A stretch of DNA of 64,000 bases. Origin: Salmonirosea aquatica. GTDB lineage: Bacteria; Bacteroidota; Bacteroidia; Cytophagales; Spirosomataceae. How positions within the stretch are numbered: the stretch's first letter is position 1; every line of letters begins with the position of its first letter. Where the stretch lies: the NCBI RefSeq assembly GCF_009296315.1, contig NZ_WHLY01000002.1, forward strand, positions 1,116,001 through 1,180,000, written 5' to 3'. The notes beneath the pieces are model-generated. The model did not search any database. It was given only the letters and a program-made list of their open reading frames with translations, and was not told the origin of the DNA. A program made the position numbers and the translations under genes. Below are positions 1-64,000 of this stretch, piece after piece.

Positions 1-150
1 GGCCACATTTGCAATGTACCTGGATACAATACAGGACGAGAATTGTCGAGACTTTCACCCATCTCTTTTCACTTTTGACTCATAATATTTATTTCAATAC
101 TTGAATTCATCGCCGGGGTTTTCACTTCCCTTAAAACAACTCTCTGTGAA

Positions 151-1851
151 TCAATAGCCCGGATTTTGTGGGAAGACCGACTTGCCATCGGTACCTTTTG
201 CACTCCGGTCAATCTGGGTTTGTGGAATAGGACGTACAGTATGGGTTTCTTTAATATTGACAGCTGCCTGCGGGTTGTACTTCTTAACCCGATCGATCAG
301 AAGTCCCCAGCGCTTGAGATCGATCCAGCGCATTTGCTCACCGGCCAGCTCTCGGGCGCGTTCTTCAATGATCAACTCCATGTTCATGTCTTTCTCGGCG
401 ATCAGCATGTTGTCTTTCTTACCCGGCCAGCCTGCCCGATAGCGTACGGCGTTGATCGCCTTCGTGGCCTCGGCGATATTACCCACTTTCAGTTGAGCCT
501 CCGCCAGCATCAGATATACATCGGCCAAACGGAATACGAAGTAATCACGGCTCCCTGCTTCATAGGTTAGATCAGGACGCTTGGTATCAAAGAACTTCTG
601 GAGCGTTGGGAACAATGCCTCGCTATATTGGCTGGGTACCAACACCTGGTACTTCTTGGCAGCGCGCTGTGCCTGCGTCCACTCAACTCCGGGAATATAG
701 ATAGCCGTGTCACCAGCCGCGAAGGTCACTTTGGTTTTTGAATTATCAAAAGACGCGGCATTATAGGTACCAGGGTTATTACTCAGCCAGGTATCGCGGA
801 AAGTTTTCTTATAGCGGGAATCATTAGTACGATCCGCAAAAACAGTATTCAACAGATACGATGTAGGACGTAGCCGCTTAAAGGGACGACCATAAAAAAC
901 ATCCCGTTTCATACCCGGTTGAACGTCGTATTGCATCCCGAAGAATAAATGCAGGTTATTACCTCCATTGACTGACCCCGTATTATTGGTCAGGTTTGAA
1001 AGCGGGTCGGAAGTGTATTGTACGGCAAAAACAACTTCACTATTCATCTGATTATTCTCATCGAAAACGCTGGCAAAGTCATCCAACAGTTTGAATCCAT
1101 AGTTATTAACTACACTGTTGCAAAGTTCGGCCGCTTTAGAGAAATCATCTGCCGCCTTGACCGACGAGTAGCCTTTTGCCAGGTACACCTTAGCCAAAAG
1201 CGTTTCGGCCGCTGGTTTGGTAGCGCGTCCATAATCCGTCGACTGTGCTTTTGGCTCCAAATCTGCTATAGCCTCGTTCAGGTCCTTGATAATAGCGGCG
1301 TACATTTCGGCATCAGTAGCCCGCTTGGTGTCTTTGGTGGGTACCAGGGTCTCCGTAAGGCGCAGATCAACCGGGCCCCACTGCATAAAAAGGATATAAT
1401 AATAGTGAGCCCGCAAAAATTTAGCTTCGGCTACCCGAAGTTTTTTTACCGCATCACTTACGCCCGTAACATCAGGAGCACGGTCAATGACCGCGTTACA
1501 GGTATTGACACCCCGATAGAGTTCGTCCCAGGTATTACCCAGGTAATCAACGGTTGGGTTCAACTGGCCATCGTAGAAATGGAAGCCTTTATAACCTCCG
1601 TCGGCCCCAGTAGCGTAAATATCGGTCCCGTACTCCGACAAAGTCAGGCCCTGTTGCGAGGCGTAATAGTACCGGAGCGTTGAATACGCTGCTTTTACCG
1701 CATCTTGAAAGCCCTGCGTCGTATTAATGTAGTCATTTCCAATATTGGAAATCACCTTCTCGTCCAGAATGTCGTTGCAAGACTGACTCACCATCAGGCA
1801 TGCGGCCAGACTTAGGACCTTTATTGGTTTAATTATATTTTCGTATTTCAT
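151..1851 (-). CDS. SusD/RagB-family surface glycan-binding lipoprotein (pair 1)
   Basis: This 566-residue protein is the SusD-type partner of the SusC transporter just upstream, separated by about 40 bp. SusD proteins sit on the outer-membrane surface, bind glycan and act as a lid over the SusC channel. The N-terminus has a lipoprotein signal ending in SQSC (Cys25). Family marks include the TPR-like N-terminal half (for example RVAEAKFLRAHYYYILFMQW, residues about 139-158), the C-terminal ADVYLMLAEAQLKVGN and ELAGEQMRWIDLKRWG segments, and an end in NPGY. Length is normal for the family. It is the last gene of the minus-strand locus, and I see no clear terminator in the 150 bp that follow. 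Substrate cannot be read from the sequence. The neighbouring lyases suggest a uronic-acid glycan, which is an inference. Confidence 0.95.
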   Translation of the reverse strand: MKYENIIKPIKVLSLAACLMVSQSCNDILDEKVISNIGNDYINTTQGFQDAVKAAYSTLRYYYASQQGLTLSEYGTDIYATGADGGYKGFHFYDGQLNPTVDYLGNTWDELYRGVNTCNAVIDRAPDVTGVSDAVKKLRVAEAKFLRAHYYYILFMQWGPVDLRLTETLVPTKDTKRATDAEMYAAIIKDLNEAIADLEPKAQSTDYGRATKPAAETLLAKVYLAKGYSSVKAADDFSKAAELCNSVVNNYGFKLLDDFASVFDENNQMNSEVVFAVQYTSDPLSNLTNNTGSVNGGNNLHLFFGMQYDVQPGMKRDVFYGRPFKRLRPTSYLLNTVFADRTNDSRYKKTFRDTWLSNNPGTYNAASFDNSKTKVTFAAGDTAIYIPGVEWTQAQRAAKKYQVLVPSQYSEALFPTLQKFFDTKRPDLTYEAGSRDYFVFRLADVYLMLAEAQLKVGNIAEATKAINAVRYRAGWPGKKDNMLIAEKDMNMELIIEERARELAGEQMRWIDLKRWGLLIDRVKKYNPQAAVNIKETHTVRPIPQTQIDRSAKGTDGKSVFPQNPGY

Positions 1852-1892
1852 TTTCTCTTTAAAAATTTAAAGTTTAACAGTCAGGAGGTTGA

Positions 1893-4800
1893 TTAGAAGC
1901 GAACATTCAAACCAAGCGTGTACACGGAGGTAGCTGGGGTTACACCCGAACCACCTGCATTGAGGTCTGTCGTCTCCGGATCTACCCCGTTATACTTGCT
2001 GCGGTACTTTGACCAAATAAATGGTTGCTGAATGCTGGAGTAAATCCGCAACGATTCCATCCCGAGTTTACTAGCAACTGCTGGACTGAAGTTATAGCCA
2101 AAGTTGATATTACGCAGCTTTACGAACGTACCATCAAAGTAGGTCAGTGTTGTATTGTAAACCGGAAATTCCTGATTACTCTTTGGACGAGGGAATTCAT
2201 TGGTTGGGTTATTGGGAGTCCAGTAGTCAACTTTAATCTGCTGATAACGACCCGCCAACTGATTCAAATTTCTGTGAAATTCGCTTCGGATCAGGTTACC
2301 AACGCGGGCATAGAAGAAGAACGACAAGTCAAAGCCTTTGAAGTTGAAGCGGTTGGTGATACCACCGCTAAACTTAGGTACGTCGGATCCCTGAATCACA
2401 CGGTCGTCGGCATTGATCTTTCCATCATTGTTGGTATCCTGAATCTTGATCTGACCCACTTCGCTGGCGTATGATTTTGCCTTCTCTGCTTCGTCCGACT
2501 GCCAGATGCCGATCTTCTTGTAATCAAAGACAGTACTTAATGGACGACCGATGAACCAGCCATTTCCTACGTCATCAATCTTTCCATTGTACAGCGAGAT
2601 AATGGCTTCGGTGTTTTTCATAAAAGTAAAATCCGTTGACCATTTAAAGCCTGAGCCTGAGTTCACATTGATCGTAGTGAAGCCCAGTTCAATGCCCCGG
2701 TTGCGGGTTTCCCCTACGTTACGGGTAACGGCCGAGAAACCGATTGAGCCCGGAAGCTGGTCAGACAACAGAAGCGCCGTTGTATTGGTCTGGTACAATT
2801 CCAATGAACCTTGTACCCGACCGCTAAGGAAACTGAAGTCAACACCTACGTTAGCCGTAGAAGATGTCTCCCAGCGTAAATCCGGATTACCAATCGTACT
2901 AGGCCGATAACCAAAGGCCGCTGTGCTTCCCCAGGCGTAGGCAGTGCGGCTCAGTAAGCCCTGGGTCTGGTAAGGCGCTACCCCCTGATTACCAACTTGT
3001 CCCCAACCTGCGCGTATTTTCATCAGGTCAATCCAAGGAGCATTTTTCAGGAATGGCTCATTGCTTATATTCCAGCCAACCGCAACGCCAGGGAAGTTAC
3101 CATACTTGGTGTTTTCACCGAATCGACTCGAACCATCGCGACGCAGCGTCAGGGTTAGTAAGTATTTATCGTTGTAGTCGTAGTTAATCCGGGCCATAAA
3201 CGAGTTGATGGTCCACTGGATCAGGTTACTGGGAGTAGATAAAATTGAGCTGGCCGTACCCAGGCTATAAAACTGCTGACTTTCAGCGGGTACCCCCTGT
3301 ACATCAGCCCGGAAGGTTTCATAGTTGTCACGCTGAATAGAATGAAGCGCCGTAATGCCTAGATTATGTTTTCCACCAAAGTTTTTGTTGTAGCTCAGGA
3401 TGTTCTCCAGGGTATAGTTAAAGCCAAACCGGTTTTCATTGGACGCCTGCGGAGCACCGCCTTTACGAGCATTGGTTTGGGCACCAATGAAGCGCCCATA
3501 ACGAGCAATAGTAAAGTCTGGACCAAAGTTAACCCGGTACTTAAGGCCTTCTATGATCTGAGCTTCCGCAAAAATACTGTTGAAAATGCGGTATTTCTTT
3601 GTTTCATCTACCTGAGCACCGGGCACGATTTCGGCCAGCGGGTTGGTGAGCAGAGCATCGTTGGTTGGCGAGAATTTGAGGCTACCATCGTCATTATACA
3701 CAGCAGCCAGCGGATTTTGCTGAAGGGTGAACTGATAAGGGTTCAGGTTTTCACCATTGCGGATACTATACATCATATACGATGAAAGCCCTACTTTCAA
3801 AAAGCTGTTTACTTGGTGATCGAGATTGGCCCGCAGTGACATTCTGGTAAAGTCCAGACCTTCTGAAATGCCCTGGTCTTTAAAGTACCCTCCCGAAAGG
3901 TAGAACTGCGTTCTGTCGCTCCCGCCCTGAATCCCGATAGAGTGATTCTGGACAAAGCCATTCTGCAGAATCAGGCTCTGCCAGTCGGTATCAGTACCAT
4001 TCGCTATACCTTTGGCAACGGCCGGGTCGCCACCCAAAACGGCGACCTTGGCATCGGCGACCGGATCGGCAACACCGGTAGGAACTGCATTTCCATTGGC
4101 ATCCTTATAGCCACCGGTAGCACGATAGGCTTCCCGGACAAATTCAGCGAATTCCGGGCCGCTAAACAGCTGTACCTTGTCGAGCGGCTTGGACACCCCT
4201 GCATACGTATCATACGATACCGTGGTTTTCCCCTTTGCCGCACCGCGTTTAGTAGAAATCAGGACTACCCCGTTGGCACCCCGGGCACCGTAGATAGCTG
4301 TTGCGGTAGCATCTTTCAATATTTCCATGGAGGCTACATCACTTGGATTCATATCCTCATAGCCTCCTGCCAGTGGTATCCCGTCAACTACGTAAAGGGG
4401 ATCATTGGTCGCGTTGAACGACCGGCGGCCACGAATCAGGATTTTTGGAACTGTACCTGGCTTAGAACCCGTCTGAGTTACGTCGACCCCGGCCGCCCTA
4501 CCCTGAAGCGCTTGGCCTAGGTTGGTAATCGGCATTTCCTGAATTTCTTTGGAGCTTACTTGCACGATAGCGCCCGTTACCTGGCTTTTCTTCTGGGTAC
4601 CGTACCCTACAACCACTACTTCATTCAGGGTTTTCTGGTCAACAGCCAGTGTTACATCCACAGTACTACGGTTGCCAACCGCTACTTCCTGAGTTGCAAA
4701 ACCTACGGCAGAGAAGATGAGCGTAGGGTTGTTGCCGGTCGTAGTAATCCGGTACCTACCATCCTGGTCCGTGGTGGTACCTACCGTAGAATTCTTAAGT

Positions 4801-4991
4801 ACGACCGTTACGCCGGGCAAAGGTGTGTTGTCTTCGGCGGAATTAATCACACCGGTCACGGCCTGTCCCTGGGCCATCAGTAGCTGGGGGAGCAGGCCCA
4901 GCCCAAGTAGCAGTACCATCATTAGGAAACTGTGCGGGACTGCGACCCGTTGCTGCACGCTCCTGTTTCGACTCGTAAACATTCTTCTCAT
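1893..4991 (-). CDS. SusC/RagA-family TonB-dependent outer-membrane transporter (pair 1, no STN domain)
   Basis: This 1032-residue SusC-type TonB-dependent transporter imports oligosaccharides across the outer membrane. A signal peptide ends near residue 40 (LLMAQ). A carboxypeptidase-regulatory-like domain follows (about 45-115), then the SusC signature LNEVVVVGYGTQ (about 120-131) and a plug domain (about 135-250) with YVVDGIP and GANGVVLISTKRG. The remainder is the beta-barrel, ending in a typical aromatic-terminated strand (GLNVRF). Unlike the SusC at 13,400-16,921 it lacks an N-terminal STN domain, so it is not expected to signal to a FecR partner by itself. Upstream lies a shortened FecR-like protein about 40 bp away; downstream is its SusD. 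An alternative start three residues in (Met4) is possible. Confidence 0.95.
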   Translation of the reverse strand: MRRMFTSRNRSVQQRVAVPHSFLMMVLLLGLGLLPQLLMAQGQAVTGVINSAEDNTPLPGVTVVLKNSTVGTTTDQDGRYRITTTGNNPTLIFSAVGFATQEVAVGNRSTVDVTLAVDQKTLNEVVVVGYGTQKKSQVTGAIVQVSSKEIQEMPITNLGQALQGRAAGVDVTQTGSKPGTVPKILIRGRRSFNATNDPLYVVDGIPLAGGYEDMNPSDVASMEILKDATATAIYGARGANGVVLISTKRGAAKGKTTVSYDTYAGVSKPLDKVQLFSGPEFAEFVREAYRATGGYKDANGNAVPTGVADPVADAKVAVLGGDPAVAKGIANGTDTDWQSLILQNGFVQNHSIGIQGGSDRTQFYLSGGYFKDQGISEGLDFTRMSLRANLDHQVNSFLKVGLSSYMMYSIRNGENLNPYQFTLQQNPLAAVYNDDGSLKFSPTNDALLTNPLAEIVPGAQVDETKKYRIFNSIFAEAQIIEGLKYRVNFGPDFTIARYGRFIGAQTNARKGGAPQASNENRFGFNYTLENILSYNKNFGGKHNLGITALHSIQRDNYETFRADVQGVPAESQQFYSLGTASSILSTPSNLIQWTINSFMARINYDYNDKYLLTLTLRRDGSSRFGENTKYGNFPGVAVGWNISNEPFLKNAPWIDLMKIRAGWGQVGNQGVAPYQTQGLLSRTAYAWGSTAAFGYRPSTIGNPDLRWETSSTANVGVDFSFLSGRVQGSLELYQTNTTALLLSDQLPGSIGFSAVTRNVGETRNRGIELGFTTINVNSGSGFKWSTDFTFMKNTEAIISLYNGKIDDVGNGWFIGRPLSTVFDYKKIGIWQSDEAEKAKSYASEVGQIKIQDTNNDGKINADDRVIQGSDVPKFSGGITNRFNFKGFDLSFFFYARVGNLIRSEFHRNLNQLAGRYQQIKVDYWTPNNPTNEFPRPKSNQEFPVYNTTLTYFDGTFVKLRNINFGYNFSPAVASKLGMESLRIYSSIQQPFIWSKYRSKYNGVDPETTDLNAGGSGVTPATSVYTLGLNVRF

Positions 4992-5031
4992 TGGGTAATT
5001 GATTTGAGGTTAAATTGAAAATTGATTGGGT

Positions 5032-5520
5032 TTATTTGATTTTAAAAGGGATATTCTTTTTCGTACTATCCGGCCTTTCCATAACTCGCGTTGTATCCGA
5101 CTTGGCGATGTTTGTTTCGTTCGAGCGCCCGTGAAAAACACTCGGTTCCCAGAAAAACCAGAGCAGGACCAGAACGACTGTCGCCGCAATCCCGGCACTC
5201 CACCTTAAAAAGTACCAGTTGGTCGCCATGGCCTTCAGCGAAGGTTCCAGATGTTCCATTTCCGGCAGAGTCTCAATTGTGGTCCGTATTCGGCTCCACA
5301 GTGACCCCGATTCCTGCGCGCTCACGCCTTCCAGGTTCCAGTCCGATGCCGTACGCACCAGGGCATCGGCCTCTCGCACCGTGTCCTCCATATGCGGATG
5401 CTTCTCGATCCAGCCCATCCAGAATTTCTTGATCGGCGGATCGTCAGGAGCCATGACCCACCGGATGAACAGGCGTTCCATGGCTAACTCTTCGGCACTG
5501 TATTCCGAGTAAGGCTTCAT
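5032..5520 (-). CDS. short FecR-like single-pass membrane protein lacking the sensor domain
   Basis: This 162-residue protein has an N-terminal segment (about 1-60) rich in Trp and acidic residues, including ELAMERLFIRWVMAPDDPP and FWMGWIEKHPHMEDTV. It resembles the cytoplasmic anti-sigma part of FecR proteins such as the one at 17,060-18,121. One membrane helix follows (about 106-124, GIAATVVLVLLWFFW), then only a 38-residue charged tail. The FecR periplasmic sensor and DUF4974 domains are absent, so it is about half the usual 320-350 residues. No sigma factor gene is adjacent. It lies directly upstream of a SusC without STN, which fits a system that has lost or never had trans-envelope signalling. 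It may be a degraded FecR, a truncated anti-sigma factor, or an unrelated small membrane protein. The FecR relation is my reading of residue pattern and context. Confidence 0.7.
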   Translation of the reverse strand: MKPYSEYSAEELAMERLFIRWVMAPDDPPIKKFWMGWIEKHPHMEDTVREADALVRTASDWNLEGVSAQESGSLWSRIRTTIETLPEMEHLEPSLKAMATNWYFLRWSAGIAATVVLVLLWFFWEPSVFHGRSNETNIAKSDTTRVMERPDSTKKNIPFKIK

Positions 5521-5890
5521 CGGATTAATTTAGGGAGCGCAGGGAGGGTACCTCTGTCTTCTTAGTATCCGATAATGATAGATCGGACGCATAGATCAGA
5601 AACCTACCCCTACAAGTAGTTCACAAAAAATTCTTAGAATTGTTGAATAAAAGAGGGGGAGAGGTAGCTTCTACTCAGAGAGCAGAGAGCAGACAGCGGT
5701 AGGTGGACAGGATGAGCCGCTTACCTAGTAGGTAAAATAGGTGTAAGGGGAATTCTACTGTGATTGCCTAAAAAGAAGTGGGTATGCGACAATTCACAGG
5801 AGCACTCTGGAAGGTACCTGTTTGTCGAAAAAAAAATCCGTCGGGGACGCATAAAACCACCCCGACGGATTAAAAAGTAAATTCCTTTAA
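5521..5890. other. intergenic region between the lyase operon and the FecR-like/SusCD operon
   Basis: These 370 bases separate two minus-strand transcription units. They contain a terminator at 5835-5871 for the upstream lyase gene and two GGTACC palindromes (near 5547 and 5815). A purine-rich tract near 5650-5705 has short imperfect AGAGCAG repeats. I see no convincing -33/-7 promoter pair and no credible small ORF. Confidence 0.5.
5835..5871 (-). terminator. intrinsic terminator after the heparinase-like gene
   Basis: The arms AATCCGTCGGGG and CCCCGACGGATT form a perfect 12-bp stem with a 13-base loop. On the minus strand the stem is followed by an unbroken T run (the A run at 5828-5836). 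It starts 19 bases past the stop codon of the heparinase-like gene. Confidence 0.9.
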
Positions 5891-7792
5891 TTACTTAGCT
5901 TTTTTTACGCTCCATTCCGCCAGAGGTGCTACGGTTCTGGGGGTTTGAGAATGGCTAAAACTTACATTAAAACCCTGGGAGGTGTTGGCGGGAATTAATG
6001 CCTCAAAACCCACCAGCTGCGTGCCCGGATTGGGTGCATCATAATCGTGGGTAGGTACGGTAGACCATGTTTTGAGGGTGAGGGGTACCTTCGCATTAAA
6101 ATGCAGGTACATGGTTTTGCCATGCTGTGATAACGCCACCGTTTTATCATCCAGAATTTTGACCTCAGCCGGGGTAAGCAGCGTCCACCGAAGCGTGATG
6201 TCCTGAGCCGGAGCCTTCACTTCATCGCGCACCACCACGTATTTCTCTTCCAACAGGGCTATCCCGCGCTTGACCGCTGCCGCCTGTCCCTCATACACCG
6301 TCGACAGGTCGGAAACGATGCGCATATCCTGAGGATTATCCGACCAGGCATCTATCTGGGCGTACCCTTTAACGTTCTGATAGTGACCGTCGATGGTCAG
6401 AGTATTATGAACCAGATTATTATAACGAAAAATATCCCAGCGCTCGGCATCCTGCGTGCGACCGAACAGTTTGATGCCGCGCTCTTCCAGCGAATTGTAG
6501 TTTTGAGGGCCAAAATCCATCGCCCAACGCTCCCCCAAAGCATCCAGTACAAACGATCCCGCATCCATGTGCGCGTGGTTGACCGAGGCCGACCCTCCCT
6601 TGAAGCCTACAAAAATCGCGTTGGTATCGGCCCAGGAAGTGCGCATGAAAGCTACGGGGCTTGGTCCCTGCCCTATCCACATTTTTTCGGTGGGTGGTTT
6701 GCTGTTTTCCAGGTTCAGGTTATTGCCCCAAATCAATAGAGCGGGCAAGATCCGCTCGCTGACAAACTCCCTGGCGGGCTGTTCCTGGATGACTTTCCGC
6801 TGCATCCACAAGAGTGACGGATCGTTGTTTTTAGCGGCAAACCAGAACATGGCCGGGCTGATGCCATTCTGAGCGCCGCTATCGCCCCAGTTGTGTACGG
6901 TACCCTGAGGCCCTACGATGTTCTGCTCAAAACCGGCTGTTTTCAGGAAACCGGGCGTCTGGGCCAACCCAAAATCAGTACCCAGGGATTTTTCCAAAGC
7001 GCTCAAAAACAATACATTGAAGCTGGTACCGTACTCCCAGTAGCCGAATCCCTCGGGATAACCGCCATCGGGGCCGTAAGGTACCATGGCTTTGGGAATA
7101 GTAGTCAGAGCCCGACGGATGGTACGACCCGCCAGCACGGGTTCTTCCTCTGCAATGGCCAGGGCCCCAAAGGTCATTCCGGCATTACATACCTGATTCC
7201 AGTTATGTTCGGCGGTCAAAAACCAGTTGTACCGGTCGTCGAAAGAAAGCAGAACACCCTTGTTGATCAGCGCATCACGGAGGGTACCCCGACTCCCGGC
7301 CGACAAATCGTTATACAGCCAGTCGTAGCCGATAGCCACCGCCATGGTCATTTCGGCCACATCCAGAAAATGGGTCGGATTCCAGTCTGAAAAAGCTGCC
7401 ACGGCAAGCATTTCTTTTTCGGCCCGTTGCAAATACTTTTTTTGGCCGGTGGTGCGGTAGGCATAGGCCAGCTGAAACACCCGTCGCAAACACTCCCGGG
7501 ATTTATCGAGGAGACGCCGACCGATCTGGATCCGCTCCACCGGCGGGACACCGATCAGTCGATCGCACTCCGCCAGAATAGCAGTATGGATCGCCTTCAG
7601 GTACCGGTCGGACTCAACGTTTTTTAGTAATTTTTTTTCTTCACCCTTTGCCAGTAAAAGCCGTGGGTGGGAATTACCCAGACCGATGAGTTTGGTGGTT
7701 AGGGCCATGCTGTCGGGAATGATCGCTTGCGGCGACTGCGCAGAAACAAGTCCCCAACCAATTGAAAGACAGAAAATCAATATTTTTTTCAT
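5891..7792 (-). CDS. heparinase II/III-like polysaccharide lyase, exported
   Basis: This protein of about 633 residues belongs to the heparinase II/III-like superfamily, whose members cleave uronic-acid polysaccharides by beta-elimination. I chose the ATG at 7792 because it opens a clean signal peptide (MKKILIFCLSIGWGLVSAQ). An upstream in-frame ATG at 7828 would put 12 polar residues before it. The N-terminal alpha/alpha barrel has AEHNWNQVCNAGM and GYPEGFGYWEYG. The C-terminal beta-sandwich domain begins around residue 360 and carries the characteristic SVNHAHMDAGSFVLDALG motif with candidate catalytic or metal-binding histidines. It follows the alginate-lyase-fold gene by about 90 bp on the same strand and ends at a strong terminator, so the two lyases probably share a transcript. 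The exact substrate (alginate, heparin-like, hyaluronan-like or another uronate) cannot be decided here. Confidence 0.88.
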   Translation of the reverse strand: MKKILIFCLSIGWGLVSAQSPQAIIPDSMALTTKLIGLGNSHPRLLLAKGEEKKLLKNVESDRYLKAIHTAILAECDRLIGVPPVERIQIGRRLLDKSRECLRRVFQLAYAYRTTGQKKYLQRAEKEMLAVAAFSDWNPTHFLDVAEMTMAVAIGYDWLYNDLSAGSRGTLRDALINKGVLLSFDDRYNWFLTAEHNWNQVCNAGMTFGALAIAEEEPVLAGRTIRRALTTIPKAMVPYGPDGGYPEGFGYWEYGTSFNVLFLSALEKSLGTDFGLAQTPGFLKTAGFEQNIVGPQGTVHNWGDSGAQNGISPAMFWFAAKNNDPSLLWMQRKVIQEQPAREFVSERILPALLIWGNNLNLENSKPPTEKMWIGQGPSPVAFMRTSWADTNAIFVGFKGGSASVNHAHMDAGSFVLDALGERWAMDFGPQNYNSLEERGIKLFGRTQDAERWDIFRYNNLVHNTLTIDGHYQNVKGYAQIDAWSDNPQDMRIVSDLSTVYEGQAAAVKRGIALLEEKYVVVRDEVKAPAQDITLRWTLLTPAEVKILDDKTVALSQHGKTMYLHFNAKVPLTLKTWSTVPTHDYDAPNPGTQLVGFEALIPANTSQGFNVSFSHSQTPRTVAPLAEWSVKKAK

Positions 7793-7883
7793 AGCATGAT
7801 GCAGGGTTAAAACGTGTTCAGTACACACCGCGAATAGTAGCCGGTACAGGGTACCTTAGTTTGATTTCTTTAAGAAGATTGAT

Positions 7884-9941
7884 TCATTCCATCAGGATCC
7901 GTTTCTCTTCGCTGATTTTTTCCTGTTTGGCCGAACTTCCGTTTCCCTCGTAGGTATTGTTCTTTATCATACCCTTTTTGAGCGCATAGGCTTCCACTCC
8001 GAATCCCTGGTTGTATTGAATCCGGTTACCCTGCACGGTTACCTGGTTCGAACCCAGGTCGAGGTACTCCATCATAACCCCGCTGCGGTCATTGGCTTCG
8101 ATCAAATTCTCCTCAATTGTTATATCTTCTGATTCGGCCACCAGAATACCATAATGGCCATTGCGGGCTATTTCACTGGCCGATACTGAAACCTGTTTGC
8201 AATGCCCAAGGGAAAGTCCACATCCAAAAGGAGAGGTATCTAGCCGACAGCCCTTTATTTTTACATTCTCACAATGGGTAAGTAGCAGATTATGCTGCAA
8301 TTTGGGGCCTGGCACCACGCTGGATCCATTTTCGGTAAAATCGCAGGAGGTAACCGTCACCTGTGTAGCACCACTCACGAAGACACCATTGTAGGTGCAG
8401 TTCCGCACGGTGAGGTTGATGAAACTAAGGTTTGCCATTGCGCCCTGGCGGGGAGACAGGAACATAATGCCGCCCCGGTTGGCCGTACTGCGAAACGATC
8501 GGCGGCTATTCGGATCAGTTCCGGTTTCGGGTTGGGTCGAACCTTCAATTACAAAATCCCGCAGGGTAACATCATGCAAATCATCGGTTGCGCTCACGAT
8601 AGCGTCACGTACTCCCGACGACGGATCCAGAAACAATATTGTTTGGATGCCCTCACCCGCCAGGGTAACCCCGCTGGGGATTTTGAGGGTAGTGGGTAGC
8701 GTGTGTAGGCCCGCCTGAGCCACTACCCACCGCTTGCTGCCGGCAGCGGCATCCAGCGCTTGCTGCAGGGATTGTCCTGGTGCTACCCGAACGGCATCGC
8801 CGGGAATTTTTGTGGCCGGAATCGCCAGAGCACCCGCTATGTACCCGATTGTACTGGCTCGAATAGGAGGGTACTTTCCGGACTTAATCGATCCCGGCTT
8901 GCGGACAGAAGTCAGGATGCTCCGTGAAGCGTTGTTGCGAACCGAATCGGCGGCTAGTTTTGTATAAGGTACCTCCACACCCATGGCAGCATAGTGGCGG
9001 TACACGTACTCATAGTCGTCACGGAGCGTTTTAGCGCGCTCCGAAATGAGTCCATAGCAATGAGGAGTTTCACCCATCAGAAACCTGGCTGTGTATTCGT
9101 ATCCGAGCGCCAGACGGTTATCGGCCATTGAAAAAACATCCACTCCCTGCGTGTAGGCAATTTGGGCGGCGCCGGCAAACTCCCCAAGGCCAAGCTGAAC
9201 GTGCCCCTGGTCGCGGGTACTTTCCTGGCATTGACCGCTGGGAAAAATATACTTGAACAAACTCCCGTTAACCGGTCCATGCAGCAGGTGATCCGTGGCC
9301 TGGTCGAACAGAGAGCGGTTGTCGGTAAAAACGGCAATCGCCAGAATTGAATGGATGATGGCCCCATCCCAGTTACCATTGGCCTGCGGGAAATAATATC
9401 GTAAGAGTGGATAGTATACGGTCGTCATCAGATGCGTAAACCGGTCGATGTCATGATTTTTCCAACCTGAGGGCGTGTATTTTAACAATTCGGCTGCATT
9501 ACAAAGCAGATGCCCCGTCCAGGCGGCGAGAAGCTTGGCGTCGTTGTAGTCAAAATCCCAGAGGGTACCTGACCAGGCATTGAGCACCTGAATAGCCTTA
9601 TCAGCATAGGTCTTGTCATCGGTGATGTACCAGAGCAGGGCACAGTTATAGGCTAGGGTAGCTCCTTTTGAGAGATCATCGCCCCCTATATTGGGGCGGC
9701 CGTAGGGGCCCCTCAACACATGGGTATAAGGAGTCACCTTAAAATCCAAATCAGTGGCCGCTTTGAGCCGCTCAAAAGCATCCTTGTACGGCTGATGCCC
9801 TTTCAACACTTCTGCTTTCATGTACTGAAGATCAGCAGCGGTTTGATTGATGCCGGGATGCGCAAACTTCTGTCCCGAAACGGGTACCAGCAGGACCAGC
9901 ATCATTCCCAGAGATAGCATGGGGGCTACGAAGCGTCTCAT
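7884..9941 (-). CDS. alginate-lyase-fold protein fused to a right-handed beta-helix domain, exported
   Basis: This 685-residue secreted protein begins with a signal peptide (MRRFVAPMLSLGMM..VSGQ). Residues about 35-330 look like the alginate lyase (alpha/alpha toroid) family, with AWTGHLLCNAAELLKYT, NWDGAIIHSILAIAVF and ESTRDQGHVQLGLGEFAGAA. Residues about 385-670 form a second domain of short beta-helix repeats (NLTVRNCTYNGVFVSG, EITIEENLIEAN-type repeats), as in pectate-lyase-like and mannuronan-epimerase-like proteins. Uronic-acid chain cleavage, possibly with a second activity or carbohydrate recognition in the helix, is the expected role. It sits between the surface lipoprotein genes (behind a terminator) and the heparinase-like gene. 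The C-terminus is charged and ends without an obvious sorting domain. Which domain is catalytic is not settled by sequence alone. Confidence 0.85.
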   Translation of the reverse strand: MRRFVAPMLSLGMMLVLLVPVSGQKFAHPGINQTAADLQYMKAEVLKGHQPYKDAFERLKAATDLDFKVTPYTHVLRGPYGRPNIGGDDLSKGATLAYNCALLWYITDDKTYADKAIQVLNAWSGTLWDFDYNDAKLLAAWTGHLLCNAAELLKYTPSGWKNHDIDRFTHLMTTVYYPLLRYYFPQANGNWDGAIIHSILAIAVFTDNRSLFDQATDHLLHGPVNGSLFKYIFPSGQCQESTRDQGHVQLGLGEFAGAAQIAYTQGVDVFSMADNRLALGYEYTARFLMGETPHCYGLISERAKTLRDDYEYVYRHYAAMGVEVPYTKLAADSVRNNASRSILTSVRKPGSIKSGKYPPIRASTIGYIAGALAIPATKIPGDAVRVAPGQSLQQALDAAAGSKRWVVAQAGLHTLPTTLKIPSGVTLAGEGIQTILFLDPSSGVRDAIVSATDDLHDVTLRDFVIEGSTQPETGTDPNSRRSFRSTANRGGIMFLSPRQGAMANLSFINLTVRNCTYNGVFVSGATQVTVTSCDFTENGSSVVPGPKLQHNLLLTHCENVKIKGCRLDTSPFGCGLSLGHCKQVSVSASEIARNGHYGILVAESEDITIEENLIEANDRSGVMMEYLDLGSNQVTVQGNRIQYNQGFGVEAYALKKGMIKNNTYEGNGSSAKQEKISEEKRILME

Positions 9942-9974
9942 ATAAAACCTGTAGGCGACTGGAATGAAAACAAG

Positions 9975-10013
9975 AAAGGGTTATTCTGCCTCATGCCGAC
10001 AGAATAACCCTTT
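9975..10013 (-). terminator. intrinsic terminator after the DUF4466-like lipoprotein gene
   Basis: A perfect 14-bp stem (AAAGGGTTATTCTG with CAGAATAACCCTTT, loop 9989-9999) is followed on the minus strand by a T-rich stretch. It lies 14 bases past the stop of the upstream lipoprotein gene. It separates the uptake genes from the lyase genes and may give partial rather than complete termination. Confidence 0.8.
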
Positions 10014-10026
10014 TGAAAAAGTAAGA

Positions 10027-11025
10027 TTATTTCAGCGTATAGCGCTTCATGCTGATTTTAGCGCTCTTCGCGGTATTGTTCACCGAATTCATGTAAATGT
10101 AGGCACGGTACTTGCCATCGGCCGTTTCAACCCACGCTCCGGCTTCCGCCCGGAGGTTGATGGCGTAGTTGGGCGCCGTTGAAATATCGAGCTCTTCAAA
10201 ATCCAGATCGTCGATGTAGATGCCATACTGCAGGCGGGCCAAGTGGAAATCCCGCAGGCCCCACACCTTGCTGATCTTGGCGCTGTTGGTAAGCCCGGCG
10301 GGCAAAGTCAGTCCGGGCCGATACTGAGCATCCGCGGCCGGAGACACCAGGGCATGATTGAACGTGATGTTAGGAATGGATCGGTACAGGTACACCAAAT
10401 CGATCTTATTGGGCATTTGGGCGGCCTCGGCGGCTGTATATACCTTCATGTCCTCGATGGAAATGTACTGGGCACCGCCATCCTTCACGTCCAAGTCGAG
10501 CACCATGTCCATCTCAGCGATTTTGTAGGGGCCCATGTTGTAGGTAACCACCTCACCCGTGCTGCTGGTGGAGGTAAATGTGAATGAAACGGATTCGCCC
10601 CGGGCTGCTTCGGGAATTTTATAATAGTACCGTAAGGTGGCTGCGGAAGTATCGGCGGTGAAGTTGACCTTCGTGATCTTCCCTTCACTGGACGATGGGC
10701 TTCCCACTACCACGCCGATGTCGTTTCCACTACCATCAGTATAGTAGGATCGGTGCTCAAGGTAGGTACCCGATGCGCCACCGATGGAAGCTTCGACCTG
10801 AGCTGAGGTAAGCTTGCCCTCATCGGCGGGCAGGGCCATGGCAAAGGCAAACTCTATATCCAGTCCCATGACATTGGGACCTAAGGTTCTTTTGATCACA
10901 TCGTTCTGGAAACCAACCTTCTTCAGCGGCGTGACAGTCGGGTGATCGCTGGGATCGCAGGCTGTCAACCCCGCCAGGAGGGACAGCACGACGAGCGTAT
11001 AAGTTAGATAGCTACGTTGTTGCAT
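10027..11025 (-). CDS. surface lipoprotein, probably DUF4466-like
   Basis: This 332-residue lipoprotein has a signal ending in LTAC (Cys23), followed by Asp-Pro, which fits surface export in Bacteroidota. The rest is predicted beta-rich with two halves: an N-terminal part with many Ser/Thr/Gly residues (about 40-165) and a C-terminal part ending in a YRAYIYMNSVNN-type strand and AKISMKRYTLK. The overall pattern resembles the DUF4466 family of lipoproteins found beside SusD genes, but I place it there from memory of the family and not from a search. It is 16 bp downstream of another small lipoprotein gene and is the last gene before a terminator, so it is likely a surface glycan-binding accessory of the STN-SusC/SusD system. 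Confidence 0.7.
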   Translation of the reverse strand: MQQRSYLTYTLVVLSLLAGLTACDPSDHPTVTPLKKVGFQNDVIKRTLGPNVMGLDIEFAFAMALPADEGKLTSAQVEASIGGASGTYLEHRSYYTDGSGNDIGVVVGSPSSSEGKITKVNFTADTSAATLRYYYKIPEAARGESVSFTFTSTSSTGEVVTYNMGPYKIAEMDMVLDLDVKDGGAQYISIEDMKVYTAAEAAQMPNKIDLVYLYRSIPNITFNHALVSPAADAQYRPGLTLPAGLTNSAKISKVWGLRDFHLARLQYGIYIDDLDFEELDISTAPNYAINLRAEAGAWVETADGKYRAYIYMNSVNNTAKSAKISMKRYTLK

Positions 11026-11041
11026 GGTCTAAGGGGGTTAA

Positions 11042-11458
11042 TTACGGTTGTTGAACAGTGATAGTTACAGTGTAGGGTTTTCTTACCTTACGATTCCCCG
11101 AAACCACGGTATAGGTCTTGGGATTACCCAGATCCGAAAAATCTACGGGACCCGTAATCTTGGGGTCCAGCTTGGCATCGGTCACCAGCGAAAACTGGGG
11201 GTACAGATTCTTAAGGTCAGTCCCGAAGAACACCTCTACCGCAATGGTTTGAGCCGTGGTGTCGATAACTGGGTTCTTGGTGCGTACGGTCTGAAAATCG
11301 GCACCCAGCAACTCAAAATTACTGACATAGCAATCGGTCCGGGTCGTAATGAGCAGTCCGTCTTCGTCGATGGGAAAATCCTGCTTACAAGCTACCAGCA
11401 TAAAGGCAACTACCAGCGTGTAAGAAAGTGCTTTCAAATAATATTTCATTTCTTTCAA
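11042..11458 (-). CDS. small surface lipoprotein with a cadherin-like/DUF5018-like domain
   Basis: This 138-residue lipoprotein has a signal ending in LVAC (Cys24). Residues about 40-135 form one compact beta-domain with the pattern IDTTAQTIAVEVFFGTDL then LKNLYPQFSLV and a final strand KVRKPYTVTITV. Such domains (DUF5018-like or Ig/cadherin-like) occur in surface glycan-binding proteins next to SusD. It lies 33 bp after the SusD gene and 16 bp before the next lipoprotein gene, so it belongs to the same operon. A start at Met4 (11449) is equally plausible. Function as a glycan-binding accessory is an inference from its location. Confidence 0.7.
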   Translation of the reverse strand: MKEMKYYLKALSYTLVVAFMLVACKQDFPIDEDGLLITTRTDCYVSNFELLGADFQTVRTKNPVIDTTAQTIAVEVFFGTDLKNLYPQFSLVTDAKLDPKITGPVDFSDLGNPKTYTVVSGNRKVRKPYTVTITVQQP

Positions 11459-11491
11459 TATTAAATTAGAGATGTCTAAGTCGGTTATGCA

Positions 11492-13333
11492 TTACAGCCA
11501 GGGTGTATTCTGGGTCAAATTCGGGTTCCGGTCGCGTTCTCCGGGAGGAATCCTGAAAATGTACGCCTGCTCGTAGGTACGCTCACTGGCATTCTGGAAG
11601 TAACGCTGCTGGTTAGCACCATGCGTATCGATCCGCCATACGCCATCGGTGTAGGGAGCTCCCCAAACCCGCTCGAGCGCGCGCCAGCGGCGCAGGTCGA
11701 ATCCGCGTTGCCCTTCAGCCACCAGTTCGACAATACGTTCCTGCTCGATGGCATCGAAGAAAACATCCTTATTGGCCGTTTTGTCGGCAGTCAAGGCAGG
11801 TAGGTTACCCCGATGACGAATTTTGTTCACCAGCTCGATGGCCTCAGCCTGCGGGCCGTTGATTTCGTTGGTAGCCTCAGCATACATCAAATACACATCG
11901 GCCAGGCGCATCACCGGGAAGTCGTAGTCACCGTCGCTACGGCCCTGACCGGGGTAGTTGCGCAGGAATTTACGGAACACATAGCCGGAGTTGGTACCAT
12001 CCGTATTGTAGGTCGTCAGCTTTTCACCATTGATGACAATAGGCTGATTGTAGGTTTTATAGATGAAAGGTACCCAACCCGTCGATTTCAGGGAGTTCAG
12101 ACCTACACTCACCTCGTAGTCCCACATAATGGAAGCCTTCATGCGGTAATCGCGCCCTACATAGCTTTGGGGATTCACTGCCGAATTTTTCGCGGTTCGG
12201 GCTCCGGCCGTAGAAGGGTTCATGGGTACAAGGGGAGGAGCAAAATCACCCGTAGATACCAATTGGTAGCGATCAGCAAGTTCATAGCGCGGCGATACCC
12301 AGCACTGCGAACCTTCGTGTGAGCGTCCCGAGAAGTCACGCATGAGTTCTTCGCCCTGTCCCGTACCCGTACCTCCGTGGGTGAAGGTCATGATCATTTC
12401 CGCGTCGCCGTTGGCGATGGGCGTAAAGAGGTAGTAGTAGTTAGGCAGCTGTTCAGCTTCGCCCAGTTCGTCAATAGGGCCGGGTTCACCGCCCCGGAAT
12501 AGCACCAGGCCATAATCGTCAATCACTTTCTTGAAATCAGCGGCAGCGGCGGCGTAGGCCGTATTGGCTTCCGCTGCACTAGGCGTGAACGTCGTGAGTT
12601 CGGGCCAGCCATTCTTGTTCCAGCTAGCCCAGAACAATTGGAGCTTACCCCGGAAGGCCAGCGCTGCGGGCTTACCCGCCCGGCCCACGGCCGATCCTTT
12701 GACCGGTAGCTTTTCGAAAGCGTAGGTAAAATCGGCCATGATGGAATCTTTCACCTGCGCAATGGGAGTCCGGGCAATGGTGGACACTTCGGAGTTGTCG
12801 TTGATGATCCGGCTGAAATAGGGTACATCACCCCACATAGAGATCAGGCGAAAATACACCATACCTCGCAACAAGCGCGCCTCGCCTACGATTGCTTCCA
12901 GACCGGGAACCGAAGCAGGATTGGCAGTTTCAAGCAAGCGGTTGACATTCTCGATCACATAGTTGGTCCGGTTGACACCACCGTACAGGTACCGGTGATA
13001 TTTATCAAATGCCGCCCCATACCCCGAAGGGTTGTAGTTGGCCCCCTGGTAGGCATCCCCACGCTGGAGGTTCTTGTCCGTAGCGCTGGTACCCCGTACC
13101 CGGGTGTATTCACCATGACCAGAAAAATAATAGTCGCGGTCGAAAAGCGGCCGCACATCTGCGTAAGCGCCATACAGACCGATCAGAGCGTCGTCCTCGG
13201 TTTTCCAGAAAGCGTTTGCCGCCAGTTCGGTCGTGGGTTCCTGATAGAGTAGGTCCTCTTTACACGAGCCCGTTACAAAAACCAGCCCGGTAACAACCGT
13301 CAGGAATATTAATTTTGAAATCGTTTTTTTCAT
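11492..13333 (-). CDS. SusD/RagB-family surface glycan-binding lipoprotein (pair 2)
   Basis: This 613-residue SusD-type lipoprotein is paired with the STN-bearing SusC about 65 bp upstream. I chose the ATG at 13333 because it gives a standard lipoprotein signal (MKKTISKLIF.., Cys24 in VTGSC). An ATG three codons earlier is possible. SusD marks include VGEARLLRGMVYFRLISMWG in the TPR-like half, RLADVYLMYAEATNEING near residue 470, and the closing GQRGFDLRRWRALERVWG region. The protein ends in QNTPWL. It is one of the longer SusD proteins in the window and quite different from the two on the plus strand. It binds the polysaccharide or its fragments at the cell surface for import through its SusC partner. 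Confidence 0.94.
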   Translation of the reverse strand: MKKTISKLIFLTVVTGLVFVTGSCKEDLLYQEPTTELAANAFWKTEDDALIGLYGAYADVRPLFDRDYYFSGHGEYTRVRGTSATDKNLQRGDAYQGANYNPSGYGAAFDKYHRYLYGGVNRTNYVIENVNRLLETANPASVPGLEAIVGEARLLRGMVYFRLISMWGDVPYFSRIINDNSEVSTIARTPIAQVKDSIMADFTYAFEKLPVKGSAVGRAGKPAALAFRGKLQLFWASWNKNGWPELTTFTPSAAEANTAYAAAAADFKKVIDDYGLVLFRGGEPGPIDELGEAEQLPNYYYLFTPIANGDAEMIMTFTHGGTGTGQGEELMRDFSGRSHEGSQCWVSPRYELADRYQLVSTGDFAPPLVPMNPSTAGARTAKNSAVNPQSYVGRDYRMKASIMWDYEVSVGLNSLKSTGWVPFIYKTYNQPIVINGEKLTTYNTDGTNSGYVFRKFLRNYPGQGRSDGDYDFPVMRLADVYLMYAEATNEINGPQAEAIELVNKIRHRGNLPALTADKTANKDVFFDAIEQERIVELVAEGQRGFDLRRWRALERVWGAPYTDGVWRIDTHGANQQRYFQNASERTYEQAYIFRIPPGERDRNPNLTQNTPWL

Positions 13334-13399
13334 GATTAGCATAAAAAGCTTTATTTATTTTTAATTTTTAATCGCACCGACAGCTCAATATCAGTCCTC

Positions 13400-16300
13400 T
13401 TACAGACCGACATTGATACCGAACGAGTACGATTTGTTCAACGGATAGGAATCGCTCCGGTTACCAGCTTTCTCAGGATCGAGGCCCCGGAAGCTGGTGA
13501 TGGTGGCCAGGTTCTCCGACGATACGAACAGGCGAACATTGCTCAGACGAACCTTGTTTACCCAGGCTTTGGGAACATTGTACCCGAACTGTACATTTTT
13601 GAGGCGCAGGTAGCTCAGGTCGTCGAGCCAGAATGTCGTTTCTTCCCGGTTGGCATTGCCGCTCAGGCGTGGCCAAGACCCGTCGCGGTTTTCTACCGAC
13701 CAGGGCTCGGTTAAGTGCTGATAAGTAGAAGCGTAGCGCTGGTTTCCGAAGTTCACATTATTGTAGATATTGAGCCAATAATCTTTACGGCCCGTTGCTC
13801 CTTGTAATAATACCGTCAGATCGAAGCCCTTCCAGGATACGCTGCCATTCAGACCGAAGTACGTAGTAGGACGATCACGTTGGGAGTGGGGATCGGCTGT
13901 TTTATCGTTGCTATCGATACGGCCGTCGCCGTTAATGTCCTTACGAAGAATGTCCCCCGGTGAAGCACCCTGTGGAGTGGCGTTGTACACATCCTGCCAG
14001 GTTTGGGCAATACCTAGGTCTTGGTATGAATACACAAAGCCGTAGGGCATGTTCAGAAAGACCTGATTTCCTGAATTTTGTGATGTTCTACTCAAGAATT
14101 CATTCCATTTTTCCAATACTGTAGCATTGTGAGAAGCATTCAGGTTAACGCTGTAATCGATTCCGCCGAAGCGGTCACGCCAGGTAATATTAGCCTCCAC
14201 ACCCCGGTTGCGCATATTACCGATGTTCTTGCGGGGTGCGTCGTAGGCACCAGTAAGCAGGATGGACATCTCCGAAGGACGGTTCATACCCGTAGTCAAG
14301 CGGTCATAGTAGTCGAGCTCAGTGGTCAGGCGGTTGTTGAGAAAGCCCAGATCCAGACCTACGTTGAATACCGTAGTCGTTTCCCACGAAAGGTTTTTAT
14401 TTACCAGTTTCTGGTTTACGAATCCTTTCACGATGCTATTGCCAATGTAGTAGTTGCTGGCGTTCAGGGTTGACTGCTGCTCGTAGCGTCCTACCCCACT
14501 ATTGTTCCCTAATGCACCGTAGGATACCCGCAGTTTACCGTTCGACATGAAGCGGTCCGTAAACGTCTTGATGAAAGATTCTTCGGTAAAGCGCCATCCC
14601 AAAGCTGCTGACGGGAAGAAACCAAACTGGTAACCTTCCAGGAACCGCGATGAACCATCGTAGCGGAAGTTCAATTCTACCAGGTACTTGTCAAAGGCGG
14701 CGTAGTTAAGACGCCCAATATACGACTTCAATCCCTCTGTGCTCGAATTACCACCCGTTGACTGGATATCGGTGAGCGCGGCATCGATTTCGTGCAGGTT
14801 AGGGTACAGGCGATCATTACGTGAACTGGCCTGGTAGCGATCCTTCCAATATTCTTCGCTATACACAAACAAAGCCGTTAAATCGTGATTCCTGGCGATG
14901 GTTTTCTTGTAGGTCAAACGCGCATTCATCAGGGTTTTGTAGCCCGTGTTGGTGTAGTTACCTACCCCGGCATTGGGCCCTACGTACACCCGGCTACCGA
15001 ACGACTCGGTCTGGAAGTTATACGACCGATTGGGCGTGTTAGCGTTCCAGCGGAACTGGTTGTAGTAGTTCAAAGCGTAATCCACGCGGGCAGTCAGTCC
15101 CGGAATCGGCGACCAGTCCAGATAGAAGTTGGTGTTGGCTTCCTGACGATCCTGACGGTTCAGGTTGTTAACGTATAGCGTATAAGGGTTATAGGCTTGC
15201 GGGTCTTCATTGTAAGCCATCACCCCCCCAAAGTACCCCGATACGGGATCATAGGGAACAATACCCGCGATAGCATACTGCATATCAAAACCCGCCGTAT
15301 TGCCCGGATCATCATCCGTAAATCCATCCGCCAGCGCGTAGGTCAGGTTGGACCAGTTGCCCGTGAAACGTACCCCGACGTTGATATTGTCGCGAATTTT
15401 GTAATCGTAGTTGAAGCGGGCATTGTATCGCTTGTAGTCGTTATTGACCTGCAAACCCTTTTCATCCATCATACCCACCGAGATGAAGAAGTTGGATCGA
15501 TCACCGCCACCGGAAGCCGAAATATTGTGGTTTTGCACCGCACCCGTCCGTAAAATTACGTCCCACCAGTCGGTGCTCGGGTAGCGTAGCGGATCAACTT
15601 TGCTCAAAGCCAGCCACTGGTCGATGGTACCATCCTTAAAGAAATAGTTGGACCGCAACGTATTCACAGCTGCCGACTGCTGGTGTAGCGTGAGCGCACG
15701 GGCATAATCAGGCAGGAAGTCATAGGCGCGGGTAGGAGTCTGGAACGCGTAATTACCCGAGTAATTGATACTGGCTTTGGCCTGTCCTTTCCCCGTTTTG
15801 GTGGTAATAAGAATAACGCCGTTGGCCGCCCGTGATCCGTAAACAGCAGCTGAGGTAGCATCTTTCAGTACCGTAATGGTCTCGATATCATTAATGTTAA
15901 GACGGTTAATGTCCACATCGGGCATTCCGTCCACGACAACCAGCGGACTGGCGTTATTGACTGTACCCAAGCCCCGGATGATCAGCGCGGCACCATTGCG
16001 GCCCGCCATCCCCGTAGATTGCGTTACGGCCAGACCTGGTACCAGACCCGACAAGCCCGACGATACATTGGTCAGAGAGCGGCTGGCGATTTTTTCGTCA
16101 ATGTTGACCGTAGCCACCGCGCCCGTTACGTTGGCCCGCTTCTGGGTACCGTACCCTACGACCACGACTTCTTCCAGGGCTTTGACGTCGGTCAGCAAAT
16201 TCACATTTACAATACTCGACGAGCCTACTTCGACTTCCTGAGTAATGTAGCCAATGGCACTGAACACCAGCACCGAGGTAGGTCCGCTCACGTTGAGCGT

Positions 16301-16921
16301 GAAACGCCCTTCGGCATCTGTGGAGGTACCATTGACGGTACCTTTTTCCAGCACACTCACACCCGGAACGGGCTCCTGCTTGTCGCCAGTCACCTGGCCC
16401 GATACGGCGAGCATTTGCACCTTTAGGGCATTTTCAAGCATCCGGGCCACCGTTTCGGACTGAAACGGTGCACGCATGCCTGACTTGGGCTCACGGGCGG
16501 CCATTTGCAGTGGTTGCATTTCCACCGCGCTGAGCTGTTCGGTAACGATTACTTTCTTCGTTGGATTGGGCTGTACATAAATGGTTTCCTTGATCCGCCG
16601 GAAACTGAGCCCGGTTTCTTTCGAGATGGAACGTAGTACAGCACCTAGGCTCGTGTTGACAAAATTGTGGGTGACCTTCTTCTTTTCCACCATTTCCTGG
16701 GTGTATTGAAAGTTCAGATCCGTTTTCTCCACAATTTTCACAAAGGCATCTTCAAGGCTCAGGTTACGCAGATTGGCCGAAATGTAAATATCCTCGATGC
16801 TTTTCTCACGGTCGGCCCGATCGTCGGCCCACAGAATTCCCACAGAAAAGACCTGGCAAATCGCTCCGATCAACGCGTACCTTGCCACCGCCAAAATTTG
16901 TGGTAGTAGTTTGAAATTCAT
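13400..16921 (-). CDS. SusC-family TonB-dependent transporter with N-terminal STN signalling domain (pair 2)
   Basis: This 1173-residue transporter differs from the other three SusC proteins by an N-terminal secretin/TonB short (STN) domain at about residues 65-116 (LSLEDAFVKIVEKTDLNFQY to FRRIKETIYV). STN domains touch the periplasmic part of FecR anti-sigma factors and pass on substrate occupancy. After a linker come a carboxypeptidase-regulatory-like domain (about 174-250), the ALEEVVVVGYGTQ segment, a plug with VVVDGMPDV and AANGVILITTKTG, and a long barrel ending in SYSFGINVGL. The FecR gene is 138 bp upstream and the sigma gene lies before that, giving the classic trans-envelope cascade. 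The signal peptide end is not sharp (near GILWADD). Import substrate is probably the fragments made by the lyases in this locus. Confidence 0.95.
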   Translation of the reverse strand: MNFKLLPQILAVARYALIGAICQVFSVGILWADDRADREKSIEDIYISANLRNLSLEDAFVKIVEKTDLNFQYTQEMVEKKKVTHNFVNTSLGAVLRSISKETGLSFRRIKETIYVQPNPTKKVIVTEQLSAVEMQPLQMAAREPKSGMRAPFQSETVARMLENALKVQMLAVSGQVTGDKQEPVPGVSVLEKGTVNGTSTDAEGRFTLNVSGPTSVLVFSAIGYITQEVEVGSSSIVNVNLLTDVKALEEVVVVGYGTQKRANVTGAVATVNIDEKIASRSLTNVSSGLSGLVPGLAVTQSTGMAGRNGAALIIRGLGTVNNASPLVVVDGMPDVDINRLNINDIETITVLKDATSAAVYGSRAANGVILITTKTGKGQAKASINYSGNYAFQTPTRAYDFLPDYARALTLHQQSAAVNTLRSNYFFKDGTIDQWLALSKVDPLRYPSTDWWDVILRTGAVQNHNISASGGGDRSNFFISVGMMDEKGLQVNNDYKRYNARFNYDYKIRDNINVGVRFTGNWSNLTYALADGFTDDDPGNTAGFDMQYAIAGIVPYDPVSGYFGGVMAYNEDPQAYNPYTLYVNNLNRQDRQEANTNFYLDWSPIPGLTARVDYALNYYNQFRWNANTPNRSYNFQTESFGSRVYVGPNAGVGNYTNTGYKTLMNARLTYKKTIARNHDLTALFVYSEEYWKDRYQASSRNDRLYPNLHEIDAALTDIQSTGGNSSTEGLKSYIGRLNYAAFDKYLVELNFRYDGSSRFLEGYQFGFFPSAALGWRFTEESFIKTFTDRFMSNGKLRVSYGALGNNSGVGRYEQQSTLNASNYYIGNSIVKGFVNQKLVNKNLSWETTTVFNVGLDLGFLNNRLTTELDYYDRLTTGMNRPSEMSILLTGAYDAPRKNIGNMRNRGVEANITWRDRFGGIDYSVNLNASHNATVLEKWNEFLSRTSQNSGNQVFLNMPYGFVYSYQDLGIAQTWQDVYNATPQGASPGDILRKDINGDGRIDSNDKTADPHSQRDRPTTYFGLNGSVSWKGFDLTVLLQGATGRKDYWLNIYNNVNFGNQRYASTYQHLTEPWSVENRDGSWPRLSGNANREETTFWLDDLSYLRLKNVQFGYNVPKAWVNKVRLSNVRLFVSSENLATITSFRGLDPEKAGNRSDSYPLNKSYSFGINVGL

Positions 16922-17059
16922 AATTAATTGGGTTATGATAGAATTCGTTTTTTGTTATTGGATTTCTCATGGACTGTATCGCCCGGAGTACCTGGCAGGG
17001 TATGGCTCCGGCTTAGTGTGTTTGCCTGAATTCAACTGCTGTTCATATTTTATTTGGGT

Positions 17060-18121
17060 TTATTTTTTCGTTATAAATACTTTTTTATCCGCTACCTGGT
17101 AATTGAAAAGCTCGGGGTAGCGGCATACATCCAGGATATAGTCAATAGGCTTTCTCTCAAACTTCCCGCTGAAACGCCAGGCTTCATCCATTACGACGTC
17201 ATCTCCCACGCTGATGTCGACCCCGTACCAGCGCTCCAGTTGCTTTAAAAACTGAGTGAAATTGGCTTTTTCGAAATACAGGATGCCATTCTGCCAGCCC
17301 AAGGCCACATTCTTGTCGTAGCCGGTTACGCTTAACTCGCGCTTTGCTTTCTCTACGGTAGCCATCTCGTCCTTGGTCAGCAGCACTTCTTTGGCCTCGG
17401 GTGCGGTTGCATTGCCCGCCGCCTGTACCGCCACTTTGCCTTCGACTACCGCCACTTTTACCAGTTCACTTTCCGGGTAGGCTTTTACCGTAAACTTCGT
17501 CCCGATTACCTGTACGTCTACCTCACCCGTGCGAATCAAAAAGGGAGCTGTGGCATTTGGAGCTACCTCAAAGTAAGCCTCGCCTTTCAGCCGAACCTCC
17601 CGCTTGTCGGCGAGAAAGGTTTCCGGATAAGTAAGTGTCGAACCGGCATTCAACCGTACCGTGGTACCGTCGGTAAGCGTTACGGCCAATTGCTGGCCGT
17701 TGGCCGTTTGCACCCGGGAGAGTTCGGACGACGGACGACTGGAATAGTAGTCTTTACCTATCCACACCGCCAGCATCACGAGTACCACCGAGGCAGCCGC
17801 CAGCCGAACCCACAGGGGAATCACGCGGCCCGGGGTACCTTCCGTTTCAAGAGCGGCATCCAGGGTACCCTGCCCTGTGTTTTTGCTTAGTTTCTGCCAG
17901 GCATCGTCCACAGCATCTGCACCCGGCTTCCGGTGGCGGAAAACCATGGCCTGTCCCAAGAGTCGGGCCTTTTCCACTTCCACCCGGCCTGCCGGATTTT
18001 CGGCAAGCCACTGCTGCCAGCTTTCTTCCGCGGCGGGATCTTCCCCTCGTAGCCAGGCCAGGAAATCATCGTCAAGCAAAAAGTCAGGCGCCTTAAAATC
18101 GGAGTAGCGTTCTTTTTCCAA
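17060..18121 (-). CDS. FecR-family anti-sigma factor
   Basis: This 353-residue protein holds its sigma factor inactive until the STN domain of the cognate SusC signals. It has a cytoplasmic N-terminal domain (1-100, with FLAWLRGEDPAAEESWQQWL), one membrane helix (about 103-121), a periplasmic FecR domain (about 140-232, with DGTTVRLNAGSTLTYPETF and GEAYFEVAPN) and a C-terminal DUF4974 domain (about 282-350, with FERKPIDYILDVCRYPEL). Length is normal. It lies between the sigma gene (223 bp upstream) and the STN-SusC gene (138 bp downstream). The gap to the sigma gene contains a nine-base A/T inverted repeat (18187-18206) of unknown meaning. Confidence 0.95.
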   Translation of the reverse strand: MEKERYSDFKAPDFLLDDDFLAWLRGEDPAAEESWQQWLAENPAGRVEVEKARLLGQAMVFRHRKPGADAVDDAWQKLSKNTGQGTLDAALETEGTPGRVIPLWVRLAAASVVLVMLAVWIGKDYYSSRPSSELSRVQTANGQQLAVTLTDGTTVRLNAGSTLTYPETFLADKREVRLKGEAYFEVAPNATAPFLIRTGEVDVQVIGTKFTVKAYPESELVKVAVVEGKVAVQAAGNATAPEAKEVLLTKDEMATVEKAKRELSVTGYDKNVALGWQNGILYFEKANFTQFLKQLERWYGVDISVGDDVVMDEAWRFSGKFERKPIDYILDVCRYPELFNYQVADKKVFITKK

Positions 18122-18344
18122 ATGGGTATGAATTGTTCTTTACCTCTAGAAAGCAGTATTATTAACGGAGTGACCCTCTGCGAATGATTTTTTTTCTAAA
18201 AAAAATGCAGTGTCAAAATGACCTTTAATTTTAACCCTGCTTCGGCAACATAGGTACCCTACCCTGCCCGCCCGTAAGTGCGTGGCTGCGACGGGTGTAG
18301 ATGGGCCGGAGCCGTCAGCTGGATAAAGTGAGAATGGTTTGGCG

Positions 18345-18953
18345 CTACTTGTTGCGGGCCTGCGAAAGGGTAGCGTTCAGGCTATCGAGTGCTTTGTAGA
18401 TGAGCTTATATACGGCGCGCGTAGTAATGTTCATGACGCCCGCAATTTCGGCAAACGACTGGTCACCGTAATATTTCAGATAAATCGCTTCCTTCTGGCG
18501 TTCGGGAAGTTTTTCCATTGAGCGGCGCAGAAGCGCCAAATCCTCGGCGGTAGACTGATCCATAATCAGCGTACTTTCCAGGGGAAGTTCTACTTGCAGA
18601 TGAAAGGAATCAGGATCAATTTCCTGACGGCCATCCTGTGATTTTAATCTTTTCAGGATCAGCCGGCGCAGAGAAGCCAGCAGGTAGTTGCGAATCGAGT
18701 TTGTGGTACCCAGGTTTTGTCTTCTTTCCCAAATCGTCAGGAACAGTACCTGAAGACAGTCCTTGATTTCATCTTCGTCATCATGAAACCGCAGTCCGTA
18801 GTTGTACAAAAAATCATAGTGGGCTCTGAATATCGCCTCGAAAGCCGATACGCTCCCTGCCTTTAACGACTCCCAGTATACGGCATCGCCTTCCGGTAGT
18901 ACGCTACCCGACTCAGTATGTCGCCCGCTGACTGTCAAGTCTAATATTTTCAT
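18345..18953 (-). CDS. ECF RNA polymerase sigma factor (sigma-70 family)
   Basis: This 202-residue sigma-70-family factor has region 2 at about residues 36-104 (AIFRAHYDFLYNYGLRF, then NSIRNYLLASLRRLILKRL) and region 4 at about 142-194 (KLPERQKEAIYLKYYGDQSF, then AGVMNITTRAVYKLIYKAL helix-turn-helix). It is the Bacteroidota type that is paired with FecR and drives a SusC/SusD operon. As first gene of the minus-strand locus it likely controls the STN-SusC unit. It could also act across the shared divergent region on the plus-strand SusC at 19,487, which is inference. The start ATG at 18953 gives a 30-residue N-terminal extension before region 2, acceptable for this class. Confidence 0.94.
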   Translation of the reverse strand: MKILDLTVSGRHTESGSVLPEGDAVYWESLKAGSVSAFEAIFRAHYDFLYNYGLRFHDDEDEIKDCLQVLFLTIWERRQNLGTTNSIRNYLLASLRRLILKRLKSQDGRQEIDPDSFHLQVELPLESTLIMDQSTAEDLALLRRSMEKLPERQKEAIYLKYYGDQSFAEIAGVMNITTRAVYKLIYKALDSLNATLSQARNK

Positions 18954-19486
18954 TTAATGTGTTTACCGAATATCCTCTTTGGCGCTCTTGCCAAGAGGGC
19001 TTGTTCTGTCCTAAACCTTCTTTGATAAAGTACCCCGTCAGCCTAATGTCACTCGGGGTAGGTATTAATAACGGACAGCAACGGGCAATGATATACCCTC
19101 TTTTCTTTTTCAGGAACCTGTGGTTTTAGCGTCGGTTCCGGCCCACTATCATGGACGGATTTTACAGGGTTCACCCCTAACCCCTATTCTCTCTACCGGA
19201 TATTCCCTTCCAGTCGCTCTCAGATAGGAATCACAATTCGTGGCGAGCTGGTTCAAAAAAGGCTTCGGCCATCAGAAGACCCTATATCTGTACTTTCGAT
19301 TCCCGGTATTCAATGACCCCGGCAAGGATACTATGTATTGAAATTATACAATTATTATTGAATGATTTATTTAAATAGTCATATTAAATATTTTTTTTAC
19401 ATAAAAACAGGACATTAATTGTCTTAATTTATAAATAAAGCTACATTCGTGAATTACTAATTTTCTTAACCTAAACTAATTTTTCC
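18954..19486. promoter_or_regulatory. divergent regulatory region between the sigma gene and the plus-strand SusC operon
   Basis: These 533 bases hold no credible gene. On the sigma side there are two potential hairpins in the presumed leader: CCTCTTTGGC with GCCAAGAGG (18974-18998, one bulged base) and TACCCCG with CGGGGTA (19031-19060). The half next to the plus-strand SusC (from about 19320) is strongly AT-rich and contains a candidate promoter at 19418-19449. The layout suggests that both uptake loci are controlled from this stretch. Confidence 0.55.
19418..19449 (+). promoter_or_regulatory. candidate Bacteroidota-type promoter for the SusC/SusD pair 3
   Basis: ATTG at 19418-19421 is followed after 20 bases by TACATTCG at 19442-19449. 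The Bacteroidota housekeeping consensus is TTTG, about 19-21 bases, then TAnnTTTG, so the -7 box has one mismatch and the -33 box one. It would start a transcript about 30 bases before the SusC ATG at 19487. Confidence 0.45.
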
Positions 19487-22400
19487 ATGAAAAAATGCTA
19501 CCCGCGTTTTGGTAGCGGCACAGTATTCATGTGCCTGCTACTGACATTCATTTTCCACACCTCCTACGCTCAGGATCGCACGGTGACCGGAAAAGTAATC
19601 GACGACCAGTCGGGTACGGGCCTGCCCGGCGCTACAGTTACGGTAAAAGGTGGCAATGCCCTCACGGGAAGTACCACCGATTCTGAGGGTAATTACTCAG
19701 TACGGGTCAGCCCGGGTGCCACTTCACTGGTGTTCTCGTTTATAGGGTACCGTAACAAGGAAGTGGCAATTGACAACCAAAGTGTCATCGATGTCCAACT
19801 CAATAGCGATGTAAACGCTCTGTCGGAGGTTATTGTTACAGGATACGGTTCCCAGTCCAAGCGCGACATTACCGGGGCCGTTACGACCGTAAATGCACAG
19901 GATTTGAAAGCCGTTCCGGCCACTACTTTTGCCCAGCAGCTACAGGGACGTGCCTCGGGGCTCAATGTAGTGAACGATGCTACTCCCGGCGGTAACGCTA
20001 CGGTACGTATACGGGGTTTCGGTACCATTGGTAACAACGATCCCCTGTTTATTATCGACGGCGTGCCCACCGAAAACTCGGGCAACCTGAACCCGAATGA
20101 CATTGAAACCATTCAAATCCTGAAAGATGCGTCGGCAGCGTCTATCTACGGTTCCCGGGCGGCCAACGGTGTAGTCATCATTACGACCAAGCGCGGTAAA
20201 GTAGGCAAGCCTGTCATCTCCTTCAACGCCTACTACGGTACCCAGGCCCCGTCCAGAAGTCCTGACGTTCTTAACGCCAAAGAACTTGGCGAATACCTGT
20301 ACCTGGCCGATAAATACGCGGGCAAAACACCCACACACGGCCAGTATACTTTCGGACCCAATGGCGAGGTGACTATCCCCGACTATGTGTTCCCCAGTGC
20401 AGGCAAGGAAGGTACCCCCGATGTGAACCCTGACCGCTACTCGTTGAAACCCGGCAACATTTACGCGATTACCAAGTCAGCCGATACCGACTGGTGGAAA
20501 GTGCAAACCCAGTCCGCTCCGATCCAGAACTACCAGCTCGGGGCTACGGGAGGAACCGAAAACAGCCATTATGCTATTTCGTTGGGCTATTTTAGTCAGG
20601 ACGGTGTCGTAAAATTCATCGGATACGACCGGTATACAATCCGGGCAAACACGGAATTTTCGGGCTTGAATCAGAAACTCCGCATTGGCGAAAACCTGTC
20701 GGTGTCATTCGATAACCGGAAGGGCGGCTTCGGCAACAACCAGGAGCAGAATGCCGTTTCGGGTTCATACAAGCACCACCCTTTGCTACCCATTTATGAC
20801 ATCGCGGGCAATTTTGCGGGCTCACGCGGCTTAAACCTGGGCAATAACTCCAATCCCTACGCTACCCTGTACCGCGAGCAGGACAACCGTACCATGCGGC
20901 TACGGGTGTTTGGCAATGTATACGGGGAATTCGACATTCTCCCTAACCTGACGGTCAAATCCAGTCTGGGTATCGACGGCAGCAGTCAACGGGGGCGTTA
21001 CATTGGTCGGGCCAACCCCGAGTATGTAGAGGGTAGCTTCAACAATGGCTCCACTTCGGCGGACGAATACTACTACCAGTGGGTGTGGACCAATACCCTA
21101 TCCTATTCCAAAGAATTTGGCACTGATCATAAATTCGATGCGTACGTGGGGACGGAGGCGATCCGTGAATTCAAGGAAATTTTCGGTGCCAGCCGTAACG
21201 GTTATGCCTTCGAGATTCCTTCTATCATCAGCTACCTCGACCTGGGCGACGCTACTAAGGCTTCCAACTACGGTCGGGTGGATCGGGATTATACCCTTTT
21301 CTCTTTGTTTGGAAAGGCCAACTACTCCTTTAGAGACAAATATCTGGCGCAGGTCATTCTTCGGAATGACGCCTCTTCGCGCTTTCTTAGTGCATCAAGG
21401 AGTGCCACGTTTCCGGCTTTCAGCCTCGGATGGCGGGTGTCGGAAGAAGGCTTCCTCAAAGGTGTGAGCTGGATCAATGATATGAAACTCCGTTATGGTT
21501 GGGGAAAAACGGGTAATCAGAAAATCGGCGACTACAACGCCTACACGACCTACCGGTCCGATATTTTCCACGCGGGGTACCCCATCAACGGTTCAGGCAG
21601 TCAACCCACGATTGGCTACGATGCGGCCTCTCTCGGTAACCCCGACGCCAAATGGGAAACCACTACCTCGAACAACCTGGGCATGGATGCAACCCTATTC
21701 AACAGTTCCCTGACGCTCGAGCTCGATTTCTGGAATCGGCGCACCAGTGATATGCTGTTCTCCATTCCGCTCACCTACACGGTAGGCGACGCCAGCGCAC
21801 CTTCATTCAACGTGGGTGAAATGAACAACAAAGGAATCGACCTGGGCCTCAACTATCGAAACTCGCTCGTAAACGGCGACTTGCGGTATTCGATCGGGGC
21901 CAACTACTCGATGTACCGTAATAAGGTAATCAGGCTGACCGACAGTGAAAGCACGAAGTACTTCGGATACGGCTCACGCACCGACGCCGTAACGCTGACG
22001 CAGGCCGGCCTACCCCTCTCCTCGTTCTACGGGCTTACAGTACTGGGCATTTTTCAATCGAAGGAAGAAGCCGACGCCTGGGCACCCTATGGTACCTACA
22101 ACAAGGAGGGCAAGTTCAAGATTAAGGATACTAACAACGATGGTGTCATCAATCCCGACGACCGAAGCGTCATAGGGAGCCCCCACCCGAAGTTCAACTA
22201 CGGCGTGAACCTGAACCTGGGCTACAAGGCGTTCGACCTGACGGTATTCGGCAATGGTGTGGTGGGCAACGACATTTTCAACTATACCCGATTCTTTGCC
22301 GACTTTAACACGTTCCAGGGCAACCGCTCCAAGCGTGCCTTGTACGATGCATGGCAACCGACCAACAAGGGGGGTACCACGCCCATCATGGACGCCAACG

Positions 22401-22681
22401 ACCAGATCAGCAGCCGCCCTTCGACCTACCTCCTCGAAAAGGGTACCTACTTCCGCCTGAAAAATGTCCAGCTTACGTACACCCTACCCCGAAACCTGGC
22501 TTCCAAAATCGGTTTCTCCAACTTCCAGCTGTACCTGCAGGGCCAGAATATGTTCACCATTACAAAATACACGGGTCTGAACCCCGAAATCCAGACCGGA
22601 GAGGACAATACGATCGGTTTCGATGGAGGGTACATGCCCGTATCGCGTAATTTCCTGTTGGGTCTCAATGTTTCTTTTTGA
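19487..22681 (+). CDS. SusC/RagA-family TonB-dependent transporter (pair 3)
   Basis: This 1064-residue transporter has a signal peptide ending HTSYAQ (residue 28-29), a carboxypeptidase-regulatory-like domain (about 32-108), the signature ALSEVIVTGYGSQSKRDITG (about 110-130), and a plug with RIRGFGTIGNNDPLFIIDGV and AANGVVIITTKRG. The barrel ends in FLLGLNVSF. It has no STN domain. It opens the plus-strand locus and is followed 74 bp later by its SusD. It resembles the SusC at 24,751 closely in the plug region (RIRGFxxxGNNDPL, IDGVPT), indicating that the two plus-strand pairs are paralogs. Substrate unknown, and no enzyme gene accompanies it. Confidence 0.95.
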   Translation: MKKCYPRFGSGTVFMCLLLTFIFHTSYAQDRTVTGKVIDDQSGTGLPGATVTVKGGNALTGSTTDSEGNYSVRVSPGATSLVFSFIGYRNKEVAIDNQSVIDVQLNSDVNALSEVIVTGYGSQSKRDITGAVTTVNAQDLKAVPATTFAQQLQGRASGLNVVNDATPGGNATVRIRGFGTIGNNDPLFIIDGVPTENSGNLNPNDIETIQILKDASAASIYGSRAANGVVIITTKRGKVGKPVISFNAYYGTQAPSRSPDVLNAKELGEYLYLADKYAGKTPTHGQYTFGPNGEVTIPDYVFPSAGKEGTPDVNPDRYSLKPGNIYAITKSADTDWWKVQTQSAPIQNYQLGATGGTENSHYAISLGYFSQDGVVKFIGYDRYTIRANTEFSGLNQKLRIGENLSVSFDNRKGGFGNNQEQNAVSGSYKHHPLLPIYDIAGNFAGSRGLNLGNNSNPYATLYREQDNRTMRLRVFGNVYGEFDILPNLTVKSSLGIDGSSQRGRYIGRANPEYVEGSFNNGSTSADEYYYQWVWTNTLSYSKEFGTDHKFDAYVGTEAIREFKEIFGASRNGYAFEIPSIISYLDLGDATKASNYGRVDRDYTLFSLFGKANYSFRDKYLAQVILRNDASSRFLSASRSATFPAFSLGWRVSEEGFLKGVSWINDMKLRYGWGKTGNQKIGDYNAYTTYRSDIFHAGYPINGSGSQPTIGYDAASLGNPDAKWETTTSNNLGMDATLFNSSLTLELDFWNRRTSDMLFSIPLTYTVGDASAPSFNVGEMNNKGIDLGLNYRNSLVNGDLRYSIGANYSMYRNKVIRLTDSESTKYFGYGSRTDAVTLTQAGLPLSSFYGLTVLGIFQSKEEADAWAPYGTYNKEGKFKIKDTNNDGVINPDDRSVIGSPHPKFNYGVNLNLGYKAFDLTVFGNGVVGNDIFNYTRFFADFNTFQGNRSKRALYDAWQPTNKGGTTPIMDANDQISSRPSTYLLEKGTYFRLKNVQLTYTLPRNLASKIGFSNFQLYLQGQNMFTITKYTGLNPEIQTGEDNTIGFDGGYMPVSRNFLLGLNVSF

Positions 22682-22755
22682 CGAAACCAAAAGCTGTTTT
22701 CGGATTCATTTTCAACTATTGATCTATTAAAACTAGAATTTTATAAACTAGCTAT

Positions 22756-24534
22756 ATGAAAACCAATCTTGTAAAATACGGCCTTGCCGTGACCGCCCTT
22801 CTGGCAGTCGTGACGGCCTGTAATGATGAGTTTCTAACCCGGGAGCCACAAGGACAGTACAGCCCCACGGCACTAAAATCGGCCGATGGGGTAGAAGGCC
22901 TGCTGCTGGGGGCCTACGGCATGCTGGACGGCCGGGGCCTTGATGGTCAGGACGACTGGAACAGCGAAATCCAAAGCTGGGTATTCGGCGGCATCGCTTC
23001 CGACGACGCCTACAAAGGTACTGACTCCGGCGACCAGCCCGAGCAGTCCTTCATCGAGAAATACGATTTCCAGACTAACAACGGTCATATCCGTAACAAG
23101 TGGCGGGGCTTATACAAGGGTGTGGCCCGCACCAACGACGTGCTGAACACGCTGAAAGAAGTACAGAACATTCCGGAGTCGCGACGCGCCCAAATTGTGG
23201 CCGAAGCTCGCTTCTTACGCACGCTTTTTCACTTTGAAGCCCAGAAAATGTGGAAGACTCCGTTGTATATCGACGACAACACGTTCCTACTGGACGACCT
23301 GGAGAGCACCAAGATACCCAATACCGGGCCGATCTGGGACAAAATCGAGGCCGACCTCAAGGCAGCCATGGACGTACTGCCCGAAACGCAAACCGAAGTA
23401 GGCCGTCCTACCAAATATGCCGCTATGGGCTTCCTGGCCAAGGCGTATATGTACCAGGGTTGGGACGTGCAGACTGGTGCGGCCAACGCGGCCAAGCTTA
23501 ACCAGGCCAAGCCGCTGCTGGAGGCGATTATTGCTTCCGGAAAATTCAGCCTGATGCCCCGTTATGAGCAAAACTTCCTGATTGCCTTCCGGAATAACGC
23601 CGAGTCAATATTCGAGGTACAGTATGCCGTTTCCAGCGCATCCGATGGAGCTTCCAATGCGGGCATGGGTCTGGCTCATCCCTACATCGACCCCTGGGGA
23701 TGTTGCGGGTTCTACCAGCCCTCTCAGAATCTGGTGAATGCCTTTAAAACCGACGCCAATGGGCTACCCTTGCTGGATACTTTCAATGCCAGTGACGTAA
23801 AGAACGATCAGGGATTGAAATATACCGATCCTTTTGAACCCTATACGGGCAACCTGGACCCCCGGCTGGACCATACGGTAGGTCGCCGGGGCATTCTGTT
23901 CAAGGATTTCAAAATTCACGGGAGTGATTTTATCCGTGATCAGACCTACGCGGGCCCTTACTCGCCCAAAAAACACATCTCGGAGCGCGCAGGCTTCGGT
24001 ATCGGAGGCTGGGGAAACCTATCGAGCAATAACTACCGCATCCTGCGCTACGATATGATTCTGCTGTGGCTGGCTGAAGTGGAGGTGGAAGTAGGCGACC
24101 TGGAAAAAGCCCGGACGCTGATCAATCAGGTTCGTACCCGAGCAGCTAATCCCGATGGATTTGTTAAAAAAGCCGTACAGGGGCCAGCTTCCCGTGACGA
24201 CTACACCGTACTGGACCAGCCCGCAGCCAACTATGTCATCAAAACTTACGACACACCCTTTGCAAGCAAGGAAATGGCCCGCAAAGCCGTCCGCTTTGAG
24301 AGCCGTCTGGAGTTTGGCATGGAAGGACACCGCTTCTTTGACCTCCAGCGCTGGGGCGTCCAGGCCTCCGTACTACAGGCCTACCTTGCCGAAGAGTCGA
24401 AAAAGAGGGTGTACCTGAAGGATGCGGTTTTCACCAAAGGCAAAAATGAGTACTTCCCAATTCCCCAGAACGCCATCGATCGTTCCTACAAAGCAGGTGA
24501 ACCCACTTTGACCCAGGATCCGGCTTACAAGTAG
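22756..24534 (+). CDS. SusD/RagB-family surface lipoprotein (pair 3, GCCGFYQPSQ subtype)
   Basis: This 592-residue SusD-type lipoprotein has a signal ending in VTACN (Cys22). Its N-terminal half includes RIVAEARFLR-type helices (here IVAEARFLRTLFHFEAQKMW) and the C-terminal half MARKAVRFESRLEFGMEGHR and RFFDLQRWGV. A Cys-containing motif GCCGFYQPSQ near residue 318 is shared with the SusD at 28,002 but absent from the two minus-strand SusDs. The protein ends in TQDPAYK. It forms a transporter pair with the SusC 74 bp upstream, and a strong terminator follows. Confidence 0.94.
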   Translation: MKTNLVKYGLAVTALLAVVTACNDEFLTREPQGQYSPTALKSADGVEGLLLGAYGMLDGRGLDGQDDWNSEIQSWVFGGIASDDAYKGTDSGDQPEQSFIEKYDFQTNNGHIRNKWRGLYKGVARTNDVLNTLKEVQNIPESRRAQIVAEARFLRTLFHFEAQKMWKTPLYIDDNTFLLDDLESTKIPNTGPIWDKIEADLKAAMDVLPETQTEVGRPTKYAAMGFLAKAYMYQGWDVQTGAANAAKLNQAKPLLEAIIASGKFSLMPRYEQNFLIAFRNNAESIFEVQYAVSSASDGASNAGMGLAHPYIDPWGCCGFYQPSQNLVNAFKTDANGLPLLDTFNASDVKNDQGLKYTDPFEPYTGNLDPRLDHTVGRRGILFKDFKIHGSDFIRDQTYAGPYSPKKHISERAGFGIGGWGNLSSNNYRILRYDMILLWLAEVEVEVGDLEKARTLINQVRTRAANPDGFVKKAVQGPASRDDYTVLDQPAANYVIKTYDTPFASKEMARKAVRFESRLEFGMEGHRFFDLQRWGVQASVLQAYLAEESKKRVYLKDAVFTKGKNEYFPIPQNAIDRSYKAGEPTLTQDPAYK

Positions 24535-24559
24535 CACTGGATACGTACATTTAAGAATG

Positions 24560-24587
24560 AAAGAGTGAGGGGCGCCCCTCACTCTTT
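24560..24587 (+). terminator. intrinsic terminator after SusC/SusD pair 3
   Basis: A perfect 28-base palindrome (arms AAAGAGTGAGGGGC and GCCCCTCACTCTTT) lies 26 bases after the SusD stop. The T tract is short (TTT then CCC), so termination may be partial. That would allow some read-through into pair 4. Confidence 0.75.
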
Positions 24588-24750
24588 CCCATTTAGCAGG
24601 CGCCTACCTACGCTGTAGTCCTAATTGAATAATAAGAAGACAACACCAAAGTGTCCAGTTTCGATTATTTAGTTGGTTAAATTTTTATTTCATAAAAATT
24701 GGATTTAATTTCATTATTCTATTCTAAAACCCTTAATCCTAAACAAATCT

Positions 24751-27700
24751 ATGAAAAAAATCTACCTTGGTAAGTTCAGAAATGCAGGTCTGCTCCTATT
24801 TCTGACCCTATTGAATCTCGCTGCTCTTGCCCAGAACCGCCGGGTCACGGGGCAGGTCACCGATGGTTCGAACACCGGAATCCCAGGTGTAACAGTACTG
24901 GTGAAAGGCTCACAGGTAGGAGCCAACACCGATGGCAGTGGTAACTTCGCAATTAATGTACCGGCTGACAATGATGTGCTGGTCTTCAGCTTTGTGGGCT
25001 TCAAGTCCCAGGAAGTGACAATTGGTAACCGCTCCGTCATCGATGTGCGGATGGAAGAGGATGTTAATGCTCTGGAAGAAGTAGTCGTGACGGGCTACAC
25101 GTCAGAAAAAAAGAAAGACATCATCGGCTCGGTATCGGTCGTGGATACCAAGTCTACCTTACAGCAGCCTAGCTCCAACCTGGGCAATATGTTACAGGGC
25201 CGGGCTTCGGGCGTTACGGTAAGCGGCACGGGCGCGCCTGGTGCGGCGGCCAAGGTACGGATTCGGGGTTTTACCTCATTCGGTAATAACGATCCACTCT
25301 ACATCATCGATGGGGTACCTACTGATAACGCCAATGCGCTCAACCCACAGGACGTTGCCTCCATTCAGGTACTCAAAGATCCGGTATCGGCTTCCATCTA
25401 CGGCTCTCGCGCCGCCAACGGCGTAATTGTTGTCACAACGAAACAGGGCGGTGCCAAAACGGAAATCTCCTACGACGGCTACTATGGTATCCAAACCATC
25501 CCCAACCGTGCCTACCCCTCCATGATGAACACCCAGCAGTACTATGAATATCTGCAAAGGGCAGCCGAAGGAGCCGACATCCCGTTTAAGAGTAATGTTT
25601 TCCAAAACGGAATCCCCAAGTACCTGGTCACGAACTCAAATTTTGTGGCTAATCCCACGGATGCAACGAACCCCAACTTCGACCGCTACAATTATGATCC
25701 GTACAGCTACGACAACACCTACCAGATCGCTGAAACCAGCCCCGGCACGGACTGGTTTCATGAAATAACCCGACCCGCCCCCGTCCAAAGCCACCAGCTT
25801 ACGGCCACCGGGGGAGGCGATAAAGGCACCTACGCCTTGGGTATCAACTACTTCGGTTCCGACGGGGTATTTAAAGAGACGGGATTCAACCGGGTGACCA
25901 TTCGGGCCAACACGCGCTTCAAGCCCAGGAAATGGCTGACACTTGGTGAGAATGTCCAAATGGCTTTTTCCCGGTCTTACGGGAGTAGCGGCAATCCTTT
26001 CGACTTGGGCGGAGGACTCGATTTTTCGGGTGAAAGCTCTCCCTGGTACAATGCCTACCGGGTACCTCCTTTTATTCCGGTGCGTGATATTCAGGGAAAT
26101 TTCGCGGGTACCTCGTTGGGTGAAGCAGGAAGTAACATCACCGCTCCCGTGTCCTTGGCGCGGGGACGGGATAACAAATACAGCGGGCTCAATCTGTTGG
26201 GAAACCTATTCGCCCAGATCGAAATTGCCAAGGGCCTGATGCTCTCGTCCTCGTTCGGGATCGACCAGCGCTACGGTAATGGCTATAATTTTACGTTCAT
26301 TACGCCCGAGAAGGCCGAACCTACCCGCAACAACAACTACTCGGAATACTTCTTCAAAGGCGGTTCCTGGACCTGGACCAACAGCCTGCAGTATTCGCTG
26401 GACATCAACGAGCGGAACACGCTCAAGCTCTTTGCGGCGACCGAATCCATTTTCGACCAATTCAGAGGAATCAACGGTACCCGAACCGACTATGACTTCA
26501 ACGATCCGGCTTTCCGCTCGCTCAACACCGGTAAGAACCTCCCTCAAAATGGCGGTTCGCCCTCAACGCCCCGTACCCTGTACTCTATTTTCGGAAAAGC
26601 CGAATACCAGTTCAACGACAGGTACCTGTTCAGCGCCACGCTCCGGCGCGACGCCTCCTCGGTATTCGGCCCCGACAATCGGGTCGGTATCTTCCCGGCC
26701 GTAGGGGTAGGTTGGCGCTTGTCGGAGGAAAGTTTCCTGAAGGGCGTATCGGCGATCAACGACCTCAAGCTTCGTGCGGGCTGGGGCCAGCTGGGTAGCC
26801 AGCGCAACGTGGGCTCGGCCAACGCCTACTCATTCTATGGTGCATCGCTGACCGGAACGGCTTACGACCTCAACGGTACCAACGGCCTGCCAGTCATTGG
26901 CTATCGCCCGTCCATTATCGGAAACCCGAACACCAAATGGGAGGCTGCCGAAATGGTCAATGTGGGCCTGGATGGTAGTTTGTGGGGCGGAAAACTCGAC
27001 TTCACGGTAGAGTACTTCAACAACAAAACCAAGGATTTGCTCGTAACGCGTCAGCCCAACGGCCTGGAACCTTCGGTGGGCCAGCCCCAGATCAACGTAG
27101 GTACCATGATCAACAAAGGGGTCGATGCGCAGTTTACCACCCGGGGAAAAATCACCAAAGACCTTACTTTCGATGTGGGCCTGACCTTTACCCATTATGT
27201 GAACGAGGCGGTGAAAATTGACGCCGAAGGTTCATCCGCTCTGTTGTTTGGCGCAGGGCGCCTGGGTAATATCCAGCGGGTCGAGGGCGGCAAGCCGCTG
27301 GCTTCCTTCTGGGGATGGGTCGTGGACGGCATTTTCCAATCCCAAGCCGAAGTTGATGCGCATGCCGACCAAAGCTACAAGCGGGTGGGTTCCTGGAAGT
27401 TACGGGACATCAATGGCGACGGTATCATCAATGGAGATGACCAGACCTACATCGGCAACCCGATTCCTAAGTTCCAGATAGGTACCGATATTTCATTGAA
27501 ATATAAAGCGTTCGATTTCCAGACGTTCCTGTTCTGGAATTATGGCAACGACCTTTACAATTACACCAAGTGGGCCACGCACCTGCGGGGTTTCGTGGGT
27601 GGCTATAATACTGAGGTACTGACCGACTCCTGGACGCCCCAAAACACCAGTGCCTCGCTGCCCATCCTGAATGCCAACGACACCTATTCGGGTTCCATTT

Positions 27701-27966
27701 CGACTTCTTACTATGTAGAGAGTGGCTCGTTCCTGCGGGCGCGCCAGATGCAGCTTGGCTACACGCTACCGGCCAATTTGCTGAGTAAGATCGGCCTGAG
27801 CCGGGCGCGCGTGTATGTACAGGGGCAAAACATCTTTACCGTCACAAATTATTCGGGACCAGATCCGGATATTGGCATCCTGGGCAACGAATTGCAGATG
27901 GGTGTCGATCAGTTCCGTACGCCCTCGCCGCGCACCATCATTTTCGGGGTAAACCTGGCTCTCTAA
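24751..27966 (+). CDS. SusC/RagA-family TonB-dependent transporter (pair 4)
   Basis: This 1071-residue transporter has a signal peptide ending ALAQ (residues 25-28), a carboxypeptidase-regulatory-like domain (about 32-105), the signature ALEEVVVTGYTSEKKKDIIG (about 108-127), and a plug with RIRGFTSFGNNDPLYIIDGV and AANGVIVVTTKQGG. The barrel ends in TIIFGVNLAL. There is no STN domain. It is a paralog of the SusC at 19,487. The upstream 160 bases are AT-rich, consistent with its own promoter, although I see no exact TAnnTTTG box. Its SusD partner begins 35 bp downstream. Confidence 0.95.
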   Translation: MKKIYLGKFRNAGLLLFLTLLNLAALAQNRRVTGQVTDGSNTGIPGVTVLVKGSQVGANTDGSGNFAINVPADNDVLVFSFVGFKSQEVTIGNRSVIDVRMEEDVNALEEVVVTGYTSEKKKDIIGSVSVVDTKSTLQQPSSNLGNMLQGRASGVTVSGTGAPGAAAKVRIRGFTSFGNNDPLYIIDGVPTDNANALNPQDVASIQVLKDPVSASIYGSRAANGVIVVTTKQGGAKTEISYDGYYGIQTIPNRAYPSMMNTQQYYEYLQRAAEGADIPFKSNVFQNGIPKYLVTNSNFVANPTDATNPNFDRYNYDPYSYDNTYQIAETSPGTDWFHEITRPAPVQSHQLTATGGGDKGTYALGINYFGSDGVFKETGFNRVTIRANTRFKPRKWLTLGENVQMAFSRSYGSSGNPFDLGGGLDFSGESSPWYNAYRVPPFIPVRDIQGNFAGTSLGEAGSNITAPVSLARGRDNKYSGLNLLGNLFAQIEIAKGLMLSSSFGIDQRYGNGYNFTFITPEKAEPTRNNNYSEYFFKGGSWTWTNSLQYSLDINERNTLKLFAATESIFDQFRGINGTRTDYDFNDPAFRSLNTGKNLPQNGGSPSTPRTLYSIFGKAEYQFNDRYLFSATLRRDASSVFGPDNRVGIFPAVGVGWRLSEESFLKGVSAINDLKLRAGWGQLGSQRNVGSANAYSFYGASLTGTAYDLNGTNGLPVIGYRPSIIGNPNTKWEAAEMVNVGLDGSLWGGKLDFTVEYFNNKTKDLLVTRQPNGLEPSVGQPQINVGTMINKGVDAQFTTRGKITKDLTFDVGLTFTHYVNEAVKIDAEGSSALLFGAGRLGNIQRVEGGKPLASFWGWVVDGIFQSQAEVDAHADQSYKRVGSWKLRDINGDGIINGDDQTYIGNPIPKFQIGTDISLKYKAFDFQTFLFWNYGNDLYNYTKWATHLRGFVGGYNTEVLTDSWTPQNTSASLPILNANDTYSGSISTSYYVESGSFLRARQMQLGYTLPANLLSKIGLSRARVYVQGQNIFTVTNYSGPDPDIGILGNELQMGVDQFRTPSPRTIIFGVNLAL

Positions 27967-28001
27967 AACCTATTGAGGATTTTAATTCAGACTTATTCAT
28001 T

Positions 28002-29723
28002 ATGAAAAGATATATCAAGACAATCCTTTTATCGGCCGTCCTACTCGTGGGAATCACCGTTTCCTGCAAGGATAGCTTTCTGGACCGCCCACCCCTGGGG
28101 GCCATCGCCGAAACATCTCTTACTAATCCCAATGGGGTGAATGGCGCACTCATCGTGGCTTACCGGGGGCTCACCGGCGTGCAAATTGGAGCATGGTACA
28201 CCAGCGCTAACAACTGGCTTTGGGGTGGGATACGCTCGGACGATTCGTACAAAGGTTCCGAATCGCTGGATCAGGCTACGGAAATCAACCCTGTGGAGCG
28301 CTTCGAGGTACTGCCCAACGGGCCATCCGTAGGTAACAAATGGAGGGCGCTCTACGATGGAATCGGTATGGCCAACATCGTGTTGAGGCTGGTAGAGAAG
28401 ACCCCCGAAATTTCAGCGGAGAACAAGACCAGGATCATCGCCGAAGCCCGCTTTCTACGCGGCTTCCAGCACTTCGAGGCCAAGCGCAACTTTGGCAACG
28501 TACCCTATGTGGACGAAACGATCGAAGGTACCGACGCCTATAAGGCGCTGAAAAACGATCAGAGTATTTGGCCGCAGATCGAAGCCGATCTGAAATTCGC
28601 CTATGACAACCTTCCCGGCACCCAGACCGCCGTAGGGCGGGTGAATAAATGGGCGGCGGGTGCTTACTACGGCAAAGCGTTGCTGTACCAGAGCAAGTTC
28701 AGTGAAGCCAAGGCCGTATTCGATCAGGTGATTGCCAATGGTACTACGAGTAAAGGCGAAAAATATGGTCTGGTGTCTGAATTCAAGAATGTGTTCCGGG
28801 GTGAAGAGGAAAACGGAAAAGAAATCATTTTCAGCATCCAGTACACCGTGGGCGACGGGACAGGCGGAGCCAACAGCAACAAGGAAGGCGAGCTGACCAA
28901 TCCTCACAACGACGGTCCCGGCGGCTGCTGCGGATTTTACCAGCCTTCCCAAACGCTGGTCAATGCCTATCAGGTAGATGCCAAGGGCTTACCCTTTCTC
29001 GACACCTACAAAACCATGAATGTGAGGAGCCAGGAATCCGATCCGAACAACTACCCGGATCGGGGTATGCTCGATCCGCGCCTCGACTATACCGTAGGCC
29101 GTGTAGGAGTTCCTTACAAAGACTTTGGCCCAGCCAAAGCCACCTGGATTCGCCAGCTGGCCAACGGCGGCCCTTGGCTACCCAACAAAATGATTCAGTG
29201 GAAAGATGAGATCGGTACCTATTATATTCCCGGCGGCTGGGGACAAACCCAGTTGGGAAAGAACCAGATTCTGATGCGCTATGCTGATCTGCTCCTTATG
29301 GACGCCGAATGCGAGGTTGAGGTGGGTAGCCTGGACAAAGCACTCCAGTACGTCAACATGATCCGCACACGCGCAGCGGGTTCGAGTGTCGTCAAAATGG
29401 AGGATGGAAAGCCCGTGGCTGATTATAAAGTTGCGCCCTATTCCGGCCCCTGGACGGATAAGGAAGCGGCTCGCAAGGCCGTGCGCTTCGAACGTTTCAT
29501 CGAACTGGCTCAGGAAGGGCACCGCTTCTACGATTTGGTGCGCTGGGGCGTGGCCGATGTGGTAATTACGGATTTCCTTAACCGTGAGTCGAAAGTCAGA
29601 ACCAGTCTGGCGGGCGCCAAATTCACCAAGGGCAAGGACGAATACCTGCCCATCCCTGAGTTTGTGGTCAACCAGAGCAAGGTGGATGGGGTAGCCAACA
29701 TCAAGCAGAATCCGGGTTACTGA
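28002..29723 (+). CDS. SusD/RagB-family surface lipoprotein (pair 4, GCCGFYQPSQ subtype)
   Basis: This 573-residue SusD-type lipoprotein has a signal ending in ITVSCK (Cys22). It carries IIAEARFLRGFQHFEAKRNF, the shared GCCGFYQPSQ motif near residue 308, LLMDAECEVEVGSLDKALQY, and AARKAVRFERFIELAQEGHR with FYDLVRWGV. It ends in KQNPGY like the SusD at 151. Same order and spacing as pair 3 support a tandem duplication of a SusC/SusD unit followed by divergence. A very strong terminator follows. Confidence 0.94.
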   Translation: MKRYIKTILLSAVLLVGITVSCKDSFLDRPPLGAIAETSLTNPNGVNGALIVAYRGLTGVQIGAWYTSANNWLWGGIRSDDSYKGSESLDQATEINPVERFEVLPNGPSVGNKWRALYDGIGMANIVLRLVEKTPEISAENKTRIIAEARFLRGFQHFEAKRNFGNVPYVDETIEGTDAYKALKNDQSIWPQIEADLKFAYDNLPGTQTAVGRVNKWAAGAYYGKALLYQSKFSEAKAVFDQVIANGTTSKGEKYGLVSEFKNVFRGEEENGKEIIFSIQYTVGDGTGGANSNKEGELTNPHNDGPGGCCGFYQPSQTLVNAYQVDAKGLPFLDTYKTMNVRSQESDPNNYPDRGMLDPRLDYTVGRVGVPYKDFGPAKATWIRQLANGGPWLPNKMIQWKDEIGTYYIPGGWGQTQLGKNQILMRYADLLLMDAECEVEVGSLDKALQYVNMIRTRAAGSSVVKMEDGKPVADYKVAPYSGPWTDKEAARKAVRFERFIELAQEGHRFYDLVRWGVADVVITDFLNRESKVRTSLAGAKFTKGKDEYLPIPEFVVNQSKVDGVANIKQNPGY

Positions 29724-29740
29724 TTGTCGACAGGAGAATT

Positions 29741-29781
29741 AAAAAAGGAGACGGTGTGAATTATGCACCGTCTCCTTTTTT
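29741..29781 (+). terminator. strong intrinsic terminator closing the plus-strand SusC/SusD locus
   Basis: AAAAAAGGAGACGGTG pairs perfectly with CACCGTCTCCTTTTTT (16-bp stem, 9-base loop), ending in a run of T. It lies 18 bases after the SusD stop codon and marks the right edge of the glycan-uptake region. Confidence 0.93.
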
Positions 29782-29886
29782 GTTGCCCAGATCTTTCCGG
29801 GGCTAGTCCACTTTCTGGCACACTTCTTTACCGATCTAGCCTTACTTCAAGAGGAATTTTCACCGTCGATTCTCAACCTGCTGCCT

Positions 29887-30906
29887 ATGGAGCGTTACTG
29901 GCGATACCTGATTCCTGCCATACTCACCCTGCTTTTCATGGGTATATGTAGCAATACGCAGTATTACTACGTATATCTGCTCCTACTCGCAGCCAATATT
30001 CTGAACATCTACTGGGGTGAATTCAAAAATGGGGAATTACGCGACGAACTGCGTTTTTTTTACCGGTCCCGGGCTGCTTACACCATAAAATGCATAAATG
30101 CGGTGATCCTGATCGGACTAATCGTGTGGGGAATCGTTTTTGTGGATCGGCAAAACTTCTCCTGGGTACACCTTATTGGTTTCAGCGTAACCACCGGACT
30201 GCTTACCGGCTGCTTCATCGTCACACTGGCGCACGATCTGCTGCACAGCCACTCCAAAATCCAGAAAGCCTTGTCGGTGCTTCTACTCACCGCGGCCGGC
30301 ATCCCCCATTTTGCGACGGAGCACGTTTGCGGCCATCACCGGGACATCGGCCTACAGGAAGATCCCACAACCGCCAAACTGAACGAAAATTTCTATTCCT
30401 ATTTCTTCAAAATCACCTGTCTGAACCTGCGGGAAAGCTACCTTACCCAGTATGGTTTACCGACCTACCTCCGCCGTAAAATTCTGCGCACCAATCTGGC
30501 CATGCTGGCGCTGCTGATTACGGTATGGGGCTGCATTTTTGTTTTTAGCCGCCATCCCGCCGCGTGTCTGACCTTTTTTGTTCTGCAGGGATTCATTTCG
30601 TATGTACTGTATGAGCTGATCAATTACATTCAGCATTATGGGCTCTTCCGTCAGGATCGCCGAGACGACATTACACTCCAATTGTCCTGGAACTGCTACT
30701 ACAAATACACCAACTACATCCTGTTTTTGCTACCTCTGCATTCGCTGCATCACCTACCCGTCCGTAGCCGAAAGATAACCGATCTAAAATCAGGCCCTCG
30801 GATGCCCTACCTGTATTTCCTGATGATCACGATGGCGCTGCTGCCTCCCCTATGGTTCAGTAAAATGAACGGCCTGGCTATGCGTTACAATCCAAGGCCA
30901 TCATGA
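29887..30906 (+). CDS. AlkB-like membrane di-iron hydroxylase/desaturase (copy 1)
   Basis: This 339-residue integral membrane protein carries the histidine boxes of the alkane-hydroxylase (AlkB)/fatty-acid desaturase superfamily: HDLLH (116-120), EHVCGHHRDIGLQEDP (145-160), NYIQHYGL (246-253) and LHSLHH (284-289). NYIQHYGL is very close to the NYIEHYGL box that distinguishes AlkB and xylene monooxygenase from ordinary desaturases. About six membrane helices surround the boxes. It should bind two irons and use oxygen to hydroxylate or desaturate an alkyl chain. The ATGA overlap with the next gene (a beta-barrel protein) shows translational coupling. No rubredoxin or ferredoxin gene is nearby. 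The substrate is unknown. The neighbouring PagL-like gene raises the possibility of an outer-membrane lipid acyl chain rather than an alkane. Confidence 0.85.
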   Translation: MERYWRYLIPAILTLLFMGICSNTQYYYVYLLLLAANILNIYWGEFKNGELRDELRFFYRSRAAYTIKCINAVILIGLIVWGIVFVDRQNFSWVHLIGFSVTTGLLTGCFIVTLAHDLLHSHSKIQKALSVLLLTAAGIPHFATEHVCGHHRDIGLQEDPTTAKLNENFYSYFFKITCLNLRESYLTQYGLPTYLRRKILRTNLAMLALLITVWGCIFVFSRHPAACLTFFVLQGFISYVLYELINYIQHYGLFRQDRRDDITLQLSWNCYYKYTNYILFLLPLHSLHHLPVRSRKITDLKSGPRMPYLYFLMITMALLPPLWFSKMNGLAMRYNPRPS

Positions 30907-31523
30907 AACAAAAAACCTTTCTGTGGTATGTAGCTATCCCATTGCTTTGTATGGTGGGCAGAGATTGCCCGGCTCAGGACAATTTTGGGCTGCGCTATGT
31001 GTTTGGTACCTTACATCCCGGCGGTGATAAAACTGCACCACTGCAACCCCGGAAACTGGACAAAAATGCAGTAGCCGTAATTAACTGGGGCTTCATTGCC
31101 TCCTATGAGCGCTACATCTACAAAAAACGCCTGGCCCTAAAAGTGGCGCAGGGCGGGTACAGCGACTGCGCCGAACTGTTTGCCGGGCATACGCATCTGG
31201 GCTTCCGGGTCAATTTCCTGAATGGCCGCCGGCATTACCTCGAGTTCGGCTTTGGACCTACTTTCGTGTACCGCCAGAGTTGGAATCGGCTCGACGGGTA
31301 CGTACAGCAAACGCCCCGGCTAAAAAACTCGGAGCACTGGCAGTATGCTTTCGTATGGTACGGGGGCGAACTGGAATATGACTACAAAATCAGTAAGAAC
31401 ATCGATCTGAATATCAATGTCATTCCCGGCTATCCCGATTTCTATACCTTTGCCATCGGAGCCCGGTACTGGCTGCGTCCCATTCCGGCCAACCGGGACT
31501 GGAACAAGCGCAAAGAGTACTAA
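30903..31523 (+). CDS. putative outer-membrane beta-barrel protein, unrecognised family
   Basis: I do not recognise this 206-residue protein by family. It has an N-terminal signal-like segment (FLWYVAIPLLCMVG, ending about DCPAQ), then alternating amphipathic strands rich in Tyr, Phe and Gly, including GFRVNFLNGRRHYLEFGFGP and YTFAIGARYWLRP, typical of a small outer-membrane barrel. The start overlaps the stop of the AlkB-like gene by four bases, so the two are co-translated. It converges with the PagL-like gene, with only three bases between the stop codons. A role with the AlkB-like enzyme in outer-membrane lipid handling is possible but is an inference. Confidence 0.75.
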   Translation: MKQKTFLWYVAIPLLCMVGRDCPAQDNFGLRYVFGTLHPGGDKTAPLQPRKLDKNAVAVINWGFIASYERYIYKKRLALKVAQGGYSDCAELFAGHTHLGFRVNFLNGRRHYLEFGFGPTFVYRQSWNRLDGYVQQTPRLKNSEHWQYAFVWYGGELEYDYKISKNIDLNINVIPGYPDFYTFAIGARYWLRPIPANRDWNKRKEY

Positions 31524-31526
31524 ACT

Positions 31527-32570
31527 TCAAAACGTGTAGCCCGCTGCCAGCTCTACATGAGCCGCCCGGAAACCGTGGGCTTTGATGGTAGCCCCGATCG
31601 AGAATCCGTTGGCAATCTGCTTTTGCAGCTCGCAAGGGTACCAGGCAATTCCGACTTTGGCGTAGGTTCTGCTTTCATCGGCTATGGGCGGAGTCAGGTA
31701 GACACCGAACCCGTACCGCGTAACCAAGTGCGCGAAAAGTACCTCTTCCTCAAGGTACCCCGCCAGTTGAGTTTTTTCTCCTTTTCCCACCCTTCCTAGT
31801 TCCAGGCCAGCTCCTGTTCGAAAACGGGTACTGTGTTGATAAAAAACCAGTAGCCCAGCCTGGATATTTTGCTGAATCTGATTCTCCGATTTCTTGTAAT
31901 CATAAAGTCCGTCAGCCAGGTAGAAGCGATACCGCCAGCGTCTAAAGTCCGTTGCCAGTTTGTACGGAATGCGTGTTGGTAATTCACCAAAGGGAAAATA
32001 AACCAGTTGCCCGTACCCCAGCCAGGAATTCAGCCCCGCGTTGGGCCGCACCAGGTTTCCGTTGGAAATATGGCTCGCCACGATACCGACCTTGCCAGCA
32101 AACCGGGCTCGGGTTTTGAACTGGTACCCTATATCCAGAATTGAAGAAGCATTCAACTTACTTCCCAAGGGTACCTTTTGCATTCTTTCAAAATCGCCCG
32201 TAACGTAGGCCAATCCGGTACCGTGCTTGATTTGCCATTGACCTACCTTCGATTCAGCCACGTTAAATTCCAGATAGGGAATCAAAACGAAAACACTACC
32301 TGGTCCGCTGGTACCCGGAAACCCGCGGGCCGAGATTTGTAGACCCATTTGTGGGTACCTATGGTCGGCCTGCCAGTACTTTTCTCCGGAAGTCTGCTGG
32401 TTGATCTCCAACACAAAACCATACTGCCGGTAGGCGGGAATTTTATCCGTTGAAAAACTGGCTCCTCCCTGAAACCCCGACTGAATGGATAAGCCCTGCC
32501 GTGGAAAATCCGTCTGTGCAAAAACACAGCGCGTCATGAAAAGTAAAAGAATGCCGGAGCTAAGCCTCAT
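31527..32570 (-). CDS. PagL-like acyloxyacyl hydrolase (lipid A 3-O-deacylase family)
   Basis: This protein of about 347 residues begins at the ATG at 32570, which opens a signal peptide (MRLSSGILLLFMTRCVFAQ). A longer in-frame start at 32606 would add 12 polar residues. It is a predicted outer-membrane beta-barrel. The segment ASHISNGNLVRPNAGLNSW fits the PagL/acyloxyacyl-hydrolase motif, in which a His and a Ser separated by one residue form the catalytic site (here HIS), followed by the conserved Asn-rich stretch. PagL removes the 3-O acyl chain from lipid A at the outer membrane. The C-terminus ends in the aromatic residue of a barrel strand (AAGYTF). It overlaps the stop of the upstream AlkB-like gene by a few bases, so the two are coupled. 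It is longer than classical PagL (about 170 residues), as is usual for Bacteroidota members. Confidence 0.8.
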   Translation of the reverse strand: MRLSSGILLLFMTRCVFAQTDFPRQGLSIQSGFQGGASFSTDKIPAYRQYGFVLEINQQTSGEKYWQADHRYPQMGLQISARGFPGTSGPGSVFVLIPYLEFNVAESKVGQWQIKHGTGLAYVTGDFERMQKVPLGSKLNASSILDIGYQFKTRARFAGKVGIVASHISNGNLVRPNAGLNSWLGYGQLVYFPFGELPTRIPYKLATDFRRWRYRFYLADGLYDYKKSENQIQQNIQAGLLVFYQHSTRFRTGAGLELGRVGKGEKTQLAGYLEEEVLFAHLVTRYGFGVYLTPPIADESRTYAKVGIAWYPCELQKQIANGFSIGATIKAHGFRAAHVELAAGYTF

Positions 32571-33605
32571 ACTTTTCCGGTCGGGCATGGGTAGGTACCT
32601 TCTCATCCATCAGCCGAAACCAGCGGGCGGGAATCCACGCCCTGACCAGCATCTTAGCGAAAGGCAGGGGCATGGATAAGCCGGCAAAATCGCGGATTTC
32701 GTCCAGACGTTCTTCCCTTAGATGATGGATGGAGTGCACGGGCATCATATAGTGCATCCAGGTCGAGGTACGGTAGTAGCAATTCCAGGCATGGTGCAGT
32801 TGTACCGCTTCGGCCTGCCCGATCTGGTTTGTTTTCCGCCGCAGTCCGTAGTGCTGGATGTAGGTTACCGATTCATAAATCAGTGTGACCAGTATGAACT
32901 GCGCCAAAACACAAGCGAATACCCGACCGCCCAGGAACAAGGTACCCATCAGATAAAAAATACAAGCCAGCAGCCGCGCTACGTTGCCCCGGATGATACT
33001 ACGTTTGCGCGGACGGGGAAAGGTACCCCCCGAAAAAAAAGCATGCGGACGCGTGCCCCAATGGAACGCCGAAAGTAGGTATAAATCCCCTCTCCTACCC
33101 GCGCCGTGGCCGGATCGCCGGAGGTACCTACGTGGCGGTGGTGGATATAGATATGGTCCGCTTCGAGGTAGAAAAAGCCATTTTGCAAAAGCAGCGCCGT
33201 CGATAGCAAACGATCCATTGTACGAGTGGAGTGCATCAGGTCATGGGCGAGGGAAATGGCAAAGTTGCTGTTGATGATGACGACGGAATAAATAAAAACC
33301 ACCAGCGCCCAGCCCGCCAGCTCGTGCTGAGCCAGAAATATAAGTACCCAACCATTGAAACCCACAAAGAAAAGTCCGGATGCCGTCTTGAGGTAGGTCA
33401 TCAACGGACTATGGTGAAAAAAATCGTATTCGGCCACTACCTCCGCCACGCTGAATTGGCCGATTGACTTACGCGCCAGCCCAACGATCAGAATGATTCC
33501 CATTGCCACCCACACGAAATTGGTAGCCGCAGTCACCATAAAAACTGTGGTAATGAGCACCGGCAACAAATAGGGAAGCGCGCGCCTGGATGTGGATGAT
33601 TGCAT
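32560..33605 (-). pseudogene. AlkB-like membrane di-iron enzyme (copy 2), split by one frameshift
   Basis: Two minus-strand frames together make one AlkB-like protein of about 348 residues, almost the same length as copy 1 (339). The first frame starts at the ATG at 33605 (MQSSTSRRALPYLLPVL) and holds HDLMH and EADHIYIHHRHVGTSGDPA. It then runs into a stop at 32979. The second frame continues with RKRSIIRGNVARLL, VTYIQHYGL and VHSIHH up to the stop at 32560. The frames join at 33026-33040, where the plus strand has six C, one G and eight A. One extra base in either run restores the reading frame (for example giving FFSGGTFPRPR). All histidine boxes are intact, so the break is recent, a sequencing error, or a recoding or phase-variable site. 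The last 11 bases overlap the PagL-like start. Confidence 0.85.
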
Positions 33606-33642
33606 GGTGTTACGTAAAATAGAGCATTCCCGAGTTTCACTA

Positions 33643-34224
33643 CTATTCCGGTTCGGAGGTACCTGGCCGCAAAAACTCTTCCGTAAAATGTTCCTTTCTG
33701 AGTGGTTGCGCAAATTTTTCGGCGTTGTAGGTACCTGAATTACCCCGAGGAATGGAGAGGGATTTCCAGGCATTGTCCCGCAGCATTTTACCGATAAAAA
33801 CGATCTGCCCCACGTGGTAGGCATAGTGCGCGAGCTGCCGATTGATCGCCTCCGTAACGGTATGTCCTTGGTTGCGGATATAAACCGTATTTTCCAGCTC
33901 GGCTTCGGTCAGGGGACGCAGGGCTGCAAACAGGCAGTTCCAGCCTTCATTCCATTTCGTCATCATGTCTTCCCGGTTGGTAATGTCATCGTCGAATTCA
34001 CCTTCGCGGTCGCGCCATTCTTTTTCCCCATCGGAGGTCAGAAAATCCGTCCAGCGCGACAGCATGTTGCCCCACAGATGTTTTACAATCGCCGCAATGC
34101 TGTTGCTGTCTTCGTTGGCTTTCCAGAACAATTGATCGTCCGAAAGCTGGTCAAAGGATTTGTCGCCCAGCATTTTGTAATATTCAAACTGCTTGATGAC
34201 GCTGGTGAGGTAGGTACTGTTCAT
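33643..34224 (-). CDS. DinB-superfamily protein (DUF1572-like)
   Basis: This protein of about 193 residues is a four-helix-bundle DinB-superfamily member of the DUF1572 type. The likely metal ligands are visible: a His in IVKHLWGN (near residue 53) and two in HYAYHVGQIVFIGKML (near residue 133-137). DinB-fold proteins bind a divalent metal, and several are thiol transferases, but this subgroup has no established reaction. I chose the ATG at 34224 (MNSTYLTSVIKQFEYY) since family members begin with this helix; a longer frame starts at 34248. It lies upstream of the frameshifted AlkB-like gene on the same strand with a 37-bp gap, so they may be cotranscribed. Confidence 0.85.
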   Translation of the reverse strand: MNSTYLTSVIKQFEYYKMLGDKSFDQLSDDQLFWKANEDSNSIAAIVKHLWGNMLSRWTDFLTSDGEKEWRDREGEFDDDITNREDMMTKWNEGWNCLFAALRPLTEAELENTVYIRNQGHTVTEAINRQLAHYAYHVGQIVFIGKMLRDNAWKSLSIPRGNSGTYNAEKFAQPLRKEHFTEEFLRPGTSEPE

Positions 34225-34338
34225 ACTTGATTTTGGAAAGGTCAACAAAAATAACGCGATGGTAGTACGAATAAAATATATTCCGAGTGCTAAGTAGTAT
34301 TTCAGTTTTCATCCAAAAAATCCTTTTAGAAAAAATCC

Positions 34339-34346
34339 TATCTTTG
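34339..34346 (+). promoter_or_regulatory. candidate -7 promoter box upstream of the SulP transporter gene
   Basis: TATCTTTG matches the Bacteroidota TAnnTTTG box exactly and lies in an AT-rich stretch. I see no good TTTG at the expected -33 distance. A transcript from here would have a leader of about 140 bases before the ATG at 34493. Confidence 0.35.
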
Positions 34347-34492
34347 CAAAAAATCATGCGAATACATTCTTTACAATAATCTTCGTTTTCTTTCTCCTTT
34401 CGAATAAATTACTGTTTTAATCCTAAAATATTCATTTGTCAGCTTCCCGGAAAAATTCATTTTCCATTCTGGTTGGCATTGACTCGTTCCTG

Positions 34493-36022
34493 ATGAAAAA
34501 ATACTTCAACCTCTTCGATCTTTCCCAAAAAGTCGACTATAAAACCGAAGTCCTGTCGGGACTGACGGTAGCCCTGGCGTTGGTACCCGAGGCGGTGGCC
34601 TTTGCCTTTATCGCCGGACTTTCTCCTTTAACAGGGCTGTATGCGGCTTTTATGATGGGGCTGATCACTTCCATCTTTGGCGGACGTCCCGGTATGATTT
34701 CGGGGGCAACGGGCGCGGTGGCAGTAGTGCTGGTCACACTGGCCAAATCACACGGCGTCGAGTATATATTCGCCACAGTGGTGCTGGCCGGCCTCATTCA
34801 GGTAGCGGCGGGTGTGCTGCGGCTGGGAAAATTGATGCGGCTGGTACCCCACCCCGTAATTTTCGGCTTCGTGAATGGATTGGCTATCATCATTTTCATG
34901 TCGCAGCTGGACCAGTTCAAGGATGTTTCGGGTGCCTGGCTGACGGGTACCCCTTTGTATATTTTACTGGGCCTGGTACTGACTACCATGTTCATTATCT
35001 GGGCGATGCCCAAATTCACCAAAGCCATTCCTGCCTCCCTGACCGCCATTTTGGTCGTGTTCGGCATTGTGACGGCTTTCGGCATTGATACCAAAACGGT
35101 GGGCGACATGGCTTCCATTCAGGGTGGCTTTCCACCGTTTCATCTGCCCAGGGTACCTTTTACGTTTGAAACCCTGACCCTAATTTTTCCCTACGCCGCC
35201 ATCGTGGCTGGCGTTGGCCTGATCGAAAGTCTGCTGACCCTGAATATCATCGACGAAATAACCGAGACGCGCGGACGCGGCAACAAAGAAGCCGTGGCTC
35301 AGGGTGCCGCCAATATTTTGTCGGGTGTATTTTCGGGCATGGGAGGCTGCGCCATGATCGGACAGAGCTTGATTAACATTTCTTCCGGGGCACGGGCGCG
35401 ACTGTCGGGTATTGTGGCGTCGGTGATGCTGCTGGTGTTCATTATGTTCGGCTCGGGGCTGATCGAAAAGCTACCCATGGCCGCCCTGACGGGACTGATG
35501 ATTATGGTAGCCATAGGTACCTTCGAGTGGGCCAGTCTGCGTACTTTTACCAAAATGCCCCGGTCCGACGTGTTCGTGATGGTACTGGTCACCCTAGTCA
35601 CGGCTGTGCTGCACAACCTGGCTTTGGCCGTAATCGTGGGGGTTATTATTGCCGCGCTGGTTTTTGCCTGGGACAACGCCAAACGTATCCGGGCCCGTAA
35701 GCGTTTCGACGAACAGGGAATCAAACATTATGAAATCTACGGACCGCTGTTTTTTGGTTCGGTCACAGCCTTCAATGAGAAATTTGACGTCCTGAACGAT
35801 CCCGAGGAAATTGTGATTGATTTTGAAGAAAGCCGCGTGGTGGATATGTCGGCCATCGAAGCCCTGAACAAAATTACCGAGCGATATAGCAAGGTAGGTA
35901 AGAAAGTACATTTAAAACACCTCAGCCCCGATTGTCGGAAACTGCTCGCCAACGCCGAGGAGTTGATCGATGTGAACGTGCTGGAAGATCCGCGTTACAA
36001 AGTGGCGGTGGATATGGTGTAG
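34493..36022 (+). CDS. SulP-family anion transporter with C-terminal STAS domain
   Basis: This protein of about 509 residues belongs to the SulP family, which carries sulfate, bicarbonate or other anions. The N-terminal membrane part (about 15-400) has the family segments GLTVALALVPEAVAFAFIAG, SPLTGLYAAFMMGLIT and FGGRPGMISGATGAVAVVLV. A STAS domain follows (about 410-505, with EIVIDFEESRVVDMSAIEAL). I chose the ATG at 34493 (MKKYFNLFDLSQKVDYKTEV). A longer open frame begins with TTG at 34436 but adds only a polar stretch. The short N-terminus and the GATGAVAVVLV segment fit bacterial sulfate or bicarbonate carriers. The substrate is undecided. It stands alone, convergent with the pentapeptide-repeat gene. 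Confidence 0.92.
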   Translation: MKKYFNLFDLSQKVDYKTEVLSGLTVALALVPEAVAFAFIAGLSPLTGLYAAFMMGLITSIFGGRPGMISGATGAVAVVLVTLAKSHGVEYIFATVVLAGLIQVAAGVLRLGKLMRLVPHPVIFGFVNGLAIIIFMSQLDQFKDVSGAWLTGTPLYILLGLVLTTMFIIWAMPKFTKAIPASLTAILVVFGIVTAFGIDTKTVGDMASIQGGFPPFHLPRVPFTFETLTLIFPYAAIVAGVGLIESLLTLNIIDEITETRGRGNKEAVAQGAANILSGVFSGMGGCAMIGQSLINISSGARARLSGIVASVMLLVFIMFGSGLIEKLPMAALTGLMIMVAIGTFEWASLRTFTKMPRSDVFVMVLVTLVTAVLHNLALAVIVGVIIAALVFAWDNAKRIRARKRFDEQGIKHYEIYGPLFFGSVTAFNEKFDVLNDPEEIVIDFEESRVVDMSAIEALNKITERYSKVGKKVHLKHLSPDCRKLLANAEELIDVNVLEDPRYKVAVDMV

Positions 36023-36039
36023 GGTACTAGGGTACCCCC

Positions 36040-36614
36040 TTAGACTTCGACGGAAATGTTGTATTTGTGCAGCAAGCCAACCACGCCGGTCAGTGAGAAT
36101 TTGGCCTTTTTAAGACGATTGTTTTCGGGATCGATCGAATAATTGGACGCCGTTCGAAAATCGGCTTTTTCCAGAATCGTGCAGTCGAAGGTCGCTCCGG
36201 CCAAATCGCATTCCACAAAACTTGATTCCGTAAAGTTAGCCTCGGCGAAATCGACTTCCTGCATCGCGCAGTTTTTAAACCGCGTCTTTTTCAGCGTCAG
36301 TTTGTAAAAGGAAGACAGGTTCAGCTGGCAGCCGTCGAAGTGCATTTCCAGCAAAAACGGATTGCAGTTTTCAAAGTGCAGCCCTACCATTTTGCACCGA
36401 ACGAACCGGACATTTTTGAACGCGGTGTTGGAGAGTTTGGCGAGGGTGAGATTGCACTCTTCGAATTCGCAATCCACAAAGGTACCCCCGACAGATCGGT
36501 GCCATTGAAGTCACAATCGGTGAAGGTACAGGTTTCGTACTCTCCTCTAGGAAGTTTTTCGGCCGTGAAAGATTGGTGGATGAATTCCTGATTTTCGGTA
36601 TAGGATGAGTTCAT
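36040..36614 (-). pseudogene. pentapeptide-repeat protein split by one frameshift
   Basis: Two overlapping minus-strand frames combine into a pentapeptide-repeat protein of about 191 residues. The first starts at the ATG at 36614 (MNSSYTENQEFIHQSF) and contains YETCTFTDCDFNGTDLSG, then loses the pattern. The second continues with VDCEFEECNLTLAKLSNTAF and many further A(D/N)LXX-type repeats to the end at 36040. The break lies at the five-C run at 36485-36489 (five G on the coding strand) directly attached to a GGTACC site. One more base gives GTDLSGGTFVDCEFEE with continuous repeats. Pentapeptide repeats form a right-handed quadrilateral beta-helix. Function ranges from gyrase protection to unknown, and this one has no assigned role. 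The clean repeat pattern on both sides suggests a very recent event or a sequence error. Confidence 0.85.
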
Positions 36615-36642
36615 GCGCTTCTTTTTTGGGAAGGAGAGTACC

Positions 36643-37113
36643 CTAGGCACTTACCCGGCGGTACTTAGTGCCGATGTAATCCACAAAATCCGGCTCCAGA
36701 CCTTGCTGCCGAATGATAGTCTGAATCTGGGCGCGGTGGTGAATGGAATGGTAGTTCAATTGCAGAGCGATGTCTTGGGGGGTGGCAGCCCAGAAGGTAC
36801 CATCATAGCCGACAAAGGTGGTTTCGCTGGATAATTCCTCTTCCGTCTTCGACAAAATGTAATTTTGCCAAAGCTCCAGACTTTCGGCCCACTTCTCTTC
36901 AAGATCTTCATAGTTGTACACCGGGTCCCACCAACTCATCGCCATAGCGTTTGGGTCCTGGCTGATTCGTGCCATCCATTTCAACTGGGAATTGATCAAA
37001 TGGCTAAACAACCGGATACTTTCCGAGGGGTCGGGAAGTTCCTTGATTTTGACCAACAAGGTGCGGTTGGTGAGATCATTGAACTGGAAAGTATCCAGTA
37101 GGTATTCTTTCAT
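36643..37113 (-). CDS. DinB-family protein
   Basis: This protein of about 156 residues is a DinB four-helix-bundle member. Candidate metal ligands are the His in LFSHLINSQLKW (near residue 38) and those in QLNYHSIHHRAQI (near residue 125). I chose the ATG at 37113 (MKEYLLDTFQFNDLTNRTLL), the usual family N-terminus; an in-frame ATG at 37143 would add ten residues. DinB proteins are often induced by damage or stress and some act as thiol transferases. No specific reaction can be given. It is about 28 bp upstream of the pentapeptide-repeat gene and may share its transcript. Confidence 0.87.
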   Translation of the reverse strand: MKEYLLDTFQFNDLTNRTLLVKIKELPDPSESIRLFSHLINSQLKWMARISQDPNAMAMSWWDPVYNYEDLEEKWAESLELWQNYILSKTEEELSSETTFVGYDGTFWAATPQDIALQLNYHSIHHRAQIQTIIRQQGLEPDFVDYIGTKYRRVSA

Positions 37114-37173
37114 CGGTTCAATATTCGGTACCTGTTTTTCCAAAAAATGTAAATAATCAAAGCGAGGGTCGCT

Positions 37174-38097
37174 TCAAAGATCTGTGCTTTCATCGTAGTA
37201 ATAGGGGGTCGATTGCTCCTCCAGCGCCAGGGTCCGCTCCCGCTCCGGAGAAAAGCGGTCTTTGAAGACAACATACACGGCCAGAATCGCAATGAGCTGA
37301 AAAAACAGACACACGATCGAGCCTTCGAATCCGAAAGCCCCGCCGTTCCAGATCGTAGGGGCACTGTATTCGGTCAAAAAAAGGTTGTAAAAATTATTTC
37401 CACTCACATTGAATCCGAAGATAGGTCCCTGAAAAAAATTCCAGCTAAAATGCAGGGCGATGGGAAACCAGAGGTTTTTGGTAAAAATGTAGGAAAGCCC
37501 GAGCAAGATACCCGCCAGAAAAAGATTGATCCCACCCAGCAGTGTAAAGTTGGCATTGAACCCGTGCATCAGACTAAACAGTAGCGCGGAAATAGCCAGC
37601 GCCACGTACTTGTCAAAACTGAGCAGTAGATTATTGAGGACGTACCCCCGCATGAGCAGTTCTTCGGTGAAAGCTACAACAATATAAAATCCCAGGCAAA
37701 GCAGAAGATCGGCAAAACTGTACTGGAAGGTAATAAAATCCAACTGATCGGTTAGGGTCAGGGCCATAAACCCCAAAAACATTACTTCAAAGCCAACAAT
37801 GATCCCGATGAGCAGGTCCTTACCCAGGAACGTGGTCTGAAAACCCAGGCTGAGAAACGATTCGCGGTCGACGTACCTTCGAAAAAGCCCGATCAGAAGG
37901 GCATTGCCCAGTAAGCTAAAAAAGACAATGATAAAAGCCTGTTCAAGATTTTGGGCGGGAGCGTCGGCAGTTGTCAGGTCGTACCCCGCTACCCAGGCAC
38001 CCAATGCCTGGAAGGCCCCTACGATCACCAGGTAGGGCAGGATCATTTTCAGTACATTACCTACGCCTCTGCTCCCGTAGTAGATTTTCCGCTCCAT
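37174..38097 (-). CDS. CPBP-family intramembrane glutamic endopeptidase
   Basis: This 307-residue membrane protein belongs to the CPBP (CAAX-processing and bacteriocin-processing) protease family. The conserved motifs are present: EELLMRG (145-151, paired Glu and Arg), FSLMHG (174-179) and LHFSWNF (215-221). Eight or so membrane helices are predicted from hydrophobicity. The family cleaves peptides within the membrane; in bacteria many members take part in peptide maturation or self-immunity, but the substrate here is unknown. It lies 7 bp downstream of folB on the same strand. The C-terminal tail (about 285-307) is acidic and cytoplasmic-looking. Confidence 0.9.
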   Translation of the reverse strand: MERKIYYGSRGVGNVLKMILPYLVIVGAFQALGAWVAGYDLTTADAPAQNLEQAFIIVFFSLLGNALLIGLFRRYVDRESFLSLGFQTTFLGKDLLIGIIVGFEVMFLGFMALTLTDQLDFITFQYSFADLLLCLGFYIVVAFTEELLMRGYVLNNLLLSFDKYVALAISALLFSLMHGFNANFTLLGGINLFLAGILLGLSYIFTKNLWFPIALHFSWNFFQGPIFGFNVSGNNFYNLFLTEYSAPTIWNGGAFGFEGSIVCLFFQLIAILAVYVVFKDRFSPERERTLALEEQSTPYYYDESTDL

Positions 38098-38104
38098 ACA
38101 TCCG

Positions 38105-38455
38105 CTAGCCTTCCAGGGTGATTTTGGATCGATGGCACACGCCCCCGATCGGAGGATTGAACTTGGATACCGCCACGTGGACCTTTTCTACATCGGGGTA
38201 CTTCTCCCGAATCTTTTCGATCAGCCGGTAGGCGATATGTTCCAGCAGCCGCGAACGTTCGGCCATCACCGCCACTGCGATGCCGTAGAGCTCTTCATAA
38301 TTGACGGTACCACGCAGACGATCGTTCTGAGCGGCTTTTTCAAAATCGGTATGAATGGTGATATCCAGCGCATACTTGTTGCCGACTTTCTGTTCCTCGT
38401 CGTAGAAGCCATGGTAGGCAAAAAACTCCAGCCCTTCGAGTGAGATAGTTCCCAA
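38105..38455 (-). CDS. folB: dihydroneopterin aldolase
   Basis: This 116-residue protein matches FolB, which converts 7,8-dihydroneopterin to 6-hydroxymethyl-7,8-dihydropterin and glycolaldehyde in folate synthesis. The marks are GLEFFAYHGFYDEEQKVGN at the N-terminus, a central NYEELYGIAVAVM, and LLEHIAYRLIEKIREKYP. The Lys of HVAVSKFNPPIGG near the C-terminus is the likely catalytic residue. Length is typical (about 120). It is followed within 7 bp by the CPBP protease gene and preceded by the DivIVA-domain gene. Confidence 0.93.
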   Translation of the reverse strand: MGTISLEGLEFFAYHGFYDEEQKVGNKYALDITIHTDFEKAAQNDRLRGTVNYEELYGIAVAVMAERSRLLEHIAYRLIEKIREKYPDVEKVHVAVSKFNPPIGGVCHRSKITLEG

Positions 38456-38529
38456 GATATAAAATTGAAAAGTACGGCCGAAGCTTTGGTAAAATCAGAT
38501 AGGTTGCCCTGGAAAGAGAAATCAGAAAG

Positions 38530-39492
38530 TTACCCGATCTGGTCAAAAAACGAGCCTTTGACCTGTGGCTTAGTTTCAGAATCACCTTCGGGCTTGGGTG
38601 GGGTATTGGCCACATCCAAATCCTGGGTTTGTTGACGGGTGTGGGCCATTTTTTCCACCTCCGCCAGCGCTTCTTCGGCGGCGTCCGGAGGGGTACCTTC
38701 GGCCGAGGGCTCAGATGCGAGCTCCTCATCCTGAGATTCATCCGCCTGCGGTTCTTCGGCGACCGCCGAAATTTCCTCCGCAGTGGATTCCTCGGGTTCT
38801 GCCTCTTTATTTTCGGCATCCGAAATTTCAGGCTCCTGGGTCGGCTCTGCTTCATCCGTACCTGTAGGTACCTGCTCGCCCTTACTCGCCGGATTCTTTT
38901 TCTCGGAAGGGGTTTCAGCCTCGACAGCCTGATTCTTGATTTCCTCCATGCGTTGGTCGAACGAAGGATCTTTGCTGAATTTTTTCTCGAATCGTTCCAC
39001 TGCTTCGTGGGTATTGTTGGCCAGCGATTTGAGCTGTACCACCAGATTGTCGCGGTACTTCTCCATAGCCCGGAAGTCGCGCTCCTGGTTCTTCAGCTCA
39101 TTGATGATTTCTTCCCGGATGTACTTCGACTCATTCTCCGCATCCTGAATGATCATGCTAGCCTTGCGCCGGGCTTCCACGATGGTTTCGTCGGTCTTTT
39201 GCCGCGATTCCTGAATATACTTTTCGGCGGCCCGGTTGGCCTGTTCGGTAATCTGGTTGCTGGTATCTTCAGCAGTTTTCAGGGTCCGGAAAAGTGTCAT
39301 TTCCACGTCCCGCAGTTTGTTGAGTTCTTTTTCGGCAATTTCAAGCTGCATTTTCAGCATCTTGTTTTCATTCATCACGCGTTCCCACTCCTGCGAAAGT
39401 GAGTTCAGAAAAGCATTGACCTCATCGACAACATACCCTCTAAATTCTTTTTCAAACGTGTGCTGCCGTATATCGATGGGTGAGATTTTCAT
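38530..39492 (-). CDS. DivIVA-domain coiled-coil protein with long acidic tail
   Basis: This 320-residue protein opens with the DivIVA motif (MKISPIDIRQHTFEKEFRGY, then VDEVNAFLNSLSQEW), which in Gram-positive bacteria binds curved membranes at poles and division sites. A long coiled coil follows (about 35-180, with heptads such as MLKMQLEIAEKELNKLRDVE). The last 130 residues or so (about 190-310) are an acidic, Glu/Ala/Pro-rich, probably disordered region, ending in a short KGSFFDQIG motif that may be a binding tail. In Bacteroidota such proteins are common but poorly characterised. It lies upstream of folB with a gap of about 75 bp. Confidence 0.88.
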   Translation of the reverse strand: MKISPIDIRQHTFEKEFRGYVVDEVNAFLNSLSQEWERVMNENKMLKMQLEIAEKELNKLRDVEMTLFRTLKTAEDTSNQITEQANRAAEKYIQESRQKTDETIVEARRKASMIIQDAENESKYIREEIINELKNQERDFRAMEKYRDNLVVQLKSLANNTHEAVERFEKKFSKDPSFDQRMEEIKNQAVEAETPSEKKNPASKGEQVPTGTDEAEPTQEPEISDAENKEAEPEESTAEEISAVAEEPQADESQDEELASEPSAEGTPPDAAEEALAEVEKMAHTRQQTQDLDVANTPPKPEGDSETKPQVKGSFFDQIG

Positions 39493-39639
39493 TTGAATAG
39501 GCGGTTTTATAGAAAAATCGTGCGGTAATCCGGTAATTACAGACTAAAATCGCAAATTTCAAAAACTTATCCAAATAATTACGCATCAGGGCAAATCCTG
39601 GCCCGGGGCTAGGTTTCGTCCGCCATTTTCGTCAGAGCT

Positions 39640-40542
39640 TTAATCCCGAAATTCCCAGACCGAAATTGTGCGGTCGTCGCTGCCCGACGCCAGCCAATCG
39701 CCCTCGCTCAGCCACAGGAGTTTGTTGATGGAAGTACCATGCCCGGCGTGCCGGGCCCGGTCGACCACCTTTACCAGCCGGAAGGTATCGGTCCTCCACA
39801 GTTTGATGGATTTGTCCATGCTGGCCGTAGCCAGAAACGCACCATCGGCTCGAAATGCCAGGTGATTGATGGCGAACATATGCGCGGGAATGGCATGCAC
39901 CGGCGTATACTGAGCGGTGGCATCCCATACTCTCAAATGTGCATCGCGTCCTCCCGTGACCAGGTACCTGTCATCGGGCGAATAGCTTGCCGTAAATACG
40001 GAGTTGGTGTGCGCCTGGAAGCGTTTTTTCAAATTGAATGTTTCCAGATCGAAAATACCGACGCTATGATCACTGTACCCGGCCGCCAATTCATTTTCCG
40101 TTTCGCGTATGGCCAGCGTCCGCACGCTTTTTGTGGATGCCTTCAGGTACTTCTGAATAGCGAACGCCGGAATATCAACGACCACAATCACGCCATCTCC
40201 GAGCGCAATGAATGCTTTTTCCCGCCAGATTTTGATGTCGAAAATAGGCGCTGCGCCTATTTTCATAGAAGCCACGACTTTTTTCTGTACAGGATCGATG
40301 AGTTGAATTCCCTCGTAGTTTTGTCCCACCCACAGCAGGCCGGTGGCGGGATCGATGGCTATGGCGTACACGGAGGCCTCAATGCGGGCTGTTAGTTCGC
40401 CAAGGTCGGGCTTGGCCATATCCCACTTCACTACTAGTCCATCACCGCCCGCCGAATAGAAAGAAGAGCCCGACGCATCGGAAATTAGCGTGTATACACA
40501 GTCGCGATGACCCGAAAAAGTATCTATTTTGCGCACATTCAT
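39640..40542 (-). CDS. WD40-repeat beta-propeller protein
   Basis: This 300-residue protein consists of about seven WD40-type repeats, several ending in a WD-like pair (VVKWDMAKPD, HLRVWDATAQ, SIKLWRTDTF, TISVWEFRD). It has no signal peptide or membrane segment, so it is probably cytoplasmic. WD40 propellers serve as interaction platforms, and no enzyme function is expected. It stands alone between the DivIVA-domain gene and the divergent phosphopantetheinyl transferase gene. Confidence 0.9.
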   Translation of the reverse strand: MNVRKIDTFSGHRDCVYTLISDASGSSFYSAGGDGLVVKWDMAKPDLGELTARIEASVYAIAIDPATGLLWVGQNYEGIQLIDPVQKKVVASMKIGAAPIFDIKIWREKAFIALGDGVIVVVDIPAFAIQKYLKASTKSVRTLAIRETENELAAGYSDHSVGIFDLETFNLKKRFQAHTNSVFTASYSPDDRYLVTGGRDAHLRVWDATAQYTPVHAIPAHMFAINHLAFRADGAFLATASMDKSIKLWRTDTFRLVKVVDRARHAGHGTSINKLLWLSEGDWLASGSDDRTISVWEFRD

Positions 40543-40597
40543 TTAAAGAGGGAGTTTTACCTGGCTTCCGCATAATTGGGTAGTAAACGCAAAGGAT

Positions 40598-41227
40598 ATG
40601 CCGCTCGTTCATTCAGAAAACATCGCCGAGGTCGGTCGCCTCTTGGTATGGCAGCTGGTCGAAACCGAAGAAGTGCTACGGAAAATGCTGCCTTCATCCG
40701 CCGATTTTGAAGAACTCTCGTCTATTTCTCATCCCCAAAAAAAGCGCGAATGGATGGCCGGGCGGATCGTTCTGGCACAAATCGTGGCCGAGGCGGGAGA
40801 GGTTTTCAAAGGTACCTGGAAAGATGAGCACGGTAAGCCCTTTCTTATTGATTGCCCCTACCCTATCTCATTGACACACACGCATGACTATGTAGCGGCC
40901 GTCATCCATCCTACCCTTTCAGTGGGGATTGATATGGAGCAAAAAAACGACAAGTTGATTCGCACCGCCCGAAAGTACCTAAATGAAAGTGAGTTGTTTG
41001 AAGCCAAAAACTCTCTGTCGAAGCTTTGCATGTATTGGTGCGGAAAAGAGGCACTTTACAAGCTAAACGGGCGAAACAATGTGAGTTTCAAAGACAACAT
41101 TTTCGTTGAAATATTCAACGAAAATAGCAACCTATTGCAGGGTACCTGGCGTGACTCAGGCCGGGAAGTGCGGGCTAGTCTGCAAGTTCGTTGGTTTGGT
41201 ACCTATTGTCTGATCGTGGCGGTGTAG
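40598..41227 (+). CDS. 4'-phosphopantetheinyl transferase superfamily protein
   Basis: This 209-residue protein carries both signature motifs of the family: SVGIDMEQ (GIDME at 110-114) and YWCGKEALYKLNGR (WCGKEALYK at 147-155). These bind Mg2+ and CoA. It attaches the 4'-phosphopantetheine arm to acyl-carrier or peptidyl-carrier domains. The length (about 210-230) fits the Sfp/EntD-type group rather than the short AcpS. There is no adjacent polyketide or peptide synthetase gene, so it may serve fatty-acid synthesis generally. The gene is divergent from the WD40 gene (56-bp gap). Confidence 0.9.
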   Translation: MPLVHSENIAEVGRLLVWQLVETEEVLRKMLPSSADFEELSSISHPQKKREWMAGRIVLAQIVAEAGEVFKGTWKDEHGKPFLIDCPYPISLTHTHDYVAAVIHPTLSVGIDMEQKNDKLIRTARKYLNESELFEAKNSLSKLCMYWCGKEALYKLNGRNNVSFKDNIFVEIFNENSNLLQGTWRDSGREVRASLQVRWFGTYCLIVAV

Positions 41228-41309
41228 CTGCTTTATATTTATAATAAATTTTCTTGATCTTTATAAAAAGTCTTATCTAAATAAATATTCAGAAGAAAAA
41301 TTTGACTAT

Positions 41310-42494
41310 TTAGTTTAATTGTTCATTAATCACTTTACTGACTTCATCTAATATAGTGGACGTATAACCACTTTTCGTAAAAACAACGCTACCTTCTTGA
41401 TTAATGACAAACAAAGCCGGTGATGCGTAAACCTTATAAAGTGATGCTATTGAATTACCATTATAGACCGAATTCGTGGTAACTAGTCTGTTTTTTAAGA
41501 ACAGCTCCAACTTATCTTTTTCAGGATCATCAGTAGTATTTACCCCGAGCACAACAACCTTTTCATTGGGAAATTTTTTGTGTAGGGCCTCTAACGAAAT
41601 CATCTGCTGGATGCAAGGGGCGCACGATTTGAACCAAAAATCCATAACGACAATTTTGCCTTTTAAATCGCTCAGGGCCATAGTACCTCCCGTTAGTAAG
41701 GGTAGCTTCCAATCGGGCGCCTGTGAACCCAGAGGCAATAACGCATCCCGGGCTTCTTGTACAGCAGGGTCATAAATTTTTTCAATTTGGTATTCTGAAA
41801 GCGCCTCCCGACTGAATTGTTTGGCTTCGATTGGCTTGTCCTTTATATTCGTTATCGAGTAATCAAACATCTGGGTTTCCTCTGCTTTTCCTAGTACCGA
41901 TTTTAGAATTGTAACACTCTTTATAGGGAGGAAAGATTTAGTAGATACATAATAGTAGCTCTCTACATTGCTTTTTAAATCTTTTGAAATTTCGATATTT
42001 TGCAATCTAAAACATTTTTCCCCCAAGATAATTTCGGTGCCTGTTATTTGTAGTTTTTGATTATCATATTGGATCCACTTATTTGTGTTAATTATATAGA
42101 TAGCACCACTACTAGTATTAAAAGACTCTTCTATATTCGCCGGATAATCCCTTTTACGAATTACTTCCAGTTTTTTATTATACAGAGCAAAAAGCACTTT
42201 GCCATCATAAATTTGTTGATAACCATCGTCTTGAAAAGAAGCTAGCTGATATCCTACCAAGGAATCTTCGGGATTCTTTTTGAAGAAACATAAATATGTA
42301 TGTTCACTACGGGTTGTGTCTCTATCCGTACCAAATCTGGTATTTTTTTCATGAAAAGTAAATTGACCTTGCTCAAATTTTTCAACAGCCTGATTCATCT
42401 TGCCAAGGATCTCACTTACACTGAGATCCTGAGCCTCGCTCGTAGTTGAAAAGGCCAACAGAATAGTAGCCAACAAAACCAGTGAAGCTCTCAT
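41310..42494 (-). CDS. TlpA-family thiol-disulfide reductase with extended N-terminal domain
   Basis: This protein of about 394 residues has a signal peptide starting at the ATG at 42494 (MRASLVLLATILLAFSTTSEAQ); a longer frame from 42548 is unlikely. Residues about 25-245 form an unassigned beta-rich domain. It resembles the periplasmic TlpA-linked domains of Bacteroidota, which often resemble lipoprotein-sorting folds. A thioredoxin-like domain follows (about 255-390) with the active site KSCAPC (CAPC motif) and LLTGGTMALSDLKGKIVVMD. It likely reduces or isomerises disulfides in the periplasm. The base composition is strikingly AT-rich compared with both neighbours, with many AAA, TTT and ATA codons, which suggests relatively recent acquisition. 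The gap before it (41,228-41,309) is also AT-rich. Confidence 0.88.
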   Translation of the reverse strand: MRASLVLLATILLAFSTTSEAQDLSVSEILGKMNQAVEKFEQGQFTFHEKNTRFGTDRDTTRSEHTYLCFFKKNPEDSLVGYQLASFQDDGYQQIYDGKVLFALYNKKLEVIRKRDYPANIEESFNTSSGAIYIINTNKWIQYDNQKLQITGTEIILGEKCFRLQNIEISKDLKSNVESYYYVSTKSFLPIKSVTILKSVLGKAEETQMFDYSITNIKDKPIEAKQFSREALSEYQIEKIYDPAVQEARDALLPLGSQAPDWKLPLLTGGTMALSDLKGKIVVMDFWFKSCAPCIQQMISLEALHKKFPNEKVVVLGVNTTDDPEKDKLELFLKNRLVTTNSVYNGNSIASLYKVYASPALFVINQEGSVVFTKSGYTSTILDEVSKVINEQLN

Positions 42495-42561
42495 ATCCCT
42501 TATTTCAAAAAAATAAAATATTAATCCAGGGCAAATTTTAAAAACCAAATACAGAAATCCC

Positions 42562-43404
42562 CTATCCTGCGTCGTCTACAATAGACATCAGAATTCGCTC
42601 CAATTCTTTAATTTTTTCGGGTTCACCTGCTTTTTCGTAGGAGAGGATGAGGTTGCGCAGCACCCGCTGGATGATTTCCAGGTTGGAACAGGGCTGATAG
42701 AAGGATTCCTTCTGGGTTAAGTTCAGTTGGGCGATGTAGTGATCAATGTCGGTTTTGGAAAAAATAATACCCCGGTTAAAAACATTGATGTAGAACTGCG
42801 TTTTGTCCTTCTTATAGGTCAAAACAAACAGGTTGGGCAGATTCACCCCGTACACGGGTATATTCAACTTCCGGGCAATGAGCAAATAAATCGCGCACAG
42901 TGTAATCGGGTTACCGCGTCGGCTTTCCAGCACCACATTGATCATCGAATTGGAAGCCGAATGGAAACTCTTGGTATTGGCGCCGAAGCCCAGGGTACCG
43001 TAGAATACCCCATTCATGGCTTTGACCTGTTCAACAGGGGTACCCTCATCCTCAAACTGCTCCCATACCCGGTAACGGAGCTGGTCGATTTCGGCCTGTA
43101 GTTTTTCGATATCAAGGTCAGGATACTGGTAGGTAGCCACAATCCACATACCCTCCAGCAAATCCAGGGCACCGCCGTTTTTCCACTCAGTGAGCCGATC
43201 GATCATGACCGCCACCTGTAATTCGTGGATCAGTTCTTCGATTCGACGCTGCGCAATCGGGCTAAAGCTTTCCTCCCATTCCGTTTCCAGAAATGGAATT
43301 ATCCCCCGGCCCAGAGAACGGATTTTTTCCTCCACGAGGGTTGTCACCTCCGAATCCTCGTCGTCTAGTAACGACACTAGTGCTTTTATTTCTTTTTCAT
43401 CCAT
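42562..43404 (-). CDS. SirB1/transglutaminase-like-core protein
   Basis: This 280-residue protein fits the SirB1/transglutaminase-like family. It has a helical N-terminal part (about 1-110) and a core with the segment NVVLESRRGNPITLCAIYLL followed by NIPVYGVNLPNLFVLTY. In SirB1-like proteins these replace the cysteine protease-type active site. A tetratricopeptide-like C-terminal helical pair follows (QRVLRNLILSYEKAGEPEKI). The molecular role is unknown, and the family is widely conserved. It has no signal peptide. It is separated from the AT-rich TlpA-like gene by fewer than 70 bp on the same strand. Confidence 0.87.
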   Translation of the reverse strand: MDEKEIKALVSLLDDEDSEVTTLVEEKIRSLGRGIIPFLETEWEESFSPIAQRRIEELIHELQVAVMIDRLTEWKNGGALDLLEGMWIVATYQYPDLDIEKLQAEIDQLRYRVWEQFEDEGTPVEQVKAMNGVFYGTLGFGANTKSFHSASNSMINVVLESRRGNPITLCAIYLLIARKLNIPVYGVNLPNLFVLTYKKDKTQFYINVFNRGIIFSKTDIDHYIAQLNLTQKESFYQPCSNLEIIQRVLRNLILSYEKAGEPEKIKELERILMSIVDDAG

Positions 43405-43452
43405 GGCAGCTATCCTGGTGTTTCCTAATATAAGGCTTAAAGAAAAACAATT

Positions 43453-43482
43453 TTTGAATGGCTGTCAAATTTTCTACTTTTG
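43453..43482 (+). promoter_or_regulatory. Bacteroidota-type promoter upstream of galE
   Basis: TTTG at 43453-43456 is followed after 18 bases by TACTTTTG at 43475-43482. Both boxes match the TTTG and TAnnTTTG consensus exactly and the spacing is close to the usual 19-21. A transcript would have a leader of about 140 bases before the galE ATG. Confidence 0.6.
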
Positions 43483-43628
43483 CCCGGAAAAAAATTGTAT
43501 TTTCAGTAGAAAAAGTCCCCTCAAATAGGGCTGTGCTTGTATTTTAGACGAAAAAAACTTTTCGCTTCGCTCGTGCTCCTACCTTGGGTCGTTCTGTAAA
43601 AAAACTCTAAACTCCTCACTCCTGATTC

Positions 43629-44645
43629 ATGAAAATACTAGTTACGGGTGGTACCGGATTTATCGGTTCTCATACGGTAGTGGAACTGCAAGAAGCTGGC
43701 TATCAGCCAGTCATTCTGGATAATTTATATAACTCCAATAAAGAAGTACTGACAGGCCTGAAAGCCATTACGGGCCGCGACACTCCCTTTTATGAAATAG
43801 ATTCCACTGACGAAGCCGCCGTCAGGAAACTGTTTGAAACCGAAAAATTCGACGGGGTAATCCATTTCGCAGCCTATAAAGCCGTAGGCGAGTCGGTGGC
43901 CGAACCACTCAAATACTATGAAAACAACCTGGGTTCGCTGATTGTCCTGCTGAAAGTCATGAAGGATTTTGGGGTAAGTAATTTTGTATTTTCTTCATCC
44001 TGTACCGTCTATGGACAGCCCGATGTACTTCCCGTCACTGAAGACACGCCCCGTCAGCCTGCTACCTCGCCTTATGGCAACACCAAGGCCATCAGCGAGG
44101 ATATCATCCGGGACCATGTCTACGCAAAACCTGGCCTTAAAGCTCTGTCTTTGAGGTACTTCAACCCCGTTGGGGCGCATCCTTCTGCCGAAATCGGCGA
44201 GTTGCCTTCGGGCGTCCCCAGCAATCTGGTACCCTACCTGACCCAGGCCGCCGCCGGCCTGCGCGAAAAACTTGTTGTGTTTGGCGACGATTATGACACA
44301 CCGGATGGTACCTGTATCCGGGATTTCATTCATGTTGTGGACCTGGCCAAAGCCCACGTCAAGGCCCTTGAACTCCTGAACCGCCAGCCCGAAACCAATT
44401 TTTACGATGTGTTCAACGTGGGCACTGGCCAGGGCAATACGGTGCTGGAACTGATCGAAACGTTTGAGCGGGCCAATGGCGTCAAGCTCAATTACACCAT
44501 AGGTCCGCGTCGCCCCGGTGATGTAGAAAAAATCTGGGCGCAGTCGGACAAAGCCAATTCGAAACTTGCATGGAAAACCGAAAAAACATTGGAAGATTCG
44601 CTGCGTGATGCATGGCGGTGGCAGCAGAAAATAACAAAGGGCTAA
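43629..44645 (+). CDS. galE: UDP-glucose 4-epimerase
   Basis: This 338-residue protein is GalE, an NAD-dependent short-chain dehydrogenase-type enzyme that interconverts UDP-glucose and UDP-galactose. It shows the nucleotide motif GGTGFIGSHT (residues 7-16), the VIHFAAYKAVGESV segment, the catalytic SSSCTVYG and YGNTKAISED (Tyr/Lys pair), and LRYFNPVGAHPSAEIGE. The C-terminal part (GPRRPGDVEKIWAQSDKA) is typical of GalE. Length is normal. It starts a plus-strand group with rfbB and rfbA that supplies activated sugars for cell-surface glycans. Confidence 0.96.
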   Translation: MKILVTGGTGFIGSHTVVELQEAGYQPVILDNLYNSNKEVLTGLKAITGRDTPFYEIDSTDEAAVRKLFETEKFDGVIHFAAYKAVGESVAEPLKYYENNLGSLIVLLKVMKDFGVSNFVFSSSCTVYGQPDVLPVTEDTPRQPATSPYGNTKAISEDIIRDHVYAKPGLKALSLRYFNPVGAHPSAEIGELPSGVPSNLVPYLTQAAAGLREKLVVFGDDYDTPDGTCIRDFIHVVDLAKAHVKALELLNRQPETNFYDVFNVGTGQGNTVLELIETFERANGVKLNYTIGPRRPGDVEKIWAQSDKANSKLAWKTEKTLEDSLRDAWRWQQKITKG

Positions 44646-44752
44646 CGGTGAAAACGGTGTTTGCTTACTTTTTTATTATGCATTGACGATATTGCTTTTC
44701 AATTAAATATATAAATCCATAAGCCCACAGCAACTTGCTGACAGCTACTTAT

Positions 44753-45820
44753 ATGAAAAAAATACTTATTACGGGTGGTGCAGGTTTCATTGGATCGCAC
44801 GTGGTGCGGCGCTTCGTAAACCAGTACCCCGACTACCACGTCTTCAACCTGGATGCGCTGACCTATGCGGGTAATCTGGAAAACCTGCGCGATGTTGAAG
44901 ATGCGTCCAATTATACCTTTGTGAAAGGCGATATCACGGATGCGGCTTTCCTGGATGCCCTTTTTGCCGAGCATGATTTCCACGGGGTCATCCATCTGGC
45001 AGCCGAATCACACGTGGACCGTTCCATCAGCGATCCGCTGGCGTTTGTGGTTACCAATGTGCTGGGTACGGTCAACCTGCTAAACGCCGCCCGCAAGGCC
45101 TGGAAAGGCGATTTGGAAAACCATGGTGCGACCAACCGTTTGTTCTACCACGTATCCACCGATGAGGTCTACGGTGAGCTGCACGACCCGAATGAGTTTT
45201 TCCTGGAAACCACCCGCTACGACCCGCGCTCGCCCTATTCGGCTTCCAAGGCGTCTTCCGATCATTTCGTGCGTGCCTACCACAGCACCTACAAAATGCC
45301 GGTGGTGATCTCGAACTGTTCAAACAATTACGGCCCCAACCATTTCCCCGAAAAGCTGATCCCGCTGATGATCCACAACATCATGCAGAACAAACCCCTG
45401 CCCGTGTACGGCGAAGGCGAAAACGTGCGCGACTGGCTGTACGTGGAGGATCACGCCCGCGCCATCGATGTCATTTTCCATAAAGGACGGCGGGGCGAAA
45501 CCTACAACATCGGCGGCCATAACGAGTGGAAGAACCTGGATCTGGTGCTGTTGCTCTGCAAAATCATGGACGAGAAGCTGGGCCGGCCCCAGGGTACCTC
45601 CGAACAGCTCATCACCTACGTCACCGACCGGGCCGGGCACGACCTGCGCTATGCCATCGACGCCACCCGGCTCAAGACCGAACTGGGCTGGGAACCCTCG
45701 CTGCAGTTCGCCGAAGGCCTGGAAAAAACCGTGGACTGGTACCTTACCAATCAGGAGTGGCTCACGAACGTCACATCGGGTAATTATCAGAAGTACTACG
45801 AAGAAATGTACGGCAATTAG
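44753..45820 (+). CDS. rfbB: dTDP-glucose 4,6-dehydratase
   Basis: This protein of about 355 residues is RfbB (RmlB), which makes dTDP-4-keto-6-deoxyglucose, the second step to dTDP-rhamnose and other deoxysugars. The ATG at 44753 (MKKILITGGAGFIGSHVV) gives the nucleotide motif at the usual place; a longer frame from 44735 adds six residues. Further marks are LAAESHVDRSISDPLAFVVT, FYHVSTDEVYGEL, SPYSASKASSDHFVRAYHST and NNYGPNHFPEKLIPLMIHN. It sits between galE (107-bp gap) and rfbA (about 93 bp). The rest of the rhamnose pathway (rfbC, rfbD) is not in the window. Confidence 0.96.
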   Translation: MKKILITGGAGFIGSHVVRRFVNQYPDYHVFNLDALTYAGNLENLRDVEDASNYTFVKGDITDAAFLDALFAEHDFHGVIHLAAESHVDRSISDPLAFVVTNVLGTVNLLNAARKAWKGDLENHGATNRLFYHVSTDEVYGELHDPNEFFLETTRYDPRSPYSASKASSDHFVRAYHSTYKMPVVISNCSNNYGPNHFPEKLIPLMIHNIMQNKPLPVYGEGENVRDWLYVEDHARAIDVIFHKGRRGETYNIGGHNEWKNLDLVLLLCKIMDEKLGRPQGTSEQLITYVTDRAGHDLRYAIDATRLKTELGWEPSLQFAEGLEKTVDWYLTNQEWLTNVTSGNYQKYYEEMYGN

Positions 45821-45913
45821 TTGCCCGTCGAGGGTGGAAAGTTGAAAGCCGGTTTCTTGTAAAAGTACCGGCCGCTTTTCACTGTCGACGGTCAACTGTC
45901 AACGATCAACTCA
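45821..45913. repeat. intergenic stretch with short GTCAAC-type repeats between rfbB and rfbA
   Basis: This 93-base gap ends in the tandem-like string GTCGACGGTCAACTGTCAAC followed by GATCAAC. This amounts to three imperfect copies of a GTCAAC unit just before the rfbA ATG. Simple repeats of this kind between genes are often remnants of degenerate intergenic repeats. It has no obvious promoter or terminator. Confidence 0.35.
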
Positions 45914-46774
45914 ATGAAAGGAATTATTCTCGCCGGAGGCTCCGGCACCCGTCTGCACCCCCTGACGCTGGCCGTCAGCAAGCAGCTGATGCCCGTGTAT
46001 GACAAGCCGATGATCTACTACCCGCTCTCCATACTGATGCTGGCGGGCATCAAGGAAATACTGATCATCTCGACTCCCCACGACCTACCCCACTTCGAGA
46101 AACTGCTGGGCGATGGCAGTCGGCTGGGATGTTCATTTCAGTACGCCGTTCAGCCCAGTCCCGACGGCCTGGCGCAGGCCTTCATCATCGGAGAGGAGTT
46201 CATCGGAGATGATAAGGTAGCCTTAATCCTGGGCGACAATATTTTCTACGGCTCGGGACTCACCAAACTGCTTCAGGCCAACAACGATCCCGACGGCGGG
46301 GTCATTTACGCCTATCAGGTTCAGGACCCCGAACGCTACGGCGTGGTGGAATTCGACGAGCAGTTCAAGGTACTTTCCATTGCGGAGAAACCCGAACAGC
46401 CCAAGTCCAACTACGCCGTACCCGGCCTGTATTTCTACGACAACCAGGTCGTTGAGATTGCCAAGAACATCAAGCCCTCGCCCCGCGGCGAGCTGGAGAT
46501 CACGGACATCAACCGCAGCTATCTCGAATTGGGTAAACTGAAGGTGGGCGTGCTGGACCGGGGTACGGCCTGGCTCGATACGGGTACCTTCCAGTCGCTG
46601 ATGCAGGCGGGGCAGTTCGTACAGGTCATCGAAGAGCGTCAGGGCCTGAAGATCGGCTGCATCGAAGAGGTAGCCTACCGCATGGGATTTATCGATGCCC
46701 GGCAGTTGATGGAAATAGCTCAGCCCTTGGTTAAAAGTGGGTACGGTCGCTATTTGCAACACATTATTGACTGA
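45914..46774 (+). CDS. rfbA: glucose-1-phosphate thymidylyltransferase
   Basis: This 286-residue protein is RfbA (RmlA), which makes dTDP-glucose from glucose-1-phosphate and dTTP. It has the N-terminal nucleotidyltransferase motif [20 protein letters not shown] (residues 3-22), [45 protein letters not shown] and [17 protein letters not shown]. Length is normal (about 290). With rfbB it provides dTDP-4-keto-6-deoxyglucose. The usual order rfbBDAC is reduced here to two genes behind galE. Confidence 0.96.
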
Positions 46775-46835
46775 AATTCACCGCGCAGTCACACGAATTT
46801 TGTATAAGATTTCAGGAAAGATGTCGTTTCTTTGA

Positions 46836-46843
46836 TATATTTG
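46836..46843 (+). promoter_or_regulatory. candidate -7 promoter box upstream of the O-methyltransferase gene
   Basis: TATATTTG matches TAnnTTTG exactly about 40 bases before the ATG at 46884, in the gap after rfbA. No TTTG is found at the expected -33 position, so the call rests on the -7 box alone. Confidence 0.35.
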
Positions 46844-46883
46844 AAGTAACAACGTTTATTATTTCCTGCTGCTAATCTGCTAC

Positions 46884-47528
46884 ATGGAGTTCATACCCAA
46901 GGAAATCGAGGCCTACGCAGAAGCGCATTCCGAACCCGAAAGTGATCTGCTGCGGCGGCTCAACCGCGACACCCACGCCAAAGTCATGCGGCCCCGTATG
47001 TTGTCGGGGCACCTACAAGGCAGGCTGCTGGCGTTGTTTTCTCGCCTGGTTCGCCCCCAGCAGATTCTCGAAATCGGTACCTACACGGGTTACTCGGCCC
47101 TGTGTCTCTGTGAGGGATTGGCCGAGAACGGAAAACTCATCACCATCGATAGCAACGAAGAACTGGAAGGCTTTGCAAAGGAAACCTTTTCTAAGTCGGA
47201 GTACTGCGCCCAGATCGACTTTCGGATTGGAAAAGCACTAGATATACTCCCCACCCTCACCGGTCCTTTTGATCTGGTATTTATTGATGCCGATAAGGTC
47301 AACTACGCCCGCTATTATGATATGATTCTTGATAAATTACGGCCGGGAGGGATTATTCTGGCCGACAATGTCTTGTGGAGCGGCAAAGTGGTGGATGAAT
47401 CGGCCACGCAGTCGGACCGTGACACACAGGCCCTATTGATGTTCAATAAAAAAATCAGGGAGGATGCCCGGGTCAAATGCCTGTTGCTTCCCGTTCGGGA
47501 TGGAATCATGGTGGCACAGAAAATCTAG
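46884..47528 (+). CDS. SAM-dependent O-methyltransferase (family 3)
   Basis: This 214-residue protein is a class I SAM-dependent O-methyltransferase of the catechol/caffeoyl-CoA type. It has ILEIGTYTGYSALCLCEGL (SAM-binding motif, about residues 61-79), LITIDSNEELEGFAKETF and FDLVFIDADKVNYARYYDMI (metal and catalytic region), then GGIILADNVLWSGKVVDES. The conserved Asp of FIDADK and the DN of ADNVLW are probable metal ligands. Substrate not determined; related bacterial proteins have broad catechol specificity. Its end overlaps no other gene, and the lytic transglycosylase gene starts about 77 bp later. Confidence 0.93.
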   Translation: MEFIPKEIEAYAEAHSEPESDLLRRLNRDTHAKVMRPRMLSGHLQGRLLALFSRLVRPQQILEIGTYTGYSALCLCEGLAENGKLITIDSNEELEGFAKETFSKSEYCAQIDFRIGKALDILPTLTGPFDLVFIDADKVNYARYYDMILDKLRPGGIILADNVLWSGKVVDESATQSDRDTQALLMFNKKIREDARVKCLLLPVRDGIMVAQKI

Positions 47529-47605
47529 CTTTCTGCCGTGCACTTTGTATTCCAGACCTATCCATTCCCAATTCTAATTCATTTACCTGTATCCAAGCCA
47601 AGCCC

Positions 47606-49786
47606 ATGTACCGCACAAATTCTATTTTTCTATCACTCGCCACCGTCTGTTTCCTGCTGTTTGCCGGAGCAGACCGTTCGGCATTGGCCCAGGATATTCC
47701 CGATATCCCCAATAGTGTCCAGTTCGGCGGTCTGGTGGTGAAGTTCGACAACGGGGCGCGCAAGATCATCGAATCCGATGTCCGCAGCCTGATGGCCAAC
47801 AAACGGTTTTGGGAAGACAAGATGGATCGTGCCGTCCTTTATTTTCCCATTCTGGAAGCCGTCCTGATTGAAGAGGAGGTACCTATTGACTTCAAGTACC
47901 TGGCTGTGCAGGAAAGCTCGCTGACGCCCGATGCCGTTTCATCTTCCAATGCGGTGGGTTTCTGGCAATTCAAGCAGGAAACCGCCCGTGAACTCAATTT
48001 ACGGGTGGATAATCAGGTTGACGAGCGTAAAAATATCGCTGCTTCCACTCACGCCGCCGCCCGCTACCTTAAGCGCAGCAATGTGCAGTTCAACAACTGG
48101 GTGTCCTCGTTGTATTCGTACTACCTGGGCATGGGAGGTATTACCAAACTTATTCCTTCGAATTGGGCTAATGCCCGCGAAGTCACGCTCAATGACCGCA
48201 CCGATCGGTATGTCCTCCGTTTTTTTGCCCACAAGATTGCCCTGGAGTCAGGCCTGGAGCGCCACCGCACGGCCAATCCCATTGTATTGATGGAGTACTC
48301 CAATGCCCGGGGACGCAACTTTGAGGCCGTGGCCCGCGAGTTCAATCTGGATCCCCTCGAACTACGCCGCTACAACCGTTGGCTGGAGTCCGACCAAATT
48401 CCTGCCGACCGCGAGTATGCGTTGGTACTGCCGGTATCATTATCCGAAATCACCAACGTCCGGGAAAAACTGGCCATCGTGCGCCAGGACGCCGGCAATG
48501 GTATGGACTATGCTTCCGCAGACATAGGCTTTCCGGTATTACGGAAAGCGAGTGTGCAACTGAAAGGACGCAATGATCCGGTTTTTTACGAAATCAACGG
48601 CCTTCCCGGCATACGGGCCCGGCCGGGCGACAAGGCTTCTGATCTGGCCAAGGCGGCTAAAATAAGTACGGCGGCCTTTCTGAAATACAATGACCTGGGT
48701 AGTCGAGATCCACTGGTACCCGGCGACGTGTACTACCTGGCCATGAAAAACAAGAAAGCGATGGTACCGTTCCATACGGCCCGCGAGAATGAAACCATTC
48801 GTAACATCTCACAAATTTACGGGCTAAGGATTCGGGATCTGATGAAATACAACCGGATTTCCAACCGGAACATGCGCTTGCAAAAAGGTAGGGTGATGTG
48901 GCTGATGAAAAAGAGACCAGCCAAGACGCCCATTGAGATCATCGATAGTAAGGCGCCTGTGAACGATAACGTAGTCGCTCAGCCGGAACTAATCAGTAGT
49001 GCTCCGGCCCCTACTATTCCGCAGACTCCCTCCGAACGAAAAAAATATACCCCTAAGCTGGCTGATGGTGCCCCCCTCGGGTCTGTTCAGGAGGAACCTG
49101 CCAAATCAGCACCTACCCAATCTACCCAAATGGAGCCGGTTCCTGCCAAAACCCCGGTACCCGTTGTGGAGGATAAGCCTGTGGCCACAACCCCGCCCGT
49201 TCAGTCTACCCCCGCACGGGCATCGGGCGGAAGCAACGACCGGATTGTGATTATTTCATCCCAAAACGACACGTCTTCGCCTGCATTCGAATCAGAAACC
49301 AGCACTCCTACCCGCAACCGCACCACCACGACCCCACCTCCGACCAAAAGCACTCCCAGTACGACAACCAATCCCTCAACCAATACCAAGGTACCCACCC
49401 GGACTCCACCAGCCAAAGGTACCCCCCGGTATCATTCAGTGGAAAAGGGACAAACCTATTACAGTATCTCGCGGCAATACAATGTAAAAATAAGCGACCT
49501 GCTCGCCTGGAATCAACTCACGTTGAAGGATCAGTTGGAAATTGGCCAGCAGCTGGTCGTAAGCCCATCGGGTGGTACCTCTGGTACCTCATCAAGCAGC
49601 GCTGTTCCAGCGGCCAGCTCATCCGCTACCCGCGCCGAGTACACGGTACATACCGTCACTTCGGGCGAAACCCTGTTTCGGATTTCGCAGAATTATGGAG
49701 TAAGTATTGCCGACATCCAGCGGATGAACAATATGAGCGGAGTCAGCGTCATTCTTGGCGAAAAATTAAAAATTCCGAAAAATTAA
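47606..49786 (+). CDS. MltD-like lytic transglycosylase with LysM domains
   Basis: This 726-residue exported protein starts at the ATG at 47606 (MYRTNSIFLSLATVCFLLFA), which gives a signal peptide ending ALAQ (residue 29). The open frame begins earlier at 47477 but overlaps the previous gene. A soluble-lytic-transglycosylase domain follows (about 75-260) with catalytic Glu103 in YLAVQESSL, SNAVGFWQFKQETAREL and YYLGMGGITKLI. It cuts the glycan strands of peptidoglycan to give anhydromuramic ends. One degenerate LysM-like region (about 385-435) and two clear LysM domains (about 608-652 and 679-726) bind the cell wall. The region between (about 450-605) is Pro/Thr/Ser-rich and likely flexible. 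Confidence 0.92.
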   Translation: MYRTNSIFLSLATVCFLLFAGADRSALAQDIPDIPNSVQFGGLVVKFDNGARKIIESDVRSLMANKRFWEDKMDRAVLYFPILEAVLIEEEVPIDFKYLAVQESSLTPDAVSSSNAVGFWQFKQETARELNLRVDNQVDERKNIAASTHAAARYLKRSNVQFNNWVSSLYSYYLGMGGITKLIPSNWANAREVTLNDRTDRYVLRFFAHKIALESGLERHRTANPIVLMEYSNARGRNFEAVAREFNLDPLELRRYNRWLESDQIPADREYALVLPVSLSEITNVREKLAIVRQDAGNGMDYASADIGFPVLRKASVQLKGRNDPVFYEINGLPGIRARPGDKASDLAKAAKISTAAFLKYNDLGSRDPLVPGDVYYLAMKNKKAMVPFHTARENETIRNISQIYGLRIRDLMKYNRISNRNMRLQKGRVMWLMKKRPAKTPIEIIDSKAPVNDNVVAQPELISSAPAPTIPQTPSERKKYTPKLADGAPLGSVQEEPAKSAPTQSTQMEPVPAKTPVPVVEDKPVATTPPVQSTPARASGGSNDRIVIISSQNDTSSPAFESETSTPTRNRTTTTPPPTKSTPSTTTNPSTNTKVPTRTPPAKGTPRYHSVEKGQTYYSISRQYNVKISDLLAWNQLTLKDQLEIGQQLVVSPSGGTSGTSSSSAVPAASSSATRAEYTVHTVTSGETLFRISQNYGVSIADIQRMNNMSGVSVILGEKLKIPKN

Positions 49787-49862
49787 TCAGGTACCCTACG
49801 CCGGGTCTGCTGGTGGCAGCTCGTGGCTGATTGCACAATAATACCCGCATACTAGTTCAATC

Positions 49863-50450
49863 ATGATATTAATCGACAATACCTGCGTCAGCGATGACCT
49901 GGGCGACCAGTTTTTCGTTTGTAATCTGCAAAAGTGCCAGGGGGCCTGCTGCGTGGAAGGTGATTCGGGTGCTCCCCTGGAAGATACCGAACTACCCATA
50001 ATGAAGCGAATTTACCGCCATGTAGAGCCCTATCTTTCGGAGGCCGGAAAAGCGGTCATCGCTCGGGAAGGTGTCTACACCAAGGACTGGGAGGGGGACA
50101 TAGTGACACCCGTCATAGACGGCAAAGAGTGCGCCTATGCCTTTTATGATGAAAAGAATATTCTGAAATGTGGGATCGAAGCTGCGTACAACGACGGAAA
50201 GATTGATTTCAAAAAACCGATTTCCTGCCATCTCTACCCGATTCGGGTCACAAAGTACGAACAGTACCATGCCCTTAACTACGACCGATGGGATATCTGT
50301 AGTCCGGCCTGTGAGCTGGGCGAAAGCCTGGGCGTGCCACTATACAAGTTTTTGAAAGAACCCCTCATCCGGGCTTACGGTGAGGCCTGGTATGCAGAAT
50401 TGGTAAAAGAAGTAGAAGAACGGAACCCTACCCCCGATGCCATCTCGTGA
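49863..50450 (+). CDS. DUF3109-family cysteine-rich protein
   Basis: This 195-residue protein fits the DUF3109 family. A cysteine cluster at the N-terminus ([20 protein letters not shown], residues about 20-39) with further cysteines in [23 protein letters not shown] and [11 protein letters not shown] suggests a metal-binding (zinc or iron-sulfur) site. No signal peptide is present, and the reaction is unknown. The stop overlaps the start of the following alkyltransferase-like gene by 14 bases, so the two are co-translated, which might hint at a shared pathway in DNA or metal handling, but this is only inferred from the overlap. Confidence 0.88.
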
Positions 50451-50766
50451 TTTTTTTGAGGATGTTTACGATGTAGTGAGGCTCATTCCCCCTGGCCGCG
50501 TAACCTCCTACGGGGCTATTGCGGCGTATCTGGGTTCTAAGCGGGGGGCACGGATGGTAGGCTGGGCCATGAACAACTGCCACGCCCGGCCTGATGTGCC
50601 TGCCCAGCGTGTGGTAAATCGGAATGGGGTACTTAGCGGGAAAAATTTCTTTGGCAGTCCTGAACGTATGCAGGAATTGCTCGAAGCAGAGGGAATCCAG
50701 ATTGAAAATGATCAGATCGTTCATTTCGATCGGTGTTTCTGGGATCCCGCGGTAGAATTGGGATAG
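50437..50766 (+). CDS. alkyltransferase-like protein (MGMT family, catalytic Cys replaced)
   Basis: This 109-residue protein resembles the C-terminal domain of O6-alkylguanine-DNA alkyltransferase, with [20 protein letters not shown] and [20 protein letters not shown]. In active enzymes the motif is PCHRVV; here it is PAQRVV, with the reactive Cys replaced by Ala. Proteins of this kind (alkyltransferase-like, ATL) bind alkylated guanine without repairing it and hand it to nucleotide-excision repair. It lies in overlap with the DUF3109 gene upstream. Confidence 0.9.
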
Positions 50767-50771
50767 GGGGT

Positions 50772-50885
50772 TTATTCAGGATCTGAAAGATTTTTTCTCA
50801 TTTTTTTGTCTTCCAGATATTCAACAAAGTAGGAGCACCAAATTCCTCCGGTGATTGAGGCCATAAAAAACAGTAAAACTTCCAT
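50772..50885 (-). CDS. possible 37-residue single-pass membrane protein
   Basis: A minus-strand frame from the ATG at 50885 to the stop at 50772 encodes 37 residues: a hydrophobic helix (MEVLLFFMASITGGIWCSYF) and a charged tail (LEDKKMRKNLSDPE). That is a classic small membrane protein layout. It follows the symporter gene on the same strand. No good ribosome-binding site is visible and it was too short for an automatic ORF cutoff. A competing 70-residue frame (50798-51010) overlaps it but is Trp-rich and protein-unlike. Confidence 0.4.
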   Translation of the reverse strand: MEVLLFFMASITGGIWCSYFVEYLEDKKMRKNLSDPE

Positions 50886-51006
50886 TGCAGATCGATTGTA
50901 GTTGGTTTTTCCCCAAATTGTAAAAAATTAAACCACTCCGAAAAATCACCTTTCCTGAATGGTATTGGGGAAATGTTTTCGCACTTAGTCCACCACAATT
51001 TCACGG

Positions 51007-52461
51007 TCACCCTTTTTTCACTTTCCCCAGTGAGAGCAGCCAGAGCCCCAGGAAAGTAAGCAGACCGTTCAGGATCAACCGCTCAAACCCTATTTTATAG
51101 CCCCCCAACCAGGCCGCCGAGTTCTGATTCACCACATAGGTCAAAATGGGGGCAAGTATACACACGAGGGGTACCAGGCGGTCACGCACGGGACGCTTAA
51201 GGAACAAACCGAAACTGAACAGCCCCAGAAGAGGCCCATAGGTGTACCCCGCCAGATCAAAAACAGCCGTGATGACCTCCTTGCTATTCAACTGATTGAA
51301 CAGCAGGATAACGACATAAAAGAGTACAGAAAACCCGATGTGTACCCAGAATTTGGTACGTGAGCGCACCGCTTCGGGTTTTCCTTCCACATTCATAAAA
51401 TCAATGCAGAAAGCCGTAGTCAGAGCCGTGAGGGCCGAATCGGAACTAGCGTAGGTGGCCGCTGTGATACCCAGCAAGAATGTAATACCTACTACCAATC
51501 CCAGATTGTTCAGCGCCAGCATGGGGTAAAAATCATCCGTTTTGGCAGGAAGTGCAATGCCTTTCTCGCTGGCGTACACATACAGTAAAGCACCCAGCGA
51601 AAGGAAGAGGAGGTTGACGACCACCAGTACCACCGTAAACCAGAACATGTTCTTCTGCGCCTCGCCGATGTTCTTGCAGGTAAGATTTTTTTGCATGAGA
51701 TCCTGATCCATGCCTGTCATGACAATGGCGATGAAAGCACCGGCAAAAAATTGCTTAAAGAAGTTCTTAGGATCATTGGCATCCCAGTAGAATATTTTTG
51801 AATAGGCACTTTCCTGCACGGTAGAAACCATTTCAGAAAAACCCGAAAGATTCAATTCACGGCATACCAGCACGATGGTCAATACGACGGCAGTCACCAG
51901 GAACGTAGTTTGTAGAGTATCGGTGATAATAATGGTTTTGATACCACCCTTGAAAGTATAAATCCAGATCAACAGGATGGTGATGGCTACTGCCACCTCG
52001 AAAGGTACCCCCAGAGGACCGAAAAGGGCGATTTGCAGTACGCCCGCCGCGACGTACAGCCGTACCGCCGAACCCACCGTGCGGGATACCAGAAAAATAG
52101 CGGAACCCGATTTGTAAGACCAGAAGCCGAACCGATCGCTGAAATAGGAATAGATGGAAATGAGATTGAGGCGGTAGTACAATGGCATGAGTATGGTGCC
52201 GATCACGAGATACCCCAAAATGTACCCTATGACTACCTGAAAATACGAAAACTGAATATTGAGGACCGCACCCGGGACTGATACGAAAGTTACGCCCGAA
52301 AGCGAGGTACCGATCATCCCGAAAGCTACCAGATACCAAGGCGACTGCCGGTTGGCGGTGAAGAAGGTGGCGGTGTCTGCACCCCTGGAGGTGTAGACAG
52401 ACACAACGATCAGCATTCCAAAATAAGCCACCAGAATAGCCAGGGCAATGTAAGGATTCAT
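51007..52461 (-). CDS. sodium:solute symporter (SSS family)
   Basis: This 484-residue protein belongs to the sodium:solute symporter family. Thirteen or so membrane helices are predicted. Family segments include YFGMLIVVSVYTSRGADTAT, QSPWYLVAFGMIGTSLSGVT and FKGGIKTIIITDTLQTTFLV, plus the AATYASSDSALTALTTAFCI segment near residue 330. SSS carriers import sugars, amino acids, nucleobases or vitamins with sodium; the substrate here is not evident from context. It is divergent from clpS, sharing a promoter-rich gap, and is followed by a possible 37-residue membrane protein. Confidence 0.93.
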   Translation of the reverse strand: MNPYIALAILVAYFGMLIVVSVYTSRGADTATFFTANRQSPWYLVAFGMIGTSLSGVTFVSVPGAVLNIQFSYFQVVIGYILGYLVIGTILMPLYYRLNLISIYSYFSDRFGFWSYKSGSAIFLVSRTVGSAVRLYVAAGVLQIALFGPLGVPFEVAVAITILLIWIYTFKGGIKTIIITDTLQTTFLVTAVVLTIVLVCRELNLSGFSEMVSTVQESAYSKIFYWDANDPKNFFKQFFAGAFIAIVMTGMDQDLMQKNLTCKNIGEAQKNMFWFTVVLVVVNLLFLSLGALLYVYASEKGIALPAKTDDFYPMLALNNLGLVVGITFLLGITAATYASSDSALTALTTAFCIDFMNVEGKPEAVRSRTKFWVHIGFSVLFYVVILLFNQLNSKEVITAVFDLAGYTYGPLLGLFSFGLFLKRPVRDRLVPLVCILAPILTYVVNQNSAAWLGGYKIGFERLILNGLLTFLGLWLLSLGKVKKG

Positions 52462-52534
52462 GAAAATGGAGATTAACTTTATGGAGGGTAAACGGGTTAT
52501 AAAGAATGACCCGGTCTTTCCGATAGTCCTTCTT

Positions 52535-52567
52535 TTTGATTAATTTTGCTAATCAAACGTAAATTTG
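52535..52567 (+). promoter_or_regulatory. promoter boxes for clpS in the shared gap with the symporter gene
   Basis: Two exact TAnnTTTG boxes lie on the plus strand, TAATTTTG (52541-52548) and TAAATTTG (52560-52567), the second preceded by TTTG after 21 bases. The reverse complement TACGTTTG occurs at 52554-52561 for the symporter side. The second box is only seven bases before the clpS ATG and could give a nearly leaderless transcript, whereas the first gives a short leader. Confidence 0.5.
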
Positions 52568-52573
52568 ACTGTA

Positions 52574-52849
52574 ATGCAAACCCATATAGAAACCGACGTA
52601 GAAGTTTTGGAAGAAACCGTGGAAACGGAAGTGCGGACGCTCGTTGTGTTCAACGATGAAGTCAATACATTTGACTGGGTCATCGATACCCTGATTAAAG
52701 TGTGCAACCATACGCCTGAACAAGCTGAACAATGTACCCTGATTATCCATTTTAAGGGAAAGTGTTCTGTGAAGGAAGGGGAATTCGATTCGCTGGTGCC
52801 GATGCGTAATGAAATCTGCCACCGGGGCATATCCGCCGAGATCTGTTAA
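52574..52849 (+). CDS. clpS: ATP-dependent Clp protease adaptor ClpS
   Basis: This protein of about 91 residues fits ClpS, the adaptor that delivers N-end-rule substrates to ClpAP. The conserved core RTLVVFNDEVNTFDWVIDTL (N-degron pocket), a middle helix VCNHTPEQAEQCTLIIHFKG and EICHRGISAEIC are present. I chose the ATG at 52574; a longer frame starts with TTG at 52565. An acidic N-terminal tail (about 20 residues) is normal for the family. No clpA gene is in the window. recR follows 20 bp later. Confidence 0.93.
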   Translation: MQTHIETDVEVLEETVETEVRTLVVFNDEVNTFDWVIDTLIKVCNHTPEQAEQCTLIIHFKGKCSVKEGEFDSLVPMRNEICHRGISAEIC

Positions 52850-52869
52850 AGCCGCCGTACGAGCATTCT

Positions 52870-53472
52870 ATGAATTATCCTTCACAACTGATTGAAAATG
52901 CCGTCAACGAAATTTCAAAACTGCCTGGCATTGGAAAAAAAACCGCCCTGCGGCTGACCCTTCACCTGCTCAAACGGGAAGAACAGCAAACCCGCTCGCT
53001 ATCGGAAGCATTGGTTGCCATGCGCACCCAGTCTCAGTTTTGCAGGCGGTGCCACAATATCTCAGACGGTGAACTTTGTAACATTTGTAAAAGTCCAAAA
53101 CGAGAAGCCTCGCTGCTGTGCGTGGTGGTGGATACCCGCGACGTACTAGCCATTGAAAATACCAGCCAATTTAACGGCACCTACCACGTGCTGGGTGGGA
53201 TTATCTCACCCCTGGAAGGTATTGGACCGGCCGACTTACACATCGACTCCCTGCTGGCCCGTATCGTCGATGAGGAAATCCGGGAGGTGATTCTGGCGCT
53301 GAGTCCCACGATGGAAGGGGATACTACTGCTTTTTATTTACAAAAGAAATTGAAACCCCTGGGGGTGAAGATCAGTACCATCGCGCGGGGAATTCCTATT
53401 GGCGGTGACCTTGAGTATGCCGATGAGGTAACTCTGGGGCGAAGTATCGTGAGCCGGGTGGCTTACGATTAA
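52870..53472 (+). CDS. recR: recombination mediator protein RecR
   Basis: This 200-residue protein is RecR, which with RecO and RecF loads RecA on gapped DNA. It begins with a helix-hairpin-helix (LPGIGKKTALRLTLHLL, residues about 18-34), then the four-cysteine zinc finger CRRCHNISDGELCNIC (about 57-72), and a Toprim domain (LCVVVDTRDVLAIENTSQF, with EGIGPADLHIDSLL). Length is normal. It is 20 bp downstream of clpS. Confidence 0.96.
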   Translation: MNYPSQLIENAVNEISKLPGIGKKTALRLTLHLLKREEQQTRSLSEALVAMRTQSQFCRRCHNISDGELCNICKSPKREASLLCVVVDTRDVLAIENTSQFNGTYHVLGGIISPLEGIGPADLHIDSLLARIVDEEIREVILALSPTMEGDTTAFYLQKKLKPLGVKISTIARGIPIGGDLEYADEVTLGRSIVSRVAYD

Positions 53473-53498
53473 TTTTTTATCCTAAAACCTTACTAACT

Positions 53499-54218
53499 AT
53501 GAACCGTATTGAGTTTTTGCGCTCGCTGGCGGGCACTACCCTGGCCGTAGGAGCGCTGGCCACTAACTCGGCCTGCCAGACGTCTTCCAAGGAAGGAGCC
53601 GAAATGATGGCCCCCTATTCCCAGGAGCCCCTACCCTATGACTTTGGGGCCTTGGAGCCCTCCATCGACAAAATGACGATGGAAATCCATTATGGAAAGC
53701 ACCATGCAGGCTACGTGAGTAAACTCAATGACGCAGTGAAGGGAACGGAGTACGAGAAAATGGCACTCACTGATATTTTCAAAAATATGGGCAACGCCCC
53801 TGATGCTGTCCGTAATAATGGCGGTGGCCACTGGAACCACACTTTCTTTTGGAAAGCTATGGCACCCGGCAAAGGGGGTACCCCAACCGGAGCCGTAGCG
53901 GATGCTATCAACGGGCAGTTTGGTTCATTCGATGGTTTTAAGGAAGCTTTCGGGAAAGAAGCAGCCGGGCGTTTTGGCTCGGGATGGGCATGGCTGGTCG
54001 CGCAGGATGGGAAACTGGCCTTAGGCTCTACCCCTAATCAGGACAACCCACTCATGAGTATTTCTGATTTTAAAGGTACCCCGCTGCTGGGCCTCGACGT
54101 GTGGGAACACGCCTACTACCTTAAGTACCAAAATAAGCGCGCCGACTACGTAGGTGCCTTCTGGGATATTGTGAACTGGGATCGGGTAGGTGAGCTGATG
54201 AGTAATTCTAAGGCGTAA
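53499..54218 (+). CDS. exported iron/manganese superoxide dismutase, probable lipoprotein
   Basis: This 239-residue protein is a Fe/Mn superoxide dismutase with an N-terminal export signal (MNRIEFLRSLAGTTLAVGAL, ending TNSAC with Cys26), so it is likely a lipoprotein or periplasmic enzyme. The metal ligands are visible: His in TMEIHYGKHHAGY, His in GGGHWNHTFFWKAM, and Asp and His in LLGLDVWEHAYYLKYQNKR. It removes superoxide. Whether it uses iron or manganese cannot be told from this sequence. It starts 27 bp after recR and ends at a bidirectional terminator. Confidence 0.94.
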   Translation: MNRIEFLRSLAGTTLAVGALATNSACQTSSKEGAEMMAPYSQEPLPYDFGALEPSIDKMTMEIHYGKHHAGYVSKLNDAVKGTEYEKMALTDIFKNMGNAPDAVRNNGGGHWNHTFFWKAMAPGKGGTPTGAVADAINGQFGSFDGFKEAFGKEAAGRFGSGWAWLVAQDGKLALGSTPNQDNPLMSISDFKGTPLLGLDVWEHAYYLKYQNKRADYVGAFWDIVNWDRVGELMSNSKA

Positions 54219-54256
54219 GCTGTTCTTTGTTGCCTCATGTTCATTCATAAAACTCA

Positions 54257-54289
54257 AAAAGCCCGCAACTTTACGCTGCGGGCTTTTTA
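54257..54289. terminator. bidirectional intrinsic terminator between the superoxide dismutase and TPR genes
   Basis: Arms AAAAAGCCCGCA and TGCGGGCTTTTT form a 12-bp stem with a 9-base loop. The A run on one side and T run on the other work in both directions. It lies between the convergent genes ending at 54218 and 54308. Confidence 0.9.
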
Positions 54290-54307
54290 TTCAATGATAG
54301 GAATCCA

Positions 54308-55654
54308 TTAATTACAGTAATCGCTGATTACCTTATAGGCCGGCGTGTAGCCCAGCTCACCCGCTTTACTCAGGTCGAGGCAGCCGCCATTCACATCGCC
54401 CAGACTATGCTTGATGAGTCCACGCACGTAGAAAGCTTCCGAGTAATCCGGGCGTAATTTTATGGCGCTGCTGCAATCCAGAATGGCACCCATCTGATCG
54501 CCTGTAGATGAACGAACCAGTCCCCGTGAAAAATAGGCTTCGGAATAAGTCGGGTTCAAATCAATAGCGCTGTTCATATCCAGAATGGCCCCCTTGCTAT
54601 CGCCACTCTTACTCTTGCTCATGCCACGGATAAAATATGCCTCTGCTCGCTCAGATGACAATTCCTTTATTTTGATACGTTCCTGCACAGCCGAACGCAA
54701 CCGGTCGAGTACATCACGGTTGATGGGGCCCATGTACACAATTTTCTTGGGGTCGGCCGTATAGGAGTTACTGATTTCCACCGCCCGGGTCAGATCCTGA
54801 ATGGCACTTTTTTGATCGTTGAGCTTGCTTTTGGCAAATCCACGACCATAATACGCTTCAAAATCATCCGGATTTAACTGTAAGGCCCGGTTATAGTCGG
54901 CCACGGCTCCGGCATAATCATCAACTTTGGCTTTGGCAAAACCCCGGTAGCTATACGAGGGTGCTTCTTCCGGGCTGATTTCAATAGCTTTTGTATAGTC
55001 AGCGATGGCTCCTTTATAATCATTTAGTTTGATTTCTGCGTAGCCGCGGCCTGCAAAAGCACCAGCCCTTTTGGGGCTCAGTTCAATGACCCGCGAAAAA
55101 TCAGCTAATGATCCCGCATAGTCTTCCAGTTTTTGCTTGCAGGCTCCCCGGGCGTATAGCGCCGGCACATCGTTAGGATCAACCGTAATAGCTTTATTAT
55201 AGTCTTGTAGGGCCCCCCGCTGGTTTTCAGTTTTGGCCCGGCTTACTCCCCGGTTATAGTAGGACTTCGCATCGTCTGGATTCAACTCAATGGCACGTGT
55301 ATAGTCCTGTATGGCAGCACGATGGTCATCTTGCATGCTTTTACTCACGCCCCGGCTCTGATAATACAAGGCTTCTTTGCCGTTGATTTCGATGGCGCGG
55401 TCATAATCCAGAATGGCCCCCCGATGGTCTTTGAGATTGGCTTTGGCCAGCCCACGGTTGAAGTAGCTAGGAGCATGGTCAGGGTTCATGGTAATGACGG
55501 CACTGTATGATTGCATGGCACCGGCAAAATCTCCGGCCCGGGCTTTGGCATTGCCGTCTTCGAAAAATTCGGCCGCCGAACGCTGAGCTACCGACTGACT
55601 TACGGAACCAATACAGAGGGCAATAAAAATCCAGGATGCAATAAAACTTTTCAT
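54308..55654 (-). CDS. exported tetratricopeptide-repeat protein
   Basis: This 448-residue protein has a signal peptide (MKSFIASWIFIALCIGSVSQ, ending SVAQ) and about eleven or twelve TPR units of 34 residues, with repeating ALYYQSRGVSKSMQDDHRAA and AIQDYTRAIELNPDDAKSYY-type helices. Repeats are interrupted near residue 300 by a 40-residue insertion (NSYTADPKKIVYMGPINRDV). TPR arrays act as protein-interaction scaffolds, and the partner is unknown. It is probably periplasmic or surface-anchored. The upstream gap of 378 bp suggests its own promoter. Confidence 0.92.
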   Translation of the reverse strand: MKSFIASWIFIALCIGSVSQSVAQRSAAEFFEDGNAKARAGDFAGAMQSYSAVITMNPDHAPSYFNRGLAKANLKDHRGAILDYDRAIEINGKEALYYQSRGVSKSMQDDHRAAIQDYTRAIELNPDDAKSYYNRGVSRAKTENQRGALQDYNKAITVDPNDVPALYARGACKQKLEDYAGSLADFSRVIELSPKRAGAFAGRGYAEIKLNDYKGAIADYTKAIEISPEEAPSYSYRGFAKAKVDDYAGAVADYNRALQLNPDDFEAYYGRGFAKSKLNDQKSAIQDLTRAVEISNSYTADPKKIVYMGPINRDVLDRLRSAVQERIKIKELSSERAEAYFIRGMSKSKSGDSKGAILDMNSAIDLNPTYSEAYFSRGLVRSSTGDQMGAILDCSSAIKLRPDYSEAFYVRGLIKHSLGDVNGGCLDLSKAGELGYTPAYKVISDYCN

Positions 55655-56032
55655 GAATGTGATGTTAATTAGGGAGGATTATGGGTTGTTTGTTATTGGA
55701 ATGAACTCGTCAGAAAACGATGAATGGCAACATACCCTTCCTAGGGGGTACCTATTGGCTTTATATCTATTAGAAAAACTTTAATTGCCGAATCCTCGCG
55801 GTCCTTGACTTCCTACCAAATGTTAAAAGTATTCAAAATAGGGATTAGGGGCAAAACTTACTTTTGAAATTTTAAACCTTCCTATGTACCCATGCCGGGT
55901 ATATGTGGGTATATGTAACCTTGTTCTTGGAGTATAACCCTGCCTAAATCGGGCTGTATTTGAGTTTCCCGGAGAGTTTTGTTAGTTTGGGCATTCTTTT
56001 ACCATTTTTTCAATCGCGGGTTGAGCTGAACC
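55655..56032. other. intergenic region between divergent TPR and TlpA-like genes
   Basis: These 378 bases hold no gene. I see one GGTACC site at 55747-55752 and a direct repeat GGGTATATGT occurring twice near 55898-55915. The sequence is mixed to AT-rich and should contain two divergent promoters, but I could not find an exact TAnnTTTG box. Confidence 0.4.
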
Positions 56033-56581
56033 ATGAAACCAAGTCAGAAATATATCGTCATTTTTGCCACTATTTTCGTAGCGATCATAGCGCTCTATAA
56101 AGTTTTCAAGGAATCACCTGCCGACCAGAATAATGATGTGGCTAATTCAGAAACGTCCGCGTCCACTGAGCAGAATCCAATCTCACCCTACCTTGCTCTC
56201 AGCGATATGAAAGGTAATACGGTAGTGATGGACTCGTCGAAGCTCGTTTTTGTCAATGTGTGGGCCACTTGGTGCGGCCCCTGCAACGCAGAAATGCCCA
56301 GTATTCAGGCACTCTATCGACGTTATAAGGATCATCCCAAAATGGCCTTTTACGTAGTATCGGATGAAAACCCCTCCACGGTACACAATTTTTTGCAAAA
56401 GAAGGATTATGAGCTTCCGTTCTATTTGTTCAATGGGGCCTACCCGCCCGTTCTGGACGGAAGCGCTATTCCCCGAACCTATATGCTCCGTCATGGCCAG
56501 GTACTTGCCGAGCAAGTAGGGGCCATTAACTGGAACGATCCGCAAGTCTTCGAGTTTATTGACAAACAGCTAGCTCTGTAA
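56033..56581 (+). CDS. TlpA-like membrane-anchored thioredoxin
   Basis: This 182-residue protein starts with a single membrane anchor (IVIFATIFVAIIALYKVF, residues about 8-25). After a linker comes a thioredoxin domain with the active site VNVWATWCGPCNAEMPSIQ (WCGPC motif, residues about 81-85) and a cis-Pro region (GSAIPRTYML). It is anchored facing the periplasm and reduces or isomerises disulfides, for example in cytochrome c maturation. It ends just before a long perfect palindrome that serves as terminator. Confidence 0.92.
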   Translation: MKPSQKYIVIFATIFVAIIALYKVFKESPADQNNDVANSETSASTEQNPISPYLALSDMKGNTVVMDSSKLVFVNVWATWCGPCNAEMPSIQALYRRYKDHPKMAFYVVSDENPSTVHNFLQKKDYELPFYLFNGAYPPVLDGSAIPRTYMLRHGQVLAEQVGAINWNDPQVFEFIDKQLAL

Positions 56582-56606
56582 CCATTCTTCGCTTAGTACC
56601 CCTAAA

Positions 56607-56654
56607 AAGAAAGCGCGGGAGCGGCTACGATCGTAGCCGCTCCCGCGCTTTCTT
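56607..56654. terminator. 48-base perfect palindrome, probable bidirectional terminator
   Basis: The 24-base arms are exact reverse complements with no loop at all (left arm AAGAAAGCGCGGGAGC at its start, centre GCTACGATCGTAGC). An A-rich flank on the left and a T-containing right end fit intrinsic termination in both directions. It lies 25 bases after the TlpA-like stop and about 12 bases after the small minus-strand ORF, supporting the reality of the latter. Confidence 0.85.
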
Positions 56655-56666
56655 CTGGGCAGACAA

Positions 56667-56830
56667 TCAAAAAAGTCTTTCGGTCGATTCCTTTTTGGCC
56701 TGCTCCATCACGTACGCCAGCATTAGATACCCAGAATATCGATTCGGGTGTGGAATTTACTCTTGCGTTTCCAAAGCGTGGCGGTGCTGACAGCCAGCAC
56801 TACTGGAAATAACCATATAACTCTTTTCAT
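56667..56830 (-). CDS. possible small membrane protein (35 residues, or about 53 with a frameshift)
   Basis: A minus-strand ATG at 56830, right behind a ribosome-binding-like AAGGAAAG, encodes a hydrophobic stretch (MKRVIWLFPVVLAVSTATLW) and basic residues, stopping at 56723 after 35 residues. In another frame the sequence continues as RYSGYLMLAYVMEQAKKEST to a stop at 56667, just before the bidirectional palindrome. Removing two bases near CACACC would join both parts into one protein of about 53 residues. I am not sure whether this is one small gene with a frameshift, two overlapping ORFs, or noise. Confidence 0.35.
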
Positions 56831-57014
56831 CTTTCCTTAATGTATAAAAATTTTATAACTCTCTATTTTAATAATCTTACTTCAAAATACTCGAGGCGAA
56901 ATTTCGCTATTTTATAACGTAAAACTATAGCTTTATTTTATATCGGTATAATCAAATTATTATACGGTTATAGACCGATGACAGGAGATAGGTACTACAG
57001 ACATGTGCAACCTT
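56831..57014. other. AT-rich gap upstream of the small ORF and downstream of the BtuF-like gene
   Basis: This 184-base stretch is strongly AT-rich. It includes the palindrome GCGAAATTTCGC and an imperfect inverted repeat around ATCGGTATAAT near 56941-56980 that could be an operator. I see no clear gene or terminator. Confidence 0.4.
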
Positions 57015-57821
57015 TTATGGCTGCACCGATGCGGAGGTCACTAGGGAACGGAGGTAGGCAGGAGTTCGTAGCAGGCGGGTGCCATACCAACTGAATAACT
57101 CCCCGTTTACCAGAAGAACTTGGGCATCAGGACACAGAGCCTGAATCTCGGCCAGATGCCCCTCTTTGAAGGGAAAAGGTTCTGACGGGAGCAGAATAAG
57201 CTCCGGCAGAGAAGCCTTCAGGGTTTCCTCTGCACACTCGGGATAGCGGGGCTGCCCAGCAAACACATTATCAAGCCCTGCCTGACTAAGCATAGCGTCA
57301 ATGAAGGTACCCCCTCCAGCTACCATCCACGGTTTCCGCCAGATCAGATAAGCTGCTTTTTTGCGGAGTGGTCGGGAAGCCAATTCGCCGGCTAAGGTTT
57401 CAAATCGCTCCTCGATCCGTTCGGCCAGCCAGTCGGCAGAGGTTTCCTTACACACAAGACGGCCTATTTCCCGGACCATTGCTGTTGCGTCGGCCAGCGA
57501 ATTGATATCCGACATCCAGACAGGGAATTCCGCTCGTAGGGCTTCAATATCTTCGCGCCGGTTTTCTTCTTTATTTCCAAGAATTAGGTCGGGTTGCAGC
57601 TTACGAATCAGCGCCAGGTCAGGAGTCTTGGTTCCGCCTATGATCGCCTTGCCCTGAATTTTTGGTTTTGGGTGAAGGCAGTAGCGCGTGATGCCCACGA
57701 CTGTATCATTCAAACCCAGATCAAGGAGCAGCTCGGTTTGGGAAGGTACCAGCGATACGATCCGTTGGGGACAGTCGTTAAGCTGAAGCGGTAAACCCAT
57801 CTGATCGGTAAACTGAGCCAT
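57015..57821 (-). CDS. BtuF-like helical-backbone metal-receptor protein without signal peptide
   Basis: This 268-residue protein fits the cobalamin/iron-siderophore binding protein fold (TroA/BtuF type), with RIVSLVPSQTELLLDLGLND, VGITRYCLHPKPKIQGKAII, GGTKTPDLALIRKLQPDLIL and a C-terminal ELFSWYGTRLLRTPAYLRSL. BtuF binds cobalamin and passes it to the BtuCD importer. The N-terminus (MAQFTDQMGLPLQLNDCPQR) has no signal peptide, so unless it is exported otherwise it stays in the cytosol. Alternatively the family member may serve a different role such as a binding or chaperone function. No btuC or btuD is nearby. Confidence 0.85.
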   Translation of the reverse strand: MAQFTDQMGLPLQLNDCPQRIVSLVPSQTELLLDLGLNDTVVGITRYCLHPKPKIQGKAIIGGTKTPDLALIRKLQPDLILGNKEENRREDIEALRAEFPVWMSDINSLADATAMVREIGRLVCKETSADWLAERIEERFETLAGELASRPLRKKAAYLIWRKPWMVAGGGTFIDAMLSQAGLDNVFAGQPRYPECAEETLKASLPELILLPSEPFPFKEGHLAEIQALCPDAQVLLVNGELFSWYGTRLLRTPAYLRSLVTSASVQP

Positions 57822-57971
57822 AAACCCTATACAATTGTGAGAACTAACTAGTGTAAAGGTACCTTTATTTTGCCTTTGCTCTAAACAGGAGCCAGGTTTC
57901 TAACGTTTCACAAACGAAACCTTGGTTCATCTACACCTGTCTATTACATTTTCCCAAAATCCGGTCCGAGC

Positions 57972-58646
57972 ATGATGAAGTTTCTTGCCTTCCTGCACGT
58001 CAACAAGTACGAAGTTCTCCTCGTTTCCCTAATCCAACATTTATTCATTGGAGTGTTTCTGAAAGACCTGGAATTTTATACGAAGGTGATCTGGCCCATC
58101 AACATTTTCATAGTAGGGTTGGCAAGCGTGGGCATTTTTGTAAGAAAGGTACCCTGGAAAATAATCCTTCGGAACGTCCTCTTTATTGTAGTTTTAGCCT
58201 TGCCCATTGCTCTACCTTTTTTTGGGCATATGCCTTATTTTATGTTGACGCTCAATATCGCGTACGTCATTTTTTTCTCATTCATCTTTCGAGAAATCAT
58301 CACTTTCCTGATCCGGCCGGGCTATATTAATAAGGACATAATTTCGGCCGCGGCCTGTGGGTACTTTTTGCTTCTGGAAATAAGTGTGTTCCTGATGCAG
58401 GTGTTTTTATACCAGAATTTCGGTGCTCTCAATGGAATTGATGATTCGAGCAAAGCCTCCGTGTTTATGGATCTGGTGTATTTTTGCAGTATCACCATGA
58501 CCAGCATTGGTTTCGGGGATATTACACCCAACGCTTATTACACCAAACTGATTACCTCTTTTTTGGGGATTGTAGGCCAGTTTTATTCCGTAGTATTGGT
58601 GGGAATTCTGATCAGCAAATTTACTTCCCGATCAAAACCTGAGTGA
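57972..58646 (+). CDS. potassium-channel-like membrane protein
   Basis: This 224-residue protein has about six membrane helices and a pore loop with a potassium-selectivity-type filter TSIGFGD (near residue 180). The TVGYGD-like sequence followed by ITPNAYYTKL fits an ion channel of the 2TM/6TM class. It should conduct K+ or a similar cation across the inner membrane. It lacks a recognisable cytoplasmic regulatory domain. It is convergent with the small hypothetical gene at 58,737, and the gap contains paired hairpins. Confidence 0.85.
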   Translation: MMKFLAFLHVNKYEVLLVSLIQHLFIGVFLKDLEFYTKVIWPINIFIVGLASVGIFVRKVPWKIILRNVLFIVVLALPIALPFFGHMPYFMLTLNIAYVIFFSFIFREIITFLIRPGYINKDIISAAACGYFLLLEISVFLMQVFLYQNFGALNGIDDSSKASVFMDLVYFCSITMTSIGFGDITPNAYYTKLITSFLGIVGQFYSVVLVGILISKFTSRSKPE

Positions 58647-58678
58647 AGAAGGTCATTTTACTGGGATGAAGGTACCTA

Positions 58679-58729
58679 CTGCATGGGGGTAAGGTAGAGA
58701 GCGCAGCCCATGCAGGGTACTGCGCTCTC
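58679..58729. terminator. two interleaved hairpins forming a possible pseudoknot, probable terminator
   Basis: CTGCATGGG (58679-58687) can pair with CCCATGCAG (58707-58715), and GAGAGCGCAG (58697-58706) with CTGCGCTCTC (58720-58729). The pairs cross, so the two stems cannot both form as simple hairpins but fit an H-type pseudoknot or alternative folds. The region lies between convergent genes. The second stem followed by AGGAAAA could serve as terminator for the plus-strand gene. Confidence 0.6.
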
Positions 58730-58736
58730 AGGAAAA

Positions 58737-58952
58737 TCAAAACATCCGACTTTCTGTGGTTGTCAATAATGCTTCAAAGGCTTCGTCACGGGCTTCTCCG
58801 GAAACAAATTCCCAAATCACTTCATTTTTCTCCAGTAAGTTGAATACGATCCCTTCCTTCTGGGTTGCGTTTACTGTGCCTTTCTGAATAGTAAGAACGT
58901 GGTCAAGATTGAATATTACGTTCGTACCTTCTAGCTGAACCATTGTGGCCAT
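58737..58952 (-). CDS. small hypothetical protein
   Basis: This protein of about 71 residues starts at the ATG at 58952 (MATMVQLEGTNVIFNLDHVL). An upstream in-frame ATG at 59057 would add 35 residues, which look less protein-like. I do not recognise a family. It is predicted as a small mixed alpha/beta protein without signal peptide or membrane helix, with KGTVNATQKEGIVFNLLEKN in the middle and an acidic end EARDEAFEALLTTTESRMF. It sits between the two potassium-channel-like genes, and any link to them is unknown. Confidence 0.6.
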   Translation of the reverse strand: MATMVQLEGTNVIFNLDHVLTIQKGTVNATQKEGIVFNLLEKNEVIWEFVSGEARDEAFEALLTTTESRMF

Positions 58953-59158
58953 AATCCAATAATTGTTTAAGTGGTTTTGTAATACTTGCCAAAGGACATT
59001 CGCCTTTTGGGCTGCCAATATACACAGCATCCCCAAAACTTTGGCCCGGCAATCCAAAACTTTCCTTTCCTGGGCGGCTTTACACTTCTGATTTATAAGT
59101 TAACACCAGAGTAAAATCCCCGTGCTTCAGAAATAAAACTCCCACATCGAATATAGAC

Positions 59159-59992
59159 TCATGGATTCAACCGGGTACCGCACCGATAGCAAAAGACCGC
59201 CCGAGGCGGATGCCGGTCGGCCGAACAGTTAGGACAGCTTTGGGTGTCAAAAACTTCGTTATCCTCCCTATCTCTGGTCATTTCACTGGTGACGATCCCC
59301 GTGGGGATGGCGATAATGGCGTAGCCCAGAATCATGATGAAGCTGGCGATAAACTGTCCCGAGATCGTCTGAGGGGCAATGTCGCCATATCCTACCGTGG
59401 TCAGTGTGACAATGGCCCAGTAAATGCTTTTCGGGATGCTTGTGAATCCACTCTCCCGATCCTCGACCAGGTACATGATCGTACCCAGCACGACGCAGAT
59501 TATCAGAATGGCAAATAGGAAAACGGATATTTTGGTACGACTAGCCCGCAGGGCGTTCATGAGTTTCTGCGACTCTCCTACGTACTGATGCAGCTTGAGA
59601 ATGCGGAAGACCCGCAGCAGGCGCAGCGACCTGAAAACCACTAATACCTGCGTCCCGACCAGAAACAGAGAGAGGTATTTGGGAATGGTAGACAAAAGAT
59701 CGATCAGGCCATAAAAACTAAAAATGTACCCCAGTGGCTTTCGTACGGTAATGATCCGGGCCACGTATTCTACGGTGAACAGAACGGTTATGCCCCATTC
59801 GGCCAGATTAAAGACGGCATGGTACCGGGTGTTGATCTCCTCGACACTTTCGAGCATCACCAATACTACACTCAGCACGATCAGCCACAACAGGATCACG
59901 TCGAACCGCTTGCCTGCCCGGGTGTCTGCTTCGTAAATGATCACGTAGAGTTTGTGCCGCCAGTTCTGCTCGGGTGAAGGTTCCTGATTCAT
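59159..59992 (-). CDS. voltage-gated-type potassium channel with C-terminal zinc ribbon
   Basis: This protein of about 277 residues is a six-helix ion channel. The S4-like helix has regularly spaced arginines (VVFRSLRLLRVFRILKL), and the pore has the filter LTTVGYGD. It opens the cytoplasmic part with a short coil and ends in an extra zinc-ribbon-like element (SCPNCSADRHPPRAVFCYRC with Cys pairs). I chose the ATG at 59992 (MNQEPSPEQNWRHKLYVIIY), since the upstream frame to 60046 adds 18 polar residues. It likely conducts K+. The zinc ribbon may regulate gating or join a partner. Confidence 0.9.
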   Translation of the reverse strand: MNQEPSPEQNWRHKLYVIIYEADTRAGKRFDVILLWLIVLSVVLVMLESVEEINTRYHAVFNLAEWGITVLFTVEYVARIITVRKPLGYIFSFYGLIDLLSTIPKYLSLFLVGTQVLVVFRSLRLLRVFRILKLHQYVGESQKLMNALRASRTKISVFLFAILIICVVLGTIMYLVEDRESGFTSIPKSIYWAIVTLTTVGYGDIAPQTISGQFIASFIMILGYAIIAIPTGIVTSEMTRDREDNEVFDTQSCPNCSADRHPPRAVFCYRCGTRLNP

Positions 59993-60134
59993 TTTCCGGA
60001 TGTTTTGAGCCTTTCCAAAGGTATTCAACCCATTCCGATTCCCCAAACTCAGCTATGTGTCACAATAGAGCCAATTGGTTATATACGAAAAAAATCATTA
60101 TTTTCGAATGTAATTTCACAAACCCCTCTCTCCT

Positions 60135-60551
60135 ATGAATTCTGCAAAAATCAACTTTGTGGCGATCCTAGTGGCCGCAGCAGTCACCTTCCTATTGGGT
60201 GCCCTCTGGTACATTGCTTTCCAAACTACCTGGATGAAACTGACCGGGCTGACCGAAGCAAAGGTAGTGGAAGGCGGCGGGGCTCTGGCTTCATACATTA
60301 TCAGTTTTGTTACCTACCTGCTGGGTGCCCTGGCCCTGGCTCTCCTATTCAAATCCATGAACATCAGTACCTGGGAAACCGGCATGACCGCCGGAGCACT
60401 GATTGGTGCCCTGATCGTAGGTGGCAATATTTTCACCAATAATGCTTATGAAATGAAGCCCATGGGCTTATCCGTTCTGAATGCCGGATTCAGCGCCATT
60501 AGCTTCGCCACCATGGGAGCGATTCTGGGCGGTTGGCGGAGAAAAAGATAA
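60135..60551 (+). CDS. DUF1761-family small membrane protein
   Basis: This 138-residue protein fits the DUF1761 family, with four membrane helices. The marks are NFVAILVAAAVTFLLGALWY at the N-terminus, a central SFVTYLLGALALALLFKSM, and a final FSAISFATMGAILGGWRRKR. The family function is unknown. It starts 89 bp upstream of nothing else on this strand and is convergent with the dioxygenase-fusion gene. A TTG followed after 21 bases by TATTTTCG (near 60080-60112) could be its promoter. Confidence 0.88.
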   Translation: MNSAKINFVAILVAAAVTFLLGALWYIAFQTTWMKLTGLTEAKVVEGGGALASYIISFVTYLLGALALALLFKSMNISTWETGMTAGALIGALIVGGNIFTNNAYEMKPMGLSVLNAGFSAISFATMGAILGGWRRKR

Positions 60552-60585
60552 CCCGAATAGCCCAATCTTCATAATCAAGGCCCAT

Positions 60586-61722
60586 TTAAGGTATTTTCCT
60601 GGTCAGGATACCGAAGTCGATGGGTCTTAGGTTCGTGTAGGTATCGATAATGACCCGGCTGTTGTACACAATGAACGTGTTCACTGCTTTGGCATCTAAC
60701 TTGTTAAGATAGACATCACTTTCCTGATCTCCAAAGTCAGGCACAAAAGTGAGTGCGAGATTCTGTATGTCCAATTCACGACCTACCTGTTCAAGTTGAC
60801 GCTGGGTTTTCTCCGGCGTTCCACCCGCTTCGCATACCAGGTACACCTTTAGCTGATCCCGTTTTTCACCACTCAGCTTTTCCAGTAGTACTAGCCATTT
60901 TTTGAAATTATCCCAAGATTCAGTCGCCCCAACAAAATACAGAATTCCGTAGTTACGGCCATACTTGCACACCGGGCACGCCTTGGAACCTTTATCGGGC
61001 CCCCACGCATGATAGGGGGTGAACGAGGGACTCTCTTCCCCGATGGAGAGTCCCGTCCTTTTATTTGCGGAAGTCGTGGCCAGGTAGTGGGGTATGTGCA
61101 ATCCCAGGATAATGTCATGCCGCGCTACCTGGATTCCGTTTTCTTCACGAGGTCGTAGTACCCCACTTCCGCCCCGGTTTTCCAAAGCTTTCCTTTTGGC
61201 GGTGGTCAAGAGCGGATCATCATCAAAAACCAGTTCGTCCACGTAGTATTCATTGGGCAGGTTGGGTTCCTTGATAGACAGATGAATATGGGCTGGAATA
61301 TCACGACCCGGGTACGGGGCCGGACGATTGGTGTAAAGGGCATATTTTCCGTCGGCTCCGGTCTGCATCCAACCCCGGCGCGCGCCATGCCGGACCGCTT
61401 CGCCGGTAAGCATGCTATTTTTGGAATAGTACCCTTGATCGTCGGTTTGCCAATAATAAACGATCACGTTGGGAGCAGGGGTGCGACCATCGACCTGGTA
61501 GACGGTACCTGTTACAAGTAGTTTGGTACGGGTACCTCGCCAACCCACACTGGTATCGGTGGAATTCATCCGGATGGGCATCCCGATGTACATGATCTCG
61601 CAACCATCGCAGCCACCACCTATAAGTTCCTTCGGGGAGGCGGAGCTTTTTTGTTGCTGACTACGGCTCTCGCAGGAAATAAAAACGGCTAGAAGCAGAA
61701 AACTAAAAAAAGGTACTTTCAT
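60586..61722 (-). CDS. intradiol-dioxygenase-like lipoprotein fused to a CxxC redoxin-like domain
   Basis: This protein of about 378 residues begins at the ATG at 61722 (MKVPFFSFLLLAVFISCESR), giving a lipoprotein signal with Cys17. The frame begins earlier at 61788 but with non-signal residues. Residues about 45-210 look like an intradiol ring-cleavage dioxygenase with a PAHIHLS motif (HIH at 145-147) and nearby Tyr residues (ALYTNRPAPYP) as candidate Fe(III) ligands. This is the fold of protocatechuate 3,4-dioxygenase. A second domain (about 215-378) carries CPVCKYG (CxxC at 249-252) followed by ILYFVGATESWDNFKKWLVL and a thioredoxin-like end. I know no standard family with this arrangement. 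An outer-membrane or periplasmic oxidative role for an aromatic or phenolic compound is possible, with the redoxin domain keeping the site reduced. The gap to the next gene is 110 bp. Confidence 0.8.
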   Translation of the reverse strand: MKVPFFSFLLLAVFISCESRSQQQKSSASPKELIGGGCDGCEIMYIGMPIRMNSTDTSVGWRGTRTKLLVTGTVYQVDGRTPAPNVIVYYWQTDDQGYYSKNSMLTGEAVRHGARRGWMQTGADGKYALYTNRPAPYPGRDIPAHIHLSIKEPNLPNEYYVDELVFDDDPLLTTAKRKALENRGGSGVLRPREENGIQVARHDIILGLHIPHYLATTSANKRTGLSIGEESPSFTPYHAWGPDKGSKACPVCKYGRNYGILYFVGATESWDNFKKWLVLLEKLSGEKRDQLKVYLVCEAGGTPEKTQRQLEQVGRELDIQNLALTFVPDFGDQESDVYLNKLDAKAVNTFIVYNSRVIIDTYTNLRPIDFGILTRKIP

Positions 61723-61831
61723 GGCAATGCAGCTAGTTTTTTGAAAAATGAAGTTTTCAAAAATAGCCTTACAAGGCCTGGTACCCAATCCATTTCCGCT
61801 CAGTGGCGGAATTGGAAGGTCGAGCCGCGAA

Positions 61832-62671
61832 TCAGATCAGTCGCCCCCTGGCTGCTTTGACATAATGACGGCTGAGCCGTACCGTAGCACCGTTATCCAG
61901 ATACACATCGTAGTCGCCCGTGAGCCGGGAAGTAGCCTGCCGCACCCGATGGATATTCACGATGCACGAGCGATGAATACGGATAAAGTCATCGGGATTC
62001 AACTGATTTTCCAGCCTGGTGAGGCTTTCGGAATACAACCACTTTTGGCTCCCCCGGTGTAGTACGGTGTAGGAATCTTCCGAGCCGATCCAGTCGATGC
62101 TTTCGACTGCCAGGCGTAGGGTTTTGGCTCCGTCTTTGACCAAAAAAACGCTCAAATATTCAACCCCACTATCTTGATTTGACTGATTACCTACCCCTAC
62201 TGGCGGCAGCTGGTGGGGGTGCTTTTCTGTGAAACGGCTGGTCAGTAGCAGCAACAGACAGTACATTACGATCCCGGTGAAAAAATCTTCGGCAAGGGAT
62301 TTGCGCAATACGCCTTGAAAGGGGAAGGGATACCCTAGTACAACTTCACTTAAAACCGCCATCAATGCCGAAAATAGCAGGATTTGAATCAGACTTGTCG
62401 AAACAGCCAGCAGCGCGTGGGTCAACAGATTCCGGGCAAGCAGGCGCTCGACCGGAAATCGCCTAGCGACTAAGCCGATAAAAACTGTCAGCGGAATAAA
62501 CAGCAACCAGTAGACTTTGTACAGTAAACTTTCGCTCCAGTAGAAAGAGGTGTCTTTGAGAAAAGCGAAAAGCGCGTCCTGTCCGGTAGCCAGAACGGCC
62601 ACACCCAGCCAGAATACTGGAAGAATGATACGGGCTGGTCGATGCTGGAAAGTGAAGGCGGTGATTTTCAT
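61832..62671 (-). CDS. membrane-anchored LytTR-domain transcription regulator
   Basis: This 279-residue protein has four membrane helices at about residues 15-145 (IILPVFWLGVAVLATGQDAL, ESLLYKVYWLLFIPLTVFIG and more), then a linker and a C-terminal LytTR DNA-binding domain (about 175-275) with SIDWIGSEDSYTVLHRGSQK, LNPDDFIRIHRSCIVNIHRV and VRLSRHYVKAARGRL. LytTR domains bind imperfect direct repeats at promoters. The membrane part probably senses an extracytoplasmic signal without a separate sensor kinase. It follows a TRIC/UPF0126 gene on the same strand with a gap of 95 bp; the target genes are unknown. Confidence 0.92.
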   Translation of the reverse strand: MKITAFTFQHRPARIILPVFWLGVAVLATGQDALFAFLKDTSFYWSESLLYKVYWLLFIPLTVFIGLVARRFPVERLLARNLLTHALLAVSTSLIQILLFSALMAVLSEVVLGYPFPFQGVLRKSLAEDFFTGIVMYCLLLLLTSRFTEKHPHQLPPVGVGNQSNQDSGVEYLSVFLVKDGAKTLRLAVESIDWIGSEDSYTVLHRGSQKWLYSESLTRLENQLNPDDFIRIHRSCIVNIHRVRQATSRLTGDYDVYLDNGATVRLSRHYVKAARGRLI

Positions 62672-62766
62672 GTCAATTTATTTTGAAGGCAGAGTCAGTA
62701 ATCAATCGACTCCTGCCTTTCGATAGGTAAATTCGACAATAAAAGGGGAAAAGCCAATTCTCGGCC

Positions 62767-63375
62767 TCACCTGAAAAAAGTAGGTACCCGCCACTTCAAG
62801 CGGACCGCCAAAATGCGCAACAGGATAATGACCGCCGCGGCGAGAATGAAAGTAGTATTGCGCTCAGTGCCCACATAATCGAGCACCAGATATGATACCG
62901 CTCCGGCCAGACAAGCCGTAGCGTACACTTCCTTCTGGTAAACAATCGGGATTTCGTTGGTCATCGTATCCCGAATTACGCCACCCATGACCGCCGAAAA
63001 AACGCCCATAATGGCTGCGATCTCGGGACGGACGCCCAGCGAGAGCGCTTTTTCCGTACCTACTATTGTGAAGAGCGCAATACCAAAAGTATCGAAGAGA
63101 AAAAGGGTTCTGCGAAGGCGGATAAGTCTTTTATAAAAAATAAAGGTCAGGACAATCCCGACCATGATGGCGTACAAAATGGTGATGTCGCTGATCCAGA
63201 CGAGTGGATAGCTACCCAGCAAAAGATCGCGTACCGTACCACCCCCGATGGAAGAAACAAACGCCGTGAAACTGGCGGAAAACCAGTCGGGATCGTCTTT
63301 GTCTTTTACGGCCAATGCTCCTGATATGGCAAAGGCGCAGGTACCTACAATTTCCAGAATATACTGAATGCTCAT
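62767..63375 (-). CDS. TRIC/UPF0126-family membrane channel
   Basis: This protein of about 202 residues belongs to the UPF0126 or prokaryotic TRIC-type channel family. Its two-fold repeat is clear: FVSSIGGGTVRDLLLGSYPL in the first half and FSAVMGGVIRDTMTNEIPIV in the second. About seven membrane helices are predicted. TRIC-type proteins conduct monovalent cations. I chose the ATG at 63375 (MSIQYILEIVGTCAFAISGA), because the longer frame starts with TTG at 63384. Confidence 0.9.
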   Translation of the reverse strand: MSIQYILEIVGTCAFAISGALAVKDKDDPDWFSASFTAFVSSIGGGTVRDLLLGSYPLVWISDITILYAIMVGIVLTFIFYKRLIRLRRTLFLFDTFGIALFTIVGTEKALSLGVRPEIAAIMGVFSAVMGGVIRDTMTNEIPIVYQKEVYATACLAGAVSYLVLDYVGTERNTTFILAAAVIILLRILAVRLKWRVPTFFR

Positions 63376-63548
63376 GAAAGGCAAACGTAGCTAAGGGCTA
63401 ACAAGTCAGCAAAGTTCGCCAGTAATCATCATTCCGCGAAACGGATCGAAGTATTGCCAAAATTCAGGGCTTCCTTTTCTTTTTAGATTTTCGTAGTATA
63501 TTAACCTTTGTTTTATCAAAAACCCTCTTTCTTAATCTATTCAAACCT

Positions 63549-64000
63549 ATGCGGTATAATTTACCAAAGATTCTATTGTTTTCCGGAGCTGTGTTTTGCG
63601 CACTGAATCCGGCCTTTTCACAAAGTATCCTGGGCTTCGACGCAGCAGGCGCCCAAAAAGAAGTGGCCCTCGAAAAGCGGTTCGATCAGCAATTGAAAGC
63701 CGAAAACCTCCGCGCCCACATGAAACGCATGAGTGCGCATCCGCACCACGTAGGTTCGCCCTTCGACCGAGAAAATGCCGAATACGCACGTGACCTGCTC
63801 AAATCCTACGGTTTCGAGGCACGCATCGACACCTCGTACGTCCTGTTTCCAACCCCCAAGACCCGGGTGGTAGAATTGGTGGAGCCCACCAAATTCAAGG
63901 CTTCTCTTTCCGAGCCAATTCTGAAGGAAGACGCAACCTCGGGCCAGACGAAAGAGCAGCTACCTACCTACCATGCCTTTTCGGCCGACGGTGACGTGAC
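63549..64000 (+). CDS. M28-family glutamate-carboxypeptidase-like peptidase (partial, cut by window end)
   Basis: An open frame from the ATG at 63549 runs to the window end, giving the first 150 residues. It has a signal peptide (MRYNLPKILLFSGAVFCALN, ending AFSQ). The segment ENLRAHMKRMSAHPHHVGSP followed by ENAEYARDLLKSYGFEARID and LFPTPKTRVVELVEPTKFKA matches the N-terminus of M28 peptidases of the glutamate-carboxypeptidase II/transferrin-receptor type. Those use two zinc ions and usually carry PA and dimerisation domains further on. The downstream part is not in this window. The upstream gap of 170 bases holds its own promoter. Confidence 0.85.
   Translation, partial: MRYNLPKILLFSGAVFCALNPAFSQSILGFDAAGAQKEVALEKRFDQQLKAENLRAHMKRMSAHPHHVGSPFDRENAEYARDLLKSYGFEARIDTSYVLFPTPKTRVVELVEPTKFKASLSEPILKEDATSGQTKEQLPTYHAFSADGDV

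Follow-up and report, generated by a model that had tools for sequence, protein, structure and literature searches.

A compact module of four convergent genes in Salmonirosea aquatica, comprising two AlkB-like membrane di-iron enzymes, a putative outer-membrane barrel protein and a PagL-like protein, recurs complete and in a single layout in four further genera. We analysed it within a stretch of 64,000 nucleotides (hereafter the window). Our preferred explanation, to which we attach slightly less than even confidence, is that it constitutes a self-contained, probably transferable module that would remodel, across two compartments, a membrane lipid bearing acyl chains. Its features, in window coordinates, are as follows.

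29887..30906, plus strand: copy 1 (intact), AlkB-like His9 membrane di-iron enzyme (339 aa; PF00487 FA_desaturase, 3.7e-21)
30903..31523, plus strand: putative outer-membrane barrel (206 aa; signal-peptide-like N terminus, no family above cut-off)
31527..32570, minus strand: PagL-like outer-membrane protein (347 aa; PF09411, 6.3e-12; PagL-type 8-stranded barrel in the N-terminal half and a second beta-rich half)
32560..33021 (the latter approximate), minus strand: C-terminal part of copy 2, with QHYG and HSIHH motifs (second frame; FA_desaturase, 1.2e-10)
33026..33040, minus strand: copy 2 frame change, probably an assembly indel (minus-strand run T8, C, G6)
33031 (approximate)..33605, minus strand: N-terminal part of copy 2, with HDLMH and DHIYIHH motifs (FA_desaturase, 4.2e-8)

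The tight packing reported in the preliminary description is present: copy 1 and the barrel gene overlap by ATGA (30903-30906, plus strand), the two couplets converge with 3 bases between the stop codons of the barrel and PagL-like genes, and copy 2 overlaps the PagL-like gene, here by 11 nt and not by a plain ATGA (stop at 32560-32562, PagL-like ATG at 32570; an alternative ATG upstream at 32606 is also open). The same description found no alkane-use genes nearby, which holds for the 10 neighbouring proteins we scanned (the window contains about 50 genes), none of which belongs to the rubredoxin, alcohol dehydrogenase or aldehyde dehydrogenase families. The submitted proteins had no match in NCBIfam or PHROGs.

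The preliminary description proposed searching other Bacteroidota for this arrangement, and we recovered it complete, with order and orientation kept (copy 1 > barrel > < PagL-like < copy 2), in Rhabdobacter roseus, Dyadobacter sp. CY312, Spirosoma profusum and a Cytophagaceae MAG (SCN MAG). The module is thus carried by 5 of 222 genomes of the family, representing five genera, and this rarity argues against a place in core lipid A synthesis. Gene ends overlap by 4 nt between copy 2 and the PagL-like gene in Dyadobacter and within both couplets in Spirosoma (one with a TTG start), and are separated by 4 nt between copy 1 and the barrel gene in Rhabdobacter and by 39 and 26 nt in the SCN MAG. 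Comparing 20 kb of the window with 10.8-16.6 kb around the other four modules (E 1e-10), the only matches among the five flanks are between one long protein each in Rhabdobacter, Dyadobacter and Spirosoma. The Dyadobacter member of this trio is a putative sensor kinase. Recurring complete in four genera with otherwise nearly unrelated flanks, the arrangement is more than chance. That the four genes lie together by chance, or form an ordinary operon whose unrelated members have no joint function, is accordingly very improbable in our judgement: the barrel and PagL-like families do occur alone elsewhere, but one convergent four-gene layout in five genera, nearly unrelated flanks and concordant gene trees all weigh against it. 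We found no published description of the arrangement by title or abstract among open-licence PMC papers.

Rhabdobacter and Spirosoma group together in each of the four gene trees (98-100 bootstrap); the concatenated four genes reject {Rhabdobacter, Dyadobacter} (p-AU 4.9e-65). Nine RpoB sequences reject both the Rhabdobacter and Spirosoma pair (p-AU 1.1e-5) and a grouping of Rhabdobacter with both Spirosoma (p-AU 0.011), whereas placement of Rhabdobacter outside {SCN, G016, G000, G031, Dyadobacter} falls just short of rejection (p-AU 0.054), and with five RpoB taxa the Rhabdobacter and Spirosoma pair is not rejected (p-AU 0.114). Because RpoB rejects some module-like groupings but not all, transfer of the module between genera is likely, short of proof. 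The suggestion in the preliminary description that the genes form a concerted system is strengthened by this shared grouping in all four trees, together with the recurrence of the unit in five genera amid differing flanks.

Copies 1 and 2 each form one clade, and these are sister clades lying together apart from 58 other AlkB-like proteins (support 100/99). The sole PDB sequence matches of both copies are AlkBs (copy 1, 8f6t at 1.5e-36 and 8sbb at 6e-31; copy 2, 5.1e-32). The nine iron-binding His are all kept in copy 1 from five genomes and in complete copy 2 from four, and are supplied jointly by the two parts of copy 2 in the window. Module copies thus share with AlkB (FtAlkB 8f6t, 8sbb) the profile family, the nine His and the HYG motif, but differ at several positions (numbered as for FtAlkB in PMC10113152). 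Glu271 of the EHYG motif is Gln in 10/10 module rows and Glu in 55/55 ordinary Bacteroidota rows (of which 52 are distinct, as three genes are present twice), and the channel residue L264 is Tyr in 10/10 module rows and Leu in all 55 ordinary ones. R310 and D313 are replaced by hydrophobic residues, and the rubredoxin-facing R169 and R287 by non-basic residues, in 10/10 module rows; HE..H becomes HD..H in nine of the ten, with HE retained in copy 2 of the SCN MAG. Module copies further differ from AlkB in forming a separate deep clade and in adjoining outer-membrane barrel genes, not rubredoxin and dehydrogenases.

Since residues of both the iron site and the substrate channel are altered, the Glu271Gln and Leu264Tyr changes suggest that ordinary alkane hydroxylation is not the activity of these enzymes. 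E271 is described as coordinating Fe2 and lying 3.2 A from the substrate methyl (PMC10113152), and Trp at L274, which we equate with L264 by our own offset of ten, is reported to abolish activity (PMC10110569). The latter paper also places a water near the position of Glu271 in SCD1, which makes a desaturase-like chemistry conceivable; the Glu to Gln change could also signal a weak or non-oxidising enzyme.

Rubredoxin was considered as a discriminator and dropped: PF00301 occurs in 13/16 genomes, always in frames of 480-546 aa and also in genomes without an AlkB match, and is missing from two genomes with ordinary AlkB (G006 and G007) as well as from the incomplete module-bearing genome G022. 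In a plasmid collection, the AlkB-like queries matched places at 25-31% identity that are annotated as alkane 1-monooxygenase, as fatty acid desaturase or not at all, and no place spanned 80% of the query.

The 206-aa barrel protein has no Pfam OmpW match and no PDB sequence match, and falls below the cut-off for DUF481 (0.015). Its AlphaFold model (mean pLDDT 70.4) is 8-stranded and matches OmpA, OmpW, PagP and PagL at Z scores of 14.6 to 12.5, with OmpW at 13.1 and AlkL (6qam) at 10.6; families absent from the match tables were not counted as evidence. As modelled, the fold is not diagnostic: it does not single out OmpW over OmpA, PagP or PagL, and it lends no support to an enzymatic role for the barrel. 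It resembles AlkL/OmpW-type import beside AlkB, as on the OCT plasmid, in that a small 8-stranded barrel adjoins an AlkB-family enzyme, but differs in having no sequence match and a fold equally near OmpA, PagP and PagL. Homologues of the barrel (family f12) were rejected as module carriers, as in the inspected loci the barrel stands alone with other neighbours; in 28 of 29 loci of lower-scoring homologues (L067 left out), all those examined, neither an AlkB-like nor a PagL-like gene lies within 1.5 kb of the barrel. We likewise rejected a duplication of the entire couplet, which would make the two barrels homologous: profile comparison of the barrels yields only a weak signal-peptide match, so paralogy is established for the enzymes only.

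The fold of the barrel bears on a reading in which the module takes up and oxidises an exogenous hydrophobic compound, with the barrel importing it in the way that AlkL, of the OmpW family, serves AlkB, the two enzymes oxidising it and the PagL-like protein cleaving an ester on entry. We regard this as improbable. The model does align with OmpW and AlkL, and AlkB relatives elsewhere are reported to oxidise hydrocarbons and esters; yet OmpA, PagP and PagL fit the barrel as well as OmpW does, the Gln and Tyr replacements are invariant in the module, and the 10 nearby proteins scanned include no rubredoxin or alcohol/aldehyde dehydrogenase families. Three annotated plasmid AlkB loci, by comparison, adjoin rubredoxin, and two of them aldehyde dehydrogenase, whereas the module does not.

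The PagL-like protein belongs to a family whose known members act on lipid A. Three of the five module proteins were scanned against Pfam PF09411, scoring 46.2 bits (window), 49.5 and 56.9 against a cut-off of 23; by sequence, the window protein matches PDB 2erv at 0.0019. Its predicted structure (mean pLDDT 63.7, the second half low) aligns with 2erv_B at Z 16.5 (rmsd 2.6; 143 aligned residues, the 2erv chain having 146; 21% identity). Taking H126 and S128 to be the catalytic His and Ser of PagL, both are kept in 5/5 module members (H167, S169). At the position of Glu140, which we take to be the third triad residue, all five have Asn, as do 29/29 ordinary Bacteroidota PagL-like proteins inspected; because ordinary relatives share it, this Asn tells little. 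The module protein therefore resembles the lipid A 3-O-deacylase PagL of Pseudomonas aeruginosa (2erv) in its N-terminal 8-stranded barrel and His-x-Ser, but has roughly double the length, a second beta-rich half and Asn for Glu140. With ordinary Bacteroidota PagL-like proteins (mostly 345-445 aa; a match is found in 91 of 148 genomes of the order, that of the window included) it shares the length class and the His-x-Ser...Asn pattern, and differs from them in the second half: a G-H motif common in these relatives is [EG]EE in module members, which have Glu where 23 of 28 readable relatives have His and none has Glu.

A further reading shares the enzymology but assigns it to a specialised lipid or lipid-derived signal: the enzymes would make an unusual (poly-unsaturated, acetylenic or hydroxylated) chain, which the barrels would release or expose. 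A scattered distribution with indications of transfer, as seen here, is typical of accessory metabolism, and QHYG FA_desaturase-like proteins adjoin autoinducer-binding regulators on two Burkholderiales plasmids. The four genes, however, include no thioesterase, acyl carrier protein, ligase or regulator, and the lipid A activity of known PagL-family members points elsewhere; we hold this reading to be rather unlikely.

The preliminary description spoke of two AlkB-like copies. Copy 1 is indeed intact, but copy 2 is split across two frames in this assembly, with FA_desaturase matching each part separately. Both parts are open, and the identities that they retain to Dyadobacter, 61% and 58%, fall between the values for copy 1 and the barrel (70-71%) and for the PagL-like protein (47%), and the orthologue is a single open frame in 4/4 relatives with the module. 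Elsewhere in the genome, 7/69 SusC-family places (our own clustering of 111 pieces) are also split, and a run of at least 5 G occurs in 6/8 of their switch zones, where stretches of equal length from these loci would lead one to expect 0.6. A pentapeptide gene at a distance of 3 kb is interrupted at a G5 run relative to its orthologue in the close relative G016 (RpoB 95.8% identical). Because copy 2 is intact in four relatives and SusC-family places are split too, an assembly indel is the likeliest cause of the frame change.

The frame change could instead mean that the module is decaying or switched in this strain, copy 2 being a true pseudogene or phase-variable at the T8/G6 run. In favour of this, the module is nearly deleted in G016, which has the same downstream flank and, over 14 kb, only a copy 1 scar with an internal deletion, the other three genes being missing; true slippage at G runs would, moreover, be indistinguishable from sequencing error. 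The openness and retained identity of both copy 2 parts, and the similarly split SusC-family and pentapeptide loci with their G runs, nevertheless make an assembly with leftover indels likelier, and we consider decay or switching unlikely, if still a reading of some weight.

Under the preferred lipid-remodelling explanation, two diverged AlkB-fold paralogues in the inner membrane would oxidise or desaturate lipid acyl chains, at two different chain positions or in two successive steps. Each is encoded directly upstream of an outer-membrane barrel gene; the PagL-family protein would hydrolyse an ester-linked acyl chain, and the small 8-stranded barrel would bind, transfer or move the product. 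We infer the oxidation or desaturation at the inner membrane, the deacylation and the common lipid substrate; lipid A as that substrate, though plausible, is a guess. A more specific form, a two-membrane editing relay, strikes us as possible but doubtful: here the Gln/Tyr AlkB-fold subfamily would act on the acyl chains of a complex outer-membrane lipid, be it lipid A or another, the PagL-family partner would cut the modified chain, a dedicated barrel would handle it, and the cassette would have passed between genera. We know of no AlkB-family enzyme that acts on envelope lipids, and if the relay is true this would be the first known to us. For Psychromonas marina, from another group, one study reports a lipid A that carries a doubly unsaturated chain; which enzyme makes it is not known, and the authors propose a desaturase (PMC4113819).

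With its nine His, altered Glu and channel residues and ties to outer-membrane barrels, the module subfamily would provide a natural test of the role of Glu271. It would also count as a false positive in surveys of hydrocarbon degradation, for which AlkB-type genes are commonly used as markers. If an envelope lipid, whether lipid A or another, is what the module edits, this would represent an oxidative route to altering the outer membrane in Bacteroidota.

The module comprises four genes, in which two AlkB-like paralogues (copies 1 and 2) enclose a putative outer-membrane barrel gene and a gene related to the lipid A 3-O-deacylase PagL:

29887-30906, plus strand, copy 1 (Pfam FA_desaturase)
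30903-31523, plus strand, barrel, 206 aa (no Pfam family above cut-off)
31527-32570, minus strand, PagL-like gene (Pfam PagL)
32560-33605, minus strand, copy 2 (Pfam FA_desaturase in each of its two parts)

Copy 1 and the barrel gene overlap by ATGA, copy 2 and the PagL-like gene by 11 nt, and the barrel and PagL-like genes converge with stop codons three bases apart, a layout that agrees with the preliminary description, which had reported both overlaps and the three-base gap. Both component families are already known; the module itself was not found described in the open-licence papers searched.

Conservation of the arrangement elsewhere, which the preliminary description had set as a check, is borne out within the family: a close barrel occurs in 5 of 222 family genomes, representing five different genera, and in every one of these the unit is complete. 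When genome_contigs (one genome per species, 84,980 species) was scanned with the barrel as query, 38 stretches fitted a pattern and four relatives emerged, every one of them inside the module, from Dyadobacter sp. CY312, Rhabdobacter roseus, Spirosoma profusum BT702 and Cytophagaceae bacterium SCN 52-12. Three further family genomes have weaker barrel matches, with AlkB-like and PagL-like genes absent within 1.5 kb. Across an order sample of 390 genomes the barrel is matched in 28, the close kind being confined to the Salmonirosea and Spirosoma genomes; in a phylum sample of 395 genomes the enzyme is matched in 51, among which only the Salmonirosea genome has more than one match, and the matches inspected (29 from this sample, 26 from another survey) have ordinary motifs. 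In G016, a close relative whose RpoB is 95.8% identical, the downstream flank is held in common and the module is reduced to a scar of copy 1 (14 kb examined). The Rhabdobacter, Dyadobacter and Spirosoma flanks match one another in one long, sensor-kinase-like protein each; beyond these and the module, no other homologue common to the five neighbourhoods was found at E 1e-10 in the stretches compared.

In an unrooted tree of 67 AlkB-like rows, omitting the two parts of the Salmonirosea copy 2 and three duplicates, copy 1 and copy 2 each form one clade, and the two clades are joined with support of 100/99 to the exclusion of 58 further AlkB-like proteins, among them the AlkB of Rhodococcus, Marinobacter and Pseudomonas; an old duplication would be the simplest reading. 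Rhabdobacter and Spirosoma are joined in all four gene trees (support 98-100), whereas RpoB places Rhabdobacter close to Dyadobacter and Salmonirosea. Judged from these trees, the four genes have stayed together, probably with horizontal transfer of the module; tests of RpoB against the module grouping had a mixed outcome.

The module enzymes share all nine His of the reference FtAlkB. Compared with 55 ordinary Bacteroidota AlkB-like rows (52 distinct), all ten module rows have Gln for Glu271 and Tyr for Leu264 (Glu and Leu in 55/55 ordinary rows) and hydrophobic residues for Arg310 and Asp313 (Arg in 55/55, Asp in 54/55). On the rubredoxin face, R169 is Arg or Lys in 40/55 ordinary rows and no module row, excluding one misaligned letter where the C-terminal part of the Salmonirosea copy 2 does not reach R169, and R287 is Arg or Lys in 50/55 and none; the remaining four positions on this face are variable in module and ordinary rows and were left out of the comparison. 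According to two papers on AlkB, Glu271 of FtAlkB is an Fe2 ligand beside the substrate methyl (PMC10113152), the Glu side chain of a second AlkB structure is poorly resolved and called near iron (PMC10110569), and replacing the residue at the Leu264 position with tryptophan abolishes activity (PMC10110569). The module enzymes are thus of AlkB fold but probably not alkane hydroxylases; such a Gln/Tyr subfamily was not found described in the open-licence papers searched. Separately, two plasmids, one of Pandoraea and one of Paraburkholderia, have an autoinducer-binding regulator gene that overlaps the gene of an AlkB-like fatty acid desaturase of small size (QHYG and H.HHH motifs), next to type IV secretion genes.

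The predicted first half of the PagL-like protein shares the fold of PagL (2erv_B: Z 16.5, rmsd 2.6, 143 residues) at 21% identity, the highest in its fold table, and the protein has PagL's His and Ser; other 8-stranded barrels match similarly (Z up to 18.1). PagL-like relatives occur in 91 of 148 genomes of the order, and His-x-Ser and Asn are present in all 29 inspected. In another family of the order (G119, contig C39), ordinary AlkB and PagL-like genes lie ~4.5 kb apart, which may be chance. The small barrel is predicted, at middling model confidence, to be an 8-stranded barrel of ambiguous kind.

Copy 2 changes frame at a T8/G6 run (33040-33026, minus strand); it is a single frame in 4/4 relatives, and its parts remain conserved (61% and 58% identity to Dyadobacter). 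By our reading of the junction, a frame change likewise removes the final residues of copy 1 in the SCN 52-12 MAG. Elsewhere in the Salmonirosea genome, 7 of 69 SusC-family places spread over more than one frame, and runs of at least five G occur in 6 of 8 switch zones (0.6 expected, judged by stretches of equal length from these loci), the remaining two being without a run of five of any base; a pentapeptide-repeat gene near the module (36040-36650) is split at a G5 run relative to its G016 orthologue. These SusC and pentapeptide splits may be uncorrected assembly indels or G-run slippage in surface genes, errors of sequencing and genuine slippage at such runs being inseparable by sequence. 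For copy 2, leftover assembly indels are the likeliest cause, and we consider them a rather probable one. Four SusC-like genes (1893-4991, 13400-16921, 19487-22681 and 24751-27966) fall in the window's first 30 kb, and two of them adjoin a SusD gene confirmed by Pfam.

The palindrome GGTACC is abundant in window 1-64000 (119 copies against 15.8 expected from composition), in other loci of the same genome (66 against 8.6) and in Rhabdobacter loci (26 against 6.0), while Spirosoma loci prefer TACGTA (25 against 5.5). It uses every codon phase in 32 window genes (50, 12 and 20), with 37 copies outside them; an order-4 Markov expectation of 98.5 comes near the observed count because the palindrome's own 5-mers are raised too. 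A highly iterated palindrome like cyanobacterial HIP1 is possible.

For the module as a whole, we propose that copies 1 and 2 would work in the inner membrane, oxidising or desaturating acyl chains, and that ordinary cellular transport would carry the lipid to the outer membrane. There the PagL-like protein, to go by its fold, His and Ser, would remove an ester-linked chain, and the small barrel might, at a guess, bind the lipid or the chain set free, or hand it on. Lipid A, put forward in the preliminary description, is a candidate substrate.
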